A DNA stretch of 64,000 nt from Cyanobacteria bacterium FACHB-471 (GTDB lineage: Bacteria > Cyanobacteriota > Cyanobacteriia > Elainellales > Elainellaceae), in NCBI GenBank assembly GCA_014695345.1, contig JACJOC010000058.1:372001-436000 (forward strand), written 5' to 3'. A program made the translations under genes and the position numbers. Position 1 is the first letter of the stretch. The number at the start of each line of letters is the position of its first letter. This document shows positions 1 to 64,000 of this stretch, piece by piece. Under the pieces are notes generated by a model. The model was given only the letters and a program-made list of their open reading frames with translations. It made no database searches and was not told where the DNA came from.

Positions 1-30
1 GAATTAGGGGGGATGCGTCGCCCCTAATTC
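1..30. repeat. Short palindrome at window edge
   Basis: GAATTAGGGG (1-10) and CCCCTAATTC (21-30) are perfect 10-bp inverted arms around a 10-base loop. The gene it belongs to lies outside the window. It could be a terminator or a member of a cyanobacterial palindromic repeat family; a related TTAGGGGG stretch occurs near 1787. The rest of 31-137 shows no clear element, and the next gene has no obvious ribosome binding site. Confidence 0.55.
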
Positions 31-137
31 GCCTGTAGATTATGGAGCGATCGCTATCAGTCCACAAGACGCGATTTATTTCGTTTCTCCAAGAAGACTA
101 CCCTCAATCCCCAACCCCTACTCCCTAACAACCGCCT

Positions 138-1172
138 ATGCCCCTAGAAGCTGACTTCACTGCTCAACTCCGATCTGCGGCCGATCGGCTTTGGCAACTT
201 TTAGAGAATTTTGGGCGATCGCAAGTCCTGGTAGTCGGCGATCTCACCCTGGATGAGTTTCTAACAGGACAAGTTGAGCGAGTTTCGCGGGAAGCTCCCG
301 TGCTGATCCTGCGGCATGAGACGACGCGGCAGGTACCGGGTGGGGGAGCCAACGCAGTTTACAATTTGGCGAAGCTAGGAGCGCAAGTCAAGGCTGTTGG
401 GCTGGTCGGGAAAGATGACCAGGGAAATGCGCTAAGGCAAATTTTTGAAGCAGCAGGAATTGATACGCAAGGAATTTTGGTCGATCGGGATCGACCCACC
501 GTGACCAAAACTCGCATCTCTGGTCATGCTCGCCAATCCGTAACCCAGCAGATCGTGCGAATCGATCGCAAATCAGATAGCTTGCCCGATCTCAGCCTGC
601 AACTTCAGCTAGCAGAATACATTCAACAGCAGGCAAAGGATGCTCAGGCTGTAGTCTGTTCCGATTATGGAGATGGCGGACTAACTCAACCTGTAATTGA
701 GGCAGCTCTGTCTCATACTCAAACTGTGGTAGATGCTCAAACTGAATTGCATCGCTACGCTGGAGCCTTTTTGTTTACGCCAAACTTGCCGGAAGCAGAA
801 CTCGCGGTGGGATATGCGATCGCCTCTCCTGAAGCACTCGAACGAGCCGGACGTGACCTCTTAGCGCTAACTCAGGCACAGCATGTCCTAATTACCAGAG
901 GCGAGGAGGGAATGAGCCTGTTTGACCGCAATGGCAACCATTCCGTGATCCCCGCGTTTAATCGCACCGAAGTATTTGATGTTACAGGTGCAGGCGATAC
1001 AGTGGCGGCAGCGCTCACGATTGCTCTGACAGTCGGCGCGTCTGCCTGGGAAGCAGCGGTTTTGGGCAACCTGGCAGCCAGTATTGTGGTGCGGCAGTTT
1101 GGCACTGCTACGACTACAGTTGAGGAGATGAAAGCTGCACTACAAGACTTGCTGGATGAGATGCCTAACTAA
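138..1172 (+). CDS. PfkB-family sugar kinase (HldE/RfaE domain-I-like)
   Basis: This 344-residue protein belongs to the ribokinase/PfkB fold. The N-terminal third carries VVGDLTLDEF and a glycine-rich sugar-binding segment, VPGGGANAVYNLAKLG (about residues 68-83). The C-terminal signature DVTGAGDTVAAAL (about 284-296) supplies the anion hole and the catalytic Asp of GAGD. The SREAPV/GGGANA/DYGDGGL pattern resembles the kinase half of HldE (D-glycero-beta-D-manno-heptose 7-phosphate kinase). That would place it in ADP-heptose supply, but no nucleotidyltransferase half is present and the substrate is not proven. The ATG at 138 gives the full-length fold. The neighbour at 1196 is convergent, so no operon is evident on the right. 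Confidence 0.85.
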   Translation: MPLEADFTAQLRSAADRLWQLLENFGRSQVLVVGDLTLDEFLTGQVERVSREAPVLILRHETTRQVPGGGANAVYNLAKLGAQVKAVGLVGKDDQGNALRQIFEAAGIDTQGILVDRDRPTVTKTRISGHARQSVTQQIVRIDRKSDSLPDLSLQLQLAEYIQQQAKDAQAVVCSDYGDGGLTQPVIEAALSHTQTVVDAQTELHRYAGAFLFTPNLPEAELAVGYAIASPEALERAGRDLLALTQAQHVLITRGEEGMSLFDRNGNHSVIPAFNRTEVFDVTGAGDTVAAALTIALTVGASAWEAAVLGNLAASIVVRQFGTATTTVEEMKAALQDLLDEMPN

Positions 1173-1195
1173 AAATTTCTGCAAACCGCATCGCT

Positions 1196-1711
1196 TCAAA
1201 ATGCCTGTACTTGTGGCCAGGTTGAGACAAGGAAGACCACGACGACAGCGATCGCCAGCACGCCCTGAATCAAGTTACCAATCAGCGAGCCGACGACGAT
1301 GCCAACTCCGGCTTTGACTGCCAGGTTCAGGTCTTTTCGATAGAGATATTCACCGATGATGGCTCCGGCTAGTGGACCAATCAGAATTCCCAACAGTGGG
1401 CCGCCAAACGGCAACGCTGGAAGCAGTCCAAAGAAGCCCAGGAACAAGCCCACGATCGCTCCAATTTGTCCCCACTTGCTCGCTCCTGCTTTTTTTGCGC
1501 CCCAGTAGGTTGCCAGCAGGTCAACGCCAATGCTGAGCAGCAGCACTGTAATCGCGACGGCAATGGGAATCCAGAGTCCTGTAAATCCTTGAGCGAAGCC
1601 CCAGATGGCGATCGCCACTACAATCAGGCTAGTTCCAGGAATGCCAGGAACCACCGCCCCAATCACACCGACAACCATTAGCGCGACCAACGACCAGTAC
1701 AGAACTGCCAT
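1196..1711 (-). CDS. DUF456 family membrane protein
   Basis: About 171 residues, almost entirely hydrophobic, with glycine-rich membrane segments: an N-terminal helix with GAVVPGIPGTSLIV, then a VGLFLGFFGLLPALPFGGPLLGI segment containing the family's repeated LP.PGP-like loops, and C-terminal helices. This matches the DUF456 family of small glycine-zipper inner-membrane proteins of unknown role. The ATG at 1711 is preferred over a TTG six bases upstream, because GAGGAG lies nine bases before that ATG. It is convergent with the PfkB gene with only 23 bases between them. No function can be assigned. Confidence 0.8.
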   Translation of the reverse strand: MAVLYWSLVALMVVGVIGAVVPGIPGTSLIVVAIAIWGFAQGFTGLWIPIAVAITVLLLSIGVDLLATYWGAKKAGASKWGQIGAIVGLFLGFFGLLPALPFGGPLLGILIGPLAGAIIGEYLYRKDLNLAVKAGVGIVVGSLIGNLIQGVLAIAVVVVFLVSTWPQVQAF

Positions 1712-1801
1712 TAACAATATCTCCTCACTGTGGGTTTGATTGAGTTGAACTTTGGTTAGGAGCGCAACGATGCAGACAAGAATTTAATTAGGGGGTTTGG
1801 G

Positions 1802-1829
1802 GTAAGGGCGATTCGCGATTCGCCCCTAC
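1802..1829. repeat. Cyanobacterial palindromic repeat (TAAGGGCG...CGCCCCTA)
   Basis: GTAAGGGCGA (1802-1811) and TCGCCCCTAC (1820-1829) form inverted arms with one G-T mismatch, around an ATTCGCGA-type centre. Similar palindromes are widespread between genes in cyanobacterial genomes. It lies between two minus-strand genes and could act as a transcript-end or processing hairpin. Confidence 0.6.
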
Positions 1830-1882
1830 AAGCGGGTTGAACTTCCACAATCGCGTCTGGATAAGAAGGAATGACGAAGTTA

Positions 1883-2545
1883 CTAGGCTTCAGAGGATAC
1901 TAACGGAGATCGGCTTAGAGTATCTGCCAGCTTATCGGCGATTCCAGCGATCCAGGTTTCGTCTTGCTGCGTGTAGCTTCTGGGGGCATTAGCTGCCAAA
2001 ATCAGCGCCCCTTCGCTGCCCATGGGCTGACAAATCACTCCTTGAGTATTCTCTGGCAAATAGTCAAATTCGACTCGCCCCGGATAGATTTTGAGGTTCA
2101 CCAGGTATACAGGCTTTTGTTTTTCCAACACTCGCTTCAGGATGTCTCCTGGCTTAACCGCTGAGTTGGGAGCCAAGATACCACGTCGCAGCAGCACTCG
2201 CCCCTGATAATAGACCACGAGCGATCGCGTCACGGTATTGGTCAACAGCAGGTGCGAAGCCCAGGCTAATTCTGTTTTGACGGGATCTGGCAAATCTGGC
2301 GCTAACTCAAAGCCTTCTTCGCCAATTAGCTCAACGGCTTCGGGCGATCGCGGCTGCACCTGTTGCCACAGCAAGCCCGTTAGAATCAGTAGGGCACTAA
2401 CGATGATCCCCAACGCATCCGATCGCGCCTGAAAACCACTCGGAGCCGGGGTCAGCAGGCGATTGATCATCAGTAGCGTACCTGCCAAAACACCTACCAC
2501 AATGGGCAACTGCCGCAATACTTGATTTTGGTCAGGTCTAGCCAT
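1883..2545 (-). CDS. Cofactor assembly of complex C subunit B (CCB2/CCB4-like)
   Basis: The 220-residue protein has two N-terminal membrane segments (about 12-30 and 45-62) separated by LLTPAPSGFQARSDALG, followed by a soluble domain beginning near EEGFELAPDLPD. This layout and the GFQARSD.LG segment fit the CCB/CcbB proteins that help attach heme c-i covalently to cytochrome b6 of the b6f complex. The soluble part (WASHLLLTNTVTRSLVVYYQG...) resembles the GAF-like fold described for the family. It starts at an ATG. It would act at the thylakoid membrane. The assignment rests on overall layout and partial motif memory, not on a single catalytic signature. Confidence 0.7.
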   Translation of the reverse strand: MARPDQNQVLRQLPIVVGVLAGTLLMINRLLTPAPSGFQARSDALGIIVSALLILTGLLWQQVQPRSPEAVELIGEEGFELAPDLPDPVKTELAWASHLLLTNTVTRSLVVYYQGRVLLRRGILAPNSAVKPGDILKRVLEKQKPVYLVNLKIYPGRVEFDYLPENTQGVICQPMGSEGALILAANAPRSYTQQDETWIAGIADKLADTLSRSPLVSSEA

Positions 2546-2664
2546 AGATTAGGTCTGGCTGATAGTAAAAACTAAAGCTAATCAAAACTGGAACAAACGC
2601 CTCAGAAGTTAAGTCCATTCCCATTTTATCGGGTTTACTCCAAGTCCTTGAAGGAAGACGACGC

Positions 2665-3981
2665 GTGCTAGAGCTGTTGATCTCAAACTTTTTCTCAACG
2701 TGGCTGAATACGGCTGAAATTCAGACTCTCAAGTCAGCTAATTGGTCAACCTGGTTAGATGCGATCCAGGTGCAGGTTTTACTTCAACCTGAATTTGCAC
2801 TAGATCCAAGAGCTGAGTCTGTCGTACAGCAGCATCTTGCTCAACTGACTCAGCAGGATTTACCCGCGACGGAGCAGGGAGTATGGATTCAGGAAGGAAA
2901 CCAAGTTCTGGCAGAAAATCAGGGAAACGTTCCCCTACCTGCTGCCTCGCTGACGAAGATTGCAACAACTCTCGCGGCGCTTTTAACCTGGGAACCCGAT
3001 CATCAGTTTGAAACGCTGGTTAGCACCACGGGACCAGTTGAAGCAGGAACTTTGCAGGGGGATTTGATCGTACAAGGTAGCGGCGATCCGCTGTTTGTGT
3101 GGGAAGAAGCGATCGCCCTCGGTAATGCTTTAAATCAAGCAGGTATCAACCGCATTTCCGGAAATCTGGTGATCACAGGCAATTTTGCCATGAATTACGA
3201 AACCGATCCCGTGACGGCCGGAAACTTTTTGCGGCAAGGCATCAATTCCACGCTCTGGTCTGGCGAGGTCGAAAATCAATATCGAATGCTGCCGTCTAAC
3301 ACTCCTCGCCCTCAAGTCGTTGTTGCAGGCTCAGTGCAAGCTGCCCCGTTGGAACAGGTTAACAGCCGCAGTCCCCAACCCCTCATTCGGCACAGCTCAT
3401 TGCCACTGTCTCAGATCCTCAAGGCAATGAACATTTACAGCAACAACGTTATGTCTGAAATGTTGGCAAACTCTTTGGGTGGGGCTGAGAAAGTAGCGCA
3501 ACTCTGTGCCGACACCGCAAATGTGCCAATTGAAGAAATTCAGCTCATCAACGGCTCTGGGCTGGGCGTTGAAAATCGGATTTCTCCACGGGCAGTTGTT
3601 GCGATGCTGACAGCGATTCAGCGCAACTTGCAGCCCAAAAGCCTAAATGTAGCTGACTTGTTTCCTGTGATTGGGCGCGATCGCGGCACCCTGGCAGGTC
3701 GCCGCATTCCCATTTCTTCGGCAGTCAAAACAGGCACGCTAGCAGACGTTAGCTCTTTGGCAGGGGCAATCTCAACTCGCGATCGCGGCTTAGTCTGGTT
3801 TGCCATCATCAACCGAGGCTGGAATCTCGACGAACTCCGCAATCAGCAAGACGTTCTGCTGCAAAACCTGACTACTCAATGGGGTGCACAATCCACAATC
3901 CCTCCCACGCTCACCCCCGGTGAACTCAGCCGTCTGGAGAGCAATCAGCTAGGAGCCTCTAGCCGCAACGAGATTTTGTGA
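2665..3981 (+). CDS. dacB: D-alanyl-D-alanine carboxypeptidase/endopeptidase (PBP4, peptidase S13)
   Basis: The 438-residue protein has the three penicillin-binding motifs in order: SLTK (S95-K98, nucleophile Ser and general-base Lys), SNN near residue 262 in MNIYSNNVMSEML, and KTGT near residue 355. ITGNLVITGNF and the long insert between motifs one and two are typical of DacB/PBP4. The role is cleavage of D-Ala-D-Ala peptides and cross-links in periplasmic peptidoglycan. The start is GTG at 2665 with AAGGA upstream. There is no convincing cleavable signal peptide at this start, which is odd for a periplasmic enzyme; export may use an uncleaved or atypical N-terminus. Confidence 0.9.
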   Translation: MLELLISNFFSTWLNTAEIQTLKSANWSTWLDAIQVQVLLQPEFALDPRAESVVQQHLAQLTQQDLPATEQGVWIQEGNQVLAENQGNVPLPAASLTKIATTLAALLTWEPDHQFETLVSTTGPVEAGTLQGDLIVQGSGDPLFVWEEAIALGNALNQAGINRISGNLVITGNFAMNYETDPVTAGNFLRQGINSTLWSGEVENQYRMLPSNTPRPQVVVAGSVQAAPLEQVNSRSPQPLIRHSSLPLSQILKAMNIYSNNVMSEMLANSLGGAEKVAQLCADTANVPIEEIQLINGSGLGVENRISPRAVVAMLTAIQRNLQPKSLNVADLFPVIGRDRGTLAGRRIPISSAVKTGTLADVSSLAGAISTRDRGLVWFAIINRGWNLDELRNQQDVLLQNLTTQWGAQSTIPPTLTPGELSRLESNQLGASSRNEIL

Positions 3982-3999
3982 TCGATAAACCTCGACCTC

Positions 4000-4842
4000 T
4001 TATCTTTCACCTGAACACCACTGCTCTAAAGCAATTTTTGAAGCTGCTTTGACGATTGGGGAGAAGTCACAGTAGTAAAGAGCTGAGCATGAGAAAAAAT
4101 TGATTTCGAGTACATAAGCTGATCCTTTTGACCAGCAAAGATCAAGAACCCAAATTGAATCGGGTTGCCATTCCTGCTGAGCGATCGCCACTGCTAAATC
4201 ATGAATTGACTCAGGCATTCCAAACTGATAGTAAGGTTTGCCAAACTGCCTGTATTGGGAAGCACTAAGAATTTGCCCTTCAGCAATGAAAACTCTCCAT
4301 TCAGCTTCAACTTGTTGTTCTGGTGCAAGAACGACTGGCAGTTCTAAATCAGCCAAATAGTGACGATCGCAGAAGTTTTGTAAATCAGCCAGTTCAGTGT
4401 AGGAGTAAACGCTACCTGGGAAAGGCTTCAGTGGGCTATCGGGACGGACAAACAAGCGACGAGCAGAGTGATCTGGAAATAGTGAATCTGGATCAAGCGC
4501 GATTCGTTGAGAAGCTTCTCTTAACGGTAGAATGTAATGCTGTAAATTGAATAACCACTTATTTAGATAAGGGTAGTAATGGGAGCAAAAATAGTTTTGT
4601 ATTGTACCTATCACACCAGGAACCCAGCTTTTCTCAGCTTGCGTTTGCTGTTTTAGAATCTGCTCCGCGATATGTAGCGATCCGTAGAAGAGAATGCATT
4701 CGTCTTCATGAAAGAACGATTTGTAATCCGTGTTGCCTTTGATATAGTCAACCGCTTTTGCTTGATGTCCCTGAGACTGAATCTCGTCGATTAGAGGGGC
4801 GATCGCACTTCCAAAAACTCCATCTTCTATAATCCAGTTCAT
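4000..4842 (-). CDS. ATP-grasp domain protein (DUF4343-like)
   Basis: About 280 residues from the ATG at 4842; a TTG at 4896 would add 18 residues but is a weaker start. It begins MNWIIEDGVF and has the ATP-grasp-like features RLFVRPDSPLKPFPGSVYS (nucleotide-binding lysine region), EWRVFIAEGQILSASQYR, and a C-terminal VLDLCWSKGSAYVLEINFF, where D, E and N are the expected Mg-ATP ligands. This matches the DUF4343 group of ATP-grasp ligases, whose substrate is unknown. It is divergent from the DUF5996 gene at 4918, so a short shared promoter region of about 75 bases lies between them. Confidence 0.75.
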   Translation of the reverse strand: MNWIIEDGVFGSAIAPLIDEIQSQGHQAKAVDYIKGNTDYKSFFHEDECILFYGSLHIAEQILKQQTQAEKSWVPGVIGTIQNYFCSHYYPYLNKWLFNLQHYILPLREASQRIALDPDSLFPDHSARRLFVRPDSPLKPFPGSVYSYTELADLQNFCDRHYLADLELPVVLAPEQQVEAEWRVFIAEGQILSASQYRQFGKPYYQFGMPESIHDLAVAIAQQEWQPDSIWVLDLCWSKGSAYVLEINFFSCSALYYCDFSPIVKAASKIALEQWCSGER

Positions 4843-4917
4843 TGATGTAATAGTCTTAAGAAGAGTTTCAGTGTTTCCAAGTCTAGTTTCTTCCAATTCC
4901 TCTATATCTGAAATTGT

Positions 4918-5829
4918 ATGTCTGACCTTTGGCCTAGTTTGGCTCTTGATGCTTGGCAGGACACCTACACGACCTTACACATGTGGACTCAGGTTGTAGG
5001 CAAGATCCGGTTGGTGCAGACCCCCTGGATTAACCATTCCTGGCACGTCCCGCTGTATTTGACAGCCCGGGGACTGACGACCGCAACGATTCCTTACGGT
5101 AGCCGTGTTTTTCAAATTGACTTTGATTTCATCGACCATCAACTGCAAATCAGCACCAGCGAAGGACAGCAGCGAATTGTTGAATTAGCTCCTCGCTCTG
5201 TTGCAGACTTTTACCGAGCAGTGATGCAGGCTTTGGCTGACCTTGATATTTCCATCAAGATCAATACCAGTCCGAATGAAGTCACTGATCCCATTCCTTT
5301 TGAACAGGACGAAATTCACAAGTCCTATGATGCAGAATATGCCAATCGTTTCTGGCGAGTTTTGCTACAGAGTGAGCGTGTCTTGCGTGAGTTTCGCTCT
5401 CATTTTGCGGGTAAAGTCAGCCCTGTACATTTCTTTTGGGGCAGCTTTGACATGGCAGTAACACGCTTTTCAGGGCGCTCTGCACCAGAGCATCCGGGTG
5501 GTGTTCCTCACTTACCCAATGCTGTTGCTAAAGAAGCCTATTCTCAGGAAGTGAGTAGCGCTGGATTTTGGCCGGGTGCAGGATTGGGCTATCCTGCGTT
5601 TTATTCTTACGCTTATCCTGCTCCTGATGGGTTTGGGAAGGCACCCGTTCAGCCTGAGTCGGCCTTTTTCCATGAGGGGCTGGGAGAATTTGTTTTGCCG
5701 CTTGATGCCGTACGCGAGGCTAACGACCCCGATCGCGCACTGATGGCGTTTCTCCAAAGCACTTACAGCGCAGCAGCAACCTTAGCAAACTGGGATCAGG
5801 ATGCTCTCAAGCAAACCTGGTTCAAGTAG
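4918..5829 (+). CDS. DUF5996 family protein
   Basis: The 303-residue soluble protein opens with WPSLALDAWQDTYTTLHMWTQVVGKIRL, a characteristic opening of DUF5996. It continues with HSWHVPLYLTARGLTT and HFFWGSFDMAVTRFSGR, and ends in a conserved FWPGAG...YSYAYPAP segment. All these blocks are seen in the family across bacteria, but no biochemical role is established. The start ATG lies shortly after the divergent ATP-grasp gene, suggesting possible co-regulation. No membrane segment or signal peptide is visible. I cannot propose a reaction. Confidence 0.85.
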   Translation: MSDLWPSLALDAWQDTYTTLHMWTQVVGKIRLVQTPWINHSWHVPLYLTARGLTTATIPYGSRVFQIDFDFIDHQLQISTSEGQQRIVELAPRSVADFYRAVMQALADLDISIKINTSPNEVTDPIPFEQDEIHKSYDAEYANRFWRVLLQSERVLREFRSHFAGKVSPVHFFWGSFDMAVTRFSGRSAPEHPGGVPHLPNAVAKEAYSQEVSSAGFWPGAGLGYPAFYSYAYPAPDGFGKAPVQPESAFFHEGLGEFVLPLDAVREANDPDRALMAFLQSTYSAAATLANWDQDALKQTWFK

Positions 5830-5933
5830 CAGCAGTACAGTATTAGGGCGATCGCCACCTAACTTTACCTATATCCATTTATACTTGTTTGCGTGTAGAA
5901 TTACGGTCTACTCAAATTTTGCTGTAGGGTGTC

Positions 5934-6773
5934 ATGCCGCAATCAAAATGGCAAAATCTGCTGATTGGAGAACTCAGTTGGAAAAGGCTGGGGCGATCAC
6001 TGGTCTTCATTTACACCTTTTTTATGGTGTATGTCTTTTTTGTGGCAGATAGAATGATTTTCTTGCCTCAGCCTGCCAGCTATCAAGACACAGAAAATAT
6101 TCTAAAACTGCCCGTCAGTGACAGTGAGAAGATTTCAGCCACATACCTGCCTAACCCAGAAGCAGATTACACCTTGCTCTACATTCACGGTAATGCGGAA
6201 GACCTGGGAGACATCCAGCCGGTGTTAATTCGCTTGCAGAGCTGGGGATTTGGCGTTTTTGCGTATGACTATCGCGGCTATGGCACCAGTGACGGCAAAC
6301 CCAGCGAACGCAATGCCTATGAAGAGGCTGAAACGGCTTATCAGTATCTCACCCAGCAGCTTGGGGTCTCTCCTGACAAAGTTATCCTTTATGGGCGATC
6401 GGTGGGAGGAGGGTCAGCCGTTGAGCTGGCGACTCGCCATTCGGTAGCCGGACTGATTTTGGAGAGTACGTTCACCTCTGCGTTTCGAGTAGTGGTGCCT
6501 ATTCCCATCCTGCCGTTTGACAAATTTCCTAGTGTGCAAAGGATTGCTCAGGTCGATTGCCCTGTACTGGTGATGCACGGCGAGGCAGATGCAGATATTC
6601 CGGTAGAGCATGGGCGAAGTCTGTACGACGCCGCACCCGAACCAAAGCTTTCACTGTGGGTAGAGGGCGCAGGGCACAATGATTTCACTTGGGTTGCTGA
6701 GGAGCAGCATCAAGCAGCTTTGGTAGAGTTTCAGCGGCTGATTGAGCAATCCACTTCACTGAGCCGTCCCTAA
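5934..6773 (+). CDS. Membrane-anchored alpha/beta hydrolase
   Basis: The 279-residue protein has one N-terminal membrane helix (about 19-38, FIYTFFMVYVFFVADRM), then an alpha/beta-hydrolase core. The oxyanion region is YIHGNAEDLG, the nucleophile elbow is GRSVGGGSA, the acid lies in VMHGEADADIPVEHG, and the catalytic His is in EGAGHNDF. It belongs to the BEM46/ABHD-like branch of serine hydrolases facing the membrane surface. The substrate is unknown and may be lipid or peptide. The ATG at 5934 includes the anchor. It sits between the DUF5996 gene and thioredoxin on the same strand. Confidence 0.88.
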   Translation: MPQSKWQNLLIGELSWKRLGRSLVFIYTFFMVYVFFVADRMIFLPQPASYQDTENILKLPVSDSEKISATYLPNPEADYTLLYIHGNAEDLGDIQPVLIRLQSWGFGVFAYDYRGYGTSDGKPSERNAYEEAETAYQYLTQQLGVSPDKVILYGRSVGGGSAVELATRHSVAGLILESTFTSAFRVVVPIPILPFDKFPSVQRIAQVDCPVLVMHGEADADIPVEHGRSLYDAAPEPKLSLWVEGAGHNDFTWVAEEQHQAALVEFQRLIEQSTSLSRP

Positions 6774-6854
6774 ACGTGGGATAGTGAAGGGGACTTGACC
6801 GTTTGTGCAGTCTACAACTGCTTTAGCGATCGCCCCAACTCAGAGGACACAATC

Positions 6855-7175
6855 ATGGGAACCGCCGCTTATATTCAGGACAGTGACTTTGACACACTGC
6901 TGGCTGACGAGAAGCTGGTAGTCGTTGACTGCACGGCTAGCTGGTGTGGTCCCTGCCGTAAAATTGCCCCTTTGATCGATCAGTTGGCTGAAGAGTATGA
7001 CGGACGGGCAAAGGTTGTAAAGCTTGATTTAGACCAGAACAAAGAAACTGCTAAGAAGTACAGCATTCGCAGCATCCCGGCCGTTATGGTCTTTAAAGAT
7101 GGCGAACTGGTAGAAAACCTGGTCGGCGTTGCCCCCTACGAGACATTCACGACTGCGGTTGAGAAGTATCTTTAG
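6855..7175 (+). CDS. trxA: Thioredoxin
   Basis: This 106-residue protein has the complete thioredoxin fold and the redox motif WCGPC inside VVDCTASWCGPCRKIAPLID. The conserved cis-Pro lies in IRSIPAVMVFKDGE. It reduces disulfides in the cytoplasm, including those of Calvin-cycle and redox-regulated enzymes. The ATG at 6855 (MGTAAYIQD) is chosen over an upstream alternative at 6795, because it gives the normal length and the extension looks non-coding. The C-terminus is three bases from the convergent Uma2 gene. Confidence 0.95.
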   Translation: MGTAAYIQDSDFDTLLADEKLVVVDCTASWCGPCRKIAPLIDQLAEEYDGRAKVVKLDLDQNKETAKKYSIRSIPAVMVFKDGELVENLVGVAPYETFTTAVEKYL

Positions 7176-7176
7176 T

Positions 7177-7890
7177 CTAAAGTGCTGATTCCGAGTCGAG
7201 ATCGGCATCTGGATCAATCCCAAGCGATCGCAATCTTTGCTTCAACTGCTCAACCTGCAAGGCAGCTTGCTCAGCCCGTTCTTCGGCTTGCTGTCTAGCT
7301 AGCGTTTCTGCTTGTAAGGCTTCGGCCAATTCACCAGGAATCAGCAGTTTCTTGCCTGTGTCCTCCCGATAAAAAGCGAGCAATTGCCCATCAACTTCTA
7401 CGCGAAGCTGTAGTGGTTCGCTGCGACCATCGGTGATCGGCTCATATTGCTCTCCCCGCAGGCGATAGCCCTGCAACTGCTGTTTGATCCACTCGCCCTT
7501 CGGATCAAACAGCCAGTATTCTTGCACGCCCAACTGTTCGTATAGCGTTTTCTTGAAGTGCTGATCCTGATTTTGAGTGCCCTTGGAAGTCATTTCAAAG
7601 ATGACAAATGGCACCTGTCCTTCTTCCCAGGTCTTGTAGTTGTCCCGCCCACCCGGAGCAACGTCAAAAATTACCATTACATCAGGCGCAACCCGCAGTT
7701 TAGGAAAACCCTGAGCATAGTAAAGAAACTGATTTCCTAATACTGTTGCCTGACGACCCTCGAGGTATTGTCTGAGAACTTCTAGCGTGACCAGCAGAGC
7801 ATAGAAATGAATGTAAGTTTCTGCCACAGGTTCACCGTCGGAACTGGGATAAAAAATTTGAGCTGGTTGGGTGGTGGGGGCGATCGCCAT
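7177..7890 (-). CDS. Uma2 family (DUF820) restriction-endonuclease-fold protein
   Basis: The 237-residue protein shows the Uma2 pattern: a PDVMVIFDV segment with the nuclease-fold Asp, WEEGQVPFVIFEMTSKGT with the Glu-X-Lys-like positions, and KKTLYEQLGVQEYWLFDP. The family has a PD-(D/E)XK fold and is hugely expanded in cyanobacteria; its function is unknown. The last 50 residues (AEALQAETLARQQAEERAEQAALQ...) form an Ala/Glu/Gln-rich coiled coil, common in this family. It is convergent with trxA. Its start codon is embedded in a HIP1 site. Confidence 0.88.
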   Translation of the reverse strand: MAIAPTTQPAQIFYPSSDGEPVAETYIHFYALLVTLEVLRQYLEGRQATVLGNQFLYYAQGFPKLRVAPDVMVIFDVAPGGRDNYKTWEEGQVPFVIFEMTSKGTQNQDQHFKKTLYEQLGVQEYWLFDPKGEWIKQQLQGYRLRGEQYEPITDGRSEPLQLRVEVDGQLLAFYREDTGKKLLIPGELAEALQAETLARQQAEERAEQAALQVEQLKQRLRSLGIDPDADLDSESAL

Positions 7891-8056
7891 ACGGCACAGG
7901 CAACAAAAGGTGCAATTTCATCTTAAGCCAACTCAAAATTCAAAACTCAAAACTGTTCATCCCAAAGTTCGCTGTTAAGTCTAGGGTAGAGATAGATTAA
8001 ACAGCGTTAGGCAAAGCTTTAGAATTTTGGCAGGAAAAGAACTCAGGAATTTGGGC

Positions 8057-9025
8057 ATGGATATTAGAGATGGATTTGTGGGAGCAGTTGGTAACACACC
8101 ACTCATTCGGCTGCACAGCTTTAGCGAAGAAACGGGATGCGAAATCCTGGGGAAAGCCGAGTTCCTCAATCCGGGTGGGTCGATTAAAGATCGGGCAGCT
8201 CTGTTCATCATTCAGGATGCGGAAGAGCGAGGCTTGTTGAAACCAGGCGGCACCGTTGTAGAAGGCACTGCGGGTAATACGGGCATTGGGCTAGCACACA
8301 TTTGCAACGCCAAAGGTTACAAGTGTCTGATCGTAATTCCTGATACGCAGTCGCAGGAAAAGATCGATATGTTGAGAACACTAGGTGCAGAGGTGCGAAC
8401 CGTTCCAGCAGTACCTTATCGTGACCCGAACAACTATGTGAAACTCTCTGGCAGGTTAGCAGCAGAGATGGAAAACGCAATCTGGGCAAACCAATTTGAC
8501 AATCTGGCAAATCGGCGATCGCACTACGAAACCACTGGTCCCGAAATCTGGCAGCAAACCAACGGCAAAATTGATGCCTGGACTTGCGCGACTGGCACAG
8601 GCGGCACCTATGCCGGAGTTTCAATGTTTCTCAAAGAAAAGAATCCAGAGATTAAGTGCGTCTTAGCAGACCCAATGGGCAGCGGACTGTACAGCTATGC
8701 CAAAAAGGGTGAAATCAAAATCGAAGGAAGCTCCGTCACTGAAGGAATTGGCAACAGTCGCGTCACCGCCAATATGGAAGGCGCGCCGATTGATGACGCA
8801 ATTCAGATTCACGATCCGGAAGCACTAAGCGTGATCTATCAGCTTTTGGAGAAAGACGGCTTATTCATGGGGGGCTCAGTTGGCATCAATGTTGCCGCAG
8901 CAGTGGCGATCGCCAAACAACTTGGCCCAGGTCACACAATTGTCACCGTTCTTTGTGATGGCGGTAACCGCTATCAATCCCGCTTGTTTAACCCAGAATG
9001 GCTAGCATCGAAGGGGTTGGCATGA
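8057..9025 (+). CDS. PLP-dependent cysteine synthase-like enzyme
   Basis: From the ATG at 8057 the protein is 322 residues. It has GAVGNTPLIRL, then NPGGSIKDRAAL with the PLP-binding Lys, EGTAGNTGIGLA (substrate loop), CATGTGGTYAGVS (phosphate-binding glycines) and VLCDGGNRYQSRLFN. These are hallmarks of O-acetylserine sulfhydrylase / cystathionine beta-synthase type II-fold enzymes. The EGTAGNTG loop differs from the EPTSGNTG of classical CysK, so the preferred substrate could differ and I give no symbol. A TTG ten codons upstream is less likely. The 2Fe-2S protein follows after 13 bases and is probably cotranscribed. Confidence 0.9.
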   Translation: MDIRDGFVGAVGNTPLIRLHSFSEETGCEILGKAEFLNPGGSIKDRAALFIIQDAEERGLLKPGGTVVEGTAGNTGIGLAHICNAKGYKCLIVIPDTQSQEKIDMLRTLGAEVRTVPAVPYRDPNNYVKLSGRLAAEMENAIWANQFDNLANRRSHYETTGPEIWQQTNGKIDAWTCATGTGGTYAGVSMFLKEKNPEIKCVLADPMGSGLYSYAKKGEIKIEGSSVTEGIGNSRVTANMEGAPIDDAIQIHDPEALSVIYQLLEKDGLFMGGSVGINVAAAVAIAKQLGPGHTIVTVLCDGGNRYQSRLFNPEWLASKGLA

Positions 9026-9038
9026 TGAGGTTGGAGTT

Positions 9039-9323
9039 TTGACTGTTACGAGAAATGTGTTGATTTGCCAAAACAAAACCTGTCGCAAGCAGAATGCTGC
9101 AAAGGTTCTAGCAGCATTTGAAGCACATCCGATCGCCGATGTGTCAATTACTGCGTCTAGCTGTTTAGGGCAGTGCGGCAACGGTCCAATGGTGTTGGTG
9201 TTGCCTGATCAGGTGTGGTATGCCAAAGTGCATCCTGACGAGGTGCGAGCCGTGGTTGAACGCCATTTTCGTCAGGGACAACCTGTTCAGGCAATGCTTT
9301 ATCGCAAGCTGAATCGGCAGTAG
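9039..9323 (+). CDS. Thioredoxin-like [2Fe-2S] ferredoxin domain protein
   Basis: The 94-residue protein has four cysteines, in VLICQNKTCRKQNA (C10, C15) and SSCLGQCGNGP (C43, C47). This is the ligand spacing of the thioredoxin-like 2Fe-2S ferredoxins, also seen in NuoE. YAKVHPDEVRAVVERH is the conserved C-terminal segment of the cyanobacterial small form. It probably carries electrons in the cytoplasm; the partner is unknown. The start is a TTG preceded by AGGTTGGAG; no in-frame ATG gives a complete domain. It is tightly downstream of the cysteine-synthase-like gene, hinting at a sulfur/redox unit. Confidence 0.85.
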   Translation: MTVTRNVLICQNKTCRKQNAAKVLAAFEAHPIADVSITASSCLGQCGNGPMVLVLPDQVWYAKVHPDEVRAVVERHFRQGQPVQAMLYRKLNRQ

Positions 9324-9336
9324 GAATGTTGTAAGG

Positions 9337-10041
9337 TTACTCTGACTCTGAGAGGACTTGTTTTGCAAGTTGAATTTGCTCAGGGCTGAAGGCAGCTCGT
9401 TTTAAATCAAGGTCGAGGAAGGGGCGATCGCCAAATCGCCCATCCAAACTCAACACTTGCTGATACGTCTGTTTTGCTTCGGGTTGTTCACCTTTGCTCC
9501 AGTGGGCGATCGCCAGCGCAACCAATGGATGAGGATTCGTTGGCTCTAGCTCGGCGGCACGGGTAGCAGTTGCGATCGCCCAGTCATGCTGCTGCATCCG
9601 CTGATAGGTGAGGCTGAGGTTATAGTAGGCAATTTCGTTATCGGGCTGCAGCGCTGCAGCCCAAGCGTGAGTGATAGCGGCAGCGGTCAGGTCGCCGCCC
9701 ACCAGGTAAACAATTCCTAAAGCATTGAGGGTAGGAACATCTTGCGGATTTAGGTAAAACGCCATCACCAGTGCATTGGCGGCTTCCGTCTCTTGCCCTG
9801 CCAGGTGCAGTGTCCAGCCTAACAGTACTCGACCGGAGACGTTTTGGGGTTCCAGTTCGACGGCTTTTTGGAGAGCGGCGATCGCCTCTGGAAACCGTTC
9901 CTGCTGCCGATAGGCTAAGCCCTGCTGCCGATACTCACCTGCTGAGGCAGCCCAGACAGGCGACGGGAGCCAGCTAACCGCTAAAACCAACAACGACAGA
10001 TGTTGGCAAGTTAAACGGCGAATGGTTGAGCTTAAGGACAT
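9337..10041 (-). CDS. Exported TPR-repeat protein
   Basis: From the ATG at 10041 the protein has 234 residues, starting with a signal peptide (basic SSTIRRLTCQ, then a hydrophobic stretch ending SPVWAASA). It continues with about five tetratricopeptide repeats: YRQQGLAYRQQERFPEAIAALQKAVELEP and following units with the A.n.LG...AL.LdP pattern. TPR proteins scaffold protein complexes; the partner is not indicated. An upstream start at 10158 would read through the palindromic repeat at 10126-10203, so it is rejected. It is convergent with the ferredoxin-like gene. Confidence 0.82.
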   Translation of the reverse strand: MSLSSTIRRLTCQHLSLLVLAVSWLPSPVWAASAGEYRQQGLAYRQQERFPEAIAALQKAVELEPQNVSGRVLLGWTLHLAGQETEAANALVMAFYLNPQDVPTLNALGIVYLVGGDLTAAAITHAWAAALQPDNEIAYYNLSLTYQRMQQHDWAIATATRAAELEPTNPHPLVALAIAHWSKGEQPEAKQTYQQVLSLDGRFGDRPFLDLDLKRAAFSPEQIQLAKQVLSESE

Positions 10042-10125
10042 TGTTGGCGCTGCTTTGAAGGAATTCGTTTGTACTCCAATAAGACTATGCCTCGAAACGC
10101 CTGGTTGACTGACAAATCTTCTGAT

Positions 10126-10203
10126 GTAGGTTGGGTGAAACAACGTGCAACCCAACACTCACCCAGATTCTGTTGGGTTACGCATTCGCTTCACCCAACC
10201 TAC
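10126..10203. repeat. Nested palindromic repeat, family C copy 1
   Basis: The outer arms are GTAGGTTGGGTGAA on the left and TTCACCCAACCTAC on the right. Inner arms are GCAACCCAACA and TGTTGGGTTACGC. A closely similar 77-bp copy lies at 23744-23820 and a half copy at 60128-60155. The layout suggests a non-autonomous mobile or REP-like element. Confidence 0.8.
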
Positions 10204-10238
10204 GAGATAACTTCTCAGAACCCAGGACGTATCAATTG

Positions 10239-11036
10239 TTAGCCTGTTGGCAGGTGCTCAGAACATAAATTTGCAATCTTACTGAAGATAGCTTCGAAAT
10301 TAAGTTTTGCTTGATGAAACTCCGACACATCCCAGTCAGGAACATAGTCTTGGTCAAGCTGTGTCTGCTTTAAATATGTGGGGTATCGAATCTCAATCTG
10401 TAAAGCCTCAACGTGAGGCATTTGCCCATAATGCTGCGTAATATACCCGCCACTAAAAACTTTATTACGAACAACTTGATAGCCACTTGCAGAGAAAGCA
10501 GATTCAACAGTAGAGATTAAAAATTCGGAACAACTTTGCCCATTGACATTGCCTAAGCAGACTTCGTCAACAATCAACCCCAAGAAACTGTGTAGATCTA
10601 ACAGATAGACTCGACCAAATTGGTCAATCATCTGATTGAGTAACTCTTCTAGCTGCCTATGGTATGGATAATAAAACTGCTCAATTCGCTCTTCAATTTG
10701 CTTTCGAGACGGAGTGTTCTGGTAGAGCAGTGTATTGAAGGCAGTTTCTTCAGGAATAACCGATCGCCAAAAACTACCAAACAATGGATTTCTAATCGGT
10801 CGATTTAGATCAACAACGTAGCGGCTACAAACAGCTTTTAGGACTGTGATACCTAGATTAGGCAGAAAATCATACAATCTATCGAGATGCCAATCCTGAT
10901 TAGGAAGATAGCTCTCGAAACTTTTGTTCAAAGCTTGTGCAACGTCCCTTGGTATCACTAAACCACTGTGAGGAAGACTCGCCACAATAGGGCGGAGTTT
11001 AGTTTTAGGTGAACAAAGACGAAAAGCTTCTGTCAT
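10239..11036 (-). CDS. N-formylglutamate amidohydrolase family protein
   Basis: This 265-residue protein begins with IVASLPHSGLVIP, the zinc-site opening of the family. Further blocks are DWHLDRLYDFLP, VDLNRPIRNPL (the V.DLNR motif), VYLLDLHSFLG (the D.H metal motif) and GGYITQHYG. The family hydrolyses N-formyl-L-glutamate in histidine breakdown, but many members have other N-acyl substrates. No other hut gene is nearby, so the physiological substrate is open. The start is an ATG. About 170 bases of unremarkable sequence separate it from the next gene. Confidence 0.85.
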   Translation of the reverse strand: MTEAFRLCSPKTKLRPIVASLPHSGLVIPRDVAQALNKSFESYLPNQDWHLDRLYDFLPNLGITVLKAVCSRYVVDLNRPIRNPLFGSFWRSVIPEETAFNTLLYQNTPSRKQIEERIEQFYYPYHRQLEELLNQMIDQFGRVYLLDLHSFLGLIVDEVCLGNVNGQSCSEFLISTVESAFSASGYQVVRNKVFSGGYITQHYGQMPHVEALQIEIRYPTYLKQTQLDQDYVPDWDVSEFHQAKLNFEAIFSKIANLCSEHLPTG

Positions 11037-11206
11037 TAATATTACTAATACCTAGTACAATTGCACCCTTTCTTGGAAATTCCATGAGCATTGCGGAAAG
11101 GCTGTGCTAATTCAAAAACGAAGCAAGTTAACAATTCCATCGATAAAATCAAAGCGTTTGGAAAGACAAGGAGTTAAAGTTAGCCCATTCCTCCTTAATC
11201 CACCTC

Positions 11207-12265
11207 CTAAACGATGCGATCGCGCGTTAGAAAAGGCAAATCCACAACCTCCCCTGTTCCAGCCCCAACATTAACCGTTAGCCCTGCCCCTCCTGCTTTG
11301 GTGCGAACGTAGGCTAGTCCCAACAGTCCTTGCTCGGTTTCAATCAGACTGGTGAGTTTTCCGACTTTCTCCTCACCCAGCAGTAGCGGTTCACCGGGAG
11401 TTGCAGATTGGCTGAGTCGCACTCCCCAAAGCTGCTGTTTTACGCCTTTGTAGGTGTCAAGGCGGGCGATCGTCTCCTGCCCAATGTAACAGCCTTTGCT
11501 AAACGAGATAGTGCGCCACAGCCCTGCTTCCAGAGGATTGTAGTCTTCAGTGAGTTCAGAATTGGGCATGGGGCGGCCCTGCTCGATTCGCAAGCGTTCC
11601 CAGGTCTGTTCGCCTAGCGGAACTGCGCCTGCTTCGGTGAGTTGTTGCCAGAGAGCCGCTGACTGCTCGGCATTCACAATTAGCGTGTATCCGGGAGTTG
11701 CTAGACCGCTACCCGTGGCGATGCGGGTTTCTATCCCAGCAAGATTGACTAGATGGTGAGTCGCGTGAGGCTGTGCAATCGCCTCATCTAGCCCAAGTTT
11801 TTGCAACAGCGCATCACTTTCATTTCCCAGCAAACTGAAGGCGGCAGTGGTGTCCGTGATGTCCTTCAAGTCTACTTTGTCAGCAAAAAAGATAAACCGA
11901 TCCATCCATTCGATCAAGTATTCGCGGCGGTCGGGGGAAGTCAGCAGCAGCACAGCATCCTCTAGGGCATAGGCGGTTACGAGGTCGACAGTGCGTCCGG
12001 TAGAGGTGACAAATACGGTGTCACAACCTTGCCCAGGTTGAAGACGATTGAAATCGTTGGTGGTCTGGTTGTGCAAAAAGCGAATGCGGTCATCACCAGA
12101 AACTAGAATGCGTCCCCAGTGGGAGCGATCGCATACTGCCACGCCCGTTTGTGCTGCCTGAAGTGCTGCTGCTTCGTTGCCAAAGCTACTCGGAACGGAA
12201 GTCCCTGTAACCTCAACAAATACTGCACCTGCTGCTGCCTGGAGGTTTCGTAATTCCTGATTCAT
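11207..12265 (-). CDS. ygfZ: Folate-binding protein YgfZ (GcvT-like)
   Basis: The 352-residue protein has the GcvT fold (residues 30-250 and a C-terminal barrel) and the YgfZ signature KGCYIGQET with the conserved Cys. Other family segments are FLHNQTTNDF near residue 64 and NPLEAGLW before the signature. YgfZ-type proteins use tetrahydrofolate to support repair or assembly of Fe-S clusters in specific enzymes. The start is an ATG. Transcription is with the unknown gene at 12325-12831, separated by about 60 bases, so the two could share a transcript. Confidence 0.9.
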   Translation of the reverse strand: MNQELRNLQAAAGAVFVEVTGTSVPSSFGNEAAALQAAQTGVAVCDRSHWGRILVSGDDRIRFLHNQTTNDFNRLQPGQGCDTVFVTSTGRTVDLVTAYALEDAVLLLTSPDRREYLIEWMDRFIFFADKVDLKDITDTTAAFSLLGNESDALLQKLGLDEAIAQPHATHHLVNLAGIETRIATGSGLATPGYTLIVNAEQSAALWQQLTEAGAVPLGEQTWERLRIEQGRPMPNSELTEDYNPLEAGLWRTISFSKGCYIGQETIARLDTYKGVKQQLWGVRLSQSATPGEPLLLGEEKVGKLTSLIETEQGLLGLAYVRTKAGGAGLTVNVGAGTGEVVDLPFLTRDRIV

Positions 12266-12324
12266 GCTGCTTTTCTTGCGCCTGCGGTCAAACTATCTGT
12301 CCGGATCTTACCGAGTTCGGACCC

Positions 12325-12831
12325 TTATGAGTTGGCGATCGCAGACAACTCGTCAAAAACCCGTCCAACAAACTGCTGTGCTTTTGCGTCCAACTGCTGC
12401 CAATCTACATCGCCTGTCTCGTCGATCAGGTTAGTGTCAATTTCAACGACTTCAGTTTCGCCTGACTCCAACTGAGCATAATTTCGAAAACAGATCTGAT
12501 AACACAGTTGCCACAGATCGACGTTGATTTGATGATCGTGCTTTTGGAGACAGAGTTCGTAGCCAGGGTAAGGTTGAGGCAATCGAGCTAACTGTTCTTC
12601 GATATCAGCAGCTTGTTCAGGTGTGGCATCAGCGAGCTGTTGTTGGAGGTGGAGGGCGATCGCCTTTGTTTCTTCGGGAATCCCCTCAGCCCAAACCTGC
12701 ACATCTCGATAGGTGCCTTTCCAGGAAGACTGCTCTAGCTGTTTGCGAATATTGTCGATGACCCGAATAAAAGCAGGCTGCATTAATAGCTCAGCCTGTT
12801 GCCATGTTTCAGGATTGGCAAATTTTGGCAT
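12325..12831 (-). CDS. Conserved unknown soluble protein
   Basis: The 168-residue acidic protein is predicted to be helical, with no signal peptide or membrane segment. Recognisable blocks are ELLMQPAFIRVIDNIRKQLEQS, WEGIPEET-like text (WAEGIPEETKAIA) and PQPYPGYELCLQKHDHQINVDLWQLCYQICF. I recognise the type as a cyanobacterial conserved hypothetical but know no function. It starts at an ATG and lies upstream of ygfZ on the same strand. Confidence 0.8.
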   Translation of the reverse strand: MPKFANPETWQQAELLMQPAFIRVIDNIRKQLEQSSWKGTYRDVQVWAEGIPEETKAIALHLQQQLADATPEQAADIEEQLARLPQPYPGYELCLQKHDHQINVDLWQLCYQICFRNYAQLESGETEVVEIDTNLIDETGDVDWQQLDAKAQQFVGRVFDELSAIANS

Positions 12832-12978
12832 TACTTTAGCAGGACAGTAGATAAAAACAATTCAGAATAATTCGGCAAGAATTTTTCTAGAAGGATACTC
12901 TCATAATCCAAGCTCAATTCCCAAGCAGGATTAACATATAGCAACTCTGTTACAGTTTATTTGCCATAATTCCTCTGC

Positions 12979-13052
12979 TGTAGGGCGTGGCATTCGGTAT
13001 GCGAACCCAAGAGTAGATCAAGAGCTTTTGCTCCAAATGCTACACCCCTACA
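12979..13052. repeat. Palindromic intergenic repeat, family B
   Basis: The left arm TGTAGGGCGTGGCATTCGG pairs imperfectly with the right arm CCAAATGCTACACCCCTACA. A related copy lies at 30567-30658 and a half copy near 23712-23735. The surrounding stretch 12832-13132 holds no other feature I can support. Confidence 0.6.
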
Positions 13053-13132
13053 TGAGAATCAGCAAAGTGTTAGAAAGTTATAATCTCATCCAAAAAGATG
13101 AACCAATAAACTACAACAAGTAACGAACATTC

Positions 13133-13327
13133 CTAATCAACTTTACCCACAGCTTTGTTTACATCTGCTGGTGTTTCAAACTCTTTATCTGGCAGTTGAT
13201 TCAATACCGAAATCAACTTGTCATCTGCTCCATGACCTTTAGCATGTTTAATTAGGTTCTCTTTATCGACTGGATAATCGATCCCTTTAAGGTGCTTTTG
13301 TAATTGAATTGGGTTGACAGAAGCCAT
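13133..13327 (-). CDS. DUF2795 small protein
   Basis: The 64-residue protein carries the DUF2795 core: VNPIQLQKHLKGIDYPVDKENLI, AKGHGADDKLISVLNQLPD and a final FETPADVNKAVG. These are small helical proteins found widely in bacteria, with no proven function. A good ribosome binding site (AGGGGAG) precedes the ATG. The gene stands alone, with a stem-loop at 13479-13505 on its upstream side. Confidence 0.9.
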   Translation of the reverse strand: MASVNPIQLQKHLKGIDYPVDKENLIKHAKGHGADDKLISVLNQLPDKEFETPADVNKAVGKVD

Positions 13328-13478
13328 TTTTTAACTCCCCTTAAATGAAGTAATTGAAGCGATAACCAGATCAGATCGTAGACTGGTCAGTTACGCCAGA
13401 ACCTCGTACTCAAGAACCAGCTTCAACCCCCACTTGCTCTGCCTGAAGGTGGAGGCAAATTTCAAGGTTTAGTACTGG

Positions 13479-13505
13479 AAAGAAGTATCAGAAAGATACT
13501 TCTTT
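13479..13505. terminator. Perfect 11-bp stem-loop with flanking A/T tracts
   Basis: AAAGAAGTATC (13479-13489) and GATACTTCTTT (13495-13505) are perfect inverted arms around a 5-base loop. The T-rich right arm would serve plus-strand termination and the A-rich left arm minus-strand termination. It stands between the DUF2795 gene and the small membrane ORF. Whether it is a terminator, operator or structured leader is unclear. Confidence 0.45.
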
Positions 13506-13609
13506 TACTGAAAGGTGAGATCTCAGAAAACTCTCCCAATGTTAGAGGTTGATGAGTGCAGTTCTTTTTAGGGTGAAGTCATAGTTTTTTGCAGTAATTG
13601 AGTAGAGCA

Positions 13610-13777
13610 ATGAATCCATCTGTTTTAATGGTTTTGGTTTTGGCGTTGGTGTTGCTGAGCGTGTTATCTCCCTTTTCAGCGCTGGCACTGTTGATGCTTG
13701 TTTTGTTTGTGCCGACGCTGCTCTGGGCTGTGTGGACAGTGGTACAGAGCTTTATCCGGGGTGAGGCTGAGGGTTGA
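13610..13777 (+). CDS. Small hydrophobic membrane peptide (55 aa)
   Basis: An ATG at 13610 opens a 55-codon frame ending with TGA at 13775-13777. The product starts MNPSVLMVLVLALVLL and ends VWTVVQSFIRGEAEG: one or two membrane helices broken by SPFSA, with a short charged tail. It is read in the same direction as the giant CHAT gene and ends about 100 bases before it. The ribosome binding site is weak (GAGTAGAG). I do not recognise a family, and a chance hydrophobic ORF is possible, but composition and position favour a real gene. Confidence 0.5.
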   Translation: MNPSVLMVLVLALVLLSVLSPFSALALLMLVLFVPTLLWAVWTVVQSFIRGEAEG

Positions 13778-13875
13778 GAATCTGACTGAAAATTGAGCGA
13801 GAAGGGGGTGGGGGGGATTGCCACGCATTCCAAATTTAAAGTTTTATGATGGGGATGCCTGAAAGAGCTTGAGTT

Positions 13876-16800
13876 TTGAACGGTCAAGCTTATCTTGGAT
13901 GGGCGCTACCCAATCAGAAGGAAAGTACATTACCCGTGATTAGCCGAGTAATTCGAGGAATCGTTCTGCTGTTAGCAAGCCTTCCGCTCGCAGGACTTGT
14001 TGGCACCAGTCAAGCTCTGGCTCAGGTTACGTCTGCTCAAGATGGTGCAGGAACACGAGTAACCCGGGATGGCGATCGCTACATCATCAATGGTGGCGCA
14101 CTCTCTCGTGATGGGGAAAATTTGTTTCACAGCTTTGATCAGTTTGGATTGGATGCTGATCAGACTGCCAATTTTCTGACTAATTCTCAAATTCAAAACA
14201 TTCTAGGACGCATTACGGGGGGGGATGCGTCTATCATCCACGGCTTGATTCAAGTCACAGGCGGTGACTCTAACCTGTATCTGATCAATCCTGCTGGAAT
14301 CATTTTTGGAGCAAGTGCGCGGTTAGATGTATCAGGTTCCTTTACCGCAACGACAGCAGACGGAATTGGGTTTGGCAATCGCTGGTTTAGTGCGATCGCC
14401 GACAACAATTACGCTTCCTTAGTAGGTAATCCTAGTTCCTTTGCTTTTACCAGCACCCAGCCCGGCTCAATTTTGAATGCCGGAAGTCTCCGAGTTGGTG
14501 AAGGGCAACAGCTTACCCTGCTAGGTGGCACCGTGATCAACACGGGCATTCTAACTGCACCAGGCGGACAGATCACCGTTGCGGCTGTACCTGGAGAAAA
14601 TCTGGTACGAATTAGCCAGGAGGGAAGGCTGCTTAGCTTGGACCTGGAGACAATTGGGGCACGGGTTGGGGGGCGATTAGGGTTACCGTTTACGCCACTG
14701 TCGTTGCCGGAGCTATTGACAGCAGGAAATGTGGAGCACGCGACAGGGGTAACTGTGAATCGGGATGGCACCGTTAGCCTGACGGGTTCTAACTTATCCC
14801 TTTCCACCGAACCGGGAACGGCGATCGCCTCCGGCACCCTCAACGCCTCCCACCCATCCTCAACCCCTAACCGCCAATCCCCCGAAATTAACGTTCTGGG
14901 CGATCGCGTCGCTCTTCTCGATGCCACTCTGAATGCCTCTGGCAATAGCGGCGGCACCATTCGCATGGGCGGTGACTATCAGGGAGAAGGCAGCGTTCCC
15001 AATGCCAGCGTCACCTTTGTAGACGAAAACTCTACCCTCAGCGCGGATGCGCTCAGGCGAGGAAATGGTGGTCGCATTATCGTTTGGTCAGAGGACACCA
15101 CGCGGGTTTATGGCAGCTTGAGTGCTAGAGGTGGGGTACGGCGTGGAAATGGTGGTCTGGTAGAAACCAGCAGCCGCGGTTTTTTGGACGTGAATGGCGC
15201 ACCGGATGTCTCTGCTCGCTATGGCTTGGCTGGAACCTGGCTAATCGATCCTTACAACATCACGATTGTTGATGCGCCAACGGATGGCGTTGATGCGGTG
15301 AACGATCCGTTTGCGGCGATCGATGACAACGCAGTGCTAGACGTAGACGATCTGATCGCTGCCCTCACCGGAGGCGCAAACGTGATCGTCTCCACCGGAA
15401 CGGCAGGAGCGCAGGTCGGCAACATTACCTTGCAAACAGCACTGGACTTTGATGGAACGGGCAGCAATACCTTGACGCTGCAAGCCGCAAACGACATCAA
15501 CATCAACGCAGAAATCTTTGACAGCGTAGCGGGTAGCGATTTGCTCAACCTGGTTTTAACTGCTGACAGTGACAACAGCGGTGTGGGTACGTTGCGAGTT
15601 CAACCCAACGGACGGCTTGATACGGGCGGTGGCACAATCGTCGGTAGCGGTAGCAACGACCAAACTCTGGGCGGGATAGAGCTATCGGGGAATATTTCAT
15701 CCGATGCCAGCAGGATTACTTTCACAGGTACCAGTTTTCAAAATGGGGTTTCGCTCACCAATGGCACCTTCTCGTTAACGGGCAATGGCACCCTGGAGCT
15801 AGCTAGTCCTAACGCTGGTACGGCAGTCATCATCAATGGGACTACGCTACAACTGGGCGATGGCAACCTGATCGTCACGGCAGATGCGATCGACTTGCCC
15901 AACAGCACAATTTTGGGGACGGGTTCGGTGTTGCTTCAGACCGCCAATCCCGAATATACGATTCAAGTAGGAGGAAATGCGGCTGGAGGTCCACTGTTTC
16001 TTGATCTGTTCGCTACAGAGTTGGCTGTATTTCAAGATGGATTTGACAGCATCACAATTGGACGGGCTGACGGCAGTGGGCAAGTTAATTTGCTTGGTGA
16101 TCTCACCTTTAATGATCCTGTAACGCTGCAAGCAACCGGAACGGGTGGCTCGATCAACACTACAGGCGGCACCATCACCGGGCAGGGGAATGCCAGCGTG
16201 ACACTACGGGCAGATCAAAATGTGGTCACGGGCAATATTGCTACGGCAGGTCAGGGAATCACGATCAGCAGCACAACCGGAGGGATTGATACCAGCGCTG
16301 GCACCGTCACAACGAATCTAACGGGTGGAGCAGGAGGGGCGATCGCCCTCACGGCCGCAGGCAACATCACCACTGGACTACTCTCGTTTGGTGCGGCTCC
16401 TGGAACCAATGCTCTAACGATTGACACACCCGGTGAGGTTGACCTGAGAAACGGGCTATCGTCCACGGGCGGCGAAATTGTCATTGGTGGAGTGACTCGC
16501 CCCAGCAGTGTCCTGCTGCCCGAAAACCTCGATACCAATGGCGGCGGCTTTAGTCTGTTTCCCAGCGGTGACATTAACCTGACGGGCAATATCATCACTG
16601 ACGGCGGCAACTTCACCATCAACGGCAATGGCAGCACGACATTTTCTGGCGCAGTGCAAACCGTCGGTGGCGACTTTACTATCCTCAATTCAGGCGCAAC
16701 CTTAGTTCTTGGCTCCGTCAGTACAGGAAGCGGCAATTTTCGGATTGAGAGTGGTGGTACTACCTCGGTCTCCAGCCCAATCAATACTGATGGTGGTGAT

Positions 16801-19323
16801 TTTACAATCGATAGCGTTGGAGAAATTCTGCTTTCGGGGGCGATCGCCACAAATAGCGGCGACTTTACCCTAACCAGTGAAGCGACCACTTCAGTATCTG
16901 CCCCGATCAGTACAGGCAGTGGAATTTTTCTGGTGACCAGTCAGGGGGATGTGAGCTTTACGGAGGCGATCACGACCAGCGGCGGCAGTTTGAGCACAAT
17001 GAGCGAGGGGGCGATCGCCTTCTCCAGCCCAGTCACGACCAGCGGCGGCAGTATTCTGCTGGACGGCAGCCAGATCAACACAGCCACCTTAGATACCAGC
17101 AACAGCACAGGGGCAGGGGGTGCAATTAGCCTCCTTTCGGATACTGCAATTACAACGGGTGACCTCAACAGTTCTGGCACTAGCGGCGGCAATATTTCGG
17201 TCAACGCCACTACGGAGATCACGACGGGAGCGATCACGACCGGCGGCGGCAGTTTGAGCACAATGAGCGAGGGGGCGATCGCCTTCTCCGGACCAGTCAC
17301 GACCAGCGGCGGCAGTATTCTGCTGGACGGCAACCAGATCAATACAGTCGCCTTGGATGCCAGCAACAGTACGGGTGCAGGGGGTGCAATTAACCTCTTC
17401 TCGGATACTGCCATTACGACAGGTAACCTCAACAGTTCTGGTACCAGTGGCGGCAATATTTCGGTCAACGCCATTACGGAGATTACTACAGGGGCGATCG
17501 CCGCAACGGGTACCACAGGCGACGGTGGCAGTGTCACCCTTGACCCTACAGGCGATATTCAAGTTACCTCCATCAACACTTCTAGCCAGCTTGGACGTGG
17601 TGGTCAGGTTGACATCACGACCGAGAGATTCTTTCGCGCAACTGGTCTAGTAGAAGGCAATTCTGAGGGAGTCAGCATTCTCAGTTCTGGCGGAGCTGGT
17701 GGCGGCGACATCACCATTCGGCATGGCGGTAATGGAGAAACTCCCTTCATCGTCGGCGACGGTACCACCAATGGCACGGCTGGAACCATTACCAGCGGTG
17801 ATTCTGCCATTTCTTCTCCGCCTAACCGATCTTTTCGAGGTAGCGTCACGGTCGGAAATATTCGAATCATTACCGATTTTGTTGATCCGGGTGTTGATCC
17901 GGGTGATCCTGATGGTCCTGATGGTCCTGACGGTAGAGAAGATCCCGATGAACCTGGTATTGGCAACCCGATCATTCCGCGACCTGAATGTCAGGTGAAT
18001 TGCGAACGCCCCACGCCTGAGCCACAATCCGAGCCCGACTCCAACACGGGCAGTAGTCCTACGACCCCACAACCTCTGGTAACAGCTCGCAATACCTTGC
18101 TAGACATTCAGCAGGAAACTGGTGTAAAACCAGCGTTGATCTATGTCGGCTTTGTTCCCGTGGAAAGCACCTTTAACTCTGGGTTTGCCGAGCGAGAGGC
18201 AACCGCCAGTCAGCAGTTTGAGCAATATTTAGGACGGCAGTCGAGCCAGTCTGAAAGCGTTGCCCTCTCATTCCAACCTCAGCCCACCGACGAACTAGAA
18301 CTGTTGCTCATCACCTCAAGTGGAGAACCGATTCGTAAGCGACTGGCAGGCGTAACCCGTGCCGAAGTCGAACAAGCCAGACGCAAACTAGTCAGCCAAA
18401 TCACAGATCCTCGCCTGCTAGGAACGGGCTATCTGCCCCCAGCTCAGCAACTTTACCAGTGGCTTATTGCTCCCCTGGAGCAAGACTTGCAGGCTGAGGA
18501 AATTGAAAACCTTTCCTTTATTTTGGATACAGGATTACGCTTCATTCCTCTGGCGGCACTGCATGACGGCGATCAGTTTCTGGTCGAAAAATACAGCGTC
18601 GGGTTAATGCCCAGCCTGAGTCTCACCGACACCCGCTACACCAATATGCGAAGCCTAGAAGTTCTGGCGATGGGTGCCTCTGAGTTTAGCGACCAACTCC
18701 CTCTGCCTGCTGTGCCAACCGAACTCCGAACCATTGTTCCAAACCTTTGGCCGGGCGAGATTTTGCTCAATGCTGACTTCACGGTACAAAATCTTAGACA
18801 GCAGCGAGAACAGCGTCCCTTCGGCATTCTGCATCTGGCAACCCACGGAGAATTTAGATCCGGTGGACTGGGCGAGTCGTACATCCAGTTCTGGAATCAG
18901 AAATTGCGGCTGGACGAAATCCGCCAGCTCGGGCTGAGCAATCCTCCTTTGGAATTGCTGGTCTTGAGTGCCTGTCGGACGGCGCTAGGGGACGAGCAAG
19001 CTGAGCTGGGCTTTGCCGGATTAGCAGTACAGGCAGGCGTGAAGTCAGCACTGGCTAGCCTCTGGTACGTCAGTGATGAGGGAACATTGGCCCTGATGAC
19101 CGAGTTTTATGGACAGTTACGCGAGGTTCCAATTAAAGCAGAAGCACTGCGTCAGACCCAGATTGCTATGCTCAACGGCGAAGTCCGACTGCAGGATGGC
19201 GAAATCTACACCTCTCGCTCAGGCGCTATTCTTCTGCCGGATGGGGTAGTGAGAAATGAAACCCAGGACTTGTCTCACCCCTTCTACTGGGCAGCGTTTA
19301 CGCTGATTGGCAGCCCTTGGTAA
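13876..19323 (+). CDS. Secreted two-partner-secretion (haemagglutinin-type) protein with C-terminal CHAT protease domain
   Basis: The 1815-residue protein has a signal peptide (about 22-55, ending TSQALAQV). A filamentous-haemagglutinin TPS domain follows (about 55-300), with NLYLINPAGIIFGASARLDVSGSF and the NG.GI..G.GG-type repeats. A long Gly/Ser/Thr-rich beta-helix stalk spans about 300-1330. An acidic Pro/Asp/Gly linker, DPGDPDGPDG-like, lies near 1337-1360. A CHAT domain occupies about 1560-1815. Catalytic candidates are His1657 in HLATHGEF and Cys1700 in VLSACRTALGD, a normal caspase/separase-like dyad spacing. The likely role is a surface or secreted protease-adhesin. No TpsB transporter lies in the window. 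The start is a TTG; GTG at 13939 is an alternative. Confidence 0.9.
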   Translation: MNGQAYLGWALPNQKESTLPVISRVIRGIVLLLASLPLAGLVGTSQALAQVTSAQDGAGTRVTRDGDRYIINGGALSRDGENLFHSFDQFGLDADQTANFLTNSQIQNILGRITGGDASIIHGLIQVTGGDSNLYLINPAGIIFGASARLDVSGSFTATTADGIGFGNRWFSAIADNNYASLVGNPSSFAFTSTQPGSILNAGSLRVGEGQQLTLLGGTVINTGILTAPGGQITVAAVPGENLVRISQEGRLLSLDLETIGARVGGRLGLPFTPLSLPELLTAGNVEHATGVTVNRDGTVSLTGSNLSLSTEPGTAIASGTLNASHPSSTPNRQSPEINVLGDRVALLDATLNASGNSGGTIRMGGDYQGEGSVPNASVTFVDENSTLSADALRRGNGGRIIVWSEDTTRVYGSLSARGGVRRGNGGLVETSSRGFLDVNGAPDVSARYGLAGTWLIDPYNITIVDAPTDGVDAVNDPFAAIDDNAVLDVDDLIAALTGGANVIVSTGTAGAQVGNITLQTALDFDGTGSNTLTLQAANDININAEIFDSVAGSDLLNLVLTADSDNSGVGTLRVQPNGRLDTGGGTIVGSGSNDQTLGGIELSGNISSDASRITFTGTSFQNGVSLTNGTFSLTGNGTLELASPNAGTAVIINGTTLQLGDGNLIVTADAIDLPNSTILGTGSVLLQTANPEYTIQVGGNAAGGPLFLDLFATELAVFQDGFDSITIGRADGSGQVNLLGDLTFNDPVTLQATGTGGSINTTGGTITGQGNASVTLRADQNVVTGNIATAGQGITISSTTGGIDTSAGTVTTNLTGGAGGAIALTAAGNITTGLLSFGAAPGTNALTIDTPGEVDLRNGLSSTGGEIVIGGVTRPSSVLLPENLDTNGGGFSLFPSGDINLTGNIITDGGNFTINGNGSTTFSGAVQTVGGDFTILNSGATLVLGSVSTGSGNFRIESGGTTSVSSPINTDGGDFTIDSVGEILLSGAIATNSGDFTLTSEATTSVSAPISTGSGIFLVTSQGDVSFTEAITTSGGSLSTMSEGAIAFSSPVTTSGGSILLDGSQINTATLDTSNSTGAGGAISLLSDTAITTGDLNSSGTSGGNISVNATTEITTGAITTGGGSLSTMSEGAIAFSGPVTTSGGSILLDGNQINTVALDASNSTGAGGAINLFSDTAITTGNLNSSGTSGGNISVNAITEITTGAIAATGTTGDGGSVTLDPTGDIQVTSINTSSQLGRGGQVDITTERFFRATGLVEGNSEGVSILSSGGAGGGDITIRHGGNGETPFIVGDGTTNGTAGTITSGDSAISSPPNRSFRGSVTVGNIRIITDFVDPGVDPGDPDGPDGPDGREDPDEPGIGNPIIPRPECQVNCERPTPEPQSEPDSNTGSSPTTPQPLVTARNTLLDIQQETGVKPALIYVGFVPVESTFNSGFAEREATASQQFEQYLGRQSSQSESVALSFQPQPTDELELLLITSSGEPIRKRLAGVTRAEVEQARRKLVSQITDPRLLGTGYLPPAQQLYQWLIAPLEQDLQAEEIENLSFILDTGLRFIPLAALHDGDQFLVEKYSVGLMPSLSLTDTRYTNMRSLEVLAMGASEFSDQLPLPAVPTELRTIVPNLWPGEILLNADFTVQNLRQQREQRPFGILHLATHGEFRSGGLGESYIQFWNQKLRLDEIRQLGLSNPPLELLVLSACRTALGDEQAELGFAGLAVQAGVKSALASLWYVSDEGTLALMTEFYGQLREVPIKAEALRQTQIAMLNGEVRLQDGEIYTSRSGAILLPDGVVRNETQDLSHPFYWAAFTLIGSPW
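16987..17514 (+). repeat. 264-bp tandem duplication inside the CHAT gene
   Basis: Two adjacent 264-bp units (16987-17250 and 17251-17514) encode 88 residues each in the beta-helix stalk. Both begin SLSTMSEGAIAF and contain TTSGGSILLDG, NSTGAGGAI and SSGTSGGNISVNA. DNA identity is high in the first 90 bases and lower later, and the frame is kept. This points to stalk lengthening by in-frame duplication. Confidence 0.85.
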
Positions 19324-19331
19324 TGCAGCAG

Positions 19332-20102
19332 CTACCAGGGCAATTTGCTGCCATCCCAGGAAAAGAATTCGCCGCTGTCACTTTCCTGAAGCTGATCGAG
19401 GACAGCTAGCAGTTGGCGAACGGTGCGATCGCAAGAAAATAGCTTTTCGGGCGGCACACTCCGCTGAAAGGGTTGGGATAGCTGAGTGTCTGTGGTACCA
19501 GGATGTAGCGTCACCACGATCGCCCTAGGACAAGTGCGTCGATATTCGATTGCGGTAGTTCGCATAAACATATTCAACGCTGCTTTGGAAGCCCGGTAGC
19601 CATACCATCCGCCCAGTTGGTTGTCGCCAATGCTGCCTACCTTGGCTGAAATTGTGGCTAAAATGGCGCGATCGCCATGCTTCAACAACGGCTGAAGGTG
19701 TTTTGCTAGGAGCACGGCTCCAATGCTGTTGACCTGAAAGTAACGCATCAACTGCTCTGAATTCAGATGTCGCAAACTCTTTTCGGGCTGCATCGCCCCA
19801 TCGTGCAGCAAACCGACGCAGTTGATCACGCTGTGAAGGGCGGCTGTCTCGGTTTTAATTTTGTCGGTGATGGTGGCAATTTGAGCTTCTTCTGTAATAT
19901 CTAACGGTAGGCAGCGCAAGCGAGGATCGTTGATGGACAACAGTTCTGATTCTGGGTTGCGGTAGGTAGCAAAGAGGCGAGCGGCGCGATCGCCCTGCAA
20001 AAACTGCCGCACAAACTCCAATCCAATTCCCTGACCCGCTCCCACGATTAACGCAGCCCGTTCAGGTTTGCGTTCAGACTCATCGGTAAAACTACTCTGC
20101 AT
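19332..20102 (-). CDS. Short-chain dehydrogenase/reductase (C-factor-like)
   Basis: From the ATG at 20102 the protein is 256 residues. It has the Rossmann motif IVGAGQGIGLEFV, NCVGLLHDGAM (the NAG-like segment), a catalytic Ser in LATISAKVGSI and YGYRASKAALN with the catalytic Tyr-x-x-x-Lys. The C-terminal HPGTTDTQLSQPFQ segment is typical of the CsgA/C-factor group of SDRs in cyanobacteria. It would use NAD(P)H; the substrate is unknown. A longer upstream frame to 20222 overlaps the GT2-TPR gene and is not needed. The genes are 28 bases apart, likely one transcript. Confidence 0.88.
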   Translation of the reverse strand: MQSSFTDESERKPERAALIVGAGQGIGLEFVRQFLQGDRAARLFATYRNPESELLSINDPRLRCLPLDITEEAQIATITDKIKTETAALHSVINCVGLLHDGAMQPEKSLRHLNSEQLMRYFQVNSIGAVLLAKHLQPLLKHGDRAILATISAKVGSIGDNQLGGWYGYRASKAALNMFMRTTAIEYRRTCPRAIVVTLHPGTTDTQLSQPFQRSVPPEKLFSCDRTVRQLLAVLDQLQESDSGEFFSWDGSKLPW

Positions 20103-20130
20103 TTCAGGCAAATTGACTACGTATGCCTGA

Positions 20131-21321
20131 TTAAACTTGGAATCCCATTTCCTGTAAACCCTGGCGCAATCGCTGCGCTTCAGTGGGGTCATGCTGTTGG
20201 TGCAGGGCGATCGCCCGCTCAAAGGCGGCTAGGCTCTCCGCCACCTTGCCCAGTTTGAGCAGCGTTACCCCCAGGTTTTGGTAAGCCTCAGCATAGTTTG
20301 GGTTAAGCTGAATGGCTTGCTGGTATTGGGCGATCGCTTCCCCCAGTTGCCCCATCGCCTTGAGCGTCATGCCCAGATTGTAATGACCCATTGAGAAACT
20401 GGGATCAACCCTCAGCGCCTGCTCGTAGACGGCTTTTGCTCCAGTTAAATCGCCTGTGGCTTTGCGTAAATTACCCAGGTTGTTGTAGGCTCCCAACTTT
20501 AGACGAGGCAAAATGGGCTGCTGAATCGCTAACTGATAGTGCATTCCTGCCTGGTCGAGATGCTGCAAGCGGCTGTAGGCAATGCCCAAGTGATAGTGCA
20601 ACTCATAGCGAATTGGGGGATCAACCTGCGCTGACTTTAAGCCGCGTTCTAGCAGTTCAATCCCGTAGCTAACTTTGTCGATTTGCACATATAGTGCTCC
20701 CAACTTACTGCAAACATAGGGATCGCCAGGATGCTTGACCAGAAAACGCTCCATCGTCATTCGAGCTTTTTGCAGCTTATCGCGACTGGCGATCGCTCCC
20801 GCCTGATAACCCTCATGCAAAATCGCCACATCTGGCAACTCCACCACCTGCCACTGGGGTTCTCGCTGAAGAATTGCGGCAACGCTATCATCTACCATTG
20901 CATGGTAAGGACGCAAAAACTGAATCTTAGGATGACGGCGAAACAACCGTGACACCAGTGAATAGGGCGATTGTGTTGCCCCAATTTCCTGACGCACCAG
21001 ATTCACTACCAGGCAAGTGTTTAGCTGCATCACTTGCTTGAGTTGAGGCACAATTCCAGTTTCCAGCCGTTCGTCTGCATCTAAAACCAGCACCCAATCA
21101 CCAGTGACGTGCTGAAGCGCGGCATTACGGGCGGCTGAGAAGTCATCACACCAGTCAAAGTGATGCACTTGTGCGCCAAAGGATTGGGCGATCGCCACCG
21201 TCTCATCTGTTGAACCTGTGTCCAACACCACCATTTCATCCACGGCTGCTTTGACACTATTCAAACAGGACGGTAGATTCTCCGCCTCGTCTCTTACAAT
21301 CATGCATAGGCTCAAACTCAT
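20131..21321 (-). CDS. GT2 glycosyltransferase fused to TPR repeats
   Basis: The 396-residue protein opens with SLSLCMIVRDEAENLPSCL and has VLDTGSTDETVAIAQ and WVLVLDADERLE, where DAD is the metal-binding DXD. This is the compact SunS/TPR-type GT2 domain (about 1-180). The second half (about 190-390) carries five or more tetratricopeptide repeats, such as GAYNNLGNLRKATGDLTGAKAVYEQALRVDP. Known relatives glycosylate peptides or proteins, so a protein target is plausible. The ATG at 21321 is preferred over a TTG at 21339. It is divergent from the YbdK-type ligase gene. Confidence 0.88.
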   Translation of the reverse strand: MSLSLCMIVRDEAENLPSCLNSVKAAVDEMVVLDTGSTDETVAIAQSFGAQVHHFDWCDDFSAARNAALQHVTGDWVLVLDADERLETGIVPQLKQVMQLNTCLVVNLVRQEIGATQSPYSLVSRLFRRHPKIQFLRPYHAMVDDSVAAILQREPQWQVVELPDVAILHEGYQAGAIASRDKLQKARMTMERFLVKHPGDPYVCSKLGALYVQIDKVSYGIELLERGLKSAQVDPPIRYELHYHLGIAYSRLQHLDQAGMHYQLAIQQPILPRLKLGAYNNLGNLRKATGDLTGAKAVYEQALRVDPSFSMGHYNLGMTLKAMGQLGEAIAQYQQAIQLNPNYAEAYQNLGVTLLKLGKVAESLAAFERAIALHQQHDPTEAQRLRQGLQEMGFQV

Positions 21322-21382
21322 CGCTGCCCACCCCTGCAAAGAGAATATTTTTGGGGCGTTTTAACGAAAGGAAATACCCGAT

Positions 21383-22498
21383 ATGTCACCCCAAGCCCAA
21401 GAATTTACCCTCGGTGTCGAAGAAGAATATCAGATAATCGACCCAACCACACGAGAACTGTGTCCTCACGGCACCCGTATTTTAACAAACGCCCAGGAAA
21501 CCCTGGGTGATACCGTGCAGCCCGAAGTGTACCTCTCGCAAATCGAAATTGCCACAAAAGTTTGTCATACCCTTGCAGAGGTTCGTTCAGAGCTGATTCG
21601 CTTGAGAGGTGCGATAATTGCCGCTGCCGCCAAAGACGGAAGCCAAATTGCCGCCGCCGGAACGCACCCCTTTTCCAAATGGGCAGACCAGCAGGTGACA
21701 CCTAGAGAGCGCTACAAAGGCTTGATTGTGGACTATCAGCAGTTGATGCGCGACCTTATCATCTTTGGCTGTCATGTACACGTCGGAGTGAGCGATCGCG
21801 AAATTGCCGTCCAGGTGATGAATCGTGCCCGTCTGTGGCTGTCTCCCTTGCTGGCACTAGCATCAAGCTCTCCTTTTTGGCAAGGCGAAGACACAGGCTA
21901 TGCAAGCTATAGAACAGAACTTTGGAGCCGCTGGCCCATGGCCGGACTTCCTTTAGCATTCAAGTCTAAAGCAGACTATGATGCGCTCATCCAAGACTTG
22001 ATTGCGACCGAAACGATCAAAGACGGCACCAAAATTTACTGGGATGTCCGTCTATCAGAACGCTTTCCTACCATCGAATTTCGCGTTACTGATGTCTGCA
22101 CCACCATCGACGAAGCCGTCATGGTCGCTGGGCTAACCCGTGCCCTGGCGCAAACCTGCTATGGCGAGGTGACAGAAAATCAACCCTTTACAGATGTTCG
22201 TCCTGAGATTTTGCGGGCTGCTCACTGGCACGCTGCCCGTCATGGCTTAACAGAACATCTGATTGATGTGATCGATAAACGGGCCCTTCCGGCTCGTGAA
22301 ATGATTGACAAACTGCTGAACTTTGTCAAACCTGCTCTTGAGGCTCAGGGAGATTGGGACGAAGTCTCTCAACTCGTCTACCACACTTTGCAACATGGAA
22401 CGAGTGCCGATCGGCAACGGCAAGCATACCAGCGCCGAAACAGCATGGAGGATGTAGTCGATCTGCTCGTGGCAGAAACCGCAAAAGACGTAACTTAG
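21383..22498 (+). CDS. Carboxylate-amine ligase, YbdK / glutamate-cysteine ligase 2 family
   Basis: The 371-residue protein has FTLGVEEEYQIID, AAAGTHPFSKWADQQVTPRERY, FGCHVHVGV and YWDVRLSERFPTIEFRVTDVCTT. These are the conserved blocks of the GCS2/YbdK family, which forms a gamma-glutamyl-type amide using ATP. Some members make gamma-glutamylcysteine; others have unknown substrates. The window has no gshB neighbour, so glutathione synthesis is only one option. The ATG at 21383 follows GAAAGGAAAT. Its last four bases overlap the convergent 67-residue gene. Confidence 0.88.
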   Translation: MSPQAQEFTLGVEEEYQIIDPTTRELCPHGTRILTNAQETLGDTVQPEVYLSQIEIATKVCHTLAEVRSELIRLRGAIIAAAAKDGSQIAAAGTHPFSKWADQQVTPRERYKGLIVDYQQLMRDLIIFGCHVHVGVSDREIAVQVMNRARLWLSPLLALASSSPFWQGEDTGYASYRTELWSRWPMAGLPLAFKSKADYDALIQDLIATETIKDGTKIYWDVRLSERFPTIEFRVTDVCTTIDEAVMVAGLTRALAQTCYGEVTENQPFTDVRPEILRAAHWHAARHGLTEHLIDVIDKRALPAREMIDKLLNFVKPALEAQGDWDEVSQLVYHTLQHGTSADRQRQAYQRRNSMEDVVDLLVAETAKDVT

Positions 22499-22698
22499 TC
22501 CAGGTAGCCCATTAGCTCATCTGGGTTGTCAACATCGTTGTCGGCGATCGGTCGATTGTTAGGTAACGGGTAAAGCTCGGATTTGCGATAGATAGAAAGC
22601 TGTTGACGCTCATCCTTTGCTGGCTTTGCAGATTCTGACTGAGCCTGAAACCCTTTAGAAGGCTGAGTTGGAACAATATTTTTTTCGTCTGAAGCCAT
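22495..22698 (-). CDS. Small conserved cyanobacterial protein with LPNNRPIA motif
   Basis: The 67-residue hydrophilic protein starts MASDEKNIVP and ends YPLPNNRPIADNDVDNPDELMGYLD. A low-complexity N-terminus is followed by the conserved Leu-Pro-Asn-Asn-Arg-Pro-Ile-Ala block, which I recognise from small cyanobacterial proteins of unknown function. The ATG is preceded by AAAGGTCACT, a good ribosome binding site. It overlaps the end of the ligase gene by four bases on the opposite strand. Upstream, 22740-22790 is a short purine-rich stretch with CAGCGG/CAGGG repeats. Confidence 0.7.
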   Translation of the reverse strand: MASDEKNIVPTQPSKGFQAQSESAKPAKDERQQLSIYRKSELYPLPNNRPIADNDVDNPDELMGYLD

Positions 22699-22810
22699 AG
22701 TGACCTTTGTATTAGCTGCATCAATTGTGACCTGAACTCCATCCTATCAGGAGGGAAGGGCAGCGGCAGCGGCAGGGAGAAGGAGAGATAAAGAGTAACA
22801 AGACCCAAAA

Positions 22811-23662
22811 CTAAAACAGACTGAGTTGTGAAGGGGGAGGAGCGATCGCTTCCCAGGGTAAAGCTGGAACGGGCGCACCGTGTTGTTCTAATAGCTGCTG
22901 AAAGTGACGAGCATTGGCGGGCGATCGCGCCTCAACTGGGCAATGCACAAAGAAATAAGTCTGTGTGCCCTGACGCAACCACTGATCCACATGAGTTACC
23001 CATTCTGCTAGAAACCGCTGATTCATCTCCTGTTCAGGGTGGCTGATGTAGCGAATCAGGCTAAAGTTTGCCGTCACGGTTGGCTGCAAGGGCACTCTGG
23101 GTTTACGTCGTTCGGAGTTGAGTTGCGGATCGCCAGGACACTCATAAATTGGGCGAGAATCAAGCAAAACGCGCCCAACGCCAAATTTTTCTAACACTGC
23201 GTTGAGCTGGTTTGTGTGAGAAGGCTGAAACCAATCCGAGTGACGCACCTCAACTGCTAATGGTGTTTTGGTCGCACAGGCAGTGAGAAAGCTGCTCAAG
23301 TCATCCAGGCTGGCAGGGCTGTAGCTGGGTGACAGTTGGGCAAAGATGGGACCGAGGCGATCGCCCAATCCTTTCATCTGTTCCAGGAAGGCGATCGCCC
23401 TTGGAATTTGGGGTACCAGTAAACCTTGATGGGTAACATCTCTCGGCAACTTCAGGCAAAACTTAAACCCTGGTGGTGTCTCCGTTGCCCATCGCTGCAC
23501 CATATCGGCACTAGGAACAGAGTAAAACGTGGTGTTGCCCTCAACAGCCGTAAACCGTCTGCTGTACAACTGCAAAAATTCAGCTGCACGGCTTCCCGGT
23601 GGAAACAGGTCGCCCACCCACTCCTTGTAAGCCCAAATCGCGCACCCTAACCGAAAATTCAT
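22811..23662 (-). CDS. DUF72 family protein
   Basis: The 283-residue protein opens FRLGCAIWAYKEWVGDLFPPG and contains FTAVEGNTTFYSVPS, FCLKLPRDVTH, AQLSPSYSP, LAVEVRHSDWF and the C-terminal YFFVHCPVEARSPANARHF. These blocks define DUF72 (YecE-like), a TIM-barrel family of unknown activity with conserved acidic residues in the barrel. The start is an ATG. No operon partner is obvious, and the two flanking gaps carry short repeats. Confidence 0.9.
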   Translation of the reverse strand: MNFRLGCAIWAYKEWVGDLFPPGSRAAEFLQLYSRRFTAVEGNTTFYSVPSADMVQRWATETPPGFKFCLKLPRDVTHQGLLVPQIPRAIAFLEQMKGLGDRLGPIFAQLSPSYSPASLDDLSSFLTACATKTPLAVEVRHSDWFQPSHTNQLNAVLEKFGVGRVLLDSRPIYECPGDPQLNSERRKPRVPLQPTVTANFSLIRYISHPEQEMNQRFLAEWVTHVDQWLRQGTQTYFFVHCPVEARSPANARHFQQLLEQHGAPVPALPWEAIAPPPSQLSLF

Positions 23663-23711
23663 TCCCCTATCGTACCGCAGTGGAATGACATGCTAAGATG
23701 ATGCAAATTCT

Positions 23712-23735
23712 GTACGGGCTAGCATTCGGGCAAAG
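23712..23735. repeat. Half copy of repeat family B
   Basis: GTACGGGCTAGCATTCGGGCAA matches one arm of the family B palindrome. It directly abuts the family C element that starts at 23744, so two repeat families are joined here. Confidence 0.45.
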
Positions 23736-23743
23736 CGCTACCC

Positions 23744-23820
23744 TAGGTTGGGTGAAGCAAAGCGGAACCCAACAGAATACAAGCAAAATGTTGGGTTTCA
23801 CTTTGTTCCACCCAACCTAC
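23744..23820. repeat. Nested palindromic repeat, family C copy 2
   Basis: The outer arms TAGGTTGGGTGAAGCAAAG and CTTTGTTCCACCCAACCTA, with inner arms GAACCCAACA and TGTTGGGTTTC, reproduce the layout of the 10126-10203 element. It lies immediately downstream of the 432-residue protein gene. Confidence 0.8.
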
Positions 23821-23826
23821 ATCTGA

Positions 23827-25125
23827 CTATTGAGGTTGAAGCTGATTAAGCTTGTTATTTGCCAAGAGTAGCAATTCTTGAGCTTCCAGATAGTCCGTTG
23901 TGCCTTCCTCAACTTTTTCCAAATCATTAATGATTGACTGCAACTCGCTGGCGATGTAGCCTATATCTCCATCAACATAGTTATTCACCCAAGCAATTTG
24001 GTCTTTTGCACGTTGTAGAGCAGCTACAGAAATCCGTTCATTTTCCTGACGAACTCGGATTTGACCTAAGTTAGCGTTGTACTCTGCCAAAAGCCGCTGT
24101 GCTTCTGCATAACCGATTAAGTCATCATCAGGAACTTGCTCTAATCCCTGAATAGCTCTCAGCCAAAGGTTTTCAACTTGTTGCCATTGTTCAACTGAGT
24201 GGGGTGGGTTCTGTCCCGCTTTGGCTGCCTCCCATGCAAATCCTCTCGCTGCTTCGATTATGGCGCTGGTTCGCTCATTGCCCGCAGCAACTCCAACAGT
24301 TGTGGCAAAATCACGTTCACCGGTTACATACTTCTGCTGAGCCATTCTGCCTGCAAGGGTTTGACCGGGGATTGTAGCAAGCTGGTCGAGGGCAGATTGC
24401 CATGCGGCGATCGCCACTCCCTTATCAACAGGTGTAGTTGCATGCTGATACTGCTGTTTTGCTGCATTGAGGGACTGTTCTGCATCAAATAAAGCGACCT
24501 GAGCATTTTTCTCTTGAAAGACAACAGCCTCTAACTGTGCAACTGTGGTGCGGGCATCGTAGAATCGGCTGCTGCTAAAGCGCCAGTCATACCACCAGTA
24601 GCGGTATTCTGGAAAGTCGTTGAGGAACCCAATTGGCAATGCGTTGAGGCTCTTCTGTGCCTGCTCGACTTTTTGCTCTCCCAAGTCAATGTCGGCGGGG
24701 CTAGTGGGGTTGTTGATTAGCTGCTCGGCTTGTTCTAGAGAGGCGATCGCCTGCCGATAGTGGTTGTCCATGCTGATGTAGCTGGGCAGCAGCAAGATAG
24801 GAGCAGCCTCCGCCACTGGACGGCGAATCATTGGGTAAGGCAGGTTCACAAACCAAACCATGCCAGCCGGAATACCAAGCAAAATAACAGTCCATTTGAT
24901 TTTGTTAAACGTCCGCCCGATAGGGTTAGGGGAATGCCGCATCGGTCGGGTCGGTAGAACTTGTGCCTCGGCTGCCATTTCCTGCTCTAGCTGAGCGAGG
25001 GTTTTGGGTTGCTGTGGCGCGGATACTGGCGGCTGTAGTACCGATGATGTGGGATTGGGAGTGAATCCTGAAGCTTTCTGAGTATTTCGGTTCAGGAAGC
25101 TGAGCGGACGTTTAAAGACTGGCAT
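23827..25125 (-). CDS. Unknown single-pass membrane protein with coiled-coil region
   Basis: The 432-residue protein has a Pro/Gln-rich cytoplasmic N-terminus (1-70), one membrane helix (about 76-92, VILLGIPAGMVWFVNLPY) and a long helical extracytoplasmic domain with repeated Ala/Gln/Glu-rich segments (EQAEQLINN, EQKVEQAQKSLN, DAEQSLNAAKQQYQHA). A conserved-looking PIGFLNDFPEYRYWWYDWRFSSSRF block follows the first coil. I recognise it only as a cyanobacterial hypothetical type; a structural or envelope role is a guess. The ATG start at 25125 is unambiguous. Confidence 0.82.
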   Translation of the reverse strand: MPVFKRPLSFLNRNTQKASGFTPNPTSSVLQPPVSAPQQPKTLAQLEQEMAAEAQVLPTRPMRHSPNPIGRTFNKIKWTVILLGIPAGMVWFVNLPYPMIRRPVAEAAPILLLPSYISMDNHYRQAIASLEQAEQLINNPTSPADIDLGEQKVEQAQKSLNALPIGFLNDFPEYRYWWYDWRFSSSRFYDARTTVAQLEAVVFQEKNAQVALFDAEQSLNAAKQQYQHATTPVDKGVAIAAWQSALDQLATIPGQTLAGRMAQQKYVTGERDFATTVGVAAGNERTSAIIEAARGFAWEAAKAGQNPPHSVEQWQQVENLWLRAIQGLEQVPDDDLIGYAEAQRLLAEYNANLGQIRVRQENERISVAALQRAKDQIAWVNNYVDGDIGYIASELQSIINDLEKVEEGTTDYLEAQELLLLANNKLNQLQPQ

Positions 25126-25362
25126 AAGGTGAGTGAAGTAATTTACCCTTAAGCTTGCCCAAAGGGAGGTGGCTACTGATGATCTCTACTAGTCTGGTGA
25201 GGGCTGTTTCGCAGACCGCAAAGGTTTTTGAACTGCAAGAATTCAATCTGTAAGAATAAAAATGTTGAAGGCTTGCCAATGTGCAGAAGTATAAATAGTT
25301 GCTTAGCTAGCGTGAGTGATTTCGATCAACATCGCAGATCATTCCACAGTAAAAGCGGCAAC

Positions 25363-26268
25363 TCAGATATAGAATCTGGACTCAGATTTGAGCATTTCCA
25401 AAAATGCAAAAACGGGGGGTGGAAACAAAGCATCTGCCAAAACTGCCACTTGAACCATACGAAATAGCGGTACAGGTAAGCTGAATACCTGAATGGTATT
25501 GGGAATTGGTTCGGCTGCGAGACGAGGAATAATGGTCGCTCCTAACCCCTGAGCCACCATGCTGACAATGCTGGAATCTGCCTTGACCCAGTAAGCGACT
25601 TTCAAGAATGTATCAAAGACAGAACAGTGAGCAAAAACCTCTTCGTCATGCTGATCGCCTTCTGAGAACATCACAAAGGGATAATTGCGTAAATCGTCCC
25701 AATCTAACCCAGTTCCCTTGACCTGAAAGGAGGACGGCAACAGGACAACATACTCATCTTGCAACAGTTCCCAGGTGTCAAACTGATCATCCAGCGGATG
25801 ATCAATAATGCCGATGTCTGCCTGCCCCTGACGCAAAGCACTGACAATGTGTTGATTGTCCCATTGTTCCAAAATAGTCACGCCAATCTGGGGAAACCGT
25901 TGCCGAAACTGAGCAATCACGCCCGACAAAACATGAGTAGTGATGCTGCGAAATGAAGTAATACGAACCTGCCCGCCCTGAAGCGTTTTGGCGAGGTTGA
26001 CGGTTTTGTAAATCTCTTCCTGAAGCTGCATCATTTGTCTGGCGTAGGCTAACACTTGTTCACCCACAGGGGTCAAACTGGCACCCTGACGACCCCGGAC
26101 AAATAAAATGACTCCGAGTTCGGTTTCGAGAGTGGCGATCGCATTACTCACCGACGACTGAGACATCTCTAACTGCAATGCTGCTTCGCTAAAACTTCCA
26201 TAAGTAGCGATCGCAATTAAAATTCGCAGTTGTGTCAGTGTGAATGAACTTTTGGGGTTGGGTTTCAT
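25363..26268 (-). CDS. LysR-family transcriptional regulator
   Basis: About 301 residues from the ATG at 26268. The N-terminal winged helix-turn-helix reads FTLTQLRILIAIATYGSFSEAALQLEMSQSSVSNAIATLE, the LysR signature. The C-terminal two-lobed effector domain starts near VRITSFRSITTHVLS and holds ADIGIIDHP. Family members bind near divergent promoters and respond to a small ligand. The gene is divergent from the small gene at 26403, a likely target. The effector is unknown. Confidence 0.93.
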   Translation of the reverse strand: MKPNPKSSFTLTQLRILIAIATYGSFSEAALQLEMSQSSVSNAIATLETELGVILFVRGRQGASLTPVGEQVLAYARQMMQLQEEIYKTVNLAKTLQGGQVRITSFRSITTHVLSGVIAQFRQRFPQIGVTILEQWDNQHIVSALRQGQADIGIIDHPLDDQFDTWELLQDEYVVLLPSSFQVKGTGLDWDDLRNYPFVMFSEGDQHDEEVFAHCSVFDTFLKVAYWVKADSSIVSMVAQGLGATIIPRLAAEPIPNTIQVFSLPVPLFRMVQVAVLADALFPPPVFAFLEMLKSESRFYI

Positions 26269-26402
26269 TCGCCTGACCAAAACAACACATGGGTATTATC
26301 CATCGATTTTACTGATGGCAACTATATAGAGAGCATTTTGATCTTAGAAAATTAAATTCCTAACGTGAGATTAGAAACCATATTTTGTGAGAGGCAGTGA
26401 TC

Positions 26403-26690
26403 GTGAATCATTCTCCATCTAATTCCAAGTCTGATGTAAGGTGTTACTCTTCCGACCACCCAGCCGCTAATTTCCCCCAGGTTACTACCAAAAGTTGGGC
26501 AGAAAATATCCAGCAATTTCTGATTCATTTACTAATTGAGAAGAAGCCGGAAGTTCAGGCATGGCAGAACTTCCAGCATTCTAAGACACATGTCGAGGAT
26601 GCTTCATGGAGTGCTTATGATCCCGCTACCGGGAAAGGAATTTACAATGTTTCAGAAGCGGAAGTACGGCGGTGGCTTGAACAACGGTAA
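26403..26690 (+). CDS. Small unknown protein
   Basis: About 95 residues. The GTG at 26403 has GAGAGG eight bases upstream; a second GTG at 26397 is too close to it. The product is polar (VNHSPSNSKSDVRCYSS...), then has an amphipathic helix, WAENIQQFLIHLLIEKKPEVQAW, and ends YDPATGKGIYNVSEAEVRRWLEQR. It has no membrane segment. I do not recognise a family. It is divergent from the LysR gene across about 130 bases, suggesting LysR control. The stop is four bases from the convergent HxlR gene. Confidence 0.65.
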   Translation: MNHSPSNSKSDVRCYSSDHPAANFPQVTTKSWAENIQQFLIHLLIEKKPEVQAWQNFQHSKTHVEDASWSAYDPATGKGIYNVSEAEVRRWLEQR

Positions 26691-26694
26691 CGGC

Positions 26695-27417
26695 TCATTC
26701 CGTATTACTTTCAGCATTCTCTGCTGTAGTTAAATTGGCGATCGCCCCCACCAGTTCTGAAGTTTCCACTGGCTCCATTAAATGAAGTGGAAACCCTTGC
26801 AAGATAGCGCGATCGCGCTCATGATCATTAGCAGTCAAAACAATTACTGGAATTGACTTTTGAGAATCTGTAGCTAATGTTTTAAGTGGATTGTGGAGCA
26901 GACTAAAATCCTCGTCAACACTGAAATCAATCAACACAATGTCGGGGCTAATCTGGTTGAGGGTGTTGAGGGCGATCGCCAGTGAAGTGATTGTTAAATT
27001 TGCGCCGCGCAACTCACCTAATTCAGCTTCTAGTCGTTGGCGTAGGAGTGAGTTGGCGATCGCCAAAATTCGCAATCCACGCAAACACATCACGCCAAAC
27101 TGAAACTCTGGAGCATTTGCCTTGCCCCAGTTACACATCAATTCTGTGATCGGTCGCAGTGTCTCGCCGTATGCCGTCAGCGAATACTCTACACGCGGCG
27201 GTGTTTCCTGAAACACTTGACGACTAATCAAGCCGTCTGCTTCAAGTTCACGTAGTTGAGTGGTTAATACTTTTCGGCTAATTCCTGGCATCAACTGCAT
27301 CAGTTCACCAAATCGCTTTGTGCCCCGCCGCAACCACCAGAGAATCACACATTTCCACTTGCCGCCAATTCTATCCAGCGTAAACTCGACCGGGCAACCA
27401 TACTGCTTTTCGAGCAT
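26695..27417 (-). CDS. HxlR-type regulator fused to a degenerate receiver domain
   Basis: Residues 1-105 form an HxlR winged helix with CPVEFTLDRIGGKWKCVILW (Cys8 is the conserved redox-sensing position), PGISRKVLTTQLRELEADGLI and the PPRVEYSLT wing. Residues 113-232 have the alpha/beta order of a response-regulator receiver. Asp164 sits in IVLIDF and Thr195 in VIVLTAND, but the acidic pair is replaced by ILAIAN (117-122) and the invariant Lys-Pro by Glu215-Pro216. Phosphorylation therefore looks unlikely. HxlR proteins sense aldehydes, quinones or oxidants. The gene is divergent from the SMP-30 operon starting at 27580, its probable target. Confidence 0.9.
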   Translation of the reverse strand: MLEKQYGCPVEFTLDRIGGKWKCVILWWLRRGTKRFGELMQLMPGISRKVLTTQLRELEADGLISRQVFQETPPRVEYSLTAYGETLRPITELMCNWGKANAPEFQFGVMCLRGLRILAIANSLLRQRLEAELGELRGANLTITSLAIALNTLNQISPDIVLIDFSVDEDFSLLHNPLKTLATDSQKSIPVIVLTANDHERDRAILQGFPLHLMEPVETSELVGAIANLTTAENAESNTE

Positions 27418-27579
27418 AGTGACGAAATCCTGCTAGCAACCATTTGGTAACAATTAATTGTGCATGATACTACTGGTACTGGTGCAGAAGCATTGGAGAG
27501 TTACACGCAGTACAAAACAATTTGGGCAAATCTGGTCTAGTCTTTAGCGATACTAGAAAGTGGACAAGGAAATATTTGC

Positions 27580-28494
27580 ATGACTGACTCACCGGGATTA
27601 CCTCCCCTTTTTGCGGAAACGCCAATTGCTCTGGTTCCAGCAAAGGCGATCGCAGAATTTCCAGTCAATACCTTCTTAGAAAGCATTGCTGTTGATGCAA
27701 ACAATACCCTTTTCGTCACTAATCACTATGAAGGTAGCATCTGGCGAATTGAAGCAAACAACCCGCCCATTCTCCATGCTCAAATTGCTGGTAAAGCAAC
27801 GGGACTAGCCTTTCTGCCGGATGACAATCTGCTGCTGAGTGCCTGGGATGAGCAGAATATTTCCACTGTGTACAATGTCTCGTCAGAGGGAGAAACCAGT
27901 GTTTTAGTGACATTACCAGATGCTGTTTTTCTTAATGGCATGACGCTTTTAGATGGCGATCGCATCCTAATTGCTGACTCCTACCGGGGAGCCATTTGGC
28001 AACTCACAGTATCCGAAAAAAAGGCTGAGATCTGGCTTGAGCATCCTCACTTAGCCCGCAGTTCTTCGGACAGCGAATTTCCAGCGGTCAATGGGTTAAA
28101 GATTTTTGAGGGAGTGCTTTATGCCTCCAACACAGAGAAAATGCAGCTCGTCAAAATCCCCATCGCAAACGGGCAACCTGGCAAACCCGAAGTGTTTGTG
28201 GCTCCGATTAATCTGGATGACTTTGCTTTTGATCAGCAGGGAAATCTCTATGGCACCACTCACATCTATAACAGCGTAGTGAGAATTTCACCCGTGGGAG
28301 AGGCCACAATTATTGCTGGAGCCGCAGAAGACATGACGGGTAGCACAGCGCTTGCGTTTGGGCGGGGAGAAGCTTGCACCAGCATTTACGTTGTCACCAA
28401 CGGCGGCATGTCTTTTCCGCCTTCAACAGGAGTTGAGCCTGGAAGGGTAGTTTGCCTTGAGGTGGGAATTCCAGGATTGCAACTGGGAGAGTGA
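27580..28494 (+). CDS. SMP-30/gluconolactonase-like beta-propeller protein
   Basis: The 304-residue protein shows repeating beta-propeller segments of the SMP-30/NHL type: LESIAVDANNTLFVTNHYEGSIWRI, GLAFLPDDNLLLSAW, LNGMTLLDGDRILIADSYRGAIWQL, VNGLKIFEGVLYASNT and LDDFAFDQQGNLYGTTH. Family members are metal-dependent lactonases, but some only bind ligands. No signal peptide is present. It heads a plus-strand gene set and overlaps the next gene by four bases (GTGA), which indicates translational coupling. AAGGA precedes the ATG. Confidence 0.87.
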   Translation: MTDSPGLPPLFAETPIALVPAKAIAEFPVNTFLESIAVDANNTLFVTNHYEGSIWRIEANNPPILHAQIAGKATGLAFLPDDNLLLSAWDEQNISTVYNVSSEGETSVLVTLPDAVFLNGMTLLDGDRILIADSYRGAIWQLTVSEKKAEIWLEHPHLARSSSDSEFPAVNGLKIFEGVLYASNTEKMQLVKIPIANGQPGKPEVFVAPINLDDFAFDQQGNLYGTTHIYNSVVRISPVGEATIIAGAAEDMTGSTALAFGRGEACTSIYVVTNGGMSFPPSTGVEPGRVVCLEVGIPGLQLGE

Positions 28495-29078
28495 TCAGCT
28501 TGAATATCATAGATTCCGTCAACAATGCGGATGATCCACCAGTCACCGTCGATGTGCTGCAACGGGTTAAACCAGGCTGTGAAATGACTTTTGAGCAAGT
28601 TCTTACCGATCTGATTGCAGCCGCCCGTTCCTTTAAAGGACATCTCGGCGTAAATGTATTTCGCTCCGGCAGCACCAGTCCTGAGTATCGAATTGTGTTT
28701 AAATTCGATCGCGTCAGTCATCTCAAACAGTGGGAGGCTTCGCCTCTGCGACAGAAGTTACTCAAACGCGCCAGCCAACTCACCGTTGATACGGGACAAA
28801 TCTCTGTTCTCACTGGACTAGAAACCTGGTTTACCCTGCCCACTCAACCCGGTTTATCCCCACCACCTCGCTACAAAATGGTTATTCTTTCGGGAATTGC
28901 CATTTTCATTCTACTTAACTTAGCCACAACGTTTATTGTGCCATTACTCCTGCCACTCCCTCCTTTACTGCGAACTTTGGTAGTCGTCTTGTTAATAGTT
29001 TCAATCATGACTTATGTCGTTATGCCTCGACTGACCAGGCTATTTGCTGGATGGCTATATCCAAAACTACATCCATGA
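28491..29078 (+). CDS. ABM (antibiotic biosynthesis monooxygenase-like) domain with C-terminal membrane helices
   Basis: In this 195-residue protein, residues 15-110 form an ABM-type ferredoxin-like dimeric alpha/beta-barrel: VTVDVLQRVKPGCEMTFEQVLTDLIAAARSFKG, then FRSGSTSPEYRIVFKFD and LKQWEASPLRQKLL. Residues 128-185 hold two membrane helices (MVILSGIAIFILLNLATTF and LVVVLLIVSIMTYVVMP). The combination occurs in membrane-tethered ABM proteins thought to act on quinone-like or aromatic substrates. The start is a GTG in the overlap with the SMP-30 gene; TTG at 28500 is an alternative. Confidence 0.83.
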   Translation: MISLNIIDSVNNADDPPVTVDVLQRVKPGCEMTFEQVLTDLIAAARSFKGHLGVNVFRSGSTSPEYRIVFKFDRVSHLKQWEASPLRQKLLKRASQLTVDTGQISVLTGLETWFTLPTQPGLSPPPRYKMVILSGIAIFILLNLATTFIVPLLLPLPPLLRTLVVVLLIVSIMTYVVMPRLTRLFAGWLYPKLHP

Positions 29079-29127
29079 TTGCCGAAATGAGTTAAAACTT
29101 TTCAAGAACAACACTATGAGAAGAACA

Positions 29128-29808
29128 ATGAAAATTGGCATCATTGGCAGCGGTAATATGGGCCGATCGCTCGGCATTCTATGGGCTGAGCAGGGGCATG
29201 AAGTATTTTTTGGTGCCCGCGCTGCGGAGAAGGGTCAGGCAATTGTGGCGATCGCAGGTGAGAATACCCAGGGAGGGACAAACGATCAAGCTGCTGCCTT
29301 TGGAGATGTTTTGCTGTATACGATTCGAGGTGTTGATCCAGCAGAAGTGTTGACTTCAACAGATGTCCTTGCAGGCAAAATTTTGATCGATTGCAACAAT
29401 CAGGAAATCCCAGAGGGCTTCGCTTATCTACCAATCACTCAATCCTTGGCTGAGAAACTAGCTGGTGAGGTGCCCCAGGCAAAAGTGGTAAAAGCCTTCA
29501 ACACTATGGCACAAGAGTTATTTGAACTGGCTCCAGAACCACTCAAATCTCACAGCGTATCAGTCTTTGTAGCAGGAGATGACGAATCTGCTAGACAAAC
29601 GGTAATGCAGCTTGCTCAAGATATCGGATTTAACCCACTTGATTGTGGTGAGTTGCGTCGTGCCCGATTAATTGAGGGGTTAGGAGACTTCATCCGGTTG
29701 CTGATTATTGGGCAACAGATGGGATCTTATGCCACGATCTCAGTTCATTCCCTTCCACCCGCTCAGGAACAGCGGTTAGGTGGCAGACAAGCTTCTAAGC
29801 TTGGGTAA
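29128..29808 (+). CDS. NADP-binding oxidoreductase, F420:NADPH reductase-like (first of two)
   Basis: From the ATG at 29128 the protein is about 226 residues. The N-terminal Rossmann motif is MKIGIIGSGNMGRSLG. It continues with FFGARAAEKG (NADP-phosphate recognition region), DVLLYTIRGVDPAEVL, ILIDCNNQE and VVKAFNTMAQELFE, the FNT block typical of the NADPH-dependent F420 reductase / FSQ-type fold. Cyanobacteria mostly lack F420-dependent metabolism, so a flavin or other acceptor is likely. ATG 29116 is an alternative start. The paralogue at 29916 follows after 107 bases. Confidence 0.85.
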   Translation: MKIGIIGSGNMGRSLGILWAEQGHEVFFGARAAEKGQAIVAIAGENTQGGTNDQAAAFGDVLLYTIRGVDPAEVLTSTDVLAGKILIDCNNQEIPEGFAYLPITQSLAEKLAGEVPQAKVVKAFNTMAQELFELAPEPLKSHSVSVFVAGDDESARQTVMQLAQDIGFNPLDCGELRRARLIEGLGDFIRLLIIGQQMGSYATISVHSLPPAQEQRLGGRQASKLG

Positions 29809-29915
29809 AAGATGTTTGTGACGTGCAACTTCTGAAGCCTTTGTAGAATGGGCATCTTGTCCGTTCAAATTAGCAATAAAGCGAGTCGTTAGGAAATACA
29901 ACCGGGAGTAAAGCG

Positions 29916-30545
29916 ATGAAAATTGGCATCATTGGCGCAGGCAACATGGGTACGGGTATGGGTAAATTTTGGGCAAAAAATGGACATCAACTCATGTTTA
30001 GCTATTCCCGTAGCCCAGAAAAGCTCAAAGCAGCCGCAGTATCCGTGAGTCCAGAGACGTTGACCGGCACACCTGCTGAAGCGGTACAGTTTGCCGATGT
30101 GGTGGTGCTATCAGTTGCCTGGGCAGCGGTTGAAGATGCACTTCAGCAGGCAGGTTCACTGAACGGCAAGATCTTGTTTAGCTGTGTGAATGCGCTCTTG
30201 CCGGACATGAGTGGATTGGCAGTTGGCACTACTACTTCTGCGGCGGAAGAGATCGTTAAACTTGCTCCAGGTGCGCGTTTAGTGGAATCAATGCCCTTGT
30301 TTGCAGAGGTGCTGCATTCCCCTTCTACGCAATTTAATGGACAAACTCCAACAGTGTTTTACTGTGGCGATGATGCAGAAGCAAAGGCGATCGCGGCTGA
30401 CTTGCTGCGTGAAACCGGATCTGAACCCATTGATGCTGGACCACTGCGAAATGCCCGCTATGTTGAGCCTACTGGAATGTTATTAGTTCAGCTTGCTTAC
30501 GCTCAGCAAATGGGACAGGTGGCAATAAAACTGTTGCAGCGTTAG
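29916..30545 (+). CDS. NADP-binding oxidoreductase, F420:NADPH reductase-like (second of two)
   Basis: The 209-residue paralogue of the previous gene starts MKIGIIGAGNMGTGMGKFWAKNG. Then come FADVVVLSVAWAAVEDAL, ILFSCVNALLPD, a VESMPLFAEVL block where the first copy has VVKAFNT, and EPIDAGPLRNARYVEP. GGGAG lies upstream of the ATG. The two copies have clearly diverged, so this is an old duplication or two separate recruits. Together with the SMP-30 and ABM genes it makes a small redox or detoxification set behind the HxlR regulator. Confidence 0.85.
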   Translation: MKIGIIGAGNMGTGMGKFWAKNGHQLMFSYSRSPEKLKAAAVSVSPETLTGTPAEAVQFADVVVLSVAWAAVEDALQQAGSLNGKILFSCVNALLPDMSGLAVGTTTSAAEEIVKLAPGARLVESMPLFAEVLHSPSTQFNGQTPTVFYCGDDAEAKAIAADLLRETGSEPIDAGPLRNARYVEPTGMLLVQLAYAQQMGQVAIKLLQR

Positions 30546-30566
30546 GGTGATGCGATCGCATTTCTC

Positions 30567-30658
30567 TGTAAGGGCGTAGCGTTCGGAGGGCATAGCATTC
30601 GGGCAGAAATTCTCGCTCTATTCCAGAGTCTGTTTGCCGAATGCTGCGCCCCTACGCC
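30567..30658. repeat. Palindromic intergenic repeat, family B copy 2
   Basis: The left part TGTAAGGGCGTAGCGTTCGG plus CATAGCATTCGGGCAGA opposes TTTGCCGAATGCTGCGCCCCTACGC on the right. The left arm seems internally duplicated (GTAGCGTTCGG / ATAGCATTCGG). It fills the gap between two convergent genes. Confidence 0.65.
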
Positions 30659-31323
30659 TATTGGGACTTAGGACTACTCCGTAGCCTCAGGCGTGTGATG
30701 CGGCGGAAGAGACGGTAGCCTGCACGAACCAAATCCAGGACAAAATAGGGTACTCGCAGCCGCAATCGTGAGAGAACAGGTAGATAAAACCAGTAATAGG
30801 CTTTCTTGAGATTATCCCAGGCTGAACAGTCCTCTTGATGCAGGAAATCTGAGATATCGACGACTAAACCTCTGCCGTCAAGCATCATTACATTGCGTCC
30901 GTGAACGTCGTGGGGATAAAGTCCGCGATCGCGCGCATACTCCAATGCCTTATCAATGTCTTTAATCACCTGTTCTGGAATTCGCAAACCCCGGTTCATG
31001 CAATCGTAGAGCGTTACCCCGTACAGACGTTTGAGTACCAAAAAGTTCTTTTCGGCGTAAAAACATTCTGAAAAAGCGGGATGGGAACCCAGGCGACGGT
31101 AGACTTCTTGCTCTTCCTCAAACCCAGGTCGTCCAGGGGCATAGATTTTCACCACCTGATTGGGATAGTCAGGATGGTAAAACACTGCTGCATAGTTTCC
31201 GGCTCCGAGTCGCTGCCAGGGAGCAGGGACATGGCGAATCACCACGGGATTGTGTGGATCAATGCTCTCAATCCGCACCTCCGGGAGCAATTCCTGGTAG
31301 ATTTTGTCGATGAATGGGTTCAT
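30658..31323 (-). CDS. Small protein-kinase-like (RIO/Kdo-kinase type) protein
   Basis: About 221 residues from the ATG at 31323; a TTG at 31377 is less likely. Kinase-fold elements are RLGAGNYAAVFYHPD (glycine loop), QVVKIYAPG (ATP Lys), EEEQEVYRRLG (C-helix Glu), YPHDVHGRNVMM in place of HRDLKPEN (catalytic Asp kept) and VVDISDF in place of DFG. The compact size and HDVHGRN loop recall RIO or lipopolysaccharide-kinase-like folds. The tail is Arg-rich (RRITRLRLRSSPKSQ). The substrate is unknown. Confidence 0.75.
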   Translation of the reverse strand: MNPFIDKIYQELLPEVRIESIDPHNPVVIRHVPAPWQRLGAGNYAAVFYHPDYPNQVVKIYAPGRPGFEEEQEVYRRLGSHPAFSECFYAEKNFLVLKRLYGVTLYDCMNRGLRIPEQVIKDIDKALEYARDRGLYPHDVHGRNVMMLDGRGLVVDISDFLHQEDCSAWDNLKKAYYWFYLPVLSRLRLRVPYFVLDLVRAGYRLFRRITRLRLRSSPKSQ

Positions 31324-31652
31324 ACGTTTATCCACGACATTGATAGCGATCGCCCAACCCAGGCAATCAGCAAACAAAAATCAGGCGATCGCTTAATTTC
31401 ACTAAACCTACCAATAAAATAATAAGCAAGCCTCTAGTTCCCTCGCATCTTATTTTAGAATGAGCGATCGCTCCTATCAGGCAAGTTGAGCAAAAACTGT
31501 GGGGGGCGCTGATGCTTAATCTGAAGGAATTCCCGCCTGCCGCACGAATAGAATTTCGACCTGGATCGTTCGCTCCGTTGTTAGGAAGGGCGATCGCTCT
31601 CCAACTTGGGCACTCTAATGAGGAAAATTTTCAGTCCAGGGGGACTTCTACG

Positions 31653-32147
31653 ATGAATGCGACTTCGATTAGTGCAACGTTGAGCCAAGCAGACCGAGAT
31701 GCGGTGATGGATGCGGTAGCGACGATTAAGGCAAAGCTACCGTTTTTGGTGGATTTGAGTGCAGATGAGCGGAAGGCTCTACCTAAGATGGGCGATAAGA
31801 GTCGCGCGTTTGTGAGTAAGGCGTTGGAGGTGGCGACGCAGAACCCGAACTTTTTGCCGCGATCGTTTGATCTGGAGGAGTTGCGGAAGGATGTGCAGCT
31901 ATTCGAGGCATTGTATCCGCTGTTGCTGGCGATGACGCAGCTACAGGAATTGTTGGATGATACCTGTTTGGCAGTGGGCAGTGAGGCGTATGCGGCGGCG
32001 TTGCAGGTGTATAACTATGCGAAGGCGAGTGGAAATGTGGGTGGGATGGATGCAGTGGTGGGTGAGATGGGGCAGCGGTTTGCCCGGAAACCCCGGAAGG
32101 TGAAGAGCCAGGAGGCAACGGTAAGAAGTGGAGAGGCAACGGTTTAG
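31653..32147 (+). CDS. Conserved unknown helical protein
   Basis: 164 residues from the ATG at 31653, which has AGGGGG nine bases upstream; the longer frame to 31512 is not needed. The core LPFLVDLSADERKALPKMGDKSRAFVSKALEVA and FDLEELRKDVQLFEALYPLLLAMTQLQELLDDT is helical and acidic. AYAAALQVYNYAKASG follows, then a basic Lys/Arg tail. I recall similar proteins in several cyanobacteria and some other phyla, always without function. The gene ends 22 bases before the first array of 21-bp repeats. Confidence 0.75.
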   Translation: MNATSISATLSQADRDAVMDAVATIKAKLPFLVDLSADERKALPKMGDKSRAFVSKALEVATQNPNFLPRSFDLEELRKDVQLFEALYPLLLAMTQLQELLDDTCLAVGSEAYAAALQVYNYAKASGNVGGMDAVVGEMGQRFARKPRKVKSQEATVRSGEATV

Positions 32148-32168
32148 TCGAAAGCCTGACCATTTGAC

Positions 32169-32357
32169 TTCCGAAGACGACAACTGAAGCTCAGAACTTG
32201 GAAACTGGAGCAATTTGCTCGACGTTTCGGGTTCTGAGCTTAATTTTTGGAGCAGAAAGACGGAAGTTTTGAGTTCAGAGGTTGGAGTTCCAAGTTCAGA
32301 AGTCGGAGTTCCAACCTTTTTGCTTGGAATTCCGAGTTTGTAGGTTGAAAGGTGGGG
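32169..32357. repeat. Degenerate 21-bp tandem repeat array, left
   Basis: About nine units keep an exact 21-bp period, with unit starts at 32169, 32190, 32211, 32232, 32253, 32274, 32295, 32316 and 32337. The best units begin TTCAGAAG and end GTTCCAAG. The period is seven codons, so reading frames stay open through it (SEFQVQK-like heptads). No spacers are present, so this is not CRISPR. It resembles the array at 36906-37115. Confidence 0.8.
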
Positions 32358-32784
32358 GTTTGAGGGCGATCGCCATATTTCTAAAGTTAGTCAAAGCTCT
32401 TCATCAATCACTCGATCGCACTCATACCCTATTTGCCTTAAAAACTTGGTATGGGTGTCACTCAGATTTTCATCCAGTTTGATGAGCATTGCAATTCAAC
32501 GCAGGGTCAATAACTCTTTTTCCCTTGCCAGTACAGCAGCGTAAGCGATCGAGGCTCAGATATCGGTCAAGCTAAGGGGTGGGTAGGATGCGGGTTCCAG
32601 TAATACAGAGTTTACCGTGACAGATATTAGGATTGGTGCTAATCCGTGCTTGCCAGTTGTCTGTTTAAAGCCGCAAGTGATTAAGCGGGACACTCGCAAA
32701 GGTCGTTGTTAAAATCTGAGGAAAAGTTAGATGGGCTTGTAATTCCCCGTTCTATTCCTCCATGCTCAACAATCGGAGCTGCTT
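32358..32784. other. Intergenic stretch upstream of the NACHT gene
   Basis: I see no gene, clear hairpin or repeat here. CGGAG at about 32774 is the likely ribosome binding site for the NACHT-LRR gene. A short overlapping frame at 32706-32915 looks like a shadow of the NACHT coding sequence. Confidence 0.5.
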
Positions 32785-35700
32785 ATGTCTTTGTCTCTGC
32801 TTGCGCTGAAAATTATCGGGCCTCCGGTTGCGAAAAGGCTGCTGGAATTATTCAACATCAACTCCAGCTTGACGAATGCTGTGTTGGAGCAAGCGATCGA
32901 CGTTGGCGTAGATGAAGTGTTGAGTTCTTCCGAAGCTAGGAAGACGCTATCTCAGCAGATTGATCAAGTTGCTAAACAACTCGCAGCAGATCTTCAACCT
33001 CTATTTGAGTATGAAGCTAGGGATGTAGAACACAATAGCCGAACCGCAATTTTGCTGGGCGTAGCTGAAACGCTAATCAAGGCGAGGCTGTCGTCAGATA
33101 CGTTAGCAGAGCTGAATTTTGATGCTGCAAGACTAAAGCAATATTTGCTACAAGCCAATCCAAGCACAACTCGGCTGTTTTCGCAGGGTGAAACAGCTCT
33201 ATATCATCAGGCGATTGAGGTCGTCAGTCAACGCTTGATTGAAGCTGCACCAGAGGTCGAAGGCTTTGAGTTGAGTAGCGCATCAGTTACCTTACAGCGG
33301 TTATCAGAAATAGTCAGGCATATCGAAGATCAACGAGAGCAGGCAACTCGCGCAGCAGACAATTTTGCAGTTCGGTATCGTGGCATCGTTCAGAGTGAAC
33401 TGGATCGCCTAGAGGTGTTCGGGTTGCAGCGCATGGATCGGCTAACGAGCCGTCAGAGTCTTAGTACAGCATATATCACGCTATCGGTGAGCGGTCCACG
33501 GGATGAAGGGGAAAAAACAGCCTTAACGCTGATGGACGATGAGCGATCGGAACGAGACGCAGGGCGACGATCGCGGCAGGTTGATGAGGTGCTTTGTGAA
33601 TGTCGTCGATTAGTGATTCGTGGAGGAGCGGGAGCTGGAAAAAGTACCCTACTGCAATGGCTAGCAGTACGGGCCGCAACGCAGGATTTTCAAGGAAAGT
33701 TGCAGCACTGGAACTATAAGATTCCCTTTTTTATTCGGCTACGAAATCTGGTTGACAAGGCGTTTCCTACGCCTGAAAAATTTCCAGCTTTGACTGCACC
33801 AAATTGCGCTGCCCTGATGCCCTCCCCAGATTGGGTTCATCAATATCTAGATCATGGACAAGCACTGGTGTTAATTGATGGGGTTGATGAGTTACCGAGA
33901 CAGGAACGGCAAGATTTCCTCGAGGCACTGAAAGATTTAGTGCGAGATTTTAGTGAGGCGATCTATATTGTGACTTCTCGTCCGTCGGGCTTAAAGGATG
34001 CCCAGGGGGAAGTGTGGCAGGAATGGGAAGATTGGGTCGAAGCACAGGATTTCGTCAACTTAAATATGGAACCCATGAGTCCCACCAATATTGAGGAATT
34101 TGTCGTGCGCTGGCACTCCGCTCTACCTGCCGATACTTCCTCAAGCGATCAATCCATTAACCCCACTCAGATGGCAGGGAATTTAAAGTCTCAGTTGCGT
34201 CAGCGATCAGAACTGCGGAGGTTAGCATCCACGCCATTGCTTTGTGCCATGATTTGTGCCTTGCACCGAGAGCGACGCGAAACGCTGCCCAGCGCAAGGC
34301 TACAGCTTTACAGGGAATGTATAGAGATGCTGCTGGATCGACGGGATGCAGGACGAGGTATCCCGCTAGACGAAACTTATCCAATCGGGCTAAACGAATT
34401 ACAGAAAACTGATTTACTTCAAAGCCTTGCCCTAAAGCTGATGCGCTTAAACCGTTCAGACTTAGAAGCTGACCGAGTCGATGACCACTTTGCAACTGAG
34501 CTGAAAAATACGAGCTTGCCACCATCCGTCACCGGAAAACAAATTCGGGAACTCTTTGTCGATCGGGCGGGATTGCTGCGTGAACCCATTGTTGGACAAA
34601 TTGATTTCGCCCACCGAACCTTTCAGGAGTATTTAGCAGCAAAAGCGGCTCTCGATGATGACAGCCTGGAGGAGCTATTGCAGAAGGTCATGGATGACCA
34701 GTGGCGAGAATCGATTATTGTAGCGGCAGGGTTGGCACGTCCTAAAGAGCGAGCCAAGTTGCTGAAATTCCTGCTTGATCAAGGAGATAACCAACCTGAC
34801 AACAAACATTATCTACATTTATTAGCAGTAGCTTGCTTAGAAACAACAACCTCAGTTGACCAGGAAATTCGCGATCGGGTTTTAGCCTCTGTTGAGAAAC
34901 TGCTGCCTCCCCAGGATGACGACGAAATAGCAATGGTATCCAGAGCAGGGAATGAAATCGTTCCGCTGCTCAAATACGAACGGCACTATTCTGCTGATGA
35001 AGCTTGCAATTGCATTGGGGCACTGGTACAAATTGGTACTCCTACTGCAATGCAGCTTCTCGTGGATTATGCAAAAGCCACGTTTGAGTCAGAGGACGAT
35101 CAACATTCAATTGGTCGTGCAATTGGAAGGGGTTGGGATATTTTTGATCAGAACACTTTTCTACCTAACGTTCTAACCCATTTGAAAATATTAGATTTAG
35201 GGGAAACTCAAATTTCAGATGTCAGTCCATTGAAGAATTTAACTCAACTGACAAGGCTAGATTTAGATGAAACTTTAGTAACGGATGTATCGCACTTAAG
35301 CGGACTAACTCAGCTAAAAGAATTATATTTGTTTAAAGATCAGGTAATAGACCTATCAGCATTAAGCGGATTAACTCAGCTCACTCTATTGCATCTGTCT
35401 GAAACTCAGGTAACAGACCTATCGGCATTGAGCGGACTAACTCAGCTAAAAGAATTGTATTTGTCTGGAACTCAGGTAACAGACCTATCCGCACTGAGCG
35501 GATTGACTCAACTCACTCTATTGTATTTGTCTGAAACTCAGGTAATAGACCTATCGGCATTGAGCGAACTAACTCAGCTCACTCGACTGGATTTGTCTAA
35601 AACTCAAATAACAGACCTATCAGTATTGAGCGGATTAACTCAACTCGCTTTACTGGATTTGTCTGAAACTCAGATAACAGACTTATCAGTCTTGAGCGGA

Positions 35701-36087
35701 TTAACTCAACTCACTCTATTGTATTTGTCTAAAACTCAGGTAACAGACCTATCAGCCTTGAGCGGATTAACTCAACTCGCTCGATTGTATTTGTCTGGAA
35801 CTCAGGTAACAGACCTATCAGCCTTGAGCGGATTAACTCAACTCGCTCGATTGGATTTGTCTGGAACTCAGGTAACAGACCTATCAGCCTTGAGCGGATT
35901 AACTCAGCTAGAAGAATTGGATTTGTCTGGAACTCAGGTAACAGACCTATCAGCCTTGAGCGGACTAACTCAGCTCATTCTATTGAATTTATCTGAAACT
36001 CAGATAACAGACGTGTCATGTCTAAAGCATTTACACAGTCTCACGATTTTGGGGAGAGGACGACAAACTAAACAAAGAGGTCGTTAG
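32785..36087 (+). CDS. NACHT-domain STAND NTPase with leucine-rich repeats (bacterial NLR-like)
   Basis: The 1100-residue protein has a helical N-terminal region (1-270) and a NACHT NTPase. Walker A is GGAGAGKST (280-288, Lys286) and Walker B is LVLIDGVDEL (Asp365, Asp368, Glu369). A TSRPSG sensor follows near 397 and a winged-helix/helical arm contains FAHRTFQEYLAAKAAL. After about 180 residues of helical repeats, 13 complete 22-residue leucine-rich repeats occupy 798-1083. The layout mirrors animal NLRs. Related bacterial NACHT proteins (bNACHT, Avs-like) defend against phage by sensing a ligand with the C-terminal repeats. No nuclease or pore-forming effector is recognised at the N-terminus. 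CGGAG precedes the ATG. Confidence 0.92.
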   Translation: MSLSLLALKIIGPPVAKRLLELFNINSSLTNAVLEQAIDVGVDEVLSSSEARKTLSQQIDQVAKQLAADLQPLFEYEARDVEHNSRTAILLGVAETLIKARLSSDTLAELNFDAARLKQYLLQANPSTTRLFSQGETALYHQAIEVVSQRLIEAAPEVEGFELSSASVTLQRLSEIVRHIEDQREQATRAADNFAVRYRGIVQSELDRLEVFGLQRMDRLTSRQSLSTAYITLSVSGPRDEGEKTALTLMDDERSERDAGRRSRQVDEVLCECRRLVIRGGAGAGKSTLLQWLAVRAATQDFQGKLQHWNYKIPFFIRLRNLVDKAFPTPEKFPALTAPNCAALMPSPDWVHQYLDHGQALVLIDGVDELPRQERQDFLEALKDLVRDFSEAIYIVTSRPSGLKDAQGEVWQEWEDWVEAQDFVNLNMEPMSPTNIEEFVVRWHSALPADTSSSDQSINPTQMAGNLKSQLRQRSELRRLASTPLLCAMICALHRERRETLPSARLQLYRECIEMLLDRRDAGRGIPLDETYPIGLNELQKTDLLQSLALKLMRLNRSDLEADRVDDHFATELKNTSLPPSVTGKQIRELFVDRAGLLREPIVGQIDFAHRTFQEYLAAKAALDDDSLEELLQKVMDDQWRESIIVAAGLARPKERAKLLKFLLDQGDNQPDNKHYLHLLAVACLETTTSVDQEIRDRVLASVEKLLPPQDDDEIAMVSRAGNEIVPLLKYERHYSADEACNCIGALVQIGTPTAMQLLVDYAKATFESEDDQHSIGRAIGRGWDIFDQNTFLPNVLTHLKILDLGETQISDVSPLKNLTQLTRLDLDETLVTDVSHLSGLTQLKELYLFKDQVIDLSALSGLTQLTLLHLSETQVTDLSALSGLTQLKELYLSGTQVTDLSALSGLTQLTLLYLSETQVIDLSALSELTQLTRLDLSKTQITDLSVLSGLTQLALLDLSETQITDLSVLSGLTQLTLLYLSKTQVTDLSALSGLTQLARLYLSGTQVTDLSALSGLTQLARLDLSGTQVTDLSALSGLTQLEELDLSGTQVTDLSALSGLTQLILLNLSETQITDVSCLKHLHSLTILGRGRQTKQRGR
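35176..36033 (+). repeat. 66-bp leucine-rich-repeat array (13 units)
   Basis: Thirteen 66-bp units encode TQLxxLxLSxTQVTDLSALSGL-type repeats. Units 9-12 (about 35704-35967) are nearly identical in DNA, while the exposed positions of each beta strand vary. See the finding on patterned variation. Confidence 0.9.
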
Positions 36088-36275
36088 AATTGAAGGCTCT
36101 AGCCAATTGTGAAATGACAATCAACTGAGTTTTTGCAAGAGAGATAGGGCGATCGCTTGATTGATACTATTGTCTACAGGTTATATAGGTTGACTGAAGC
36201 GGAAGTGGCGATCGTTGAAGGCAAGTAAATTGATACGGTTTACAATTAAATCAACCAATGTCTCTCATTCTACCT

Positions 36276-36515
36276 ATGCGTGCAATTGAAACCACAGGTA
36301 TTCTAACTGCTCAAGGGCAGCTTCAGCTTGATTACCCCCTTCCGCAGGAGAAATCAAGTCGAGTGCGTGTTATTGTGCTGATGTCAGAAGAAGAGCCAAA
36401 CGAAGAAGCCTGGTTGAGAGCCGTTTCCAGTAATCCAAGCTTCGCATTTTTGAATGATCCAGAAGAAGACATCTACACCCTAGCAGATGGAAAGCCTGTG
36501 AACGATGAGGGGTAA
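36276..36515 (+). CDS. Antitoxin-like small protein
   Basis: The 79-residue protein starts at the ATG at 36276 (MRAIETTGILTAQGQLQLDYPLP); an ATG at 36258 would add six residues. The short beta-rich opening followed by SSRVRVIVLMSEEEPNEEAWLRA is a pattern seen in cyanobacterial antitoxins next to PemK/MazF-type or PIN toxins. The acidic C-terminus (DPEEDIYTLADGKPVNDEG) would wrap the toxin. It overlaps the toxin gene by 11 bases, typical of a coupled toxin-antitoxin pair. Confidence 0.75.
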   Translation: MRAIETTGILTAQGQLQLDYPLPQEKSSRVRVIVLMSEEEPNEEAWLRAVSSNPSFAFLNDPEEDIYTLADGKPVNDEG

Positions 36516-36843
36516 AGTTGTTCTAATTCTGTTTCCCTTCGATGACTTATCCTCCAATAAAGTTCGCCCTGCCTATTGTTTGACAGGAGCAATGGGTACT
36601 TATCAACACATCATTTTTGCCCTCATCACAAGTCGTATTCCTGAAATTCCCCTAAACACAGATATTATTCTGCAACCAAACCAACCAGACTTTATTAATG
36701 CCGGTTTACGACAGGCATCAACCTTGCGTCTTGATCATCTAGTAACGCTGCGTCGGTCTAGGATTCAGCGGGAATTGGGATCTCTAACCTCAGAAACTCA
36801 ATCTTTGATCACAGATATTTTGTGTCGTCTCCTTCGTGAATAG
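36505..36843 (+). CDS. PemK/MazF-family toxin (mRNA interferase-like)
   Basis: The 112-residue protein opens MRGKVVLILFPFDDLSSNKVRPAYCL, the G.vv...fpfddls..K.RPalvl pattern of MazF/PemK toxins. The second conserved block, HIIFALITSRIP, and NAGLRQASTLRLDHLVTLRRS follow. The family cleaves RNA at short sequences when freed from its antitoxin. The ATG overlaps the antitoxin end. The pair sits about 190 bases after the NACHT-LRR gene on the same strand, inside the region bracketed by 21-bp arrays. Confidence 0.87.
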   Translation: MRGKVVLILFPFDDLSSNKVRPAYCLTGAMGTYQHIIFALITSRIPEIPLNTDIILQPNQPDFINAGLRQASTLRLDHLVTLRRSRIQRELGSLTSETQSLITDILCRLLRE

Positions 36844-36905
36844 ATCAGCATACTACTCACCTTCAACTTAAGAAGCGATCGCCCTTCAACCCTCACCCCT
36901 CACCC

Positions 36906-37115
36906 TCAGAACACGAAACTTTAAGTTCAGAACACAGAACTTCGACCTCAAAATCTGAAATTCCGAGTTCAGAACACGAAACTTTGACCTCAGAGCTTGA
37001 AACTTTGACTTCAAAGCCTGAAACTTTGACCTCAGAACTCGAAGCTTTGACCTCAGAACTCGGAATGTCGAGATCAAAGCTGCACAAGTCGTGATCAGAA
37101 GCCCAAGCCTGTAAA
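36906..37115. repeat. Degenerate 21-bp tandem repeat array, right
   Basis: Ten units start exactly every 21 bases from 36906 to 37095. Most begin TCAGAAC or TCAAA and several end CTTTGACC. Two minus-strand frames stay open through the array, with heptads such as SKFRVLR and SSEVKVS, as expected for a 21-bp period. The array resembles 32169-32357; by hand the units match 15 of 21 positions in inverted orientation and about 13 of 21 in direct orientation. Confidence 0.85.
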
Positions 37116-37229
37116 CCTGTATCAAGAACCACTTGCGAAAAGCTTCATTCTCAAGTAGTCTGGTTCCTCAGTACAAAAACATATCCGAAATCAAAGCGTC
37201 ACCTGAGACTGTTTGCACCAGCCCCAGGC

Positions 37230-37345
37230 GACTAACCCTCAAAACTGCGTAAACAGTTCGGAGGGCTAGAGGGCAGTTTATCACTCCACTAGCCACCCTG
37301 ACTTTGCTATGGCAAAAAAGCAGCAGGGTGGCTTTGGTTTTAGGA
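37230..37345 (+). ncRNA. Candidate structured RNA ending in a terminator-like hairpin
   Basis: A hairpin is formed by CCCTC-AA-AACTG (37236-37247), a 6-base loop, and CAGTT-CG-GAGGG (37254-37265). A second stem pairs AGCCACCCTG (37291-37300) with CAGGGTGGCT (37324-37333), with TTTGC/GCAAA pairing inside it, then TTGGTTTT. No ORF fits. The nearest upstream plus-strand gene ends 390 bases earlier. This looks like a small RNA with a 3-prime terminator, but it may be only a terminator or a mobile repeat. No known family was matched. Confidence 0.4.
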
Positions 37346-37449
37346 GACAAATCTCAGGAGTTAGGGATTGGGGACTTGGGGCTAGAGGTAATCTGCCCTA
37401 GTTCTCAGACTCTAGCTCCTCGTCCCTCAACCTGGAGTTTTAAATTGCT

Positions 37450-37656
37450 ATGACTGATAGTGCTTCTCTGATTCAAATCAACCCCGATCCGCGCATTCTC
37501 ACCACGCTGGTAATGGGGACTGAAGATAACGTAAAAGCTTACATTCTCAGGCAACATACACTCGGCGTTGCTGAGGCAGGCGCGTGGAGTAAACCGATTC
37601 CGGTTCCCCATCATTCTGATAAAGTCATGTGTGTTCTCAACCGCGTCATGGTGTAA
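37450..37656 (+). CDS. Small conserved unknown protein
   Basis: The 68-residue polar protein starts MTDSASLIQINPDPRILTTL and ends with IPVPHHSDKVMCVLNRVMV. No membrane segment, signal or metal motif is visible; the middle (GTEDNVKAYILRQHTLGVAEAGAW) is amphipathic. Even composition and the strong terminator just after it support a real gene. I have no family name. The preceding bases are AT-rich (GTTTTAAATTGCT) without a clear ribosome binding site. Confidence 0.6.
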   Translation: MTDSASLIQINPDPRILTTLVMGTEDNVKAYILRQHTLGVAEAGAWSKPIPVPHHSDKVMCVLNRVMV

Positions 37657-37707
37657 TCCAAGTCCACGCCATAACGTGATTAAAACGCTATTGATTCACT
37701 CACCAAC

Positions 37708-37749
37708 AATAGGAAAGCTATTACAGGCTGCTGCAATAGCTTTCCTATT
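37708..37749. terminator. Strong 15-bp stem-loop between convergent genes
   Basis: AATAGGAAAGCTATT (37708-37722) and its perfect complement AATAGCTTTCCTATT (37735-37749) flank a 12-base loop. It lies between the small plus-strand gene and the end of the cellulose-synthase-like gene, so it could serve both strands. No long T-tract follows. Confidence 0.65.
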
Positions 37750-37782
37750 ATTAGCGAACTGTTGACTTTGCTATTTCGTTGC

Positions 37783-40089
37783 TTATCCCTTAGCAACCGC
37801 TACCGCACTCACATCGATGTTTCGGTCAAACAATACACGCGGTCTAAATAAGATTTTAAACAGCAACAGAAATGAAGCAAACTCGCTGGGTGTGTAGTGA
37901 GTTTTCCATTGTCCTGGACGACAAAACAGCATTTCGACGAGCGATCGCTGCTGCTTTAAACTCACTTGCTCAAAGCTAATCCGTACAGTGGGAAACTCAT
38001 CTCTAAAGCCCGTGCGGGTTGCCTGTCCGTGTAAGGTGACTCCTTCTTCCATGATCTCTAATGTGAGCGGTAGAGATTCGCCCAGAGGGATTGCTGGAAA
38101 GCCTGATTGGGTGAGGGCAACTTCTGCTCCGACTTCAGACATCATGGTGGTGACACCCCAAAAGGTGCGATGCGAAGCAGTTTCCCCTTTGGGGTAATCA
38201 CCAATTGTCAGACGCACCGTGCGGCGCAGATCAAACCATTCGTAAAGGTTCGGTCGGGGCACATCCAGCAAAATCAGTAACGCGATGCCCAACATGATCA
38301 GATTGTAGCCACTCCAGATCCAGCCTAAGCCAATTCCTTTAACCTGTTCGGCGACTTCTGGTGGTACAGTCTGCTGCCATGCGCCTTTGATCATACAAAT
38401 TCCCAGGTTGACCCAAAGACTCACTGCCGTTGCAACAAATAGAGCAATTAGCGGAGCCGCCAGTCCCCAGTTAAAGGTGTAGCGATCGCTGGCGGTACCT
38501 TTTGGCGTGACATTAAAGCCCTTCGAGAATGGATTGAGCATCGCCTGAATCACCGTCAACGCCAGCGGAAAGCACAGGACCAGCGAATAGATATCCGATA
38601 ACAAAGCTGAGCGAGAGCGGTAGTTGAGCCAAGAAAACACCGTCAACTGCACAATGTAGTAAGGCAAGAAGAAATAGAGCAGTTCGGCGGCTGTTGCTCG
38701 CAGCGGAATCACACCCAAAAAGGAGTAAGCCAGCGGCATAACTAGGAAACCAACTCGCGAGATGCTGGTAAACCAGTGCAGCAGTCCTTCCAGGTGGGCC
38801 AATCGCTGAAGCGGGGTGAGTCCAGGAATAGTCAGTGGATTGGCTTTGATGAAGAAAGCCTGGAGCGTTCCCCGTGCCCAACGAAGTCGCTGAACTGCCT
38901 GAGCCGCAATGTTTTCGGCGGCTAACCCTGCACTCAACTTTTCGTCGAGGTAAATCAGCCGATAGCCTTGAGCCGACAGTCGAATTCCAGTGAAGTAGTC
39001 TTCGCTAAGTGAGTCGGTGACAAAGCCGCCCATCTGTTCCAAAGCGCTGCGTCGCAAGACAAAGGAAGTGCCAGAGCAGATGACGCTGCCTGCTCCGTCG
39101 CGAATCGGCTGAATTTGACGATAAAAGACTTCTTCTTCTGGGGTTAAAACATTTTCCAAACCCAGGTTGCGGGCGATCGGGTCGGGGTTGTAGAAGGTTT
39201 GAGGAGTTTGCACCAGGGCAATCTGGGGGTCTTGAAAGAAGCCCACGGTGCGGGTGAGAAAGTTTTTGGTAGGCACAAAGTCGGCATCAAAGACGACGAG
39301 CAGTTCTCCCTGGGTTTGGGCGATCGCATGGTTCAGGTTCCCTGCCTTGGCATGACGATTATCGGGTCGGGTCATGTAGTGGCAGCCCAATTCCTCAGCT
39401 AGTGCTTGAACTTCGGGGCGACGAGTATCGTCGAGCAAGTAAATGGTTTTGTTGGCATACTCGATCGCCTGACAGCCCATCACCGTGCGCTGCAAAATAA
39501 ACGTCGGCTCATTGTACGTAGGAATAAAAATGTCTACGGTGGGCGTAAATTTCTGATTCAGCACATCCATCGACAGCACGTCGGCTTCTCGGCGGCGATC
39601 GCGCACTCGCAGCATCAGAAAAAGCTGAATCGTGCCGTTGCTTAGCATCAGCAGTTCCAGGAGAAACAAACCCAGGCTAAATACTCCATTGAGCGGGTCG
39701 GAGAGATTAAGGGTGGAGAGCGATCGCCAGGCCAGATAGCGCAGCGTCAGCGCAATCAAAATGCCAACCACAACTAACCTCGACCAGGTACGCGGTTGGG
39801 GAGACACCTTCATCACCACCAGCACCAGCACCAGCAGCGCCACCGTAGGAAACAGCAGATACTCTCCAGTCACCATAGGCACTTCTAACCAGAGTGGCGG
39901 ATTTTCCTGTAGAAGTTCGAGTTGATCAAAGATGCGATTGATGGTGCCCTGACCAGCAAACCACCCACCCACCACTACACTGGCAATTCCAATCAAGCTC
40001 AGCATGGCCAAGGTTGCTGTTTGCGGTCGCATAAACCGTGAAGGTTTGCGCTGATCTAACTCCGTCTTACCCAATTGCGAAGTTGTCAT
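37783..40089 (-). CDS. Cellulose-synthase-like GT2 (BcsA type) with degenerate PilZ domain
   Basis: The 768-residue membrane glycosyltransferase has N-terminal membrane helices, then the GT2 core: FIPTYNEPTFILQRT, LLDDTRRPEVQAL, VVFDADFVPT (DXD), SEDYFTGIRLSAQGYRLIYLDE (TED-like base) and QRLRWARGTLQ (QxxRW). More membrane helices and a C-terminal PilZ-like domain (about 625-735) follow. It would polymerise and export a beta-glucan from UDP-glucose. The PilZ motif RRTVR is kept, but the second motif reads TMMSEVG, lacking the usual Asp/Asn before x-Ser, so c-di-GMP control may be altered. No bcsB or bcsC is nearby. Confidence 0.88.
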   Translation of the reverse strand: MTTSQLGKTELDQRKPSRFMRPQTATLAMLSLIGIASVVVGGWFAGQGTINRIFDQLELLQENPPLWLEVPMVTGEYLLFPTVALLVLVLVVMKVSPQPRTWSRLVVVGILIALTLRYLAWRSLSTLNLSDPLNGVFSLGLFLLELLMLSNGTIQLFLMLRVRDRRREADVLSMDVLNQKFTPTVDIFIPTYNEPTFILQRTVMGCQAIEYANKTIYLLDDTRRPEVQALAEELGCHYMTRPDNRHAKAGNLNHAIAQTQGELLVVFDADFVPTKNFLTRTVGFFQDPQIALVQTPQTFYNPDPIARNLGLENVLTPEEEVFYRQIQPIRDGAGSVICSGTSFVLRRSALEQMGGFVTDSLSEDYFTGIRLSAQGYRLIYLDEKLSAGLAAENIAAQAVQRLRWARGTLQAFFIKANPLTIPGLTPLQRLAHLEGLLHWFTSISRVGFLVMPLAYSFLGVIPLRATAAELLYFFLPYYIVQLTVFSWLNYRSRSALLSDIYSLVLCFPLALTVIQAMLNPFSKGFNVTPKGTASDRYTFNWGLAAPLIALFVATAVSLWVNLGICMIKGAWQQTVPPEVAEQVKGIGLGWIWSGYNLIMLGIALLILLDVPRPNLYEWFDLRRTVRLTIGDYPKGETASHRTFWGVTTMMSEVGAEVALTQSGFPAIPLGESLPLTLEIMEEGVTLHGQATRTGFRDEFPTVRISFEQVSLKQQRSLVEMLFCRPGQWKTHYTPSEFASFLLLFKILFRPRVLFDRNIDVSAVAVAKG

Positions 40090-40558
40090 GGCTGCCGTCT
40101 CCTACCGATGCATAGCTGGATTGACATAAATGTCCTACCTGAATAGCGGTCTTTCACGGTCTTTTTATATATACGCAGAACAAACAGTGTTTTGCGTCTA
40201 GGTCGGCATTTAATCTATCTATAACCTTCCGGTCTGATTTTAGTGGTTTAGTTTTTGAAAGGTAACATCCTAAATTAGATCTGCATTGAAAATAGATTGT
40301 CATTTGGGGTTGTGAGCGCGATCGCGCTCATGATGTCTCCTGCGTGAATGGTAACGCGGTGCAGCTGCGCTACCATTCACGCTTCAAAAAGTAATTCATT
40401 CAGGAAGTCTATTCTTTAGTCACCTTAGATTAGAAGTGACTGAGAATTGAATGAGTGGGACTGTAGGAGTTAATGCCTAAATTCTCAGCCCGCAATCATT
40501 CTCTACTGATGATGAAACCCTACAGTGTGTTGAGTTGTTGGTAAGGAATTGTACAGTA
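40090..40558. other. Long divergent intergenic region with hairpins
   Basis: This region lies between the cellulose-synthase-like gene and the DM13 gene. A hairpin at 40342-40382 pairs GCGTGAATGGTA with TACCATTCACGC, and an inner stem has one mismatch. A second IR, AGTCAC/GTGACT, lies at 40418-40441. An AT-rich block (TTTTTATATATACGC near 40162-40176) could hold promoter elements for the minus-strand gene. Confidence 0.5.
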
Positions 40559-41056
40559 ATGAAATTGATTGCTCTGGTTTCGTTTGGTGTCGTTTCTCTC
40601 CTGGTTTTAGCTAGCACAAACGCTCAGGCTGATACTCAAACTGCCGCCCCATCTCTAGCAGCACAGGTTAAATCGTTGCCTATCACTGCTGAGGCTAGTC
40701 CAATTCAGATTGCTCAGGCTACCGCAACAAAAACTGGAACTTTTGTTGCTGCGGAGCATCCACCAGAGGGAATGGTACAGATTGTGATTGAAAATGGCGA
40801 TCGCTACTTAGAGTTCGACGAAACATTTCGTAGCGACAGCGGCCCTGATCTATATGTAGTTCTCCATCGGGCTGGTGAACCTCCCGTTAGCGGCATCCAG
40901 GAACAGGACTACATCACGCTCGCCCCGCTGCAAAGCACCGCAGGAACCCAACGCTACGCCATTCCTGCGGACGTGAACCTGGATGACTTTAACTCTGCTG
41001 TCATCTGGTGTCGGATGTTTAACGCGACTTTTGGTTATGCAACGCTGGGCAGCTAG
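40559..41056 (+). CDS. Exported DM13-domain protein
   Basis: 165 residues from the ATG at 40559. A signal peptide (about 1-24, ending STNAQA) is followed by a Thr/Ala-rich spacer, then a DM13 domain: KTGTFVAAEHPPEGMVQIVIENGDRYLEFDETFRSDSGPDLYVVLHR and VIWCRMFNATFGYATL. DM13 domains are proposed to take part in extracytoplasmic electron transfer, with the conserved Cys in the VIWC segment. AAGGA lies 13 bases before the ATG. It stands alone between two long intergenic regions. Confidence 0.87.
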   Translation: MKLIALVSFGVVSLLVLASTNAQADTQTAAPSLAAQVKSLPITAEASPIQIAQATATKTGTFVAAEHPPEGMVQIVIENGDRYLEFDETFRSDSGPDLYVVLHRAGEPPVSGIQEQDYITLAPLQSTAGTQRYAIPADVNLDDFNSAVIWCRMFNATFGYATLGS

Positions 41057-41217
41057 AGAATTAAGGATTGGAGAGTAGGGATTGGAAGTAATCATTACCT
41101 AATCCCCAACTCACAACCCCTCTCATAAATTTGTTTACTGATTAACACCCTTCTGGAATCACAAGTTGTAGGATAATAGCCTGTTTACCTGAAATGTTGC
41201 TTGGCTAGAGTTCATCT

Positions 41218-41284
41218 CATTGCAGATTTAGAAATGAATTGACTGAGGAGGTTTCCCTAAGCAATTCATTTCTAATCTGCAATG
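41218..41284. repeat. Long near-perfect hairpin (23/24 bp)
   Basis: The left arm 41218-41241 (CATTGCAGATTTAGAAATGA...) and right arm 41262-41284 (CAATTCATTTCTAATCTGCA...) pair over 23 bases with one bulged A. The 20-base loop contains GGAGGTTTCCC. TTTTG follows. Possible roles are a terminator for the DM13 gene, a small MITE-like repeat or a processed RNA. Confidence 0.7.
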
Positions 41285-41513
41285 TTTTGAGCTATCTGAA
41301 GGTGCATCTTGTATAAAGACTTTAATTCTGAAGCGAGGTTTTATATCCAGATCTGGGTAACTAACCGTAGTTTCCGTAAGAGCAGGTTTTGCTGTTGAAT
41401 CTTTGCTCCATCCAGGTCTTGTCTAATAAACCTACCCGTACAGAGTCGTGCTTATCTGCCAGAGTTTGGTATTAGTTTGTGCTTAAAATTTGTGCTGTTA
41501 TGGAGAGTTTCTA
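41285..41513. other. Leader region of the DUF4079 gene
   Basis: Apart from the ribosome binding site TGGAGAG before 41514, I recognise nothing here. The short stretch 41057-41110 carries TAGGGATTGG/CCTAATCCCC, a weak palindrome near the end of the DM13 gene. Confidence 0.4.
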
Positions 41514-42275
41514 ATGGGAGTTAAAGATTTTTGGGCATTAATCCATCCGGCGATCGCCGTTTTCTTTGTCTTTCCGCTAATTGGCATGGTCGTCAACTTC
41601 GCCTGGCAAACTCGACAACGACGGCTTCAGGCTAAAGAAGGCGGCAAAAGCAAAATTTCCCCAATTGTCGGTAAGGAACACCTAAATCTGGGGCGTTGGC
41701 TTACAGGTGCAGTAGTCGGAGTTACGCTGATAGCACTAGCCTATTCAGTCGTGTTCGGATATAGCGGATTTATCACTCAGCAACGAGAAGGTACGCTTGA
41801 GCCGCTTCAGGTCGGCTTCATCGTCCTGATGTTTATTGCCACCATTGCCTCCCTGATAGTGCTATATCGTGCGAGAGAAGCACATTGGCGAGGCATCTTT
41901 GCCACCCTTACAGGTGCCGGATTAGTAATTTTGGGTTGGCAAGATGGGGTTTATCGGCGTACAGACGAGTGGTACGTATCGCACTTCCACTATGGTATAG
42001 TCGCCGCACTACTAATGATTTTTTCGCTGGCGATCGTCCAAGACATTTATAAAGATCGTTCCAATCGCTGGCGTGTTGTTCACACAGTGCTAAACTGCAT
42101 TGCGCTACTTTTGTTTGTCGGACAGGCAATGACTGGAACACGAGATTTGCTAGAAATTCCGCTGAGTTGGCAAGAACCTTACATCTATAGCTGCGATTTT
42201 GAGAACTTGACCTGCCCGGCTCCCGCACCACCACCTGCCTCTCAGATTCCTCAAGTTTCTACACCTGCCGCTTGA
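41514..42275 (+). CDS. DUF4079 family membrane protein
   Basis: 253 residues from the ATG at 41514, with a good TGGAGAG upstream. About six membrane helices are visible. WALIHPAIAVFFVFPLIGMVVNFAWQTRQRR is the conserved opening, followed by HLNLGRWLTGAVVGVTLIAL, GFIVLMFIATIASLIVLYRAR, WYVSHFHYGIVAALLMIFSLAIVQDIY and a last helix ending in QAMTGTRDLLEIPLSW. The family is found in cyanobacteria and plastids, with histidines that could bind heme, resembling cytochrome b561-like proteins. The Pro-rich C-terminal tail is probably lumenal or periplasmic. Confidence 0.85.
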   Translation: MGVKDFWALIHPAIAVFFVFPLIGMVVNFAWQTRQRRLQAKEGGKSKISPIVGKEHLNLGRWLTGAVVGVTLIALAYSVVFGYSGFITQQREGTLEPLQVGFIVLMFIATIASLIVLYRAREAHWRGIFATLTGAGLVILGWQDGVYRRTDEWYVSHFHYGIVAALLMIFSLAIVQDIYKDRSNRWRVVHTVLNCIALLLFVGQAMTGTRDLLEIPLSWQEPYIYSCDFENLTCPAPAPPPASQIPQVSTPAA

Positions 42276-42290
42276 TGGAGTTAAGTCTGG

Positions 42291-43973
42291 TTAATCTTCC
42301 GCTTTATCTGAGAAAAAGTTTGAGCGAGAAGTTAGGTTTGGCTTCTCTGAATACTGCTTAATCTGTTGGACGGGAATTTCAATCCGAAACTCTGTGCCCT
42401 GTCCAACTTGTGACATGCAGCAGAGGGTGCCGTTGTGCCGTTCTGTAACAATTTGGTAGCTGATAGATAGCCCCAGTCCGGTACCTTTGCCAATGGGCTT
42501 GGTTGTATAGAAGGAGTGAAAAATCTCTGCTCGAACGGCTTCGGGCATTCCTGGTCCATTGTCAGCAATACAGATAATGGCACGCGGAATGTCATCTGGG
42601 TAACCGTGTGCCACTGCTGTGGTAATCGTGATCTGGTTGCGCCGAGAAGAATTGGGCGGAGCTAAGTTGGCAAGTCCGTCTGATGAGGTTTCGGTCGCAT
42701 AGCTTTCTGAGGCTAGATTTTCTGAGGTGAGGTTGGCGAGCGGCTCCTGAACGGGACGATTCAGAGGACTCCCAGATTCATATAGCGCGTCGATCGCATT
42801 GCTCAAAATATTCATGAATACCTGATTGAGCTGGCTGGGGAAGCATTCAACCAACGGTAAATCACCATATTTTTTAATCACCTTAATGCCAGTGGTTCCG
42901 GTTTTTGCCTTGAGCCGGTATTGCAAAATCAGTAAGGTGCTGTCAATTCCTTCATGGATATCGACGAGTTTGACGGATGCTTCATCGAGCCGCGAAAAAT
43001 TTCTTAGCGACAGCACGATTTGACGGATGCGATCGGCTCCAATTTGCATCGAGGTCAGCATCCGAGGCAGATCTTCGACTAGAAAATCTAGATCGATCAG
43101 GTTGGTGCGATCGCCAATTTCGGGGTGAGTTTCTGGGTAATGTTTGCGGTAGAGTGCAATCAGATCGAGCAAATCCTGAGTATATTGACTGGCGTAGATC
43201 AGGTTGCCATAGATGAAATTCACCGGATTGTTGATTTCATGGGCAACACCTGCAACCAGTTGCCCCAGGCTAGACATCTTTTCATTTTGAATCAGCTGCG
43301 TCTGCGTCTTTTGCAAATCTTCTAGCGCCTGGGCCAACGCCTCAGACTGATGCTGTGTCTGCGCCAAAAACTCTGCCTGCTGAATCGCAACTCCCAATTG
43401 CGCTGCAATCTGAGTCACAAATTCAATCTCCGAAGCTTGCCAGCGTCGCGGACCAATGCACTGGTGAATGCACAATAGCCCCCAGAGGCGATCGCCCTGA
43501 AGCAATGGCGCAACCAGACTGGCTCTGATTTGTAGTTTCTCTAGTGCGATGGTGTAGCGTCCATCTGTCCAGGCACTAGAGGTATCTTCTATCACCTGGA
43601 CATAGCCTTTGTCGTACTCAGTAGCAAGCTGTTCGTCAAGGTGATGATCGTGAATTTGGGTAGACAAAAGCGATTCAAACTCCGGTAGTACGGCCTCTGA
43701 GACAAATTCGCCTTTGTTCCAATTAGAGTCTGGGTCAAACCGAAACACACCGACACGACAGGCATCCAGCAACTCACGCACTTCAGTCGCCGCTGACTTA
43801 AAGATGGTACCTAAATCTAGAGATTCTCGAATTTTGGCAATGACCCGAAACAGCGCCTTTTGCTGATCAACTTGAGACTGCCCAAACTCTGCTGCCAAGA
43901 CTTGTAACATTTTTCCAAAGGCTGCTTCATCACGACAGCAATCTCTCAATTGCTCCAATTGGTCAAGGTTCAT
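42291..43973 (-). CDS. GAF-domain sensor histidine kinase
   Basis: 560 residues from the ATG at 43973. A GAF domain occupies about 45-205: LFRVIAKIRESLDLGTIFKSAATEVRELLDACRVGVFRFDPD and IRASLVAPLLQGDRLWGLLCIHQC. The GLLCIHQC Cys-less variant suggests no conventional bilin lyase Cys, though LLxxHQC positions are near. A coiled linker leads to the HisKA box LVAGVAHEINNPVNF. The ATPase follows with MNILSNAIDAL (N), IADNGPGM (G1) and GTGLGLSI (G2). A Ser/Glu/Asn-rich insert lies before G1. It is an orphan kinase; no response regulator is adjacent. Confidence 0.9.
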   Translation of the reverse strand: MNLDQLEQLRDCCRDEAAFGKMLQVLAAEFGQSQVDQQKALFRVIAKIRESLDLGTIFKSAATEVRELLDACRVGVFRFDPDSNWNKGEFVSEAVLPEFESLLSTQIHDHHLDEQLATEYDKGYVQVIEDTSSAWTDGRYTIALEKLQIRASLVAPLLQGDRLWGLLCIHQCIGPRRWQASEIEFVTQIAAQLGVAIQQAEFLAQTQHQSEALAQALEDLQKTQTQLIQNEKMSSLGQLVAGVAHEINNPVNFIYGNLIYASQYTQDLLDLIALYRKHYPETHPEIGDRTNLIDLDFLVEDLPRMLTSMQIGADRIRQIVLSLRNFSRLDEASVKLVDIHEGIDSTLLILQYRLKAKTGTTGIKVIKKYGDLPLVECFPSQLNQVFMNILSNAIDALYESGSPLNRPVQEPLANLTSENLASESYATETSSDGLANLAPPNSSRRNQITITTAVAHGYPDDIPRAIICIADNGPGMPEAVRAEIFHSFYTTKPIGKGTGLGLSISYQIVTERHNGTLCCMSQVGQGTEFRIEIPVQQIKQYSEKPNLTSRSNFFSDKAED

Positions 43974-44172
43974 GTTAAACCTACTCAAATCCAGGGATCA
44001 GTTTTGGGTGTAGCTGCTGCTTTCTGGTAGATGCGGTTCGCCAAAACCTTTATGCCTGTTTACATTCTCGAATTGAAGTATAGACAAAAAGAATCATAAG
44101 CGTAAACAAATCCTGACAGTAGCATCAAGGAATCAGTTTTGAGCGATCGCCAGGATTGCGTTTCGTTCGCAA

Positions 44173-44243
44173 GCAATGCTCCAGGCTCTATGGACATTAC
44201 AGCTATTAGCAAAATGGACTAGCATTGCCAACTAGAGCCTGGA
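44173..44243 (+). promoter_or_regulatory. Two interleaved perfect inverted repeats (pseudoknot-capable)
   Basis: GCAATGCT (44173-44180) pairs with AGCATTGC (44221-44228), and TCCAGGCTCTA (44180-44190) pairs with TAGAGCCTGGA (44233-44243). The order is arm1a, arm2a, arm1b, arm2b, so both stems together make an H-type pseudoknot. It lies 80 bases upstream of the MoaD/ThiS-like gene and may be a leader RNA or two operators. Confidence 0.5.
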
Positions 44244-44323
44244 TTCATTTAAGCAAGCGGCTGAAGAAAACAGCTAACTTCTAGCACAACGGTTCTTAGT
44301 CCTAAAAGTAACGACAGAATAGT

Positions 44324-44599
44324 ATGTCTGATACTGCCCTATCTCAGTCTGCGATCGCCATTACCGTTAAGCTTTTCGCCGCCTACCAGGAAGCGTATGG
44401 TGTGCCAGAACTAACGCTAGAAGTTCCCGTTGGGACAACAGTGGCAGAAGTGCGCGATCGCCTCATTAGCGAGCATCCAGAGCTTGCCCAATGGCGCGAC
44501 CTCACTCGCTTTGGGATCAATCTCCAGTTCGTTGAAGCAGATGCCGTTCTACACGCCGGAGATGAAGTAGTACTCATTCCGCCAGTTAGCGGTGGATGA
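44324..44599 (+). CDS. MoaD/ThiS-family ubiquitin-like sulfur carrier
   Basis: The 91-residue protein has the beta-grasp pattern ITVKLFAAYQEAYGVPELTLEVPVGTTVAEVRDRL, a core NLQFVEADAVLHAGDEVVLIPPVSGG and an exact C-terminal Gly-Gly for adenylation and thiocarboxylation. MoaD supplies sulfur to molybdopterin; the AGDEV.LIPPVSGG ending fits MoaD better than ThiS. No moaE, moeB or thi gene lies nearby, so the partner enzyme is elsewhere. A hairpin at 44606-44633 follows. Confidence 0.88.
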   Translation: MSDTALSQSAIAITVKLFAAYQEAYGVPELTLEVPVGTTVAEVRDRLISEHPELAQWRDLTRFGINLQFVEADAVLHAGDEVVLIPPVSGG

Positions 44600-44605
44600 A
44601 TCAAG

Positions 44606-44633
44606 CAAGATTCTGGGATTCGCCAGAATCTTG
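44606..44633 (+). terminator. 11-bp perfect hairpin after the MoaD-like gene
   Basis: CAAGATTCTGG (44606-44616), loop GATTCG, CCAGAATCTTG (44623-44633). It begins seven bases after the stop codon. No long T-tract follows, but its position and strength support a transcript end. Confidence 0.65.
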
Positions 44634-44836
44634 ACAAACTTACAAGAAGTTCCCGTTGTACTAGCAGTTGCTCCTGAAAAAACTGGACTGTTTCGCGTTA
44701 GAAGCTAAACGTTCTGTCTTGGGCTAGTTTGGGTAGCCTGGATAAAACTTGCCCAACTTGATAAAGGTAGACACTCAGTTGCAAACCGTTATCATAGTAG
44801 GCAATCGTTGATGTTTCTTAACAAACCCAGGCGTGA

Positions 44837-46300
44837 ATGGTTGCACTCTCCCCCAACTTAGCTAAAGTCAAGGCATCTCTGACCGAAAAGGTGCTGTTTG
44901 GTAACGAACCCAGCCCTGAACTGGTCGCGATTCTGCTGGTTTACTTCGTACAAGGCATCCTTGGGTTAGCGCGGCTGGCAATTAGCTTCTTTCTAAAAGA
45001 TGAGTTGGGGCTGAGTCCAGCAGAAGTATCTGCCTTGATGGGAGTTGCAGCCCTGCCCTGGATTATCAAACCAGTATTTGGCTTCGTTTCAGATGGCTTG
45101 CCACTGTTTGGCTACCGTCGTCGTCCTTATCTGATTCTCTCTGGACTGTTAGGAACTGCCTCCTGGTTGGGACTGGCATTCTTCGCTCATTCCGCTCTGA
45201 CGGCGACTGTGGCGATCGCCCTTAGCTCCCTTTCTGTAGCGGTCAGCGACGTAATTGTAGACTCCCTCGTGGTCGAGCGTGCCCGTGCAGAAGATCTTGC
45301 CAAAGCGGGTTCGCTGCAATCCGTTTGCTGGGGAGCGTCCGCCTTGGGCGGGCTAATGACGGCTTATTTTAGCGGCTTTTTGTTACAACACTTCAGCACT
45401 CATACCGTCTTCATTATCACAGCGACCTTTCCACTGATCGTCTCCTTAGTTGCTGGATTAATTGCGGAGTCAAGAGTTGACCACACCTCCGAATGGTCGG
45501 CAGTCCGGCAGCAGGTAAAGCAGTTGCGTGGCGCAATTGGTCAGAAATCCATTTGGATGCCGACGGCGTTTCTGTTCCTGGCGCAGGCTACACCGACGGC
45601 TGAATCTGCTTTCTTCTTCTTCACGACCAACGAACTGGGGTTTGAGCCAGAGTTTTTGGGACGGGTTCGACTGGTGACTAGTGTTGCTTCACTTGCCGGT
45701 ATCTGGATGTTTCAGAGGTTTTTCAAGACTGTTCCCTTTCGCGTAATTTTTGGCTGGACGATGGTGATCTCCGCCGTCCTGGGAATGACGATGCTGCTGT
45801 TGGTAACTCATGCAAATCGGGCGATCGGTATTGACGATCGCTGGTTTAGCCTGGGTGACAGTCTGATTTTGACGGTCATGGGTCAAATTGCCTATATGCC
45901 AGTGCTGGTTTTAGCCGCACGTCTATGCCCTCCGGGAGTGGAAGCCACCCTATTTGCTTTGTTAATGTCTGTAACGAACCTGGCGGCTCTGCTGTCCTAT
46001 GAGTTTGGGGCGGTGATGATGCATTGGTTGGGCGTAACTGAGACAAATTTTGAGCGTCTCTGGCTGTTGGTTGTCATCACCAACCTGAGTACGCTGTTGC
46101 CTTTACCCTTTTTGGGGTTACTGCCCAATGCTCAAGCTGAGGAGTCAAGTATGGATTTATCAGAAACCGTTGCTCTGCCTCCATCTTCAGCTCCTAAAGT
46201 GGAAGCCGATGCGACCGACCTACATCCCGTAAAAAAGCAGTTGATTCCGCTAGTTTCTCAATCTAATCTGCCTCAAACCGTTGAAGAGGCGCTCGAATGA
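44837..46300 (+). CDS. Folate/biopterin transporter (BT1 family)
   Basis: The 487-residue protein has about 12 membrane helices of the major-facilitator type. Conserved BT1 blocks include VYFVQGILGLARLAISFFLKDELGLSPAEVSALMG, ALPWIIKPVFGFVSDGLPLFGYRRRPYL, VSDVIVDSLVVERAR and LQSVCWGASALGGL. A cyanobacterial member of this family has been shown to carry folates, so import or export of folates or pterins is likely. The final 60 residues are a polar cytoplasmic tail. The stop lies 20 bases before the carotenoid oxygenase start, so the two genes probably share an mRNA. Confidence 0.9.
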   Translation: MVALSPNLAKVKASLTEKVLFGNEPSPELVAILLVYFVQGILGLARLAISFFLKDELGLSPAEVSALMGVAALPWIIKPVFGFVSDGLPLFGYRRRPYLILSGLLGTASWLGLAFFAHSALTATVAIALSSLSVAVSDVIVDSLVVERARAEDLAKAGSLQSVCWGASALGGLMTAYFSGFLLQHFSTHTVFIITATFPLIVSLVAGLIAESRVDHTSEWSAVRQQVKQLRGAIGQKSIWMPTAFLFLAQATPTAESAFFFFTTNELGFEPEFLGRVRLVTSVASLAGIWMFQRFFKTVPFRVIFGWTMVISAVLGMTMLLLVTHANRAIGIDDRWFSLGDSLILTVMGQIAYMPVLVLAARLCPPGVEATLFALLMSVTNLAALLSYEFGAVMMHWLGVTETNFERLWLLVVITNLSTLLPLPFLGLLPNAQAEESSMDLSETVALPPSSAPKVEADATDLHPVKKQLIPLVSQSNLPQTVEEALE

Positions 46301-46319
46301 GTACGGAGCAATTTCATTT

Positions 46320-47852
46320 ATGCAAAGTTTTCAGCTTCACGAACACGCGACTTCTGTTCCAGTTAATTCATATCAGCTTGAAGAGTGGCAGAAGGGGTAT
46401 GAGTCTCTTCGGGAGGAATTTGACTACTGGATCGATCAGGTTGAAGGAGAAATTCCGCCTGATTTAGAAGGAACCCTATTTCGTAATGGCCCGGGCTTGC
46501 TGGATGTCGGTGGGCAACCCTTGCAGCATCCGTTTGATGGCGACGGCATGATTAGTGCGATCGCCTTCTCCCAAGGAAAAGCCCATTTCCGCAACCGCTT
46601 CATTCGAACTGAAGGCTTTTTAGCAGAACAAAAGGCACAAAAAATTCTTTATCGGGGCGTATTTGGCACTCAAAAGCCAGGAGGCTGGCTAGCCAACGCC
46701 TTTGACTTTCGGTTGAAAAATATCGCCAATACTCAGGTAATCTACTGGGGTGGCAAACTACTAGCTCTGTGGGAAGCCGCAGAACCGCACCGACTTGATC
46801 CCCATACGCTCGAAACCATCGGAATTGATCACCTAGACGGAGTGTTGAAGCCAGGCTCAGCCTTTGCTGCTCATCCCTGCATTGACCCATCCTGCGCTGA
46901 AGATGGGGGTGCGCCCTGCCTGGTCAACTTCTCGATTAAGCCGGGGCTTTCTACGACAATTACCATCTTTGAGCTGGACGAGCAGTGCAAAGTAATCCGT
47001 CAACACGCTCACGCAGTTCCGGGTTTTGCTTTCATCCACGACTTTGCAATTACGCCAAACTACTGCATCTTTTTCCAAAACCCGGTTCACTTCAATCCAG
47101 TGCCATTTGTGGTGGGATTACGGGGTCCTGGGGAATGCATTCAGTTTCAGGGCGATCGCCCCACTCAAATCATTGTCATCCCGCGCCACGGCTCAGCCCC
47201 TGTGCAGACTTTGTCTACTCAGTCAGGCTTTGTATTTCACCATGCCAATGCCTTTGAGCAGGATGGCTATCTGTACGTCGATTCTGTTTGTTACGGCGCG
47301 CTTCCGTCGGTCGAGCCAAATGCAGATTACCGTCAGGTCAAATTTGAGGAGCTAGAGCCGGGGCAGCTTTGGCGCTTTCGACTCGACCTCAAAGCTAATA
47401 CCGTCGAGCGACAGTCAATCGAAAGCCGCTGCTGCGAATTTCCCTTTGTGCATCCTAATCGGGTTGGACGTCCCTACCGCTATGTTTATCTTGGCGCTGC
47501 CCATGCTGCTGAGGGCAACGCGCCACTTCAGGCAATTCTCAAAATAGATATGGTTTCAGGTAAGCGGCAAGTATGGAGCGCTGCACCGCACGGCTATGTC
47601 GGCGAACCCATCTTTGTGCCTCGCCCACCCGCTACGTCTGCGACCGAACAATTTGAGGCAAATGGTAAAGCATTAGACGATGAAGATCGGGGATGGGTGC
47701 TTACACTGGTCTACGACGCGAAGATGGAGCGCTCTGAGTTGGTCATTCTGGATGCTAAAGATTTGACAAAGGAACCTGTGGCTCGACTGCAGTTAAAGCA
47801 TCATATTCCCTACGGACTTCATGGTAGCTTTACATCAACTTGTTTTCTCTGA
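46320..47852 (+). CDS. Carotenoid oxygenase (RPE65/CCD family)
   Basis: 510 residues from the ATG at 46320; a TTG at 46281 would overlap the transporter gene. The seven-bladed propeller family is shown by GTLFRNGPGLLDVGG, FDGDGMISAI and the iron-binding His positions in FAAHPC, FAFIHDFAITPNY, VFHHANAFEQDG and the last IPYGLHGSF. It would cleave carotenoids or apocarotenoids to retinal-type products using O2 and Fe(II). The VHPNRVGRPYRYVYLGA and GYVGEPIFVPRP segments are typical of cyanobacterial members. Coupling with a folate-type transporter is unexplained. Confidence 0.92.
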   Translation: MQSFQLHEHATSVPVNSYQLEEWQKGYESLREEFDYWIDQVEGEIPPDLEGTLFRNGPGLLDVGGQPLQHPFDGDGMISAIAFSQGKAHFRNRFIRTEGFLAEQKAQKILYRGVFGTQKPGGWLANAFDFRLKNIANTQVIYWGGKLLALWEAAEPHRLDPHTLETIGIDHLDGVLKPGSAFAAHPCIDPSCAEDGGAPCLVNFSIKPGLSTTITIFELDEQCKVIRQHAHAVPGFAFIHDFAITPNYCIFFQNPVHFNPVPFVVGLRGPGECIQFQGDRPTQIIVIPRHGSAPVQTLSTQSGFVFHHANAFEQDGYLYVDSVCYGALPSVEPNADYRQVKFEELEPGQLWRFRLDLKANTVERQSIESRCCEFPFVHPNRVGRPYRYVYLGAAHAAEGNAPLQAILKIDMVSGKRQVWSAAPHGYVGEPIFVPRPPATSATEQFEANGKALDDEDRGWVLTLVYDAKMERSELVILDAKDLTKEPVARLQLKHHIPYGLHGSFTSTCFL

Positions 47853-48347
47853 TAGCCTCAGCCTTCGGGCGGGGGTGACTAAAGGGAAAATCCCGTATAC
47901 TACTGGTGGAATTCGTCAAGTAAGGAACGTCTAAAGGAAACAATTCTTAAAAGCTAGACTTTAAAGCGAAAGGCTGCAACTCTTTCTTGATTTTGGGAGT
48001 CATAGAAGTCTAGCTTGAGTAGGCTGAAGGTAATCAGGGTAGCCAGATCGGGTTCTCCAATGTCATCTCAAATGTGCCGGTTATGCTTTGAGCGTCAGTA
48101 AGCGCCTCGGTTTTGCAAATTGAGTGCAGCTCACCCCAATTTACCTGCGGTACTGTTTCAGTTCATCTATTTTGGTAACTTGATGGAAAGTTCTTATACG
48201 ACCTTACTGCTTGAATCTCACTAGTTTAGGGCTCAGGCTACTTATCTAGTTGAGTTTTTCACGGAGAAGCTCGATTAGTCGACTAGTAGCTTACGTTGTT
48301 TCAGTAGGGCATTCTATCCTCAATACCTCGCCAAGGAGTGAGATCTA
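47853..48347. other. Intergenic region with two hairpin elements
   Basis: A UUCG-capped hairpin (GCCTTCGGGC at 47861-47870, extended by CCTC/GGGG) follows the carotenoid oxygenase stop and may end its transcript. Perfect 11-bp inverted arms, AAGCTAGACTT (47951-47961) and AAGTCTAGCTT (48006-48016), are 44 bases apart and could fold into a small RNA or leader. No ORF is seen. AAGGAG near 48332 serves the next gene. Confidence 0.45.
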
Positions 48348-49301
48348 GTGTTGAAGTTCACGATTGTGATCACCACGTATAATCGCGTCTCTTTACTCAA
48401 ACGAGCAGTCGAATCAGCATTAGCTCAGACTGTACCTTCTGAGGTCGTGGTTGTAGATGACTGTTCAACCGATGAGACTGAGGCATATGTCACCAGTTTG
48501 GGCGATCGCGTTATCTATCATCGCAACACTAAAAACGTAGGACACTCAGCTTCCATCAATATTGGAGTCAAAGTAGCTCAGGGAGACTGGGTCAAGCTGA
48601 TTGACGATGATGACTATTTAGACTTGCAGTGCATCGCTGAGATGAAACGAGCGATCGCCATGCGTCCCCAAGCGGTCATTTGTTCTTGTCAAGCGATTCA
48701 GGTAGATGAAAACGAGGTCGAACTGAGTAGAACTCGGCAGACTGGACCTGGTAGATTCTTTTACGTTCCCCAAGAGGACATCCACTACGGCATGTTATTG
48801 GAGAAAGTACCCTTTGGAACACCCGTTCAGGTTGCTTTCCGACGCGATGCTTTCCTTAAATCAGGCGGTTGGGATTCGAGCCTAGATGCTAACTGTGACG
48901 ATATTGACTCTTGGATCAAGATTGCTCAGTTTGGTGATGCAATTTTTATCAACCGCTACTTAAGCTACCGCACGATTTGGCAAGGGGCACAAAACCGTAA
49001 GTTTTCTTTGCAGAAGCGGTTGGATACTAACATTTTGATGAAGAGCAAGATTTATTCACTGGTGAGTGAAAAACATCAGGCTAGTATTCCTTCTCTGTCC
49101 GCAATTCAAGATTATTTGAAGCTGCATTGGGGACTTGTTGCTCTAAAGCAGAGAAAACTGTTGGTGGCCTTAAAGCTAGCTACACCCGCATTTCTTTCTC
49201 CGTCAGCCTGGGGCATTTTGGCACGAGCCATGTCTGCCCGCAAACAGCCCACTAAAGCTAAAGAAGTCCGAAAGCTAGTGCTCACTGAGCTTGAGGTTTG
49301 A
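48348..49301 (+). CDS. Family 2 glycosyltransferase
   Basis: The 317-residue protein starts with FTIVITTYNRVSLLKRAVESALAQTVPSEVVVVDDCSTDET, the GT-A nucleotide-binding opening, and has WVKLIDDDDYLDLQ with the acidic DXD-like cluster. The acceptor region includes VQVAFRRDAFLKSGGWDSSLDANCDDIDSWIKIAQ. The C-terminal 90 residues are helical and basic, without membrane segments. The donor and acceptor are unknown, and no polysaccharide cluster surrounds it. The start is a GTG with AAGGAG upstream. Confidence 0.88.
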   Translation: MLKFTIVITTYNRVSLLKRAVESALAQTVPSEVVVVDDCSTDETEAYVTSLGDRVIYHRNTKNVGHSASINIGVKVAQGDWVKLIDDDDYLDLQCIAEMKRAIAMRPQAVICSCQAIQVDENEVELSRTRQTGPGRFFYVPQEDIHYGMLLEKVPFGTPVQVAFRRDAFLKSGGWDSSLDANCDDIDSWIKIAQFGDAIFINRYLSYRTIWQGAQNRKFSLQKRLDTNILMKSKIYSLVSEKHQASIPSLSAIQDYLKLHWGLVALKQRKLLVALKLATPAFLSPSAWGILARAMSARKQPTKAKEVRKLVLTELEV

Positions 49302-49308
49302 CCAGCAG

Positions 49309-49575
49309 CTAGACTGCGTCGTCTCTATGTTTTTGGGGTTCTGCATCTGTTTGAGGTTGAACTTTGAGTGGAACAGGATCATATCCACCCGGGTGAAACG
49401 GATGGCACCGTAGAATGCGTTGGGCTGCCAGCCAGCCTCCCCGTAGTGCGCCATGTTGAGCGATCGCCTCAATCGCGTATTGGGAACAAGTCGGCTGAAA
49501 CCGACAGGTCGGCGGAAAAAGCGGCGAGATCAGCAGCTGATAGCCGCGAACGAGAAAAATTAGCAGGGTTTTCAT
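49309..49575 (-). CDS. yidD: Membrane protein insertion efficiency factor YidD
   Basis: The 88-residue protein has the full YidD pattern: [66 protein letters not shown], with the three conserved cysteines and the HPGGxDPVP end. An amphipathic N-terminus associates it with the membrane, where it aids YidC-dependent insertion. It is the last gene of the minus-strand cluster, 24 bases after the acyl-AMP ligase, and may simply be carried on its transcript. Confidence 0.93.
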
Positions 49576-49599
49576 TGGGGATGGAGGTTTGGGAAAGCC

Positions 49600-51201
49600 T
49601 TAATTCCTATTATCCAAAAGCTGCCGCAGCTTTGGGTAATCGACTTTAGCATTGTGGCGTTTGTCTACTGGGATTTTTTTGACGATTTTGTAGTTTTGGA
49701 TTTGTGCCCAGACAAGAGTTTTGTGGAGTGCATGGAGGGGCGATCGCTGATCGTCTACATTCGTCCAGCCTTTACTCGTAACGCCCGACTTGGGCTCAAT
49801 CACTAACACTCTCTGCTCATTCTGCTGCACCACTGCCGTTCGGCGAATGGCTGGATGCAAAGAGGCGGCTGTCTCAACAGCGAAAGGATAAAGAATACCC
49901 AACTTGTCCTGAATTCGGGCACTACAGCGCCCTAGCAGCCACACCCGTCCTTGAGTATCCAGGTAGCCTTCGTCGCCGGTGCGGTGCCAGATGACTCCAT
50001 TCACCTGGAATTTGGTTTCTTCATTGCCTCGTCCGTGCAGGTAGCTAGACAGAACGTGCGCGCCCCTAACGACGATTTCCCCTGCTTGCTTTGGGGGTAG
50101 ACAGACTGCATCAAATTCGGTTTGAGAATAGGCACCGATGGGATTTCCCCACTGATGCGGCAAGATTCGCAGTTGAATTTCGGGTACGGGCAAGCCTGCA
50201 AGTAGTCCCTGTCCCTGAGCCATTTGCTCCAGGTCATGAGGCTGGATTTGCTGCCGCGAAATGTGGGCGATCGGCTCGGCTTCGGTGGAGCCGTAGACAG
50301 CGGTAACTTTAGCTTGAGGGGCGATTTGCTGCAATTGTTCTAACAGTTGCGGAAAGACAGGCGCACCCCCACTGAAGATGTTTTCAAAGCTAGGCAGGGT
50401 TAGTTTTTGGGTTTGGCAGTGCTCTACCAGACGCGCCAGAAATGCAGGAGAAGCAGCGGTGCTGTGAGGCTGGTAAGTTTGAATCTGCTGGACCACATGA
50501 CTGGCATTCACCTTGCCTGGAAAGCGTAGGTTTGCATTGGGGATCAAGCTGGTTACGCCAGATGCCAAATTCGCTAGAGCAAAGATGGGCAAGGTAGTTA
50601 GGTCAATTTTTCCAGCGGTTAGTTCCAGATTTTTCTGGAGAACTCGATGCTGAGCAATTAAGAATCCGTGCGATCGCACTACTGCCTTGGGTTGCCCGGT
50701 GCTGCCACTAGTGAAGGTCAACAGGGCTGGCGTGTCTGCCGTAATAGAAGCAATTTGGGTCAGCGGTTGTAACCTCTGAGCCGATTCCCAGCGTTTCGCA
50801 CCGGGAACGGGGAAACCGATTGAGTATTTAACTGAAATTTGCTGGAGAGCAGGCGATCGCACCCTCAGCAAATGCGCTTTAGAACTGGCAATGAGTGCCT
50901 GAGGCGGATAGAGGGCGCAGCACCGTTCCAGATGTTCCTGTCCGGCAGATGGATCGAGGAACATGGCTACCATTCCCAGTTGGAAGACTGCCATCAGCGC
51001 CACATAAAGCTGTGCTGACATGGGCTGGAAAATCAATGCTGCATCACCGGCCCTCAGTCCTGACTGCTGCAACAGCGCGGCAGCCTGATTTGCGAACTGT
51101 AGCAACTCTGCAAATGTTAGAGAGCCAAATCGAGGATCGATGATGGCTACTGTATCAGGTTGAGTTTTTGCCTGACTCTGAAGGATTTCAGCAATATTCA
51201 T
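49600..51201 (-). CDS. AMP-forming acyl ligase (fatty acyl-AMP/CoA ligase-like)
   Basis: The 533-residue ANL-superfamily enzyme has the P-loop LLTFTSGSTGQPKAVVRSHG, the aromatic/TE motif VYGSTEAEPIAHI, the ribose Asp in WHRTGDEGYLDTQGRVWLLGR and a near-terminal catalytic Lys in KRHNAKVDYPKL. It activates a carboxylate as acyl-AMP, then passes it to CoA or another acceptor. The F.ALANLASGVTSL segment is OleC-like, but no OleABD is present. It follows the GNAT gene by nine bases. The substrate is presumably the product of the upstream lipid-type genes; this is inference. Confidence 0.88.
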   Translation of the reverse strand: MNIAEILQSQAKTQPDTVAIIDPRFGSLTFAELLQFANQAAALLQQSGLRAGDAALIFQPMSAQLYVALMAVFQLGMVAMFLDPSAGQEHLERCCALYPPQALIASSKAHLLRVRSPALQQISVKYSIGFPVPGAKRWESAQRLQPLTQIASITADTPALLTFTSGSTGQPKAVVRSHGFLIAQHRVLQKNLELTAGKIDLTTLPIFALANLASGVTSLIPNANLRFPGKVNASHVVQQIQTYQPHSTAASPAFLARLVEHCQTQKLTLPSFENIFSGGAPVFPQLLEQLQQIAPQAKVTAVYGSTEAEPIAHISRQQIQPHDLEQMAQGQGLLAGLPVPEIQLRILPHQWGNPIGAYSQTEFDAVCLPPKQAGEIVVRGAHVLSSYLHGRGNEETKFQVNGVIWHRTGDEGYLDTQGRVWLLGRCSARIQDKLGILYPFAVETAASLHPAIRRTAVVQQNEQRVLVIEPKSGVTSKGWTNVDDQRSPLHALHKTLVWAQIQNYKIVKKIPVDKRHNAKVDYPKLRQLLDNRN

Positions 51202-51210
51202 TGAGCCATT

Positions 51211-52206
51211 TTATGGAGTGAGCGACTTGGCAAATAGGGTGTAGCCACGAATCGTCTGAGCATAGTGGCGGCTCAGGCTACGAGAATTGTTTTCATCGTG
51301 CATCAGAGCATGAATGGCGCGGCTGTAACCTCGTTGGTGGGCGATCGCCTGACATTCAGCAACCAAAAAATTTCCCAGTCCGGCATATTGGCGATCGGGC
51401 AACACCGCTACTGTTTTGATGATGACGGTACTAATTTTCTCGCCCCGCTTTGCCTGGAATAGATCGGGGATCGCAAACAAAAAGCCAACCAATCGCCCCT
51501 CATGCTCTGCCATCAGCACCAACTCAGGCTGAAGGTGGGGAAGTATCTGACTGTACTGAGCGGCGAACTCAGGGAAAGCAATCGGCGTGTAAAGAAAATT
51601 TTGGCGAAAACTGGTGAGACAGAGGCGATAAATTTTTTCTAGCTCTGAGCCAAACTGCTGGAGGTTGAGCGATCGCACCCTTACCTCCAATTCTTCTAGC
51701 CGCCCTGCAACCCGTTCCAATCGAGGATCTTGCTGAGTCAAATCAGAATTTATGGCAGAGCTATAGTGAGCCAACGTTGTAAACTCCTGTGCCCAAAACT
51801 GATCGCACCATTCATCTGGATTATCCGGCTCCAAAAAGAAAATTGGCTCACTGCCCCGCTCGCTCAGCAACCGATAGCGTCGCCAGGTATTGCCATCTAT
51901 TGGAGCGACTGCCATTGTGCAGCCCTGTTCCAACAACTGCTGGCAGGCATGGTCGAGCAGCCGATGAGCAGCGTCCGCATTCCAAACTGCGTAATGCCCG
52001 ATTAATCCTAGTTTCTGCTCAGGATAAGGGGGAACATTTCTCCACCAAAGAGAGCAGCGCCCGGCAATCGCTCCCTCCTCGACTAACACCCAATGAGCAT
52101 CCGGCGAATGGCTCACAAAACTTTGAGCATCCAAAGCAGACAGCCCACTCAACCTGGATAATTCTGTAAGCTGATTTGAGTTCTCAATCTGAAGAAATTG
52201 GTACAT
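51211..52206 (-). CDS. GNAT-superfamily acyltransferase-like protein
   Basis: 331 residues from the ATG at 52206; a TTG at 52215 is an alternative. The C-terminal half has the GNAT fold with ELVLMAEHEGRLVGFLFAIPD and the acyl-CoA pyrophosphate loop VIIKTVAVLPDRQYAGLGNFLVAECQAIAHQRGYSRAIHALMHDENNSR. The N-terminal half (VLVEEGAIAGRCSLWW, LGLIGHYAVWNADAAHRLLDHACQQLLEQGCTMAVAPIDGNTWRRYRL) looks like a second, degenerate GNAT unit. It may acylate an amine in the pathway encoded by the operon. It starts just after the stop of the kinase-like gene. Confidence 0.8.
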   Translation of the reverse strand: MYQFLQIENSNQLTELSRLSGLSALDAQSFVSHSPDAHWVLVEEGAIAGRCSLWWRNVPPYPEQKLGLIGHYAVWNADAAHRLLDHACQQLLEQGCTMAVAPIDGNTWRRYRLLSERGSEPIFFLEPDNPDEWCDQFWAQEFTTLAHYSSAINSDLTQQDPRLERVAGRLEELEVRVRSLNLQQFGSELEKIYRLCLTSFRQNFLYTPIAFPEFAAQYSQILPHLQPELVLMAEHEGRLVGFLFAIPDLFQAKRGEKISTVIIKTVAVLPDRQYAGLGNFLVAECQAIAHQRGYSRAIHALMHDENNSRSLSRHYAQTIRGYTLFAKSLTP

Positions 52207-52218
52207 TGGAGCCAAGCT

Positions 52219-53676
52219 CTAAAACCGCAACAGATATGGAACTAACCCCAAAATTGAACCGATCGCTGTATACCCAGCACGACAGAGCCAGTTGAGCGTA
52301 TCGGTAGGGCGTTTTCGCAGAAAAGGTTGGGTGAAATAGTAGGCGATCGCAGGTAAAGCAATGCCCACCAGCGACACTAGTACACAGAAGACAGACGTAG
52401 GGGATAGTCCTTCTAATAACAGCAACGGAGCAAACATGAGTAGCCACCCTTTAACCACATAGGTGGTTAGCAGCGTCAGGTTAGTGGGTTTCCAGTAGTT
52501 CAAAGGTGACATGCCAGCGATGCCGATGATGGCAAGGTTTGCAGCAAAGGAGAGGGTGTAGGGGTAGAGAAATTCGGGGCGATTGAATGTGCCAAATAGA
52601 AATAACCAGAACAACCCCGCAGCCGCAACGCTCAACACCGCATAGATGTTATGAATTCTCTCCCAATGGGCATTCGGACTTTTGGAATCACTTTCTGACG
52701 GTAGCCAGGGCATTGCCTGCCGCTCTTCTAGCGTAAGTGGGATTTCTCGCTGCTTAATCCAGGAAATGAGCAGTGGATAGGTGAGAAACAAAATGGCCGG
52801 CGCCAGCAGCCATTGCCAACCGCCCAAGGTCCAACTGAGATAGCCGATGAAAGCAGTTCCCAGCAGCGCACTGTCGTTGAGCGTAGTGCGCTGTCGCCAG
52901 CACAGCACAAACGTAACCAAAATCAGGGTGACGATGAGCCGCACGAGTAGCGTCAGTGCATCCATTTCCAGGTAAAGCTTGAGCAAAATGAAGCCGCCCA
53001 GAGGAATGAATAGGTTGTCTAATCCCTGCCAGGCGATCGCCTCAATTAGCATCACCAACAGTCCCAGAATTAGCGCAATCAGCAGGGTTTCTGCCCGTCC
53101 AATATCAGTCAACAGCAACAGCGGAATGTGAACACTAAGAAAGGCAATTGTGAAAAAGGTGATAGAACCTTCTGCGCTCTTGTATCCATCCGTAGTGGTG
53201 TAGTGAAACTGCCCATAACGCACGCCAATTACTGCCGCAACGGCATCTGCCAGGGTCAGAATCAGCATGGGAATGCAAAATAGCAGCGGGTCGCCCTGCG
53301 ACAGCAAAAACAATACGCCTACGGAAATGGGAAAGTAAATTTCACCGAGCGATCGCCTGCCCACGCCGCCTAAGACGCTGCCTAGTCGGATCGTTAGTGG
53401 TTTGTAGAGTCGCAGTGCCAGCAACCAAACAATAGCGATCCCGGCTAGCACCAGCACGGGCAGCGTTTCGCTAAACAGCCAGGGAAAGCTGAGCGTGATC
53501 AGCCCCATTGGAATGTGCAGCAACTTCCGCACCAGTTCTGGATGAGGGGAGAAGTGGTACTGATAAACTCGCAGTCCAACCATTAGCCCGACCAGCGTAG
53601 ATAGAACTAAGCCCATTGCAAGCCAGGGGTTCAGTGAGGCGGAGAGAGGGAAGAGGGACAGAGAGGAAGGGGTCAT
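52219..53676 (-). CDS. Dolichol/phytol-kinase-like integral membrane protein with extra C-terminal membrane domain
   Basis: The 485-residue protein has about 14 membrane segments. The first half carries SEC59/VTE5-type CTP-dependent kinase signatures: VRKLLHIPMGLITL, GGVGRRSLGEIYFPISV, LTLADAVAAVIGVRYG and YKSAEGSITFF. That implies phosphorylation of a polyprenol, phytol or farnesol-like alcohol. The second half contains LNDSALLGTAFIGYLSWTLGGW, faintly like the start of DUF92 (VTE6, phytyl-phosphate kinase); this is a weak resemblance. Neighbours overlap it by four bases on one side and lie 12 bases away on the other. Confidence 0.82.
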   Translation of the reverse strand: MTPSSLSLFPLSASLNPWLAMGLVLSTLVGLMVGLRVYQYHFSPHPELVRKLLHIPMGLITLSFPWLFSETLPVLVLAGIAIVWLLALRLYKPLTIRLGSVLGGVGRRSLGEIYFPISVGVLFLLSQGDPLLFCIPMLILTLADAVAAVIGVRYGQFHYTTTDGYKSAEGSITFFTIAFLSVHIPLLLLTDIGRAETLLIALILGLLVMLIEAIAWQGLDNLFIPLGGFILLKLYLEMDALTLLVRLIVTLILVTFVLCWRQRTTLNDSALLGTAFIGYLSWTLGGWQWLLAPAILFLTYPLLISWIKQREIPLTLEERQAMPWLPSESDSKSPNAHWERIHNIYAVLSVAAAGLFWLFLFGTFNRPEFLYPYTLSFAANLAIIGIAGMSPLNYWKPTNLTLLTTYVVKGWLLMFAPLLLLEGLSPTSVFCVLVSLVGIALPAIAYYFTQPFLRKRPTDTLNWLCRAGYTAIGSILGLVPYLLRF

Positions 53677-54770
53677 TTGATGATTTCCTCTACGATGAAG
53701 GCGCTGTAGAAGAAGGCTTTATCCTGAGCGTGGAGGGATTGTGCTAGTTCGGTCAACGGTTGGAGTTGGTCTGCCATTGCTGCAGGTCTGCTGCGAGGCA
53801 CAAGCATATTCCAATAGGCTAGCCGTCCGCCTGGGCGACCTGCTTTAACCAGGCGTTGCAGCAGTTGGTGATAGTGGTCAGGCGAGAGATATTCAAAGAT
53901 GTCACTGAGGTTGTAGTGGTTGATGACGTTCTCGCCAACGGTGTCTAAGAAGTTCTCCAGGGAAGTGCAGTGCCATTCCAGGCGATCGAGGTTATTGCGA
54001 ATTGCGTCAAAGTTTTCTGGACGCAGGGCGTAGGATAAGGCGGTGAGGTGCTGCCCGGTGAGAATCCACTGGAGGTAAGGGTTCTCGGCTGGATCTAAGG
54101 CAGTGAGGGCATAACGGGTTCTTTCTAGAATGCGATCGCCCACACGACCTTCCACATATTTGAAAAAGCTGGGATCGCGTCCCAGTCCCATCACAAAGCG
54201 CGAGAAGAACAGGCGAAACAGCGATCGCCAGCGCCAGGTGTCCCAGTCTTGCTGATAGAAAGTTTGGCGTTGTTCGAGAGTGCCACCTTTGAGCAAGCGA
54301 TTCACTTGTTCTCGGTGATGGATCAGAGGCAAAATGTAGCGACGAAAGATAGCGAAGTAACGTTCAAATCGTCCAGCCTCACCGATGCCTTTGCGAATTG
54401 CGGTACTCCTACGATCCCAAAACTGCTGCACATCGCCCGAAAGCTGCTTACGACAGCGTTGATATAGGGCTTCTCGGTCTTTACCCGATCGAGACCCAAT
54501 CAGAATCAGCAGTTCATCATGACTCAGTTCTCGGTAGGCAGCGACTCGCAGTTCCAGGCAGGCAAGCTGAGCGGAACTCAGATCCAGAGCTATCACCCGC
54601 TCTGGACTGCGGCTCAGCATTGCCAGAGCGTTATCCCCGGCTGAGGCGATGGATAGACACACCTGTCCTGGCTGAATGTCTAACGCTTGCAGCAAGATAT
54701 CGGCATCTTCCCAAACCTGAGCGTAGCGAATTTGAGAAAAGTCAGCGCGGGCTGCAATTTCACTGTCCAT
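53673..54770 (-). CDS. DUF3419 / BtaA-like 3-amino-3-carboxypropyl transferase
   Basis: The 365-residue protein opens FSQIRYAQVWEDADILLQALDIQPGQVCLSIASAGDNALAMLSRSPERVIALDLSSAQLACLELRVAAY, the SAM-binding block of DUF3419. It ends VINHYNLSDIFEYLSPDHYHQLLQRLVKAGRPGGRLAYWNMLVPR. The family includes BtaA, which moves the aminocarboxypropyl group of SAM to diacylglycerol in betaine-lipid synthesis. No btaB-type methyltransferase is fused or adjacent, so the acceptor here may differ. TGGAGGT precedes the ATG. It overlaps the dikinase gene by 11 bases. Confidence 0.85.
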   Translation of the reverse strand: MDSEIAARADFSQIRYAQVWEDADILLQALDIQPGQVCLSIASAGDNALAMLSRSPERVIALDLSSAQLACLELRVAAYRELSHDELLILIGSRSGKDREALYQRCRKQLSGDVQQFWDRRSTAIRKGIGEAGRFERYFAIFRRYILPLIHHREQVNRLLKGGTLEQRQTFYQQDWDTWRWRSLFRLFFSRFVMGLGRDPSFFKYVEGRVGDRILERTRYALTALDPAENPYLQWILTGQHLTALSYALRPENFDAIRNNLDRLEWHCTSLENFLDTVGENVINHYNLSDIFEYLSPDHYHQLLQRLVKAGRPGGRLAYWNMLVPRSRPAAMADQLQPLTELAQSLHAQDKAFFYSAFIVEEIIK

Positions 54771-57534
54771 TGCCGACCTCCACCAGAGGTGAGGCAGAAT
54801 CAGACGAATTGGGGGAAGGGGTAATTTCTTGGGAATAGTCCTGGGCGATCACCTCCACCGCGATCCGTCGCACGATCCCCGTGCTGCCGTCCATCTCTAC
54901 CCAGTCGCCATCTTTGAGCCACTGAGTCACCTGGGGAATCGAGACGATCGCCGGAATGCCCATCTCCCGTGCCACGATTGCGGAATGAGACAGCAAACTA
55001 CCCCGCTCAACCAGCAGCCCTGCTGCTGCCGGAAACAGCATAATCCAACCGGGATCGGTGCGTTCTGCAACTAAAATGCTGCCTTGGCGAAGAGTTGCCT
55101 GTCTGGGATCAGTGATCACCTGCACGGGCGCACGAACGATTCCAGGACAACAGCCTGTACCTTTCAAAGAGTCTCCGCTGGCAGGTTTCACTGTAGCTTT
55201 AGGCTGGAATGAGTTTTGGTAGACGATGCCGTGAGTTTCAAAGCGATCGCCCGGAGCAGGCAACTGCCGATAGCGCGCAAATTCTGCCTGTCGTAGAGCG
55301 ACCAATCCTTTTAAGTCAGTGCAGGTCGCAGTACCGTCAATGAAACTGAGGATTTCGTCCAATTCCAGGTAAAAAATATCTCTGGGTGAGTTTAGTACGT
55401 CCTGCCCATAGAAACATTTGCCCAGTTCTACAAATACCTGGCGGGTACGACCAAACAGGCGAGTGCGTTCAAATCGCAGGTTTTCGCGATCGCGCACTCG
55501 TTCTCTGGCATTTTTCAACACCCAAGAGAAAATCAGACGGCGTAAAGGATGTCCTTGGAGAGATTGTTTTACCGTTGCCTCGGCTTGTTGTCTTAGGGAA
55601 GTGGTTGCGTTGAGCTCCTTAAATTCCCGTTGAAAAGGGAAACTTTGAGTTTGAGACTGCGCCAGTTGTCCCACCGATCGCAACAGCACTAGGGGATCAT
55701 CATAAAGAGTGGGGCTTTCGAGCTTGAGTTCTTCTAGACAGCGATCGCCAAATTTCTGCAAATATTCCTGATACGGCTGATGAAAAGCTGGGATCAGTTC
55801 TATTTGAGGGAGAATCTGATCGAGCGATCCCGTGCACAGCAGTTGTACAAACGTCTGATCTTGAGTTGCGATCGCCGCAAGCTGCTGCACTCTATGGGCG
55901 GGTTCTGCGCTGATCATGCCCCCCTCACCGCTGACCAGATCGTTTTGCAGCGTTCCCTCCGTGTCGCTACACCACTGAGTCGTCAGTTTTCGCAACACGC
56001 CGTAAAAGATCATCGCGAAGAAATCGTTGACTAGCGGTGCATCCCAGCGGGTGAGCAGTTGTCTCTCCAGGCTGCGGTAATAGGTTGCCAGTTCATTGGG
56101 TCGCATTTCCGCTAAACCAGCCGGAAGATGAGATAGGTTTAACGCCCGTTCTAGCCGTTGATAAAATAGTTGAATTTGCTGGGGCAGGGTGAAATAGTTT
56201 TTCAGCAGCCCTGCAATGCTGCTAACTAACCGAAAACTGTCCTGTAACCGGGCTTTCCAGTTTGCTCCGGTTAGCTCTGTCAGAATCTCGGCAGGCAGTT
56301 CTTCCCGAACGCCCATCATTTGCTCCATAAAGCGGCGGTTGACGGTGAATCCAGGCAGCAGTGCCAGCACCCGATACCAGCTCAACAGGTTGTAGTAGAT
56401 GCGTCCCTGCACTAAGCCCAACATGCGGCGGAAGGTGCTGTCGTGCTGGGCGATCGCCCCTTCTGGCACGCCCATGATTCGGCAAAACTGACGATAAACT
56501 TCCTCATAGGCGCGACGGGCAAAGGAAAAAGTCAGCGGAGTAGTAACTCCGCCATAGCTTTCAGCAATGTTGCTGTTGTCCCAGAGATTTAGCACTCCGT
56601 CAGGGTCGGGCATCTGCGCCAGAGCGGTAATCGGTCGGGCTTGTAGCAAATACAGCTTGCCGGATGGGTCGATCGCCCATTCGATATCCTGGGGACGACC
56701 AAAGTGCGCTTCAACTTGACGGGCAAGGTTGGCGATCGCCCGAATTTGCTCATTGGTGAGAGCGGACTGCCGTACCAGCACTGAATCCACTTCGACGGAC
56801 GCAATTTCTTGACGGTTGGGAACATAGCGGTGCGCCGATCGCTTTTCTGCGATCTGCTGACTCACGATTTCACCCGCCCGATTCACCTGATAGCTATCTG
56901 CATCCACTTCTCCCGATACCAGGGCTGTTCCCAGTCCATAAACGGCTGAAACTAGGGCGATCGCTCTTTGCCCAGTCACGGGATTGGCGCTAAAGGCAAC
57001 CCCCGAAACTTGGGCATCTACCATTACCTGAACCAGCACCGCTGGAGCCGTAGGGAGATCAAGCTGGTTTTCCTGACGGTAGGCGAGCAGGCGATCGCTA
57101 AACCCCGAGCGCCACACGTCCACAATCCGTTTTGCTACATCTTGCGGTTCGACAAACAAGAAACTATCCAGTTGTCCTGCAAAGGAGTACTGCGCTCCAT
57201 CTTCGTCAATGGCTGAAGATCGCACAGCAAGTCGTTCGCCTTTAGGGCAAAGTGTAGCTAGAGCAATTCTCAATTCTGCTTGAACAGATTCACTGAGGTG
57301 AAGGTTGTCAAGGGCTGTGCGAACCTCTTTTTGGGAAAGGGGCGATCGTTCAGCCTCAATCAAACTGTGATCAGCTAAACCGTGATCAGCTAAACTCCGG
57401 TCAAAAGCAGTTGGAGTTACGACAAACCAGCCAGGAATTGATAATTTTTTTGGGGCTAATGCTGACAGTGCACCAGCCTTGCCCCCCAGCTGATTAGCCG
57501 CGTTTGCATCACTGGCTTGAAGAATAAAGCTCAT
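54760..57534 (-). CDS. PEP-synthase-like dikinase with rifampin-phosphotransferase-type domain order
   Basis: In this 924-residue protein, residues 1-310 form a PPDK/PEP-synthase ATP-grasp with ANQLGGKAGALSAL, RLAVRSSAIDEDGAQYSFAGQLDSFL, FSANPVTGQRA and DIEWAIDPSGKLYLLQARPI. A long middle domain (about 320-770) follows. The swivelling His domain is last: ILVAERTDPGWIMLFPAAAGLLVERGSLLSHSAIVAREMGIPAIV, with His850. The PEP/pyruvate TIM barrel of true PEP synthase is absent. This order matches rifampin phosphotransferase-type enzymes, which move a phosphate via His to a small-molecule hydroxyl. AGGAGGG precedes the ATG. Substrate unknown. Confidence 0.87.
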   Translation of the reverse strand: MSFILQASDANAANQLGGKAGALSALAPKKLSIPGWFVVTPTAFDRSLADHGLADHSLIEAERSPLSQKEVRTALDNLHLSESVQAELRIALATLCPKGERLAVRSSAIDEDGAQYSFAGQLDSFLFVEPQDVAKRIVDVWRSGFSDRLLAYRQENQLDLPTAPAVLVQVMVDAQVSGVAFSANPVTGQRAIALVSAVYGLGTALVSGEVDADSYQVNRAGEIVSQQIAEKRSAHRYVPNRQEIASVEVDSVLVRQSALTNEQIRAIANLARQVEAHFGRPQDIEWAIDPSGKLYLLQARPITALAQMPDPDGVLNLWDNSNIAESYGGVTTPLTFSFARRAYEEVYRQFCRIMGVPEGAIAQHDSTFRRMLGLVQGRIYYNLLSWYRVLALLPGFTVNRRFMEQMMGVREELPAEILTELTGANWKARLQDSFRLVSSIAGLLKNYFTLPQQIQLFYQRLERALNLSHLPAGLAEMRPNELATYYRSLERQLLTRWDAPLVNDFFAMIFYGVLRKLTTQWCSDTEGTLQNDLVSGEGGMISAEPAHRVQQLAAIATQDQTFVQLLCTGSLDQILPQIELIPAFHQPYQEYLQKFGDRCLEELKLESPTLYDDPLVLLRSVGQLAQSQTQSFPFQREFKELNATTSLRQQAEATVKQSLQGHPLRRLIFSWVLKNARERVRDRENLRFERTRLFGRTRQVFVELGKCFYGQDVLNSPRDIFYLELDEILSFIDGTATCTDLKGLVALRQAEFARYRQLPAPGDRFETHGIVYQNSFQPKATVKPASGDSLKGTGCCPGIVRAPVQVITDPRQATLRQGSILVAERTDPGWIMLFPAAAGLLVERGSLLSHSAIVAREMGIPAIVSIPQVTQWLKDGDWVEMDGSTGIVRRIAVEVIAQDYSQEITPSPNSSDSASPLVEVGNGQ

Positions 57535-57564
57535 CGAACCCTCCTAGATCGACTTAGACCAGCC

Positions 57565-58512
57565 TTAACTGGCAAATTCCCGCAGCAGTACTGGAACAAT
57601 TCCCAAACATAGATAAATGGTTAACGCCCAAACCCCAGATACCAGATCAATTCTCGTTGCCCACTGCCGCACGGGGTGATACCAAAACCGCCACGCCACA
57701 AACACTGCTGCTGTCAACAACAACAGCAAAACAATGGTGAATAGTGGAGCAAAGCGGATATATAGCGCTGCCAAAAGAGAGGCAAGTGTGGTCAGCCAAA
57801 TCGCACCCAACCAGGCTCTAACTGCGTTCTGTCGCCCCCACAAAGCAGAATAGGTTTCCACACCCCGTTCCTCATCCTTGGGAGCACGAATTTTGCGCCC
57901 AATCTCAAGCACCAACCCAATGAAATAGCTGACGACGGCAAACCATATTACCCCTTGCGATGGCGGAACACCTGCTGACAGCCAATCACAAGCGGTCGCA
58001 GACAGCGCAATCAGCGGCATAATCACCATGTGGCTCAGCATATACGCAACGGGATGAGCCTTGAGCCAGGTGGGTACAAAAAACTCTTTGGTCATTAGAC
58101 CGAGATAGCCCCACACCAGCAGCAAAAGTGGTGCCAAAAAGGGAGACAGCGCCAGTGTTAACCCTAGCTGAATAAAGGCGCTGCTAATGCCAACAATGCC
58201 CAGTTCCTTGAGCGACACTAGACCTCGCGGTACGGCACGGTAAGGGCGATAGCGGAAATCATCGGCATAATCTTTAAATTCGTCGGCAATGCGTAATTGG
58301 AGAAAAAATAAGAAGGTAATTAGGAAAGCAATGCAAGCTGCTCCAAAAGTTTGTAGAGAGGTTCTACCTTCAATTGGTCCGCGCAGCAAGGCTGAATAGC
58401 TGACTGCAGAAAAGCTAAAACAAGCAATCAGCAGTCCGTTTTTTACTAAGGGGAACCGTTCTTGTAAATACGTCCACCAGCGTCCCAGAATGTTTTGCAA
58501 TCGTTCGAACAT
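57565..58512 (-). CDS. UbiA-family prenyltransferase
   Basis: The 315-residue protein has about eight membrane helices. The first Asp-rich loop reads LQLRIADEFKDYADDFRYRPYRAVPRGLVS, and the second EIGRKIRAPKDEERGVETYSALWG; these bind the Mg-diphosphate of the prenyl donor in UbiA enzymes. HPVAYMLSHMVIMPLIAL lies in the core. The aromatic or other acceptor is unknown. It sits 14 bases after the HMG-CoA reductase gene and 30 bases before the dikinase gene, so it is almost certainly cotranscribed with both. Confidence 0.87.
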   Translation of the reverse strand: MFERLQNILGRWWTYLQERFPLVKNGLLIACFSFSAVSYSALLRGPIEGRTSLQTFGAACIAFLITFLFFLQLRIADEFKDYADDFRYRPYRAVPRGLVSLKELGIVGISSAFIQLGLTLALSPFLAPLLLLVWGYLGLMTKEFFVPTWLKAHPVAYMLSHMVIMPLIALSATACDWLSAGVPPSQGVIWFAVVSYFIGLVLEIGRKIRAPKDEERGVETYSALWGRQNAVRAWLGAIWLTTLASLLAALYIRFAPLFTIVLLLLLTAAVFVAWRFWYHPVRQWATRIDLVSGVWALTIYLCLGIVPVLLREFAS

Positions 58513-58526
58513 GTTTACGGATTTGA

Positions 58527-59855
58527 TCAGGTTTCTTTAGGTTGAGCCACAGATTGAGCTGCTTTGCCACGGGCAAGCCGTTGATGGGCACGGGTAAACT
58601 CACCGGAGCAAAGCGCTCCAATGATAGACAGCTCTCCTGCCAATAGCAGTCCTGCACCGACTTCAGCAAAAGCCTTGGCATTACCGGCTCCAGCTAGCCC
58701 CAAAATTTCTAGACATGCCTGCTGGCTAGGTAAGCTTGTGCCTCCTCCCACCGTGCCCACAATCAGATTTGGTAGTGTCACCACAGCATAGAGTGCCCCG
58801 GTTTCGGTAACTTCAAAGCGGGTGACTCCAACGGCAGATTCAGCAACACAGGCAGCATCTTGCCCACAAGCAATATACAGTGCAGCTAACCCATTCGCGT
58901 AGTGCCCCTGAATGCCAATTGTGCCCGTTAATGTGCCACCGATCGCCGACATCTGCCAGTAGTTGACCATCTGCTTTGGGGTCGTGTGCAGCCGCTTTTG
59001 CACCAAGTCTGCGGGGAGGGTGACTTCAGCGGTGACTTTTTTGCCACGCACTGAAAGAAAGGATTGGGCACTGGCTTTTTTGTCTCCAGATAAATTCGCT
59101 TCAACAAATGAATACTGAGGCTGAATCGGAGAGTGGGCTTGAATGTAGTCCAAAATTGCCTGAGTCGCGATCGTCGCCATGTTTTGTCCGGCTGCATCAC
59201 CCGTAGTGAACTGGAAGTCGAGATAGACGTGATTGCCTTCAACGGTGATTCGCAAGTCAGTGAGTTTGCCGTAGCGGGTTGTGGATTCGGCGCATTGTTT
59301 GAATTGAGGCTGGTGGGCGATCGCCCACACCATAAACTGCCCCACTTCTGCCAAGTTGCAAAAAGCAAACCCAGGCGCACGGCTAACCCCTTCATTCAGC
59401 AAGACTGCGGTACAGCCTCCTGCCTCGCTAATCAGTTGACTGCCGCGATGGTAGGAGGCAACCAATGCTGCCTCAGTCGTCGCCAAGGGAATGTAGTAGT
59501 CACCCTGAGCAAACAGCCCATTAACCCGCAGTGGTCCAGCCACCCCTACTGGAACCTTGACTGTACCGATGAAGTTTTCGATATTGCAGCGATAGCACTC
59601 CATTTGCTGTAGCGTCTGAGCATCGGCTAAAGCTGCCTGAGTCATAGGCTTTGCCTGAAGAATTTGCCAACGCCGCGCAATGGTTTCGGGAGTTAAGCGT
59701 GACCCACCGGGTATCTTGGGCGATGGATGGGTTTGCTTAGCTGCAAGCTGTTGCTTCAGCTGTTCAAGATTGGTCTGCGAGGGCGGCAACCCATCTAGCT
59801 GAGGTTGCAGCAAACATTCCAGATATTCACTAGCGTGGCGATAATGAGTTGACAT
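58527..59855 (-). CDS. HMG-CoA reductase (class I-type)
   Basis: The 442-residue protein has ENFIGTVKVPVGVAGPL (92-109), catalytic Glu128 in LATTEAALVAS, the NADPH motif TTGDAAGQNM (217-226), catalytic Lys259 in SGDKKAS, Asp333 in CGQDAACV and His424 in TRAHQRLARG. Every catalytic position of class I HMG-CoA reductases is therefore kept. No membrane anchor is present, as in archaeal forms. It would reduce HMG-CoA to mevalonate with NADPH. This is unusual for a cyanobacterium, which uses the MEP route; no HMG-CoA synthase or mevalonate kinase is in the window. It is the first gene of the operon; AAAGG lies upstream. Confidence 0.93.
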   Translation of the reverse strand: MSTHYRHASEYLECLLQPQLDGLPPSQTNLEQLKQQLAAKQTHPSPKIPGGSRLTPETIARRWQILQAKPMTQAALADAQTLQQMECYRCNIENFIGTVKVPVGVAGPLRVNGLFAQGDYYIPLATTEAALVASYHRGSQLISEAGGCTAVLLNEGVSRAPGFAFCNLAEVGQFMVWAIAHQPQFKQCAESTTRYGKLTDLRITVEGNHVYLDFQFTTGDAAGQNMATIATQAILDYIQAHSPIQPQYSFVEANLSGDKKASAQSFLSVRGKKVTAEVTLPADLVQKRLHTTPKQMVNYWQMSAIGGTLTGTIGIQGHYANGLAALYIACGQDAACVAESAVGVTRFEVTETGALYAVVTLPNLIVGTVGGGTSLPSQQACLEILGLAGAGNAKAFAEVGAGLLLAGELSIIGALCSGEFTRAHQRLARGKAAQSVAQPKET

Positions 59856-60199
59856 TGATCAAGCGCCTTTTTGCCCAACCGCGCTGATGGCTTTCTGATT
59901 GGGATGATATGCACAATTTATGCTGTTTTTCCTGAAACTAGCTTGCAATCTGTACCAGTCTGGCTGGCTGGAACAGTTGACGAAAGAATTTTAGACATTC
60001 CTCTACATCTATCTAAAGTTTAAAGTCCTTGCACAGTAACCGGGATGAAACCTGTAGAAATTCACTTTTGCTGATCTGTAGCGGAAGTAGGTAGTTTGGT
60101 TTGATGCAGCAAAACCCTTGTAAGCCCTAGGTTTCGCTTTGCTTCACCAACCTACAATAGAGATGGAATAGAGATGGCACGTGCAAAAAACTACTTAAT
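59856..60199. other. Divergent intergenic region, promoter side of the HMGR operon
   Basis: The region separates the HMGR operon and the plus-strand hydrolase gene. It must hold both promoters, but I cannot fix a -10/-35 pair with confidence. A truncated family C repeat lies at 60128-60155, 45 bases before the hydrolase start. Confidence 0.45.
60128..60155. repeat. Half copy of family C palindrome
   Basis: TAGGTTTCGCTTTGCTTCACC followed by AACCTAC matches the right half of the 23744-23820 element with a few changes and a one-base gap. The left half is missing, so this looks like a decayed remnant. Confidence 0.55.
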
Positions 60200-61123
60200 A
60201 TGCCGATCAAACCATTAGTCCAACCTTGGCAGACTCAGATGGGCTTTCAGCGAGATTGGGTTTGGCGAGGCTGGCAAACTCGCTATACCTACATTCGGGC
60301 TGCTAAAACGGCTAACCCAACTGCGCCACCGCTATTGTTTTTACACGGTTTTGGTTCGGCGATCGCCCAGTGGCACTCCAACCTTGTTCCTCTGAGCCAG
60401 TCCCACACCATTTACGCCCTCGATATGTTAGGCTTTGGGGCTTCTGAAAAAGCAGCAGCGCCCTATCGCGTCGATTTGTGGGTCGATCAGGTTTACGATT
60501 TCTGGCGCACCTTAATCGGGCAGCCAGTGATACTGGTTGGACACTCTTTAGGAGCATTAGTGTCCTTGACAGCAGCTGTCGCGCACCCAGAGATGATTCG
60601 GGGATTGGTGCTGATTACGCTGCCCGCCGCTCGTCAGGAAACGCTTCCTGAATGGCTTCAGCCGATTGTAAATACGCTGGAAGGAGCTTTTTCCTCACCC
60701 TTGCTGATTCGACCGCTATTTAACCTGATTCGTCGCCCCAATGTTTTAAGGTCAATTTTGCGATTAGCCTATATCAATCCCGAGAATGTAACGGAAGAGG
60801 CGGTTGCCAGTTTTGTTGCGCCAGCCTTAGATAGGGGCGCGGCTCAGGCATTTTGTCGGCTCTCTCAAGCCAGAACTAAGACGAACTTTAGCCCTCAAAC
60901 AAAGCTATTGTTGCCACAGCTTCAAGCTCCTACTCTAATGCTGTGGGGAGAGCAGGATAAGATCATTCCTCTTGCTTGGGGAAGGCAGCTTCCAGCGCTT
61001 AATCCGCTACTGCAAATGGTAGAAATCCCGGAGACGGGACATTTTCTTTATGAGGAGCGATCGCAGCAGGTCAACGATGAAATTCTGACCTGGAGCCAAC
61101 AATTCTCTAAAACTGCTTCCTAG
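60200..61123 (+). CDS. Alpha/beta-hydrolase (MhpC-like)
   Basis: The 307-residue cytoplasmic protein has LLFLHGFGSAIAQWHSNLVPL (oxyanion hole HGFG), DMLGFGASEKAAAPY, nucleophile elbow VGHSLGALVSLTAA, the acid in LMLWGEQDKIIPL and catalytic His in IPETGHFLYEE. This is the cyanobacterial/chloroplast branch often annotated as a haloalkane-dehalogenase-like or pheophytinase-like hydrolase. The substrate is unknown. It is divergent from the HMGR operon and might share regulation. The Ser/Thr kinase gene is convergent with a 13-base gap. Confidence 0.9.
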   Translation: MPIKPLVQPWQTQMGFQRDWVWRGWQTRYTYIRAAKTANPTAPPLLFLHGFGSAIAQWHSNLVPLSQSHTIYALDMLGFGASEKAAAPYRVDLWVDQVYDFWRTLIGQPVILVGHSLGALVSLTAAVAHPEMIRGLVLITLPAARQETLPEWLQPIVNTLEGAFSSPLLIRPLFNLIRRPNVLRSILRLAYINPENVTEEAVASFVAPALDRGAAQAFCRLSQARTKTNFSPQTKLLLPQLQAPTLMLWGEQDKIIPLAWGRQLPALNPLLQMVEIPETGHFLYEERSQQVNDEILTWSQQFSKTAS

Positions 61124-61136
61124 AATATCTGAAGAC

Positions 61137-62237
61137 TTAGCTGCGATAGCCGTTAGCTAGACAGTTTCCCAGGTCAAGGTTTTGCTTATGCTCCTTGTCC
61201 TGCAACCGCGTCCGCCAATCTCGGATGGCTGCGGCGGTGCGAGAAATCGGAGAAACATAGCCATCTGAGCTAGTAGCTTCCTCCTGCTCTGGATTAGCCA
61301 AACGCCGCTGGGTGTTCATGCAGTCGGCTAGCTGATCGAGATGGGGTTCTAAGTCAAGTGCCCGGAGGATTTGCTTAGCAGAACGGTAGCGATCGCGAGG
61401 AGAAATTTTCAGCATCTTGCCCAGGATGACAGCAAAGTGGTCGCTCACCTGCACGAACTCCTGCCAGCAAATCTCAGCCGTTGCCGGATCGTAGTCAAAC
61501 TCTAGCGGCGGCTTGCCCGTTAACAGATACAGACACGTCACCCCAATCGCATAAATGTCACTGGCATACAACGGTCTCAAAGAAAGCTGCTCTGGAGGGG
61601 CAAAGCCAACGGTACCGACAAAATTGGTAGTAGTTGCTTTCTGAGTCATCTCGCTAGCTTGAGCAATCTGTTCCTTGACCGCGCCAAAGTCAATTAGCAC
61701 AAGACGACCATCATCCTGACAGCGAATGATGTTGGGGGGTTTGATATCGCGGTGGATTACCTTGTGGCGATGAATGTAGTCTAGAACGGGCAAAATTTCC
61801 CGTAAAAACTGCTTAACTGCTGCCTCAGACTGAACGCCGCCATTTTTTACCTCTTTGGCTAATGTACAACCCTTGATGTATTCCTGAATCAGGTAAAACT
61901 CGCCGTCTAGCTCAAAATAGTCCAAAAGCTGTGGCACTTGAGCATGGCTACCCAACTGGCTTAGGGTCTTGGCTTCACGCTCAAACCGCTCTTTAGCTCG
62001 CTCAAGGATGGCTGGATTACTAACCTTGGGGCAAAGCTGCTTAATCACACACAGGGGTGTACCTGGCAGAGTCATGTCTCTTGCAAGGAAGGTCACTCCA
62101 AAGCCGCCTCGTCCTAACGCACGAACGATCCTGTAGCGATCGCGAAACAGCTTTCTAGAACCGCACAGCTGACCTAAATGGGTCTGATGCTGAGCAGAAG
62201 AGCGCAGATTAGACAGCGTTGCAATAGAACAATCCAT
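61137..62237 (-). CDS. Serine/threonine protein kinase
   Basis: The 366-residue protein has a Hanks-type kinase domain (about 32-290): YRIVRALGRGGFGVTFLARD (glycine loop), CVIKQLCP (Lys), VIHRDIKPPNII (catalytic loop), LVLIDFGAVKEQ (DFG), TNFVGTVGFAPPEQ (APE region with PPEQ) and YAIGVTCLYLLTGKPPLEF. The IKQLCPK segment and the FGAVKE ending are typical of the large cyanobacterial kinase family. No membrane segment or sensor repeat is present; the last 70 residues are polar. Its ligand and targets are unknown. Confidence 0.93.
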   Translation of the reverse strand: MDCSIATLSNLRSSAQHQTHLGQLCGSRKLFRDRYRIVRALGRGGFGVTFLARDMTLPGTPLCVIKQLCPKVSNPAILERAKERFEREAKTLSQLGSHAQVPQLLDYFELDGEFYLIQEYIKGCTLAKEVKNGGVQSEAAVKQFLREILPVLDYIHRHKVIHRDIKPPNIIRCQDDGRLVLIDFGAVKEQIAQASEMTQKATTTNFVGTVGFAPPEQLSLRPLYASDIYAIGVTCLYLLTGKPPLEFDYDPATAEICWQEFVQVSDHFAVILGKMLKISPRDRYRSAKQILRALDLEPHLDQLADCMNTQRRLANPEQEEATSSDGYVSPISRTAAAIRDWRTRLQDKEHKQNLDLGNCLANGYRS

Positions 62238-62674
62238 TCGGTTGAAGCAAATTGGGTGGATCTAAGGGGATCTGCTAAGTGGATCTAGGGAGACAGATAG
62301 CTTCAATATTAGCGCCAAGTGCGACTTAATGTGATGCTATTGTAAAGCCCTAATCCTGAAATTAGGATCAGAACTTGCAGATTCAGAACTTGCAGATCTC
62401 GAAAGGTGCTTTTGTAGACTCTTGTCAAACTTGTGATAAACCATAACTCTTCTCTCGGAGCAAGTTTTCTTGGAGCCAGTTTTTCTCAGAAGTGTCTGAA
62501 CTAGAGTACTTCAAATTTGAACGTCTGGTAATGCATTGCCCAATTTGATGCAATTGTCGGTCCTCAAGAAGGTTTATGCATCAGTATTTTTGAGGATTAG
62601 TGAAGAATTAGCAAAGACAACATTGAAGGGACAAATCCTAAATTGGCAGAGTTGTGGGTTCTTGTAGTCTAAAG
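62238..62674. other. Intergenic region with a 15-bp tandem duplication
   Basis: TCAGAACTTGCAGAT occurs twice in tandem (62368-62382 and 62383-62397). Just before it, CCTAAT/ATTAGG (62349-62366) forms a small inverted repeat. The rest of the stretch shows no ORF or strong hairpin. Confidence 0.55.
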
Positions 62675-63271
62675 TTACTGCCAAAAGTCAACAACGTCGT
62701 AACCAAGGTCTCCTAACATCTGTCGTAGCAGCGGTAAGCTCAGTCCAATCACGTTAGTGTGACAGCCTTCCAGTTTTTCAACAAATAATCCCCCTCGTCC
62801 ATCAATTGCGAAGCAACCTGCACAATTTAATGGTTCTCCAGTAGAGACGTATGCCTCGATTTGGCGATTGCTTACCTGAGCAAAGAAAACTCGCGTTACC
62901 TGACAGCGCACCAACGTCTTCTGCTGAGTTTGATCAATCAGGGCGTGTCCGGTGTAGAGTTCGCCGACTTTTCCTCGCATTTGCTGCCAGCGGGTGATCG
63001 CCTCTGCTGGATTTGCAGGCTTTCCATGGATCTCACAATTTAGCGCCAGCACCGAATCGCAACCCATCACCAAAGCATTGTTAAACTTTGGAGCAACGAC
63101 CTCTGCTTTACGTTGAGCTAGAAGCTGCACAAATTCTGCTGGGTTCGTTGCCTGAACCTGCGATTCGTCAAAATCACTGGACTGGACAATGGGCTCAATT
63201 CCAGCATCTTGGAGCAACTGCCGTCGTGCTGGGGATGCAGAAGCCAGCACAAAAGTGGGGACACTTCTCAT
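62675..63271 (-). CDS. maf: Maf-family nucleotide pyrophosphatase
   Basis: 198 residues from the ATG at 63271; an ATG at 63334 would add 21 residues without homology. It has [22 protein letters not shown] (the SxSPRR-type motif), [25 protein letters not shown] (catalytic Asp region) and [33 protein letters not shown]. These are the hallmarks of Maf/YhdE, which hydrolyses non-canonical or dT/UTP-type nucleotides to monophosphates in the cytoplasm. It is followed on the same strand by kinase-side sequence and preceded by psbP. Confidence 0.92.
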
Positions 63272-63349
63272 TGGACTAAAAATAATATTTTTTGTGGAGA
63301 GACTAGGCGATGTTTCACGTCCTGCACCCTCCATACAACCCGACTCAGG

Positions 63350-63892
63350 TTAATAGACTGAAAAAGAACTCACTACATCCTGAAACAGGGCTTTCATCTT
63401 GGGCCAACGCCCTTCTGTAGTAGAGAGGTTCAACGTAAATAGCTGTCCTCGTCGAACAGCAACACTAGCTAAATTGTGGCGCTCTTGCTGGTTGGGCAGC
63501 TTCACCGCATACTCCAGCCAATAGTAAATTGTGTCACCAATCTGCTTTGACTCAGCATTGACCAACTCTGCTTCTCGACCTGAATCAGGAGGGGCGATCG
63601 CATTTTTAGAAAGCTTGTAACCCACCTCACTGGGAGTCCCTAATTCCTGTAACGTCTTGCCAGCGGGCACCGGGCTAATCACAACACTGACATTCTCAGT
63701 TTCTTGAATTAAGTCATGAAATACAACATCAGGACCGTCTTCAACGCGAACCGGGACCCAACCATTGGGATATAAGAACTCGTAACCATCAGAGCTATCG
63801 ACATATCCCTTCAAACCAGCCGCCGCCGAAACGCAGCTCTGCAAGCTCAGGCTTAATACAACTAGCAGGACGACTGCAATTCGCTTCAGCAT
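63350..63892 (-). CDS. psbP: Photosystem II PsbP-family lipoprotein (CyanoP)
   Basis: 180 residues from the ATG at 63892. The signal peptide ends in a lipobox, LSLSLQSC, so the protein is a lipid-anchored thylakoid lumenal lipoprotein, as known for CyanoP. The mature part has LKGYVDSSDGYEFLYPNGWVPV, VVFHDLIQETENVSVVISPV and YYWLEYAVKLPNQQERHNLASVAVRRGQLFTLNLSTTEGRW, the PsbP fold. It assists photosystem II assembly or stability. Upstream bases (63893-64000) are AT-rich with no gene. The Maf gene follows after about 80 bases. Confidence 0.93.
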   Translation of the reverse strand: MLKRIAVVLLVVLSLSLQSCVSAAAGLKGYVDSSDGYEFLYPNGWVPVRVEDGPDVVFHDLIQETENVSVVISPVPAGKTLQELGTPSEVGYKLSKNAIAPPDSGREAELVNAESKQIGDTIYYWLEYAVKLPNQQERHNLASVAVRRGQLFTLNLSTTEGRWPKMKALFQDVVSSFSVY

Positions 63893-64000
63893 TTTTCTAA
63901 GTTTCCTCAAAACTTTGGGGTAACACCACCAAAAAAACTTTTGGGACTTTTCCCACTTTTGTATATGTAACTTTATTGTCTCATCAACCGATGCATCCGT

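What the first reader, a model, noticed from the sequence alone, without database searches (positions are those of the whole stretch)
58527..59855. Complete class I HMG-CoA reductase in a MEP-pathway organism
Glu128, Lys259, Asp333 and His424 are all present, so the enzyme should be active. Cyanobacteria are known to make isoprenoids through MEP. With no other mevalonate gene in view, it either supplies mevalonate as a building block or reduces a different acyl-CoA.
Basis: partly seen in the sequence, partly recalled or inferred. Interest (0 to 1): 0.7.

Follow-up and report, generated by a model that had tools for sequence, protein, structure and literature searches.

The report
HMGR-like acyl-CoA reductase heading unknown operon
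The gene looks like the cholesterol-pathway enzyme HMG-CoA reductase, but it more likely makes a long-chain alcohol for an unidentified lipid built by a seven-gene operon that occurs in several distantly related bacterial groups.

Summary
Window 58527-59855 (-) encodes a 442-aa class I HMG-CoA reductase-fold protein with all four catalytic residues. No HMG-CoA synthase was detected in the genome, and its three GHMP kinases are GalK, ThrB and IspE: MEP, not mevalonate.

It is probably not an HMG-CoA reductase. Ser684 is Glu252, Lys735 is lost and Leu862 is Phe420. The same three sites distinguish FcrA, a proven HMGR-derived fatty acyl-CoA reductase (PMC11948995). The protein forms its own branch, though, apart from the one carrying Trp862.

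All or most recur beside relatives in Chloroflexota, Pseudomonadota, Bacteroidota and Armatimonadota. Of 388 cyanobacterial genomes, 16 have the reductase and 15 of these also the UbiA. Operons without the reductase exist too. No paper listed in my searches describes it.

The parts
58527..59855 (-). HMGR-fold, FcrA-like acyl-CoA reductase, 442 aa; first gene of the operon
   Evidence: PF00368 380.9 bits; class I by PDB matches; trees
59472..59474 (-). codon of Glu128, catalytic (human Glu559)
   Evidence: alignment
59100..59102 (-). codon of Glu252 in place of human Ser684 (HMG-binding pocket)
   Evidence: Glu also at this site in N. pharaonis FcrA
59079..59081 (-). codon of Lys259, catalytic (human Lys691)
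   Evidence: alignment
58950..58952 (-). codon of Met302, opposite human Lys735 in one alignment; a gap falls there in another. Residues 295-306 hold no Lys
58857..58859 (-). codon of Asp333, catalytic (human Asp767)
   Evidence: alignment
58596..58598 (-). codon of Phe420 in place of human Leu862 (Trp in the other HMGR-like group and in N. pharaonis FcrA)
58584..58586 (-). codon of His424, catalytic (human His866)
   Evidence: alignment
57565..58512 (-). UbiA-superfamily transferase, 315 aa, with DExKDxxxD acidic motif
   Evidence: PF01040 6.3e-12; model pLDDT 93.6; Foldseek best match archaeal lipid synthase 6m31 E 2.4e-5; VIA-align 4od5 Z 19.7; motif invariant in the 16 rows of A2
54760..57534 (-). 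dikinase-type phosphotransferase, 924 aa: ATP-binding domain 14-307, unassigned middle, phospho-His domain 816-886; no PEP-binding barrel match
   Evidence: only PF01326 and PF00391 at E<=0.001; best NCBIfam match is a PEP synthase model, NF004881, 814.5 bits, below its cut-off of 883; closest PDB sequences 5fbs, 5hv2, 5hv1; His850 in SHSAIV and AVRSS motif
53673..54770 (-). DUF3419 protein, 365 aa; BtaA-like, predicted SAM-dependent aminocarboxypropyl transferase (function recalled)
   Evidence: PF11899 241.8 bits
52219..53676 (-). integral membrane protein, 485 aa; residues about 36-241 phytol/dolichol-kinase-like (CTP-dependent lipid-alcohol kinase, inferred)
   Evidence: no Pfam match; homology to a VTE5-like paralog in the same genome (the name is recalled); weak fold match to CDP-DAG synthetase 4q2e Z 7.7
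51211..52215 (-). GNAT-family transferase, 334 aa, TTG start as listed
   Evidence: PF00583 6e-12
49600..51201 (-). AMP-binding ligase, 533 aa, PRK09274/OleC-like
   Evidence: PF00501 3.4e-57; NF006754 395.9 bits, below its cut-off of 478

Best explanation
The gene encodes an FcrA-like enzyme: the HMGR fold and catalytic machinery, but a pocket refitted for another acyl-CoA. It most likely uses 2 NADPH to reduce a long-chain acyl-CoA (possibly 2,3-unsaturated or branched) to the primary alcohol, by the HMGR mechanism (Glu128, Lys259 and Asp333 at the thioester carbonyl, His424 protonating CoA). That alcohol is probably a lipid building block of the seven-gene operon. The inferred order is: ligase or host acyl-CoA; reductase to alcohol; phytol-kinase-like protein, perhaps with the dikinase-type phosphotransferase, to phosphate and diphosphate; UbiA transfers the activated chain to an acceptor; the BtaA-like protein adds a 3-amino-3-carboxypropyl (homoserine-type) head; GNAT acylates it. 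Shown: the fold, the residues, the operon and its conservation, the co-occurrence, and that mevalonate partners were not detected. Inferred: the substrate, every step after the reductase, and the product.
For: Catalytic residues kept, while Ser684 is Glu, Lys735 has no Lys counterpart and Leu862 is Phe. The FcrA paper names these three sites as different between HMGR and FcrA; its printed 'Lys795' must be Lys735, since its Lys367 to Gly411 is 44 residues, as is 691 to 735, and human 795 is Cys. Glu684 is in 20 of 20 window-type rows and Phe862 in 19 of 19 that reach that site. HMGR equivalog cut-off missed. HMGS in 0 of 13 genomes; no mevalonate kinase over cut-off in the own genome. Operon gaps -11 to +30 bp. 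16 of 20 window-type loci, the window included, have at least one operon gene beside them, against 0 of 14 Trp862-type loci (Fisher 2e-6). All seven genes are at one locus in the window, L008, L012, L013 and L014. A divergent HMGR-like branch (Asp684 in 6 of 6) sits with operon genes in 4 of 6 loci, and so does the split Asp684-type gene of G025 (L109). In 388 Cyanobacteriia genomes: reductase 16, UbiA 26, both 15 (Fisher 3e-19, not corrected for kinship). G023 keeps six of the seven genes at four separate places (GNAT not searched). Of the 8 Trp862-type genomes searched, none has the UbiA (E 1e-10) or the phosphotransferase (E 1e-60).
Against: No assay. No characterised FcrA sequence was available for the tree, and the window group does not join the Trp862 group with support. 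Phe, not Trp, is at 862, and the N-terminus is about 108 residues shorter than in N. pharaonis FcrA, so no Lad carrier domain. Twelve of 14 Trp862-type proteins keep Ser684, so Glu684 does not by itself mark fatty-acyl specificity. Operons without a reductase exist: G035 and G106 and G532, and I recognised no other reductase in its place. Vibrio maerlii has the reductase but neither the UbiA nor the phosphotransferase at the thresholds used. UbiA enzymes normally need allylic diphosphates (recalled), which a saturated fatty alcohol would not give. The best NCBIfam name for gene 3 is PEP synthase, a near miss. Genome G011 (Bacteroidota), which has the operon, also encodes a diphosphomevalonate decarboxylase over cut-off (L051).
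Confidence: 0.63

Rival explanations
1. It reduces a different, non-fatty acyl thioester (an isoprenoid acid-CoA such as a phytenoyl- or geranylgeranoyl-CoA, a hydroxy- or branched-acyl-CoA, or an acyl-ACP) to an allylic or branched alcohol that the kinase and UbiA then use.
For: UbiA and phytol-kinase-like proteins normally handle prenyl chains (recalled; relations). In G023 the reductase lies beside a gene for another UbiA-family protein that looks by eye like a homogentisate phytyltransferase (L079). Phe instead of Trp at 862 suggests a pocket unlike that of characterised FcrA.
Against: No direct evidence on the substrate. The assayed homolog Pb-FcrA showed NADPH oxidation only with acyl chains of 14 carbons or more.
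Confidence: 0.22
2. A true HMG-CoA reductase that makes mevalonate as a building block or for export.
For: Class I fold, full catalytic tetrad, and Arg590, Lys692, His752 and Asn755 kept.
Against: Ser684 and Lys735 not kept, equivalog cut-off missed, HMGS and mevalonate kinase not detected.
Confidence: 0.07
3. Wax-ester FcrA in the ordinary sense, feeding a wax ester synthase.
For: Family relation to FcrA; in one related locus an HMGR-like gene sits beside WS/DGAT (L017).
Against: WS/DGAT (PF03007) in 0 of 16 genomes searched, the own one included (the control set rang nowhere, so this is weak). The window branch is separate from the Trp862 branch that holds L017.
Confidence: 0.05

Closest known systems
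FcrA, HMGR-derived fatty acyl-CoA reductase (Natronomonas pharaonis, Ca. Promineifilum breve; PMC11948995)
   Same: HMGR fold and catalytic Glu/Lys/Asp/His; Glu at 684; Lys735 lost; aromatic bulky residue at 862; no mevalonate pathway detected in the genome
   Different: Phe instead of Trp at 862; no Lad carrier domain; own branch in the tree; sits in a seven-gene operon; activity untested
Canonical class I HMG-CoA reductase (human, plant, Methanothermococcus 6hr7)
   Same: fold, catalytic tetrad, Arg590, Lys692, His752, Asn755
   Different: Ser684 and Lys735 not kept; DAMGMNM motif is DAAGQNM; no pathway partners detected
Prenyl-alcohol salvage for tocopherol: phytol kinase then UbiA-type homogentisate phytyltransferase (recalled)
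   Same: pairs a phytol-kinase-like protein with a UbiA transferase
   Different: here the alcohol would come from an HMGR-fold reductase, and BtaA-like, GNAT and ligase steps are added
BtaA (DUF3419) betaine-lipid head-group enzyme (function recalled)
   Same: PF11899 over nearly the whole protein
   Different: no methyltransferase partner among the seven genes by the Pfam scan; acceptor unknown
Rifampin phosphotransferase / prodigiosin ligase / PEP synthase relatives
   Same: ATP-binding and phospho-His domains; no PEP-binding barrel match, as I recall for rifampin phosphotransferase
   Different: middle domain without an assigned substrate; RedH, PigC and Rph models far below their cut-offs, PEP synthase model NF004881 just below its own

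Membership tests
Class I HMG-CoA reductase (mevalonate enzyme) | PF00368 fold match over the whole domain | tested here: met
   380.9 bits, profile 2-368 of 368
Class I HMG-CoA reductase (mevalonate enzyme) | Catalytic Glu559, Lys691, Asp767, His866 | tested here: met
   E128, K259, D333, H424
Class I HMG-CoA reductase (mevalonate enzyme) | HMG-pocket residues Ser684 and Lys735 | tested here: not met
   Glu252; Met302 or a gap at 735; the three canonical rows keep both
Class I HMG-CoA reductase (mevalonate enzyme) | NCBIfam equivalog cut-off (TIGR00533) | tested here: not met
   324.5 bits against 441.8
Class I HMG-CoA reductase (mevalonate enzyme) | HMGS and mevalonate kinases in the genome | tested here: not met
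   PF01154 0 of 13 genomes; own GHMP kinases GalK, ThrB, IspE
Class I HMG-CoA reductase (mevalonate enzyme) | Reduces HMG-CoA, statin-sensitive | not testable with these tools
   needs enzyme
FcrA (HMGR-derived fatty acyl-CoA reductase) | Catalytic tetrad conserved | tested here: met
FcrA (HMGR-derived fatty acyl-CoA reductase) | Glu at 684 and Lys735 replaced | tested here: met
   but 12 of 14 Trp862-type rows keep Ser684
FcrA (HMGR-derived fatty acyl-CoA reductase) | Leu862 replaced by a bulky residue (Trp) | tested here: inconclusive
   Phe420: bulky and aromatic, but not Trp
FcrA (HMGR-derived fatty acyl-CoA reductase) | Groups with characterised FcrA in a tree | tested here: inconclusive
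   separate 19-row branch, 100/100 and 100/99; no characterised FcrA sequence was at hand
FcrA (HMGR-derived fatty acyl-CoA reductase) | N-terminal Lad or ACP domain (only in some FcrA, so not defining) | tested here: not met
   catalytic Glu at residue 128 against 236 in N. pharaonis FcrA; one Pfam domain only, residues 59-429
FcrA (HMGR-derived fatty acyl-CoA reductase) | Reduces long-chain acyl-CoA with NADPH | not testable with these tools
   needs enzyme
UbiA superfamily (gene 2) | Fold and acidic motif | tested here: met
   PF01040; model pLDDT 93.6, Foldseek E 2.4e-5 to 6m31; Asp77, Glu78, Asp81, Asp85 invariant in 16 rows
Phytol/dolichol kinase family (gene 5) | Sequence family match | tested here: inconclusive
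   no Pfam match; hhalign probability 99.5 to a VTE5-like paralog whose name is itself recalled and has no Pfam or NCBIfam match
Phytol/dolichol kinase family (gene 5) | CDP-DAG-synthase-like membrane fold | tested here: inconclusive
   4q2e Z 7.7, rmsd 5.2, 165 aligned, tied with membrane pyrophosphatase; no Foldseek match under 0.001

The most novel reading that the evidence does not exclude
An undescribed lipid pathway, spread across bacterial phyla, in which an HMGR-fold enzyme makes a long-chain alcohol, a kinase and a dikinase-type phosphotransferase turn it into an alkyl diphosphate, a UbiA enzyme with archaeal-lipid-synthase-like structure transfers it to form an ether or C-alkyl bond, and a BtaA-like enzyme adds a homoserine head: a hybrid of archaeal ether-lipid, tocopherol and betaine-lipid chemistry with a new class of aminolipid as product.
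Probability: 0.3. Interest if true: 0.82.

Novelty: new variant of a known kind. Interest (0 to 1): 0.58.

Why it matters
Sequence families name this protein an HMG-CoA reductase, which would credit its hosts with mevalonate metabolism that the genome does not support. If the reading is right, the HMGR fold has a biosynthetic use beyond mevalonate and wax esters, inside an operon of unknown product. Two divergent HMGR-like branches sit with the same gene set, and all seven genes occur together in a named strain with a collection number, Neomegalonema perideroedes DSM 15528 (L013), so the product can be looked for directly.

Tried and rejected
Wax-ester role: WS/DGAT in 0 of 16 genomes, but the control set rang nowhere, so absence is not proven. 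Of the 14 Trp862-type loci I scanned the next gene in three only (L017 WS/DGAT, L020 alcohol dehydrogenase, L029 acyl-CoA dehydrogenase).

Displacement test: I looked for another acyl-CoA reductase in the reductase's place in operons that lack it (L105, L110, L135), reading only the first 45-70 residues of each ORF by eye. I recognised none, so the test gave no support.

UbiA-only genomes: of 11 UbiA-positive, reductase-negative Cyanobacteriia genomes I fetched loci of 8. Seven (L136-L142) show the UbiA without any other operon gene in the 12-19 kb fetched; L135 has UbiA, phosphotransferase, DUF3419, membrane protein and GNAT. UbiA alone is thus broader than the operon.

Fold of gene 5: Foldseek gave nothing under 0.001; VIA-align listed CDP-DAG synthetase and membrane pyrophosphatases at tied Z. 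No Pfam or NCBIfam name for gene 5 or for its paralog. No solved relative by sequence for DUF3419 or the UbiA.

Literature: ten searches. I saw the listed rows only, up to 20 of as many as 2,191 papers; none of the listed titles or abstract starts describes this operon. The library is open-access PMC only. Of the FcrA paper I saw the abstract, outline, sections 18-20 and passages; of PMC9426513 passages only. PMC5133447 (a bacterial six-gene cluster with a UbiA gene in algal plastids) I saw in the listing only; its genes, as I recall them, are others.

Rows dropped: L019 (broken gene) is in the residue table but not in the trees. The split HMGR-like gene of G025 (L109), which stands with AMP-ligase, GNAT, DUF3419, phosphotransferase and UbiA, is not in the trees; its two pieces are. 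L112-L115 were missing and were added. The 12 genomes counted were those with E below 1e-30 among the 19 hits; the other 7 (E 6e-9 and weaker) were left out, six of them or their like serving as the class II outgroup. The 30 loci are those its six peptide patterns could reach, so group sizes are no census.

Full report
OBSERVATION. The ORF is exactly where reported, intact, 442 aa, and is the only PF00368 match in a 7.15 Mb genome rated 99.87% complete. The Pfam match covers the whole profile with 380.9 bits, far beyond chance. PDB matches place it with class I enzymes. HMG-CoA synthase was not found in the own genome or in 12 genomes of relatives (0 of 13; the control search rang in 7 of 14 named genomes). 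The own genome's three GHMP-kinase matches are galactokinase, homoserine kinase and IspE. The organism therefore has the MEP marker and no detected mevalonate pathway.

THE POCKET HAS CHANGED. Human Ser684 is Glu252 and Leu862 is Phe420. Human Lys735 lies opposite Met302 in one alignment and opposite a gap in another; residues 295-306 hold no Lys. That Ser684 and Lys735 contact HMG is stated in the FcrA paper. In the residue table 20 of 20 window-type rows have Glu at 684, none has Lys at 735, and 19 of 19 that reach the site have Phe at 862. The NCBIfam HMGR equivalog scores 324.5 against a cut-off of 441.8. The 2025 paper PMC11948995 (abstract, sections 18-20 and passages seen) shows that FcrA, a class I HMGR homolog, reduces long-chain acyl-CoA with NADPH, does not reduce HMG-CoA, and was not inhibited by 10 uM simvastatin. 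It names three differing sites (Ser684 to Glu, a pocket Lys lost, Leu862 to Trp) that may explain this. The printed Lys795 must be Lys735: the paper's Lys367-Gly411 spacing equals 691-735, and human residue 795 is Cys.

NOT SIMPLY FcrA. Trees give a well-supported 19-row window branch (100/100 and 100/99), a 14-row branch in which all have Trp862 (100/99 in both), canonical HMGRs (three rows), and a 6-row branch with Asp684 in 6 of 6 (100/100 and 92/85), from genomes told to be of the same phylum but not the same class. With class II as outgroup, the order of window, Trp862 and canonical branches stays open. One long row, L114, moves between the two trees. No characterised FcrA was among the rows. 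Twelve of the 14 Trp862 proteins keep Ser684, so that site alone is not diagnostic. One of them sits beside a wax ester synthase gene (L017).

THE OPERON. The reductase gene is followed on the same strand by six genes with gaps of 14, 30, -11, -4, 3 and 9 bp: UbiA; an ATP-binding plus phospho-His protein without a PEP-barrel match; DUF3419; a membrane protein; a GNAT; and an AMP-ligase. tblastn of the window proteins on the 30 loci and on later loci shows at least one operon gene beside 16 of 20 window-type reductases, the window included, and beside 0 of 14 Trp862-type ones (Fisher 2e-6). The four exceptions are L009, L010, L079 and L081. All seven genes are together in the window, L008 (Chloroflexota), L012 (Gammaproteobacteria), L013 (Neomegalonema perideroedes DSM 15528) and L014. 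Five or six are together in L002, L004, L005, L011, L015 and L016 (Cyanobacteriota, a deltaproteobacterium, Armatimonadota, Bacteroidota), several of them near contig ends. The Asp684 branch also stands with operon genes in 4 of 6 loci (L082, L083, L113, L115), as does the split Asp684-type gene of G025 with five of them (L109).

CO-OCCURRENCE. In 388 Cyanobacteriia genomes the reductase is in 16 (E 1e-20) and the UbiA in 26 (E 1e-40); 15 have both (Fisher 3e-19, without correction for kinship). Fourteen of the 15 have both on one contig within about 3 kb. The miss, G542, is 85% complete. In 386 genomes of the phylum, 11 of 12 genomes with a clear class I match also have the UbiA, and 9 have the UbiA without it. 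G023, a one-contig genome, has the reductase at 2.62 Mb, UbiA-phosphotransferase-DUF3419 at 0.41 Mb, the membrane protein at 3.64 Mb and the ligase at 0.27 Mb (GNAT not searched), so the association survives without linkage. The genome of L010 has the UbiA and the phosphotransferase side by side on another contig. Of 8 Trp862-type genomes searched, none has either. Results against: Vibrio maerlii has the reductase but neither partner at those thresholds, and G035, G106 and G532 have operon genes but no reductase match.

THE OTHER PROTEINS. The UbiA model is confident (pLDDT 93.6). Foldseek puts an archaeal lipid synthase first (6m31, E 2.4e-5; a second DGGGP synthase entry 7bpu follows). VIA-align gives 4od5 Z 19.7, rmsd 3.6, 267 aligned, with 6m31 at Z 18.6, rmsd 4.9, 279 aligned, so the ranking does not fix the substrate. 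The phosphotransferase has the AVRSS and phospho-His motifs in 11 of 11 unsplit copies read. Its closest solved sequences, 5fbs, 5hv2 and 5hv1, I recall as rifampin phosphotransferases although they are deposited as PEP synthase; its best NCBIfam model is also named PEP synthase, a near miss at 814.5 of 883 bits. The 485-aa membrane protein has no Pfam match. Its residues about 36-241 align with a 241-aa paralog in the same genome, 31% identity, hhalign probability 99.5, whose motifs I recognise from memory as VTE5 phytol kinase. Its predicted fold (pLDDT 78) resembles CDP-DAG synthetase only weakly (Z 7.7, tied with others). DUF3419 as BtaA-type aminocarboxypropyl transferase is recalled knowledge.

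MECHANISM. The best reading is an NADPH-dependent, alcohol-forming acyl-CoA reductase of the HMGR mechanism feeding a dedicated lipid pathway: alcohol, phosphorylation, UbiA transfer, homoserine-type head, acylation. The reductase step rests on a close precedent. The later steps are inference from family names. UbiA chemistry normally needs allylic diphosphates (recalled), so the acyl chain may be 2,3-unsaturated or isoprenoid. That, and the reductase-free operons, are the main open points.

LITERATURE AND NOVELTY. FcrA itself is known. The FcrA paper's main text holds no 'UbiA' or 'gene cluster', and 'cyanobact' only in a reference title; its figures and supplements were not seen. None of the papers listed in ten searches describes this operon; only open-access PMC papers were searched and only listed rows seen. 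I file it as a new variant of a known kind: an HMGR-fold, FcrA-like reductase in an operon of unknown product.

Noticed in passing
L079:3106-5760 (G023): The reductase gene stands divergently beside a gene for another UbiA-family protein (PF01040 1.2e-44) that looks by eye like homogentisate phytyltransferase of the tocopherol pathway.
   Followed up: partly
L141:6983-10076 and L142:1460-4547: A lone UbiA relative sits beside relatives of the alpha/beta hydrolase (54%) and, by eye, the Ser/Thr kinase that flank the operon in the window, as if the operon had shrunk to one gene or grown from it at the same place.
   Followed up: partly
L143 (G468): Operon rearranged: GNAT and AMP-ligase matches lie in one 903-aa frame upstream of the reductase, and DUF3419 plus the membrane gene are on the other strand.
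   Followed up: no
L105, L110 (G106, G035; about 2 Mb genomes): UbiA-phosphotransferase-DUF3419-membrane protein-GNAT-ligase operons without an HMGR-like gene.
   Followed up: partly
L002:7549-10448, L003:12265-14921, L019:5029-5818: Phosphotransferase frames (L002, L003) and a reductase gene (L019) are split in metagenome contigs; assembly errors and real decay were not told apart.
   Followed up: no
window 32785-36087 (+): 1100-aa protein that by eye has a P-loop NTPase-like middle and a long run of near-identical leucine-rich repeats (LTQLxxLxLSxTQVTDLSALSG).
   Followed up: no
window 46281-47852 (+): Carotenoid-cleavage-oxygenase-like protein (by eye), beyond the last gene of the operon.
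   Followed up: no
PDB 8djk: In animals HMG-CoA reductase binds the UbiA protein UBIAD1; here an HMGR-fold gene is next to a UbiA gene. Probably coincidence, as the bacterial protein has no membrane domain match.
   Followed up: no
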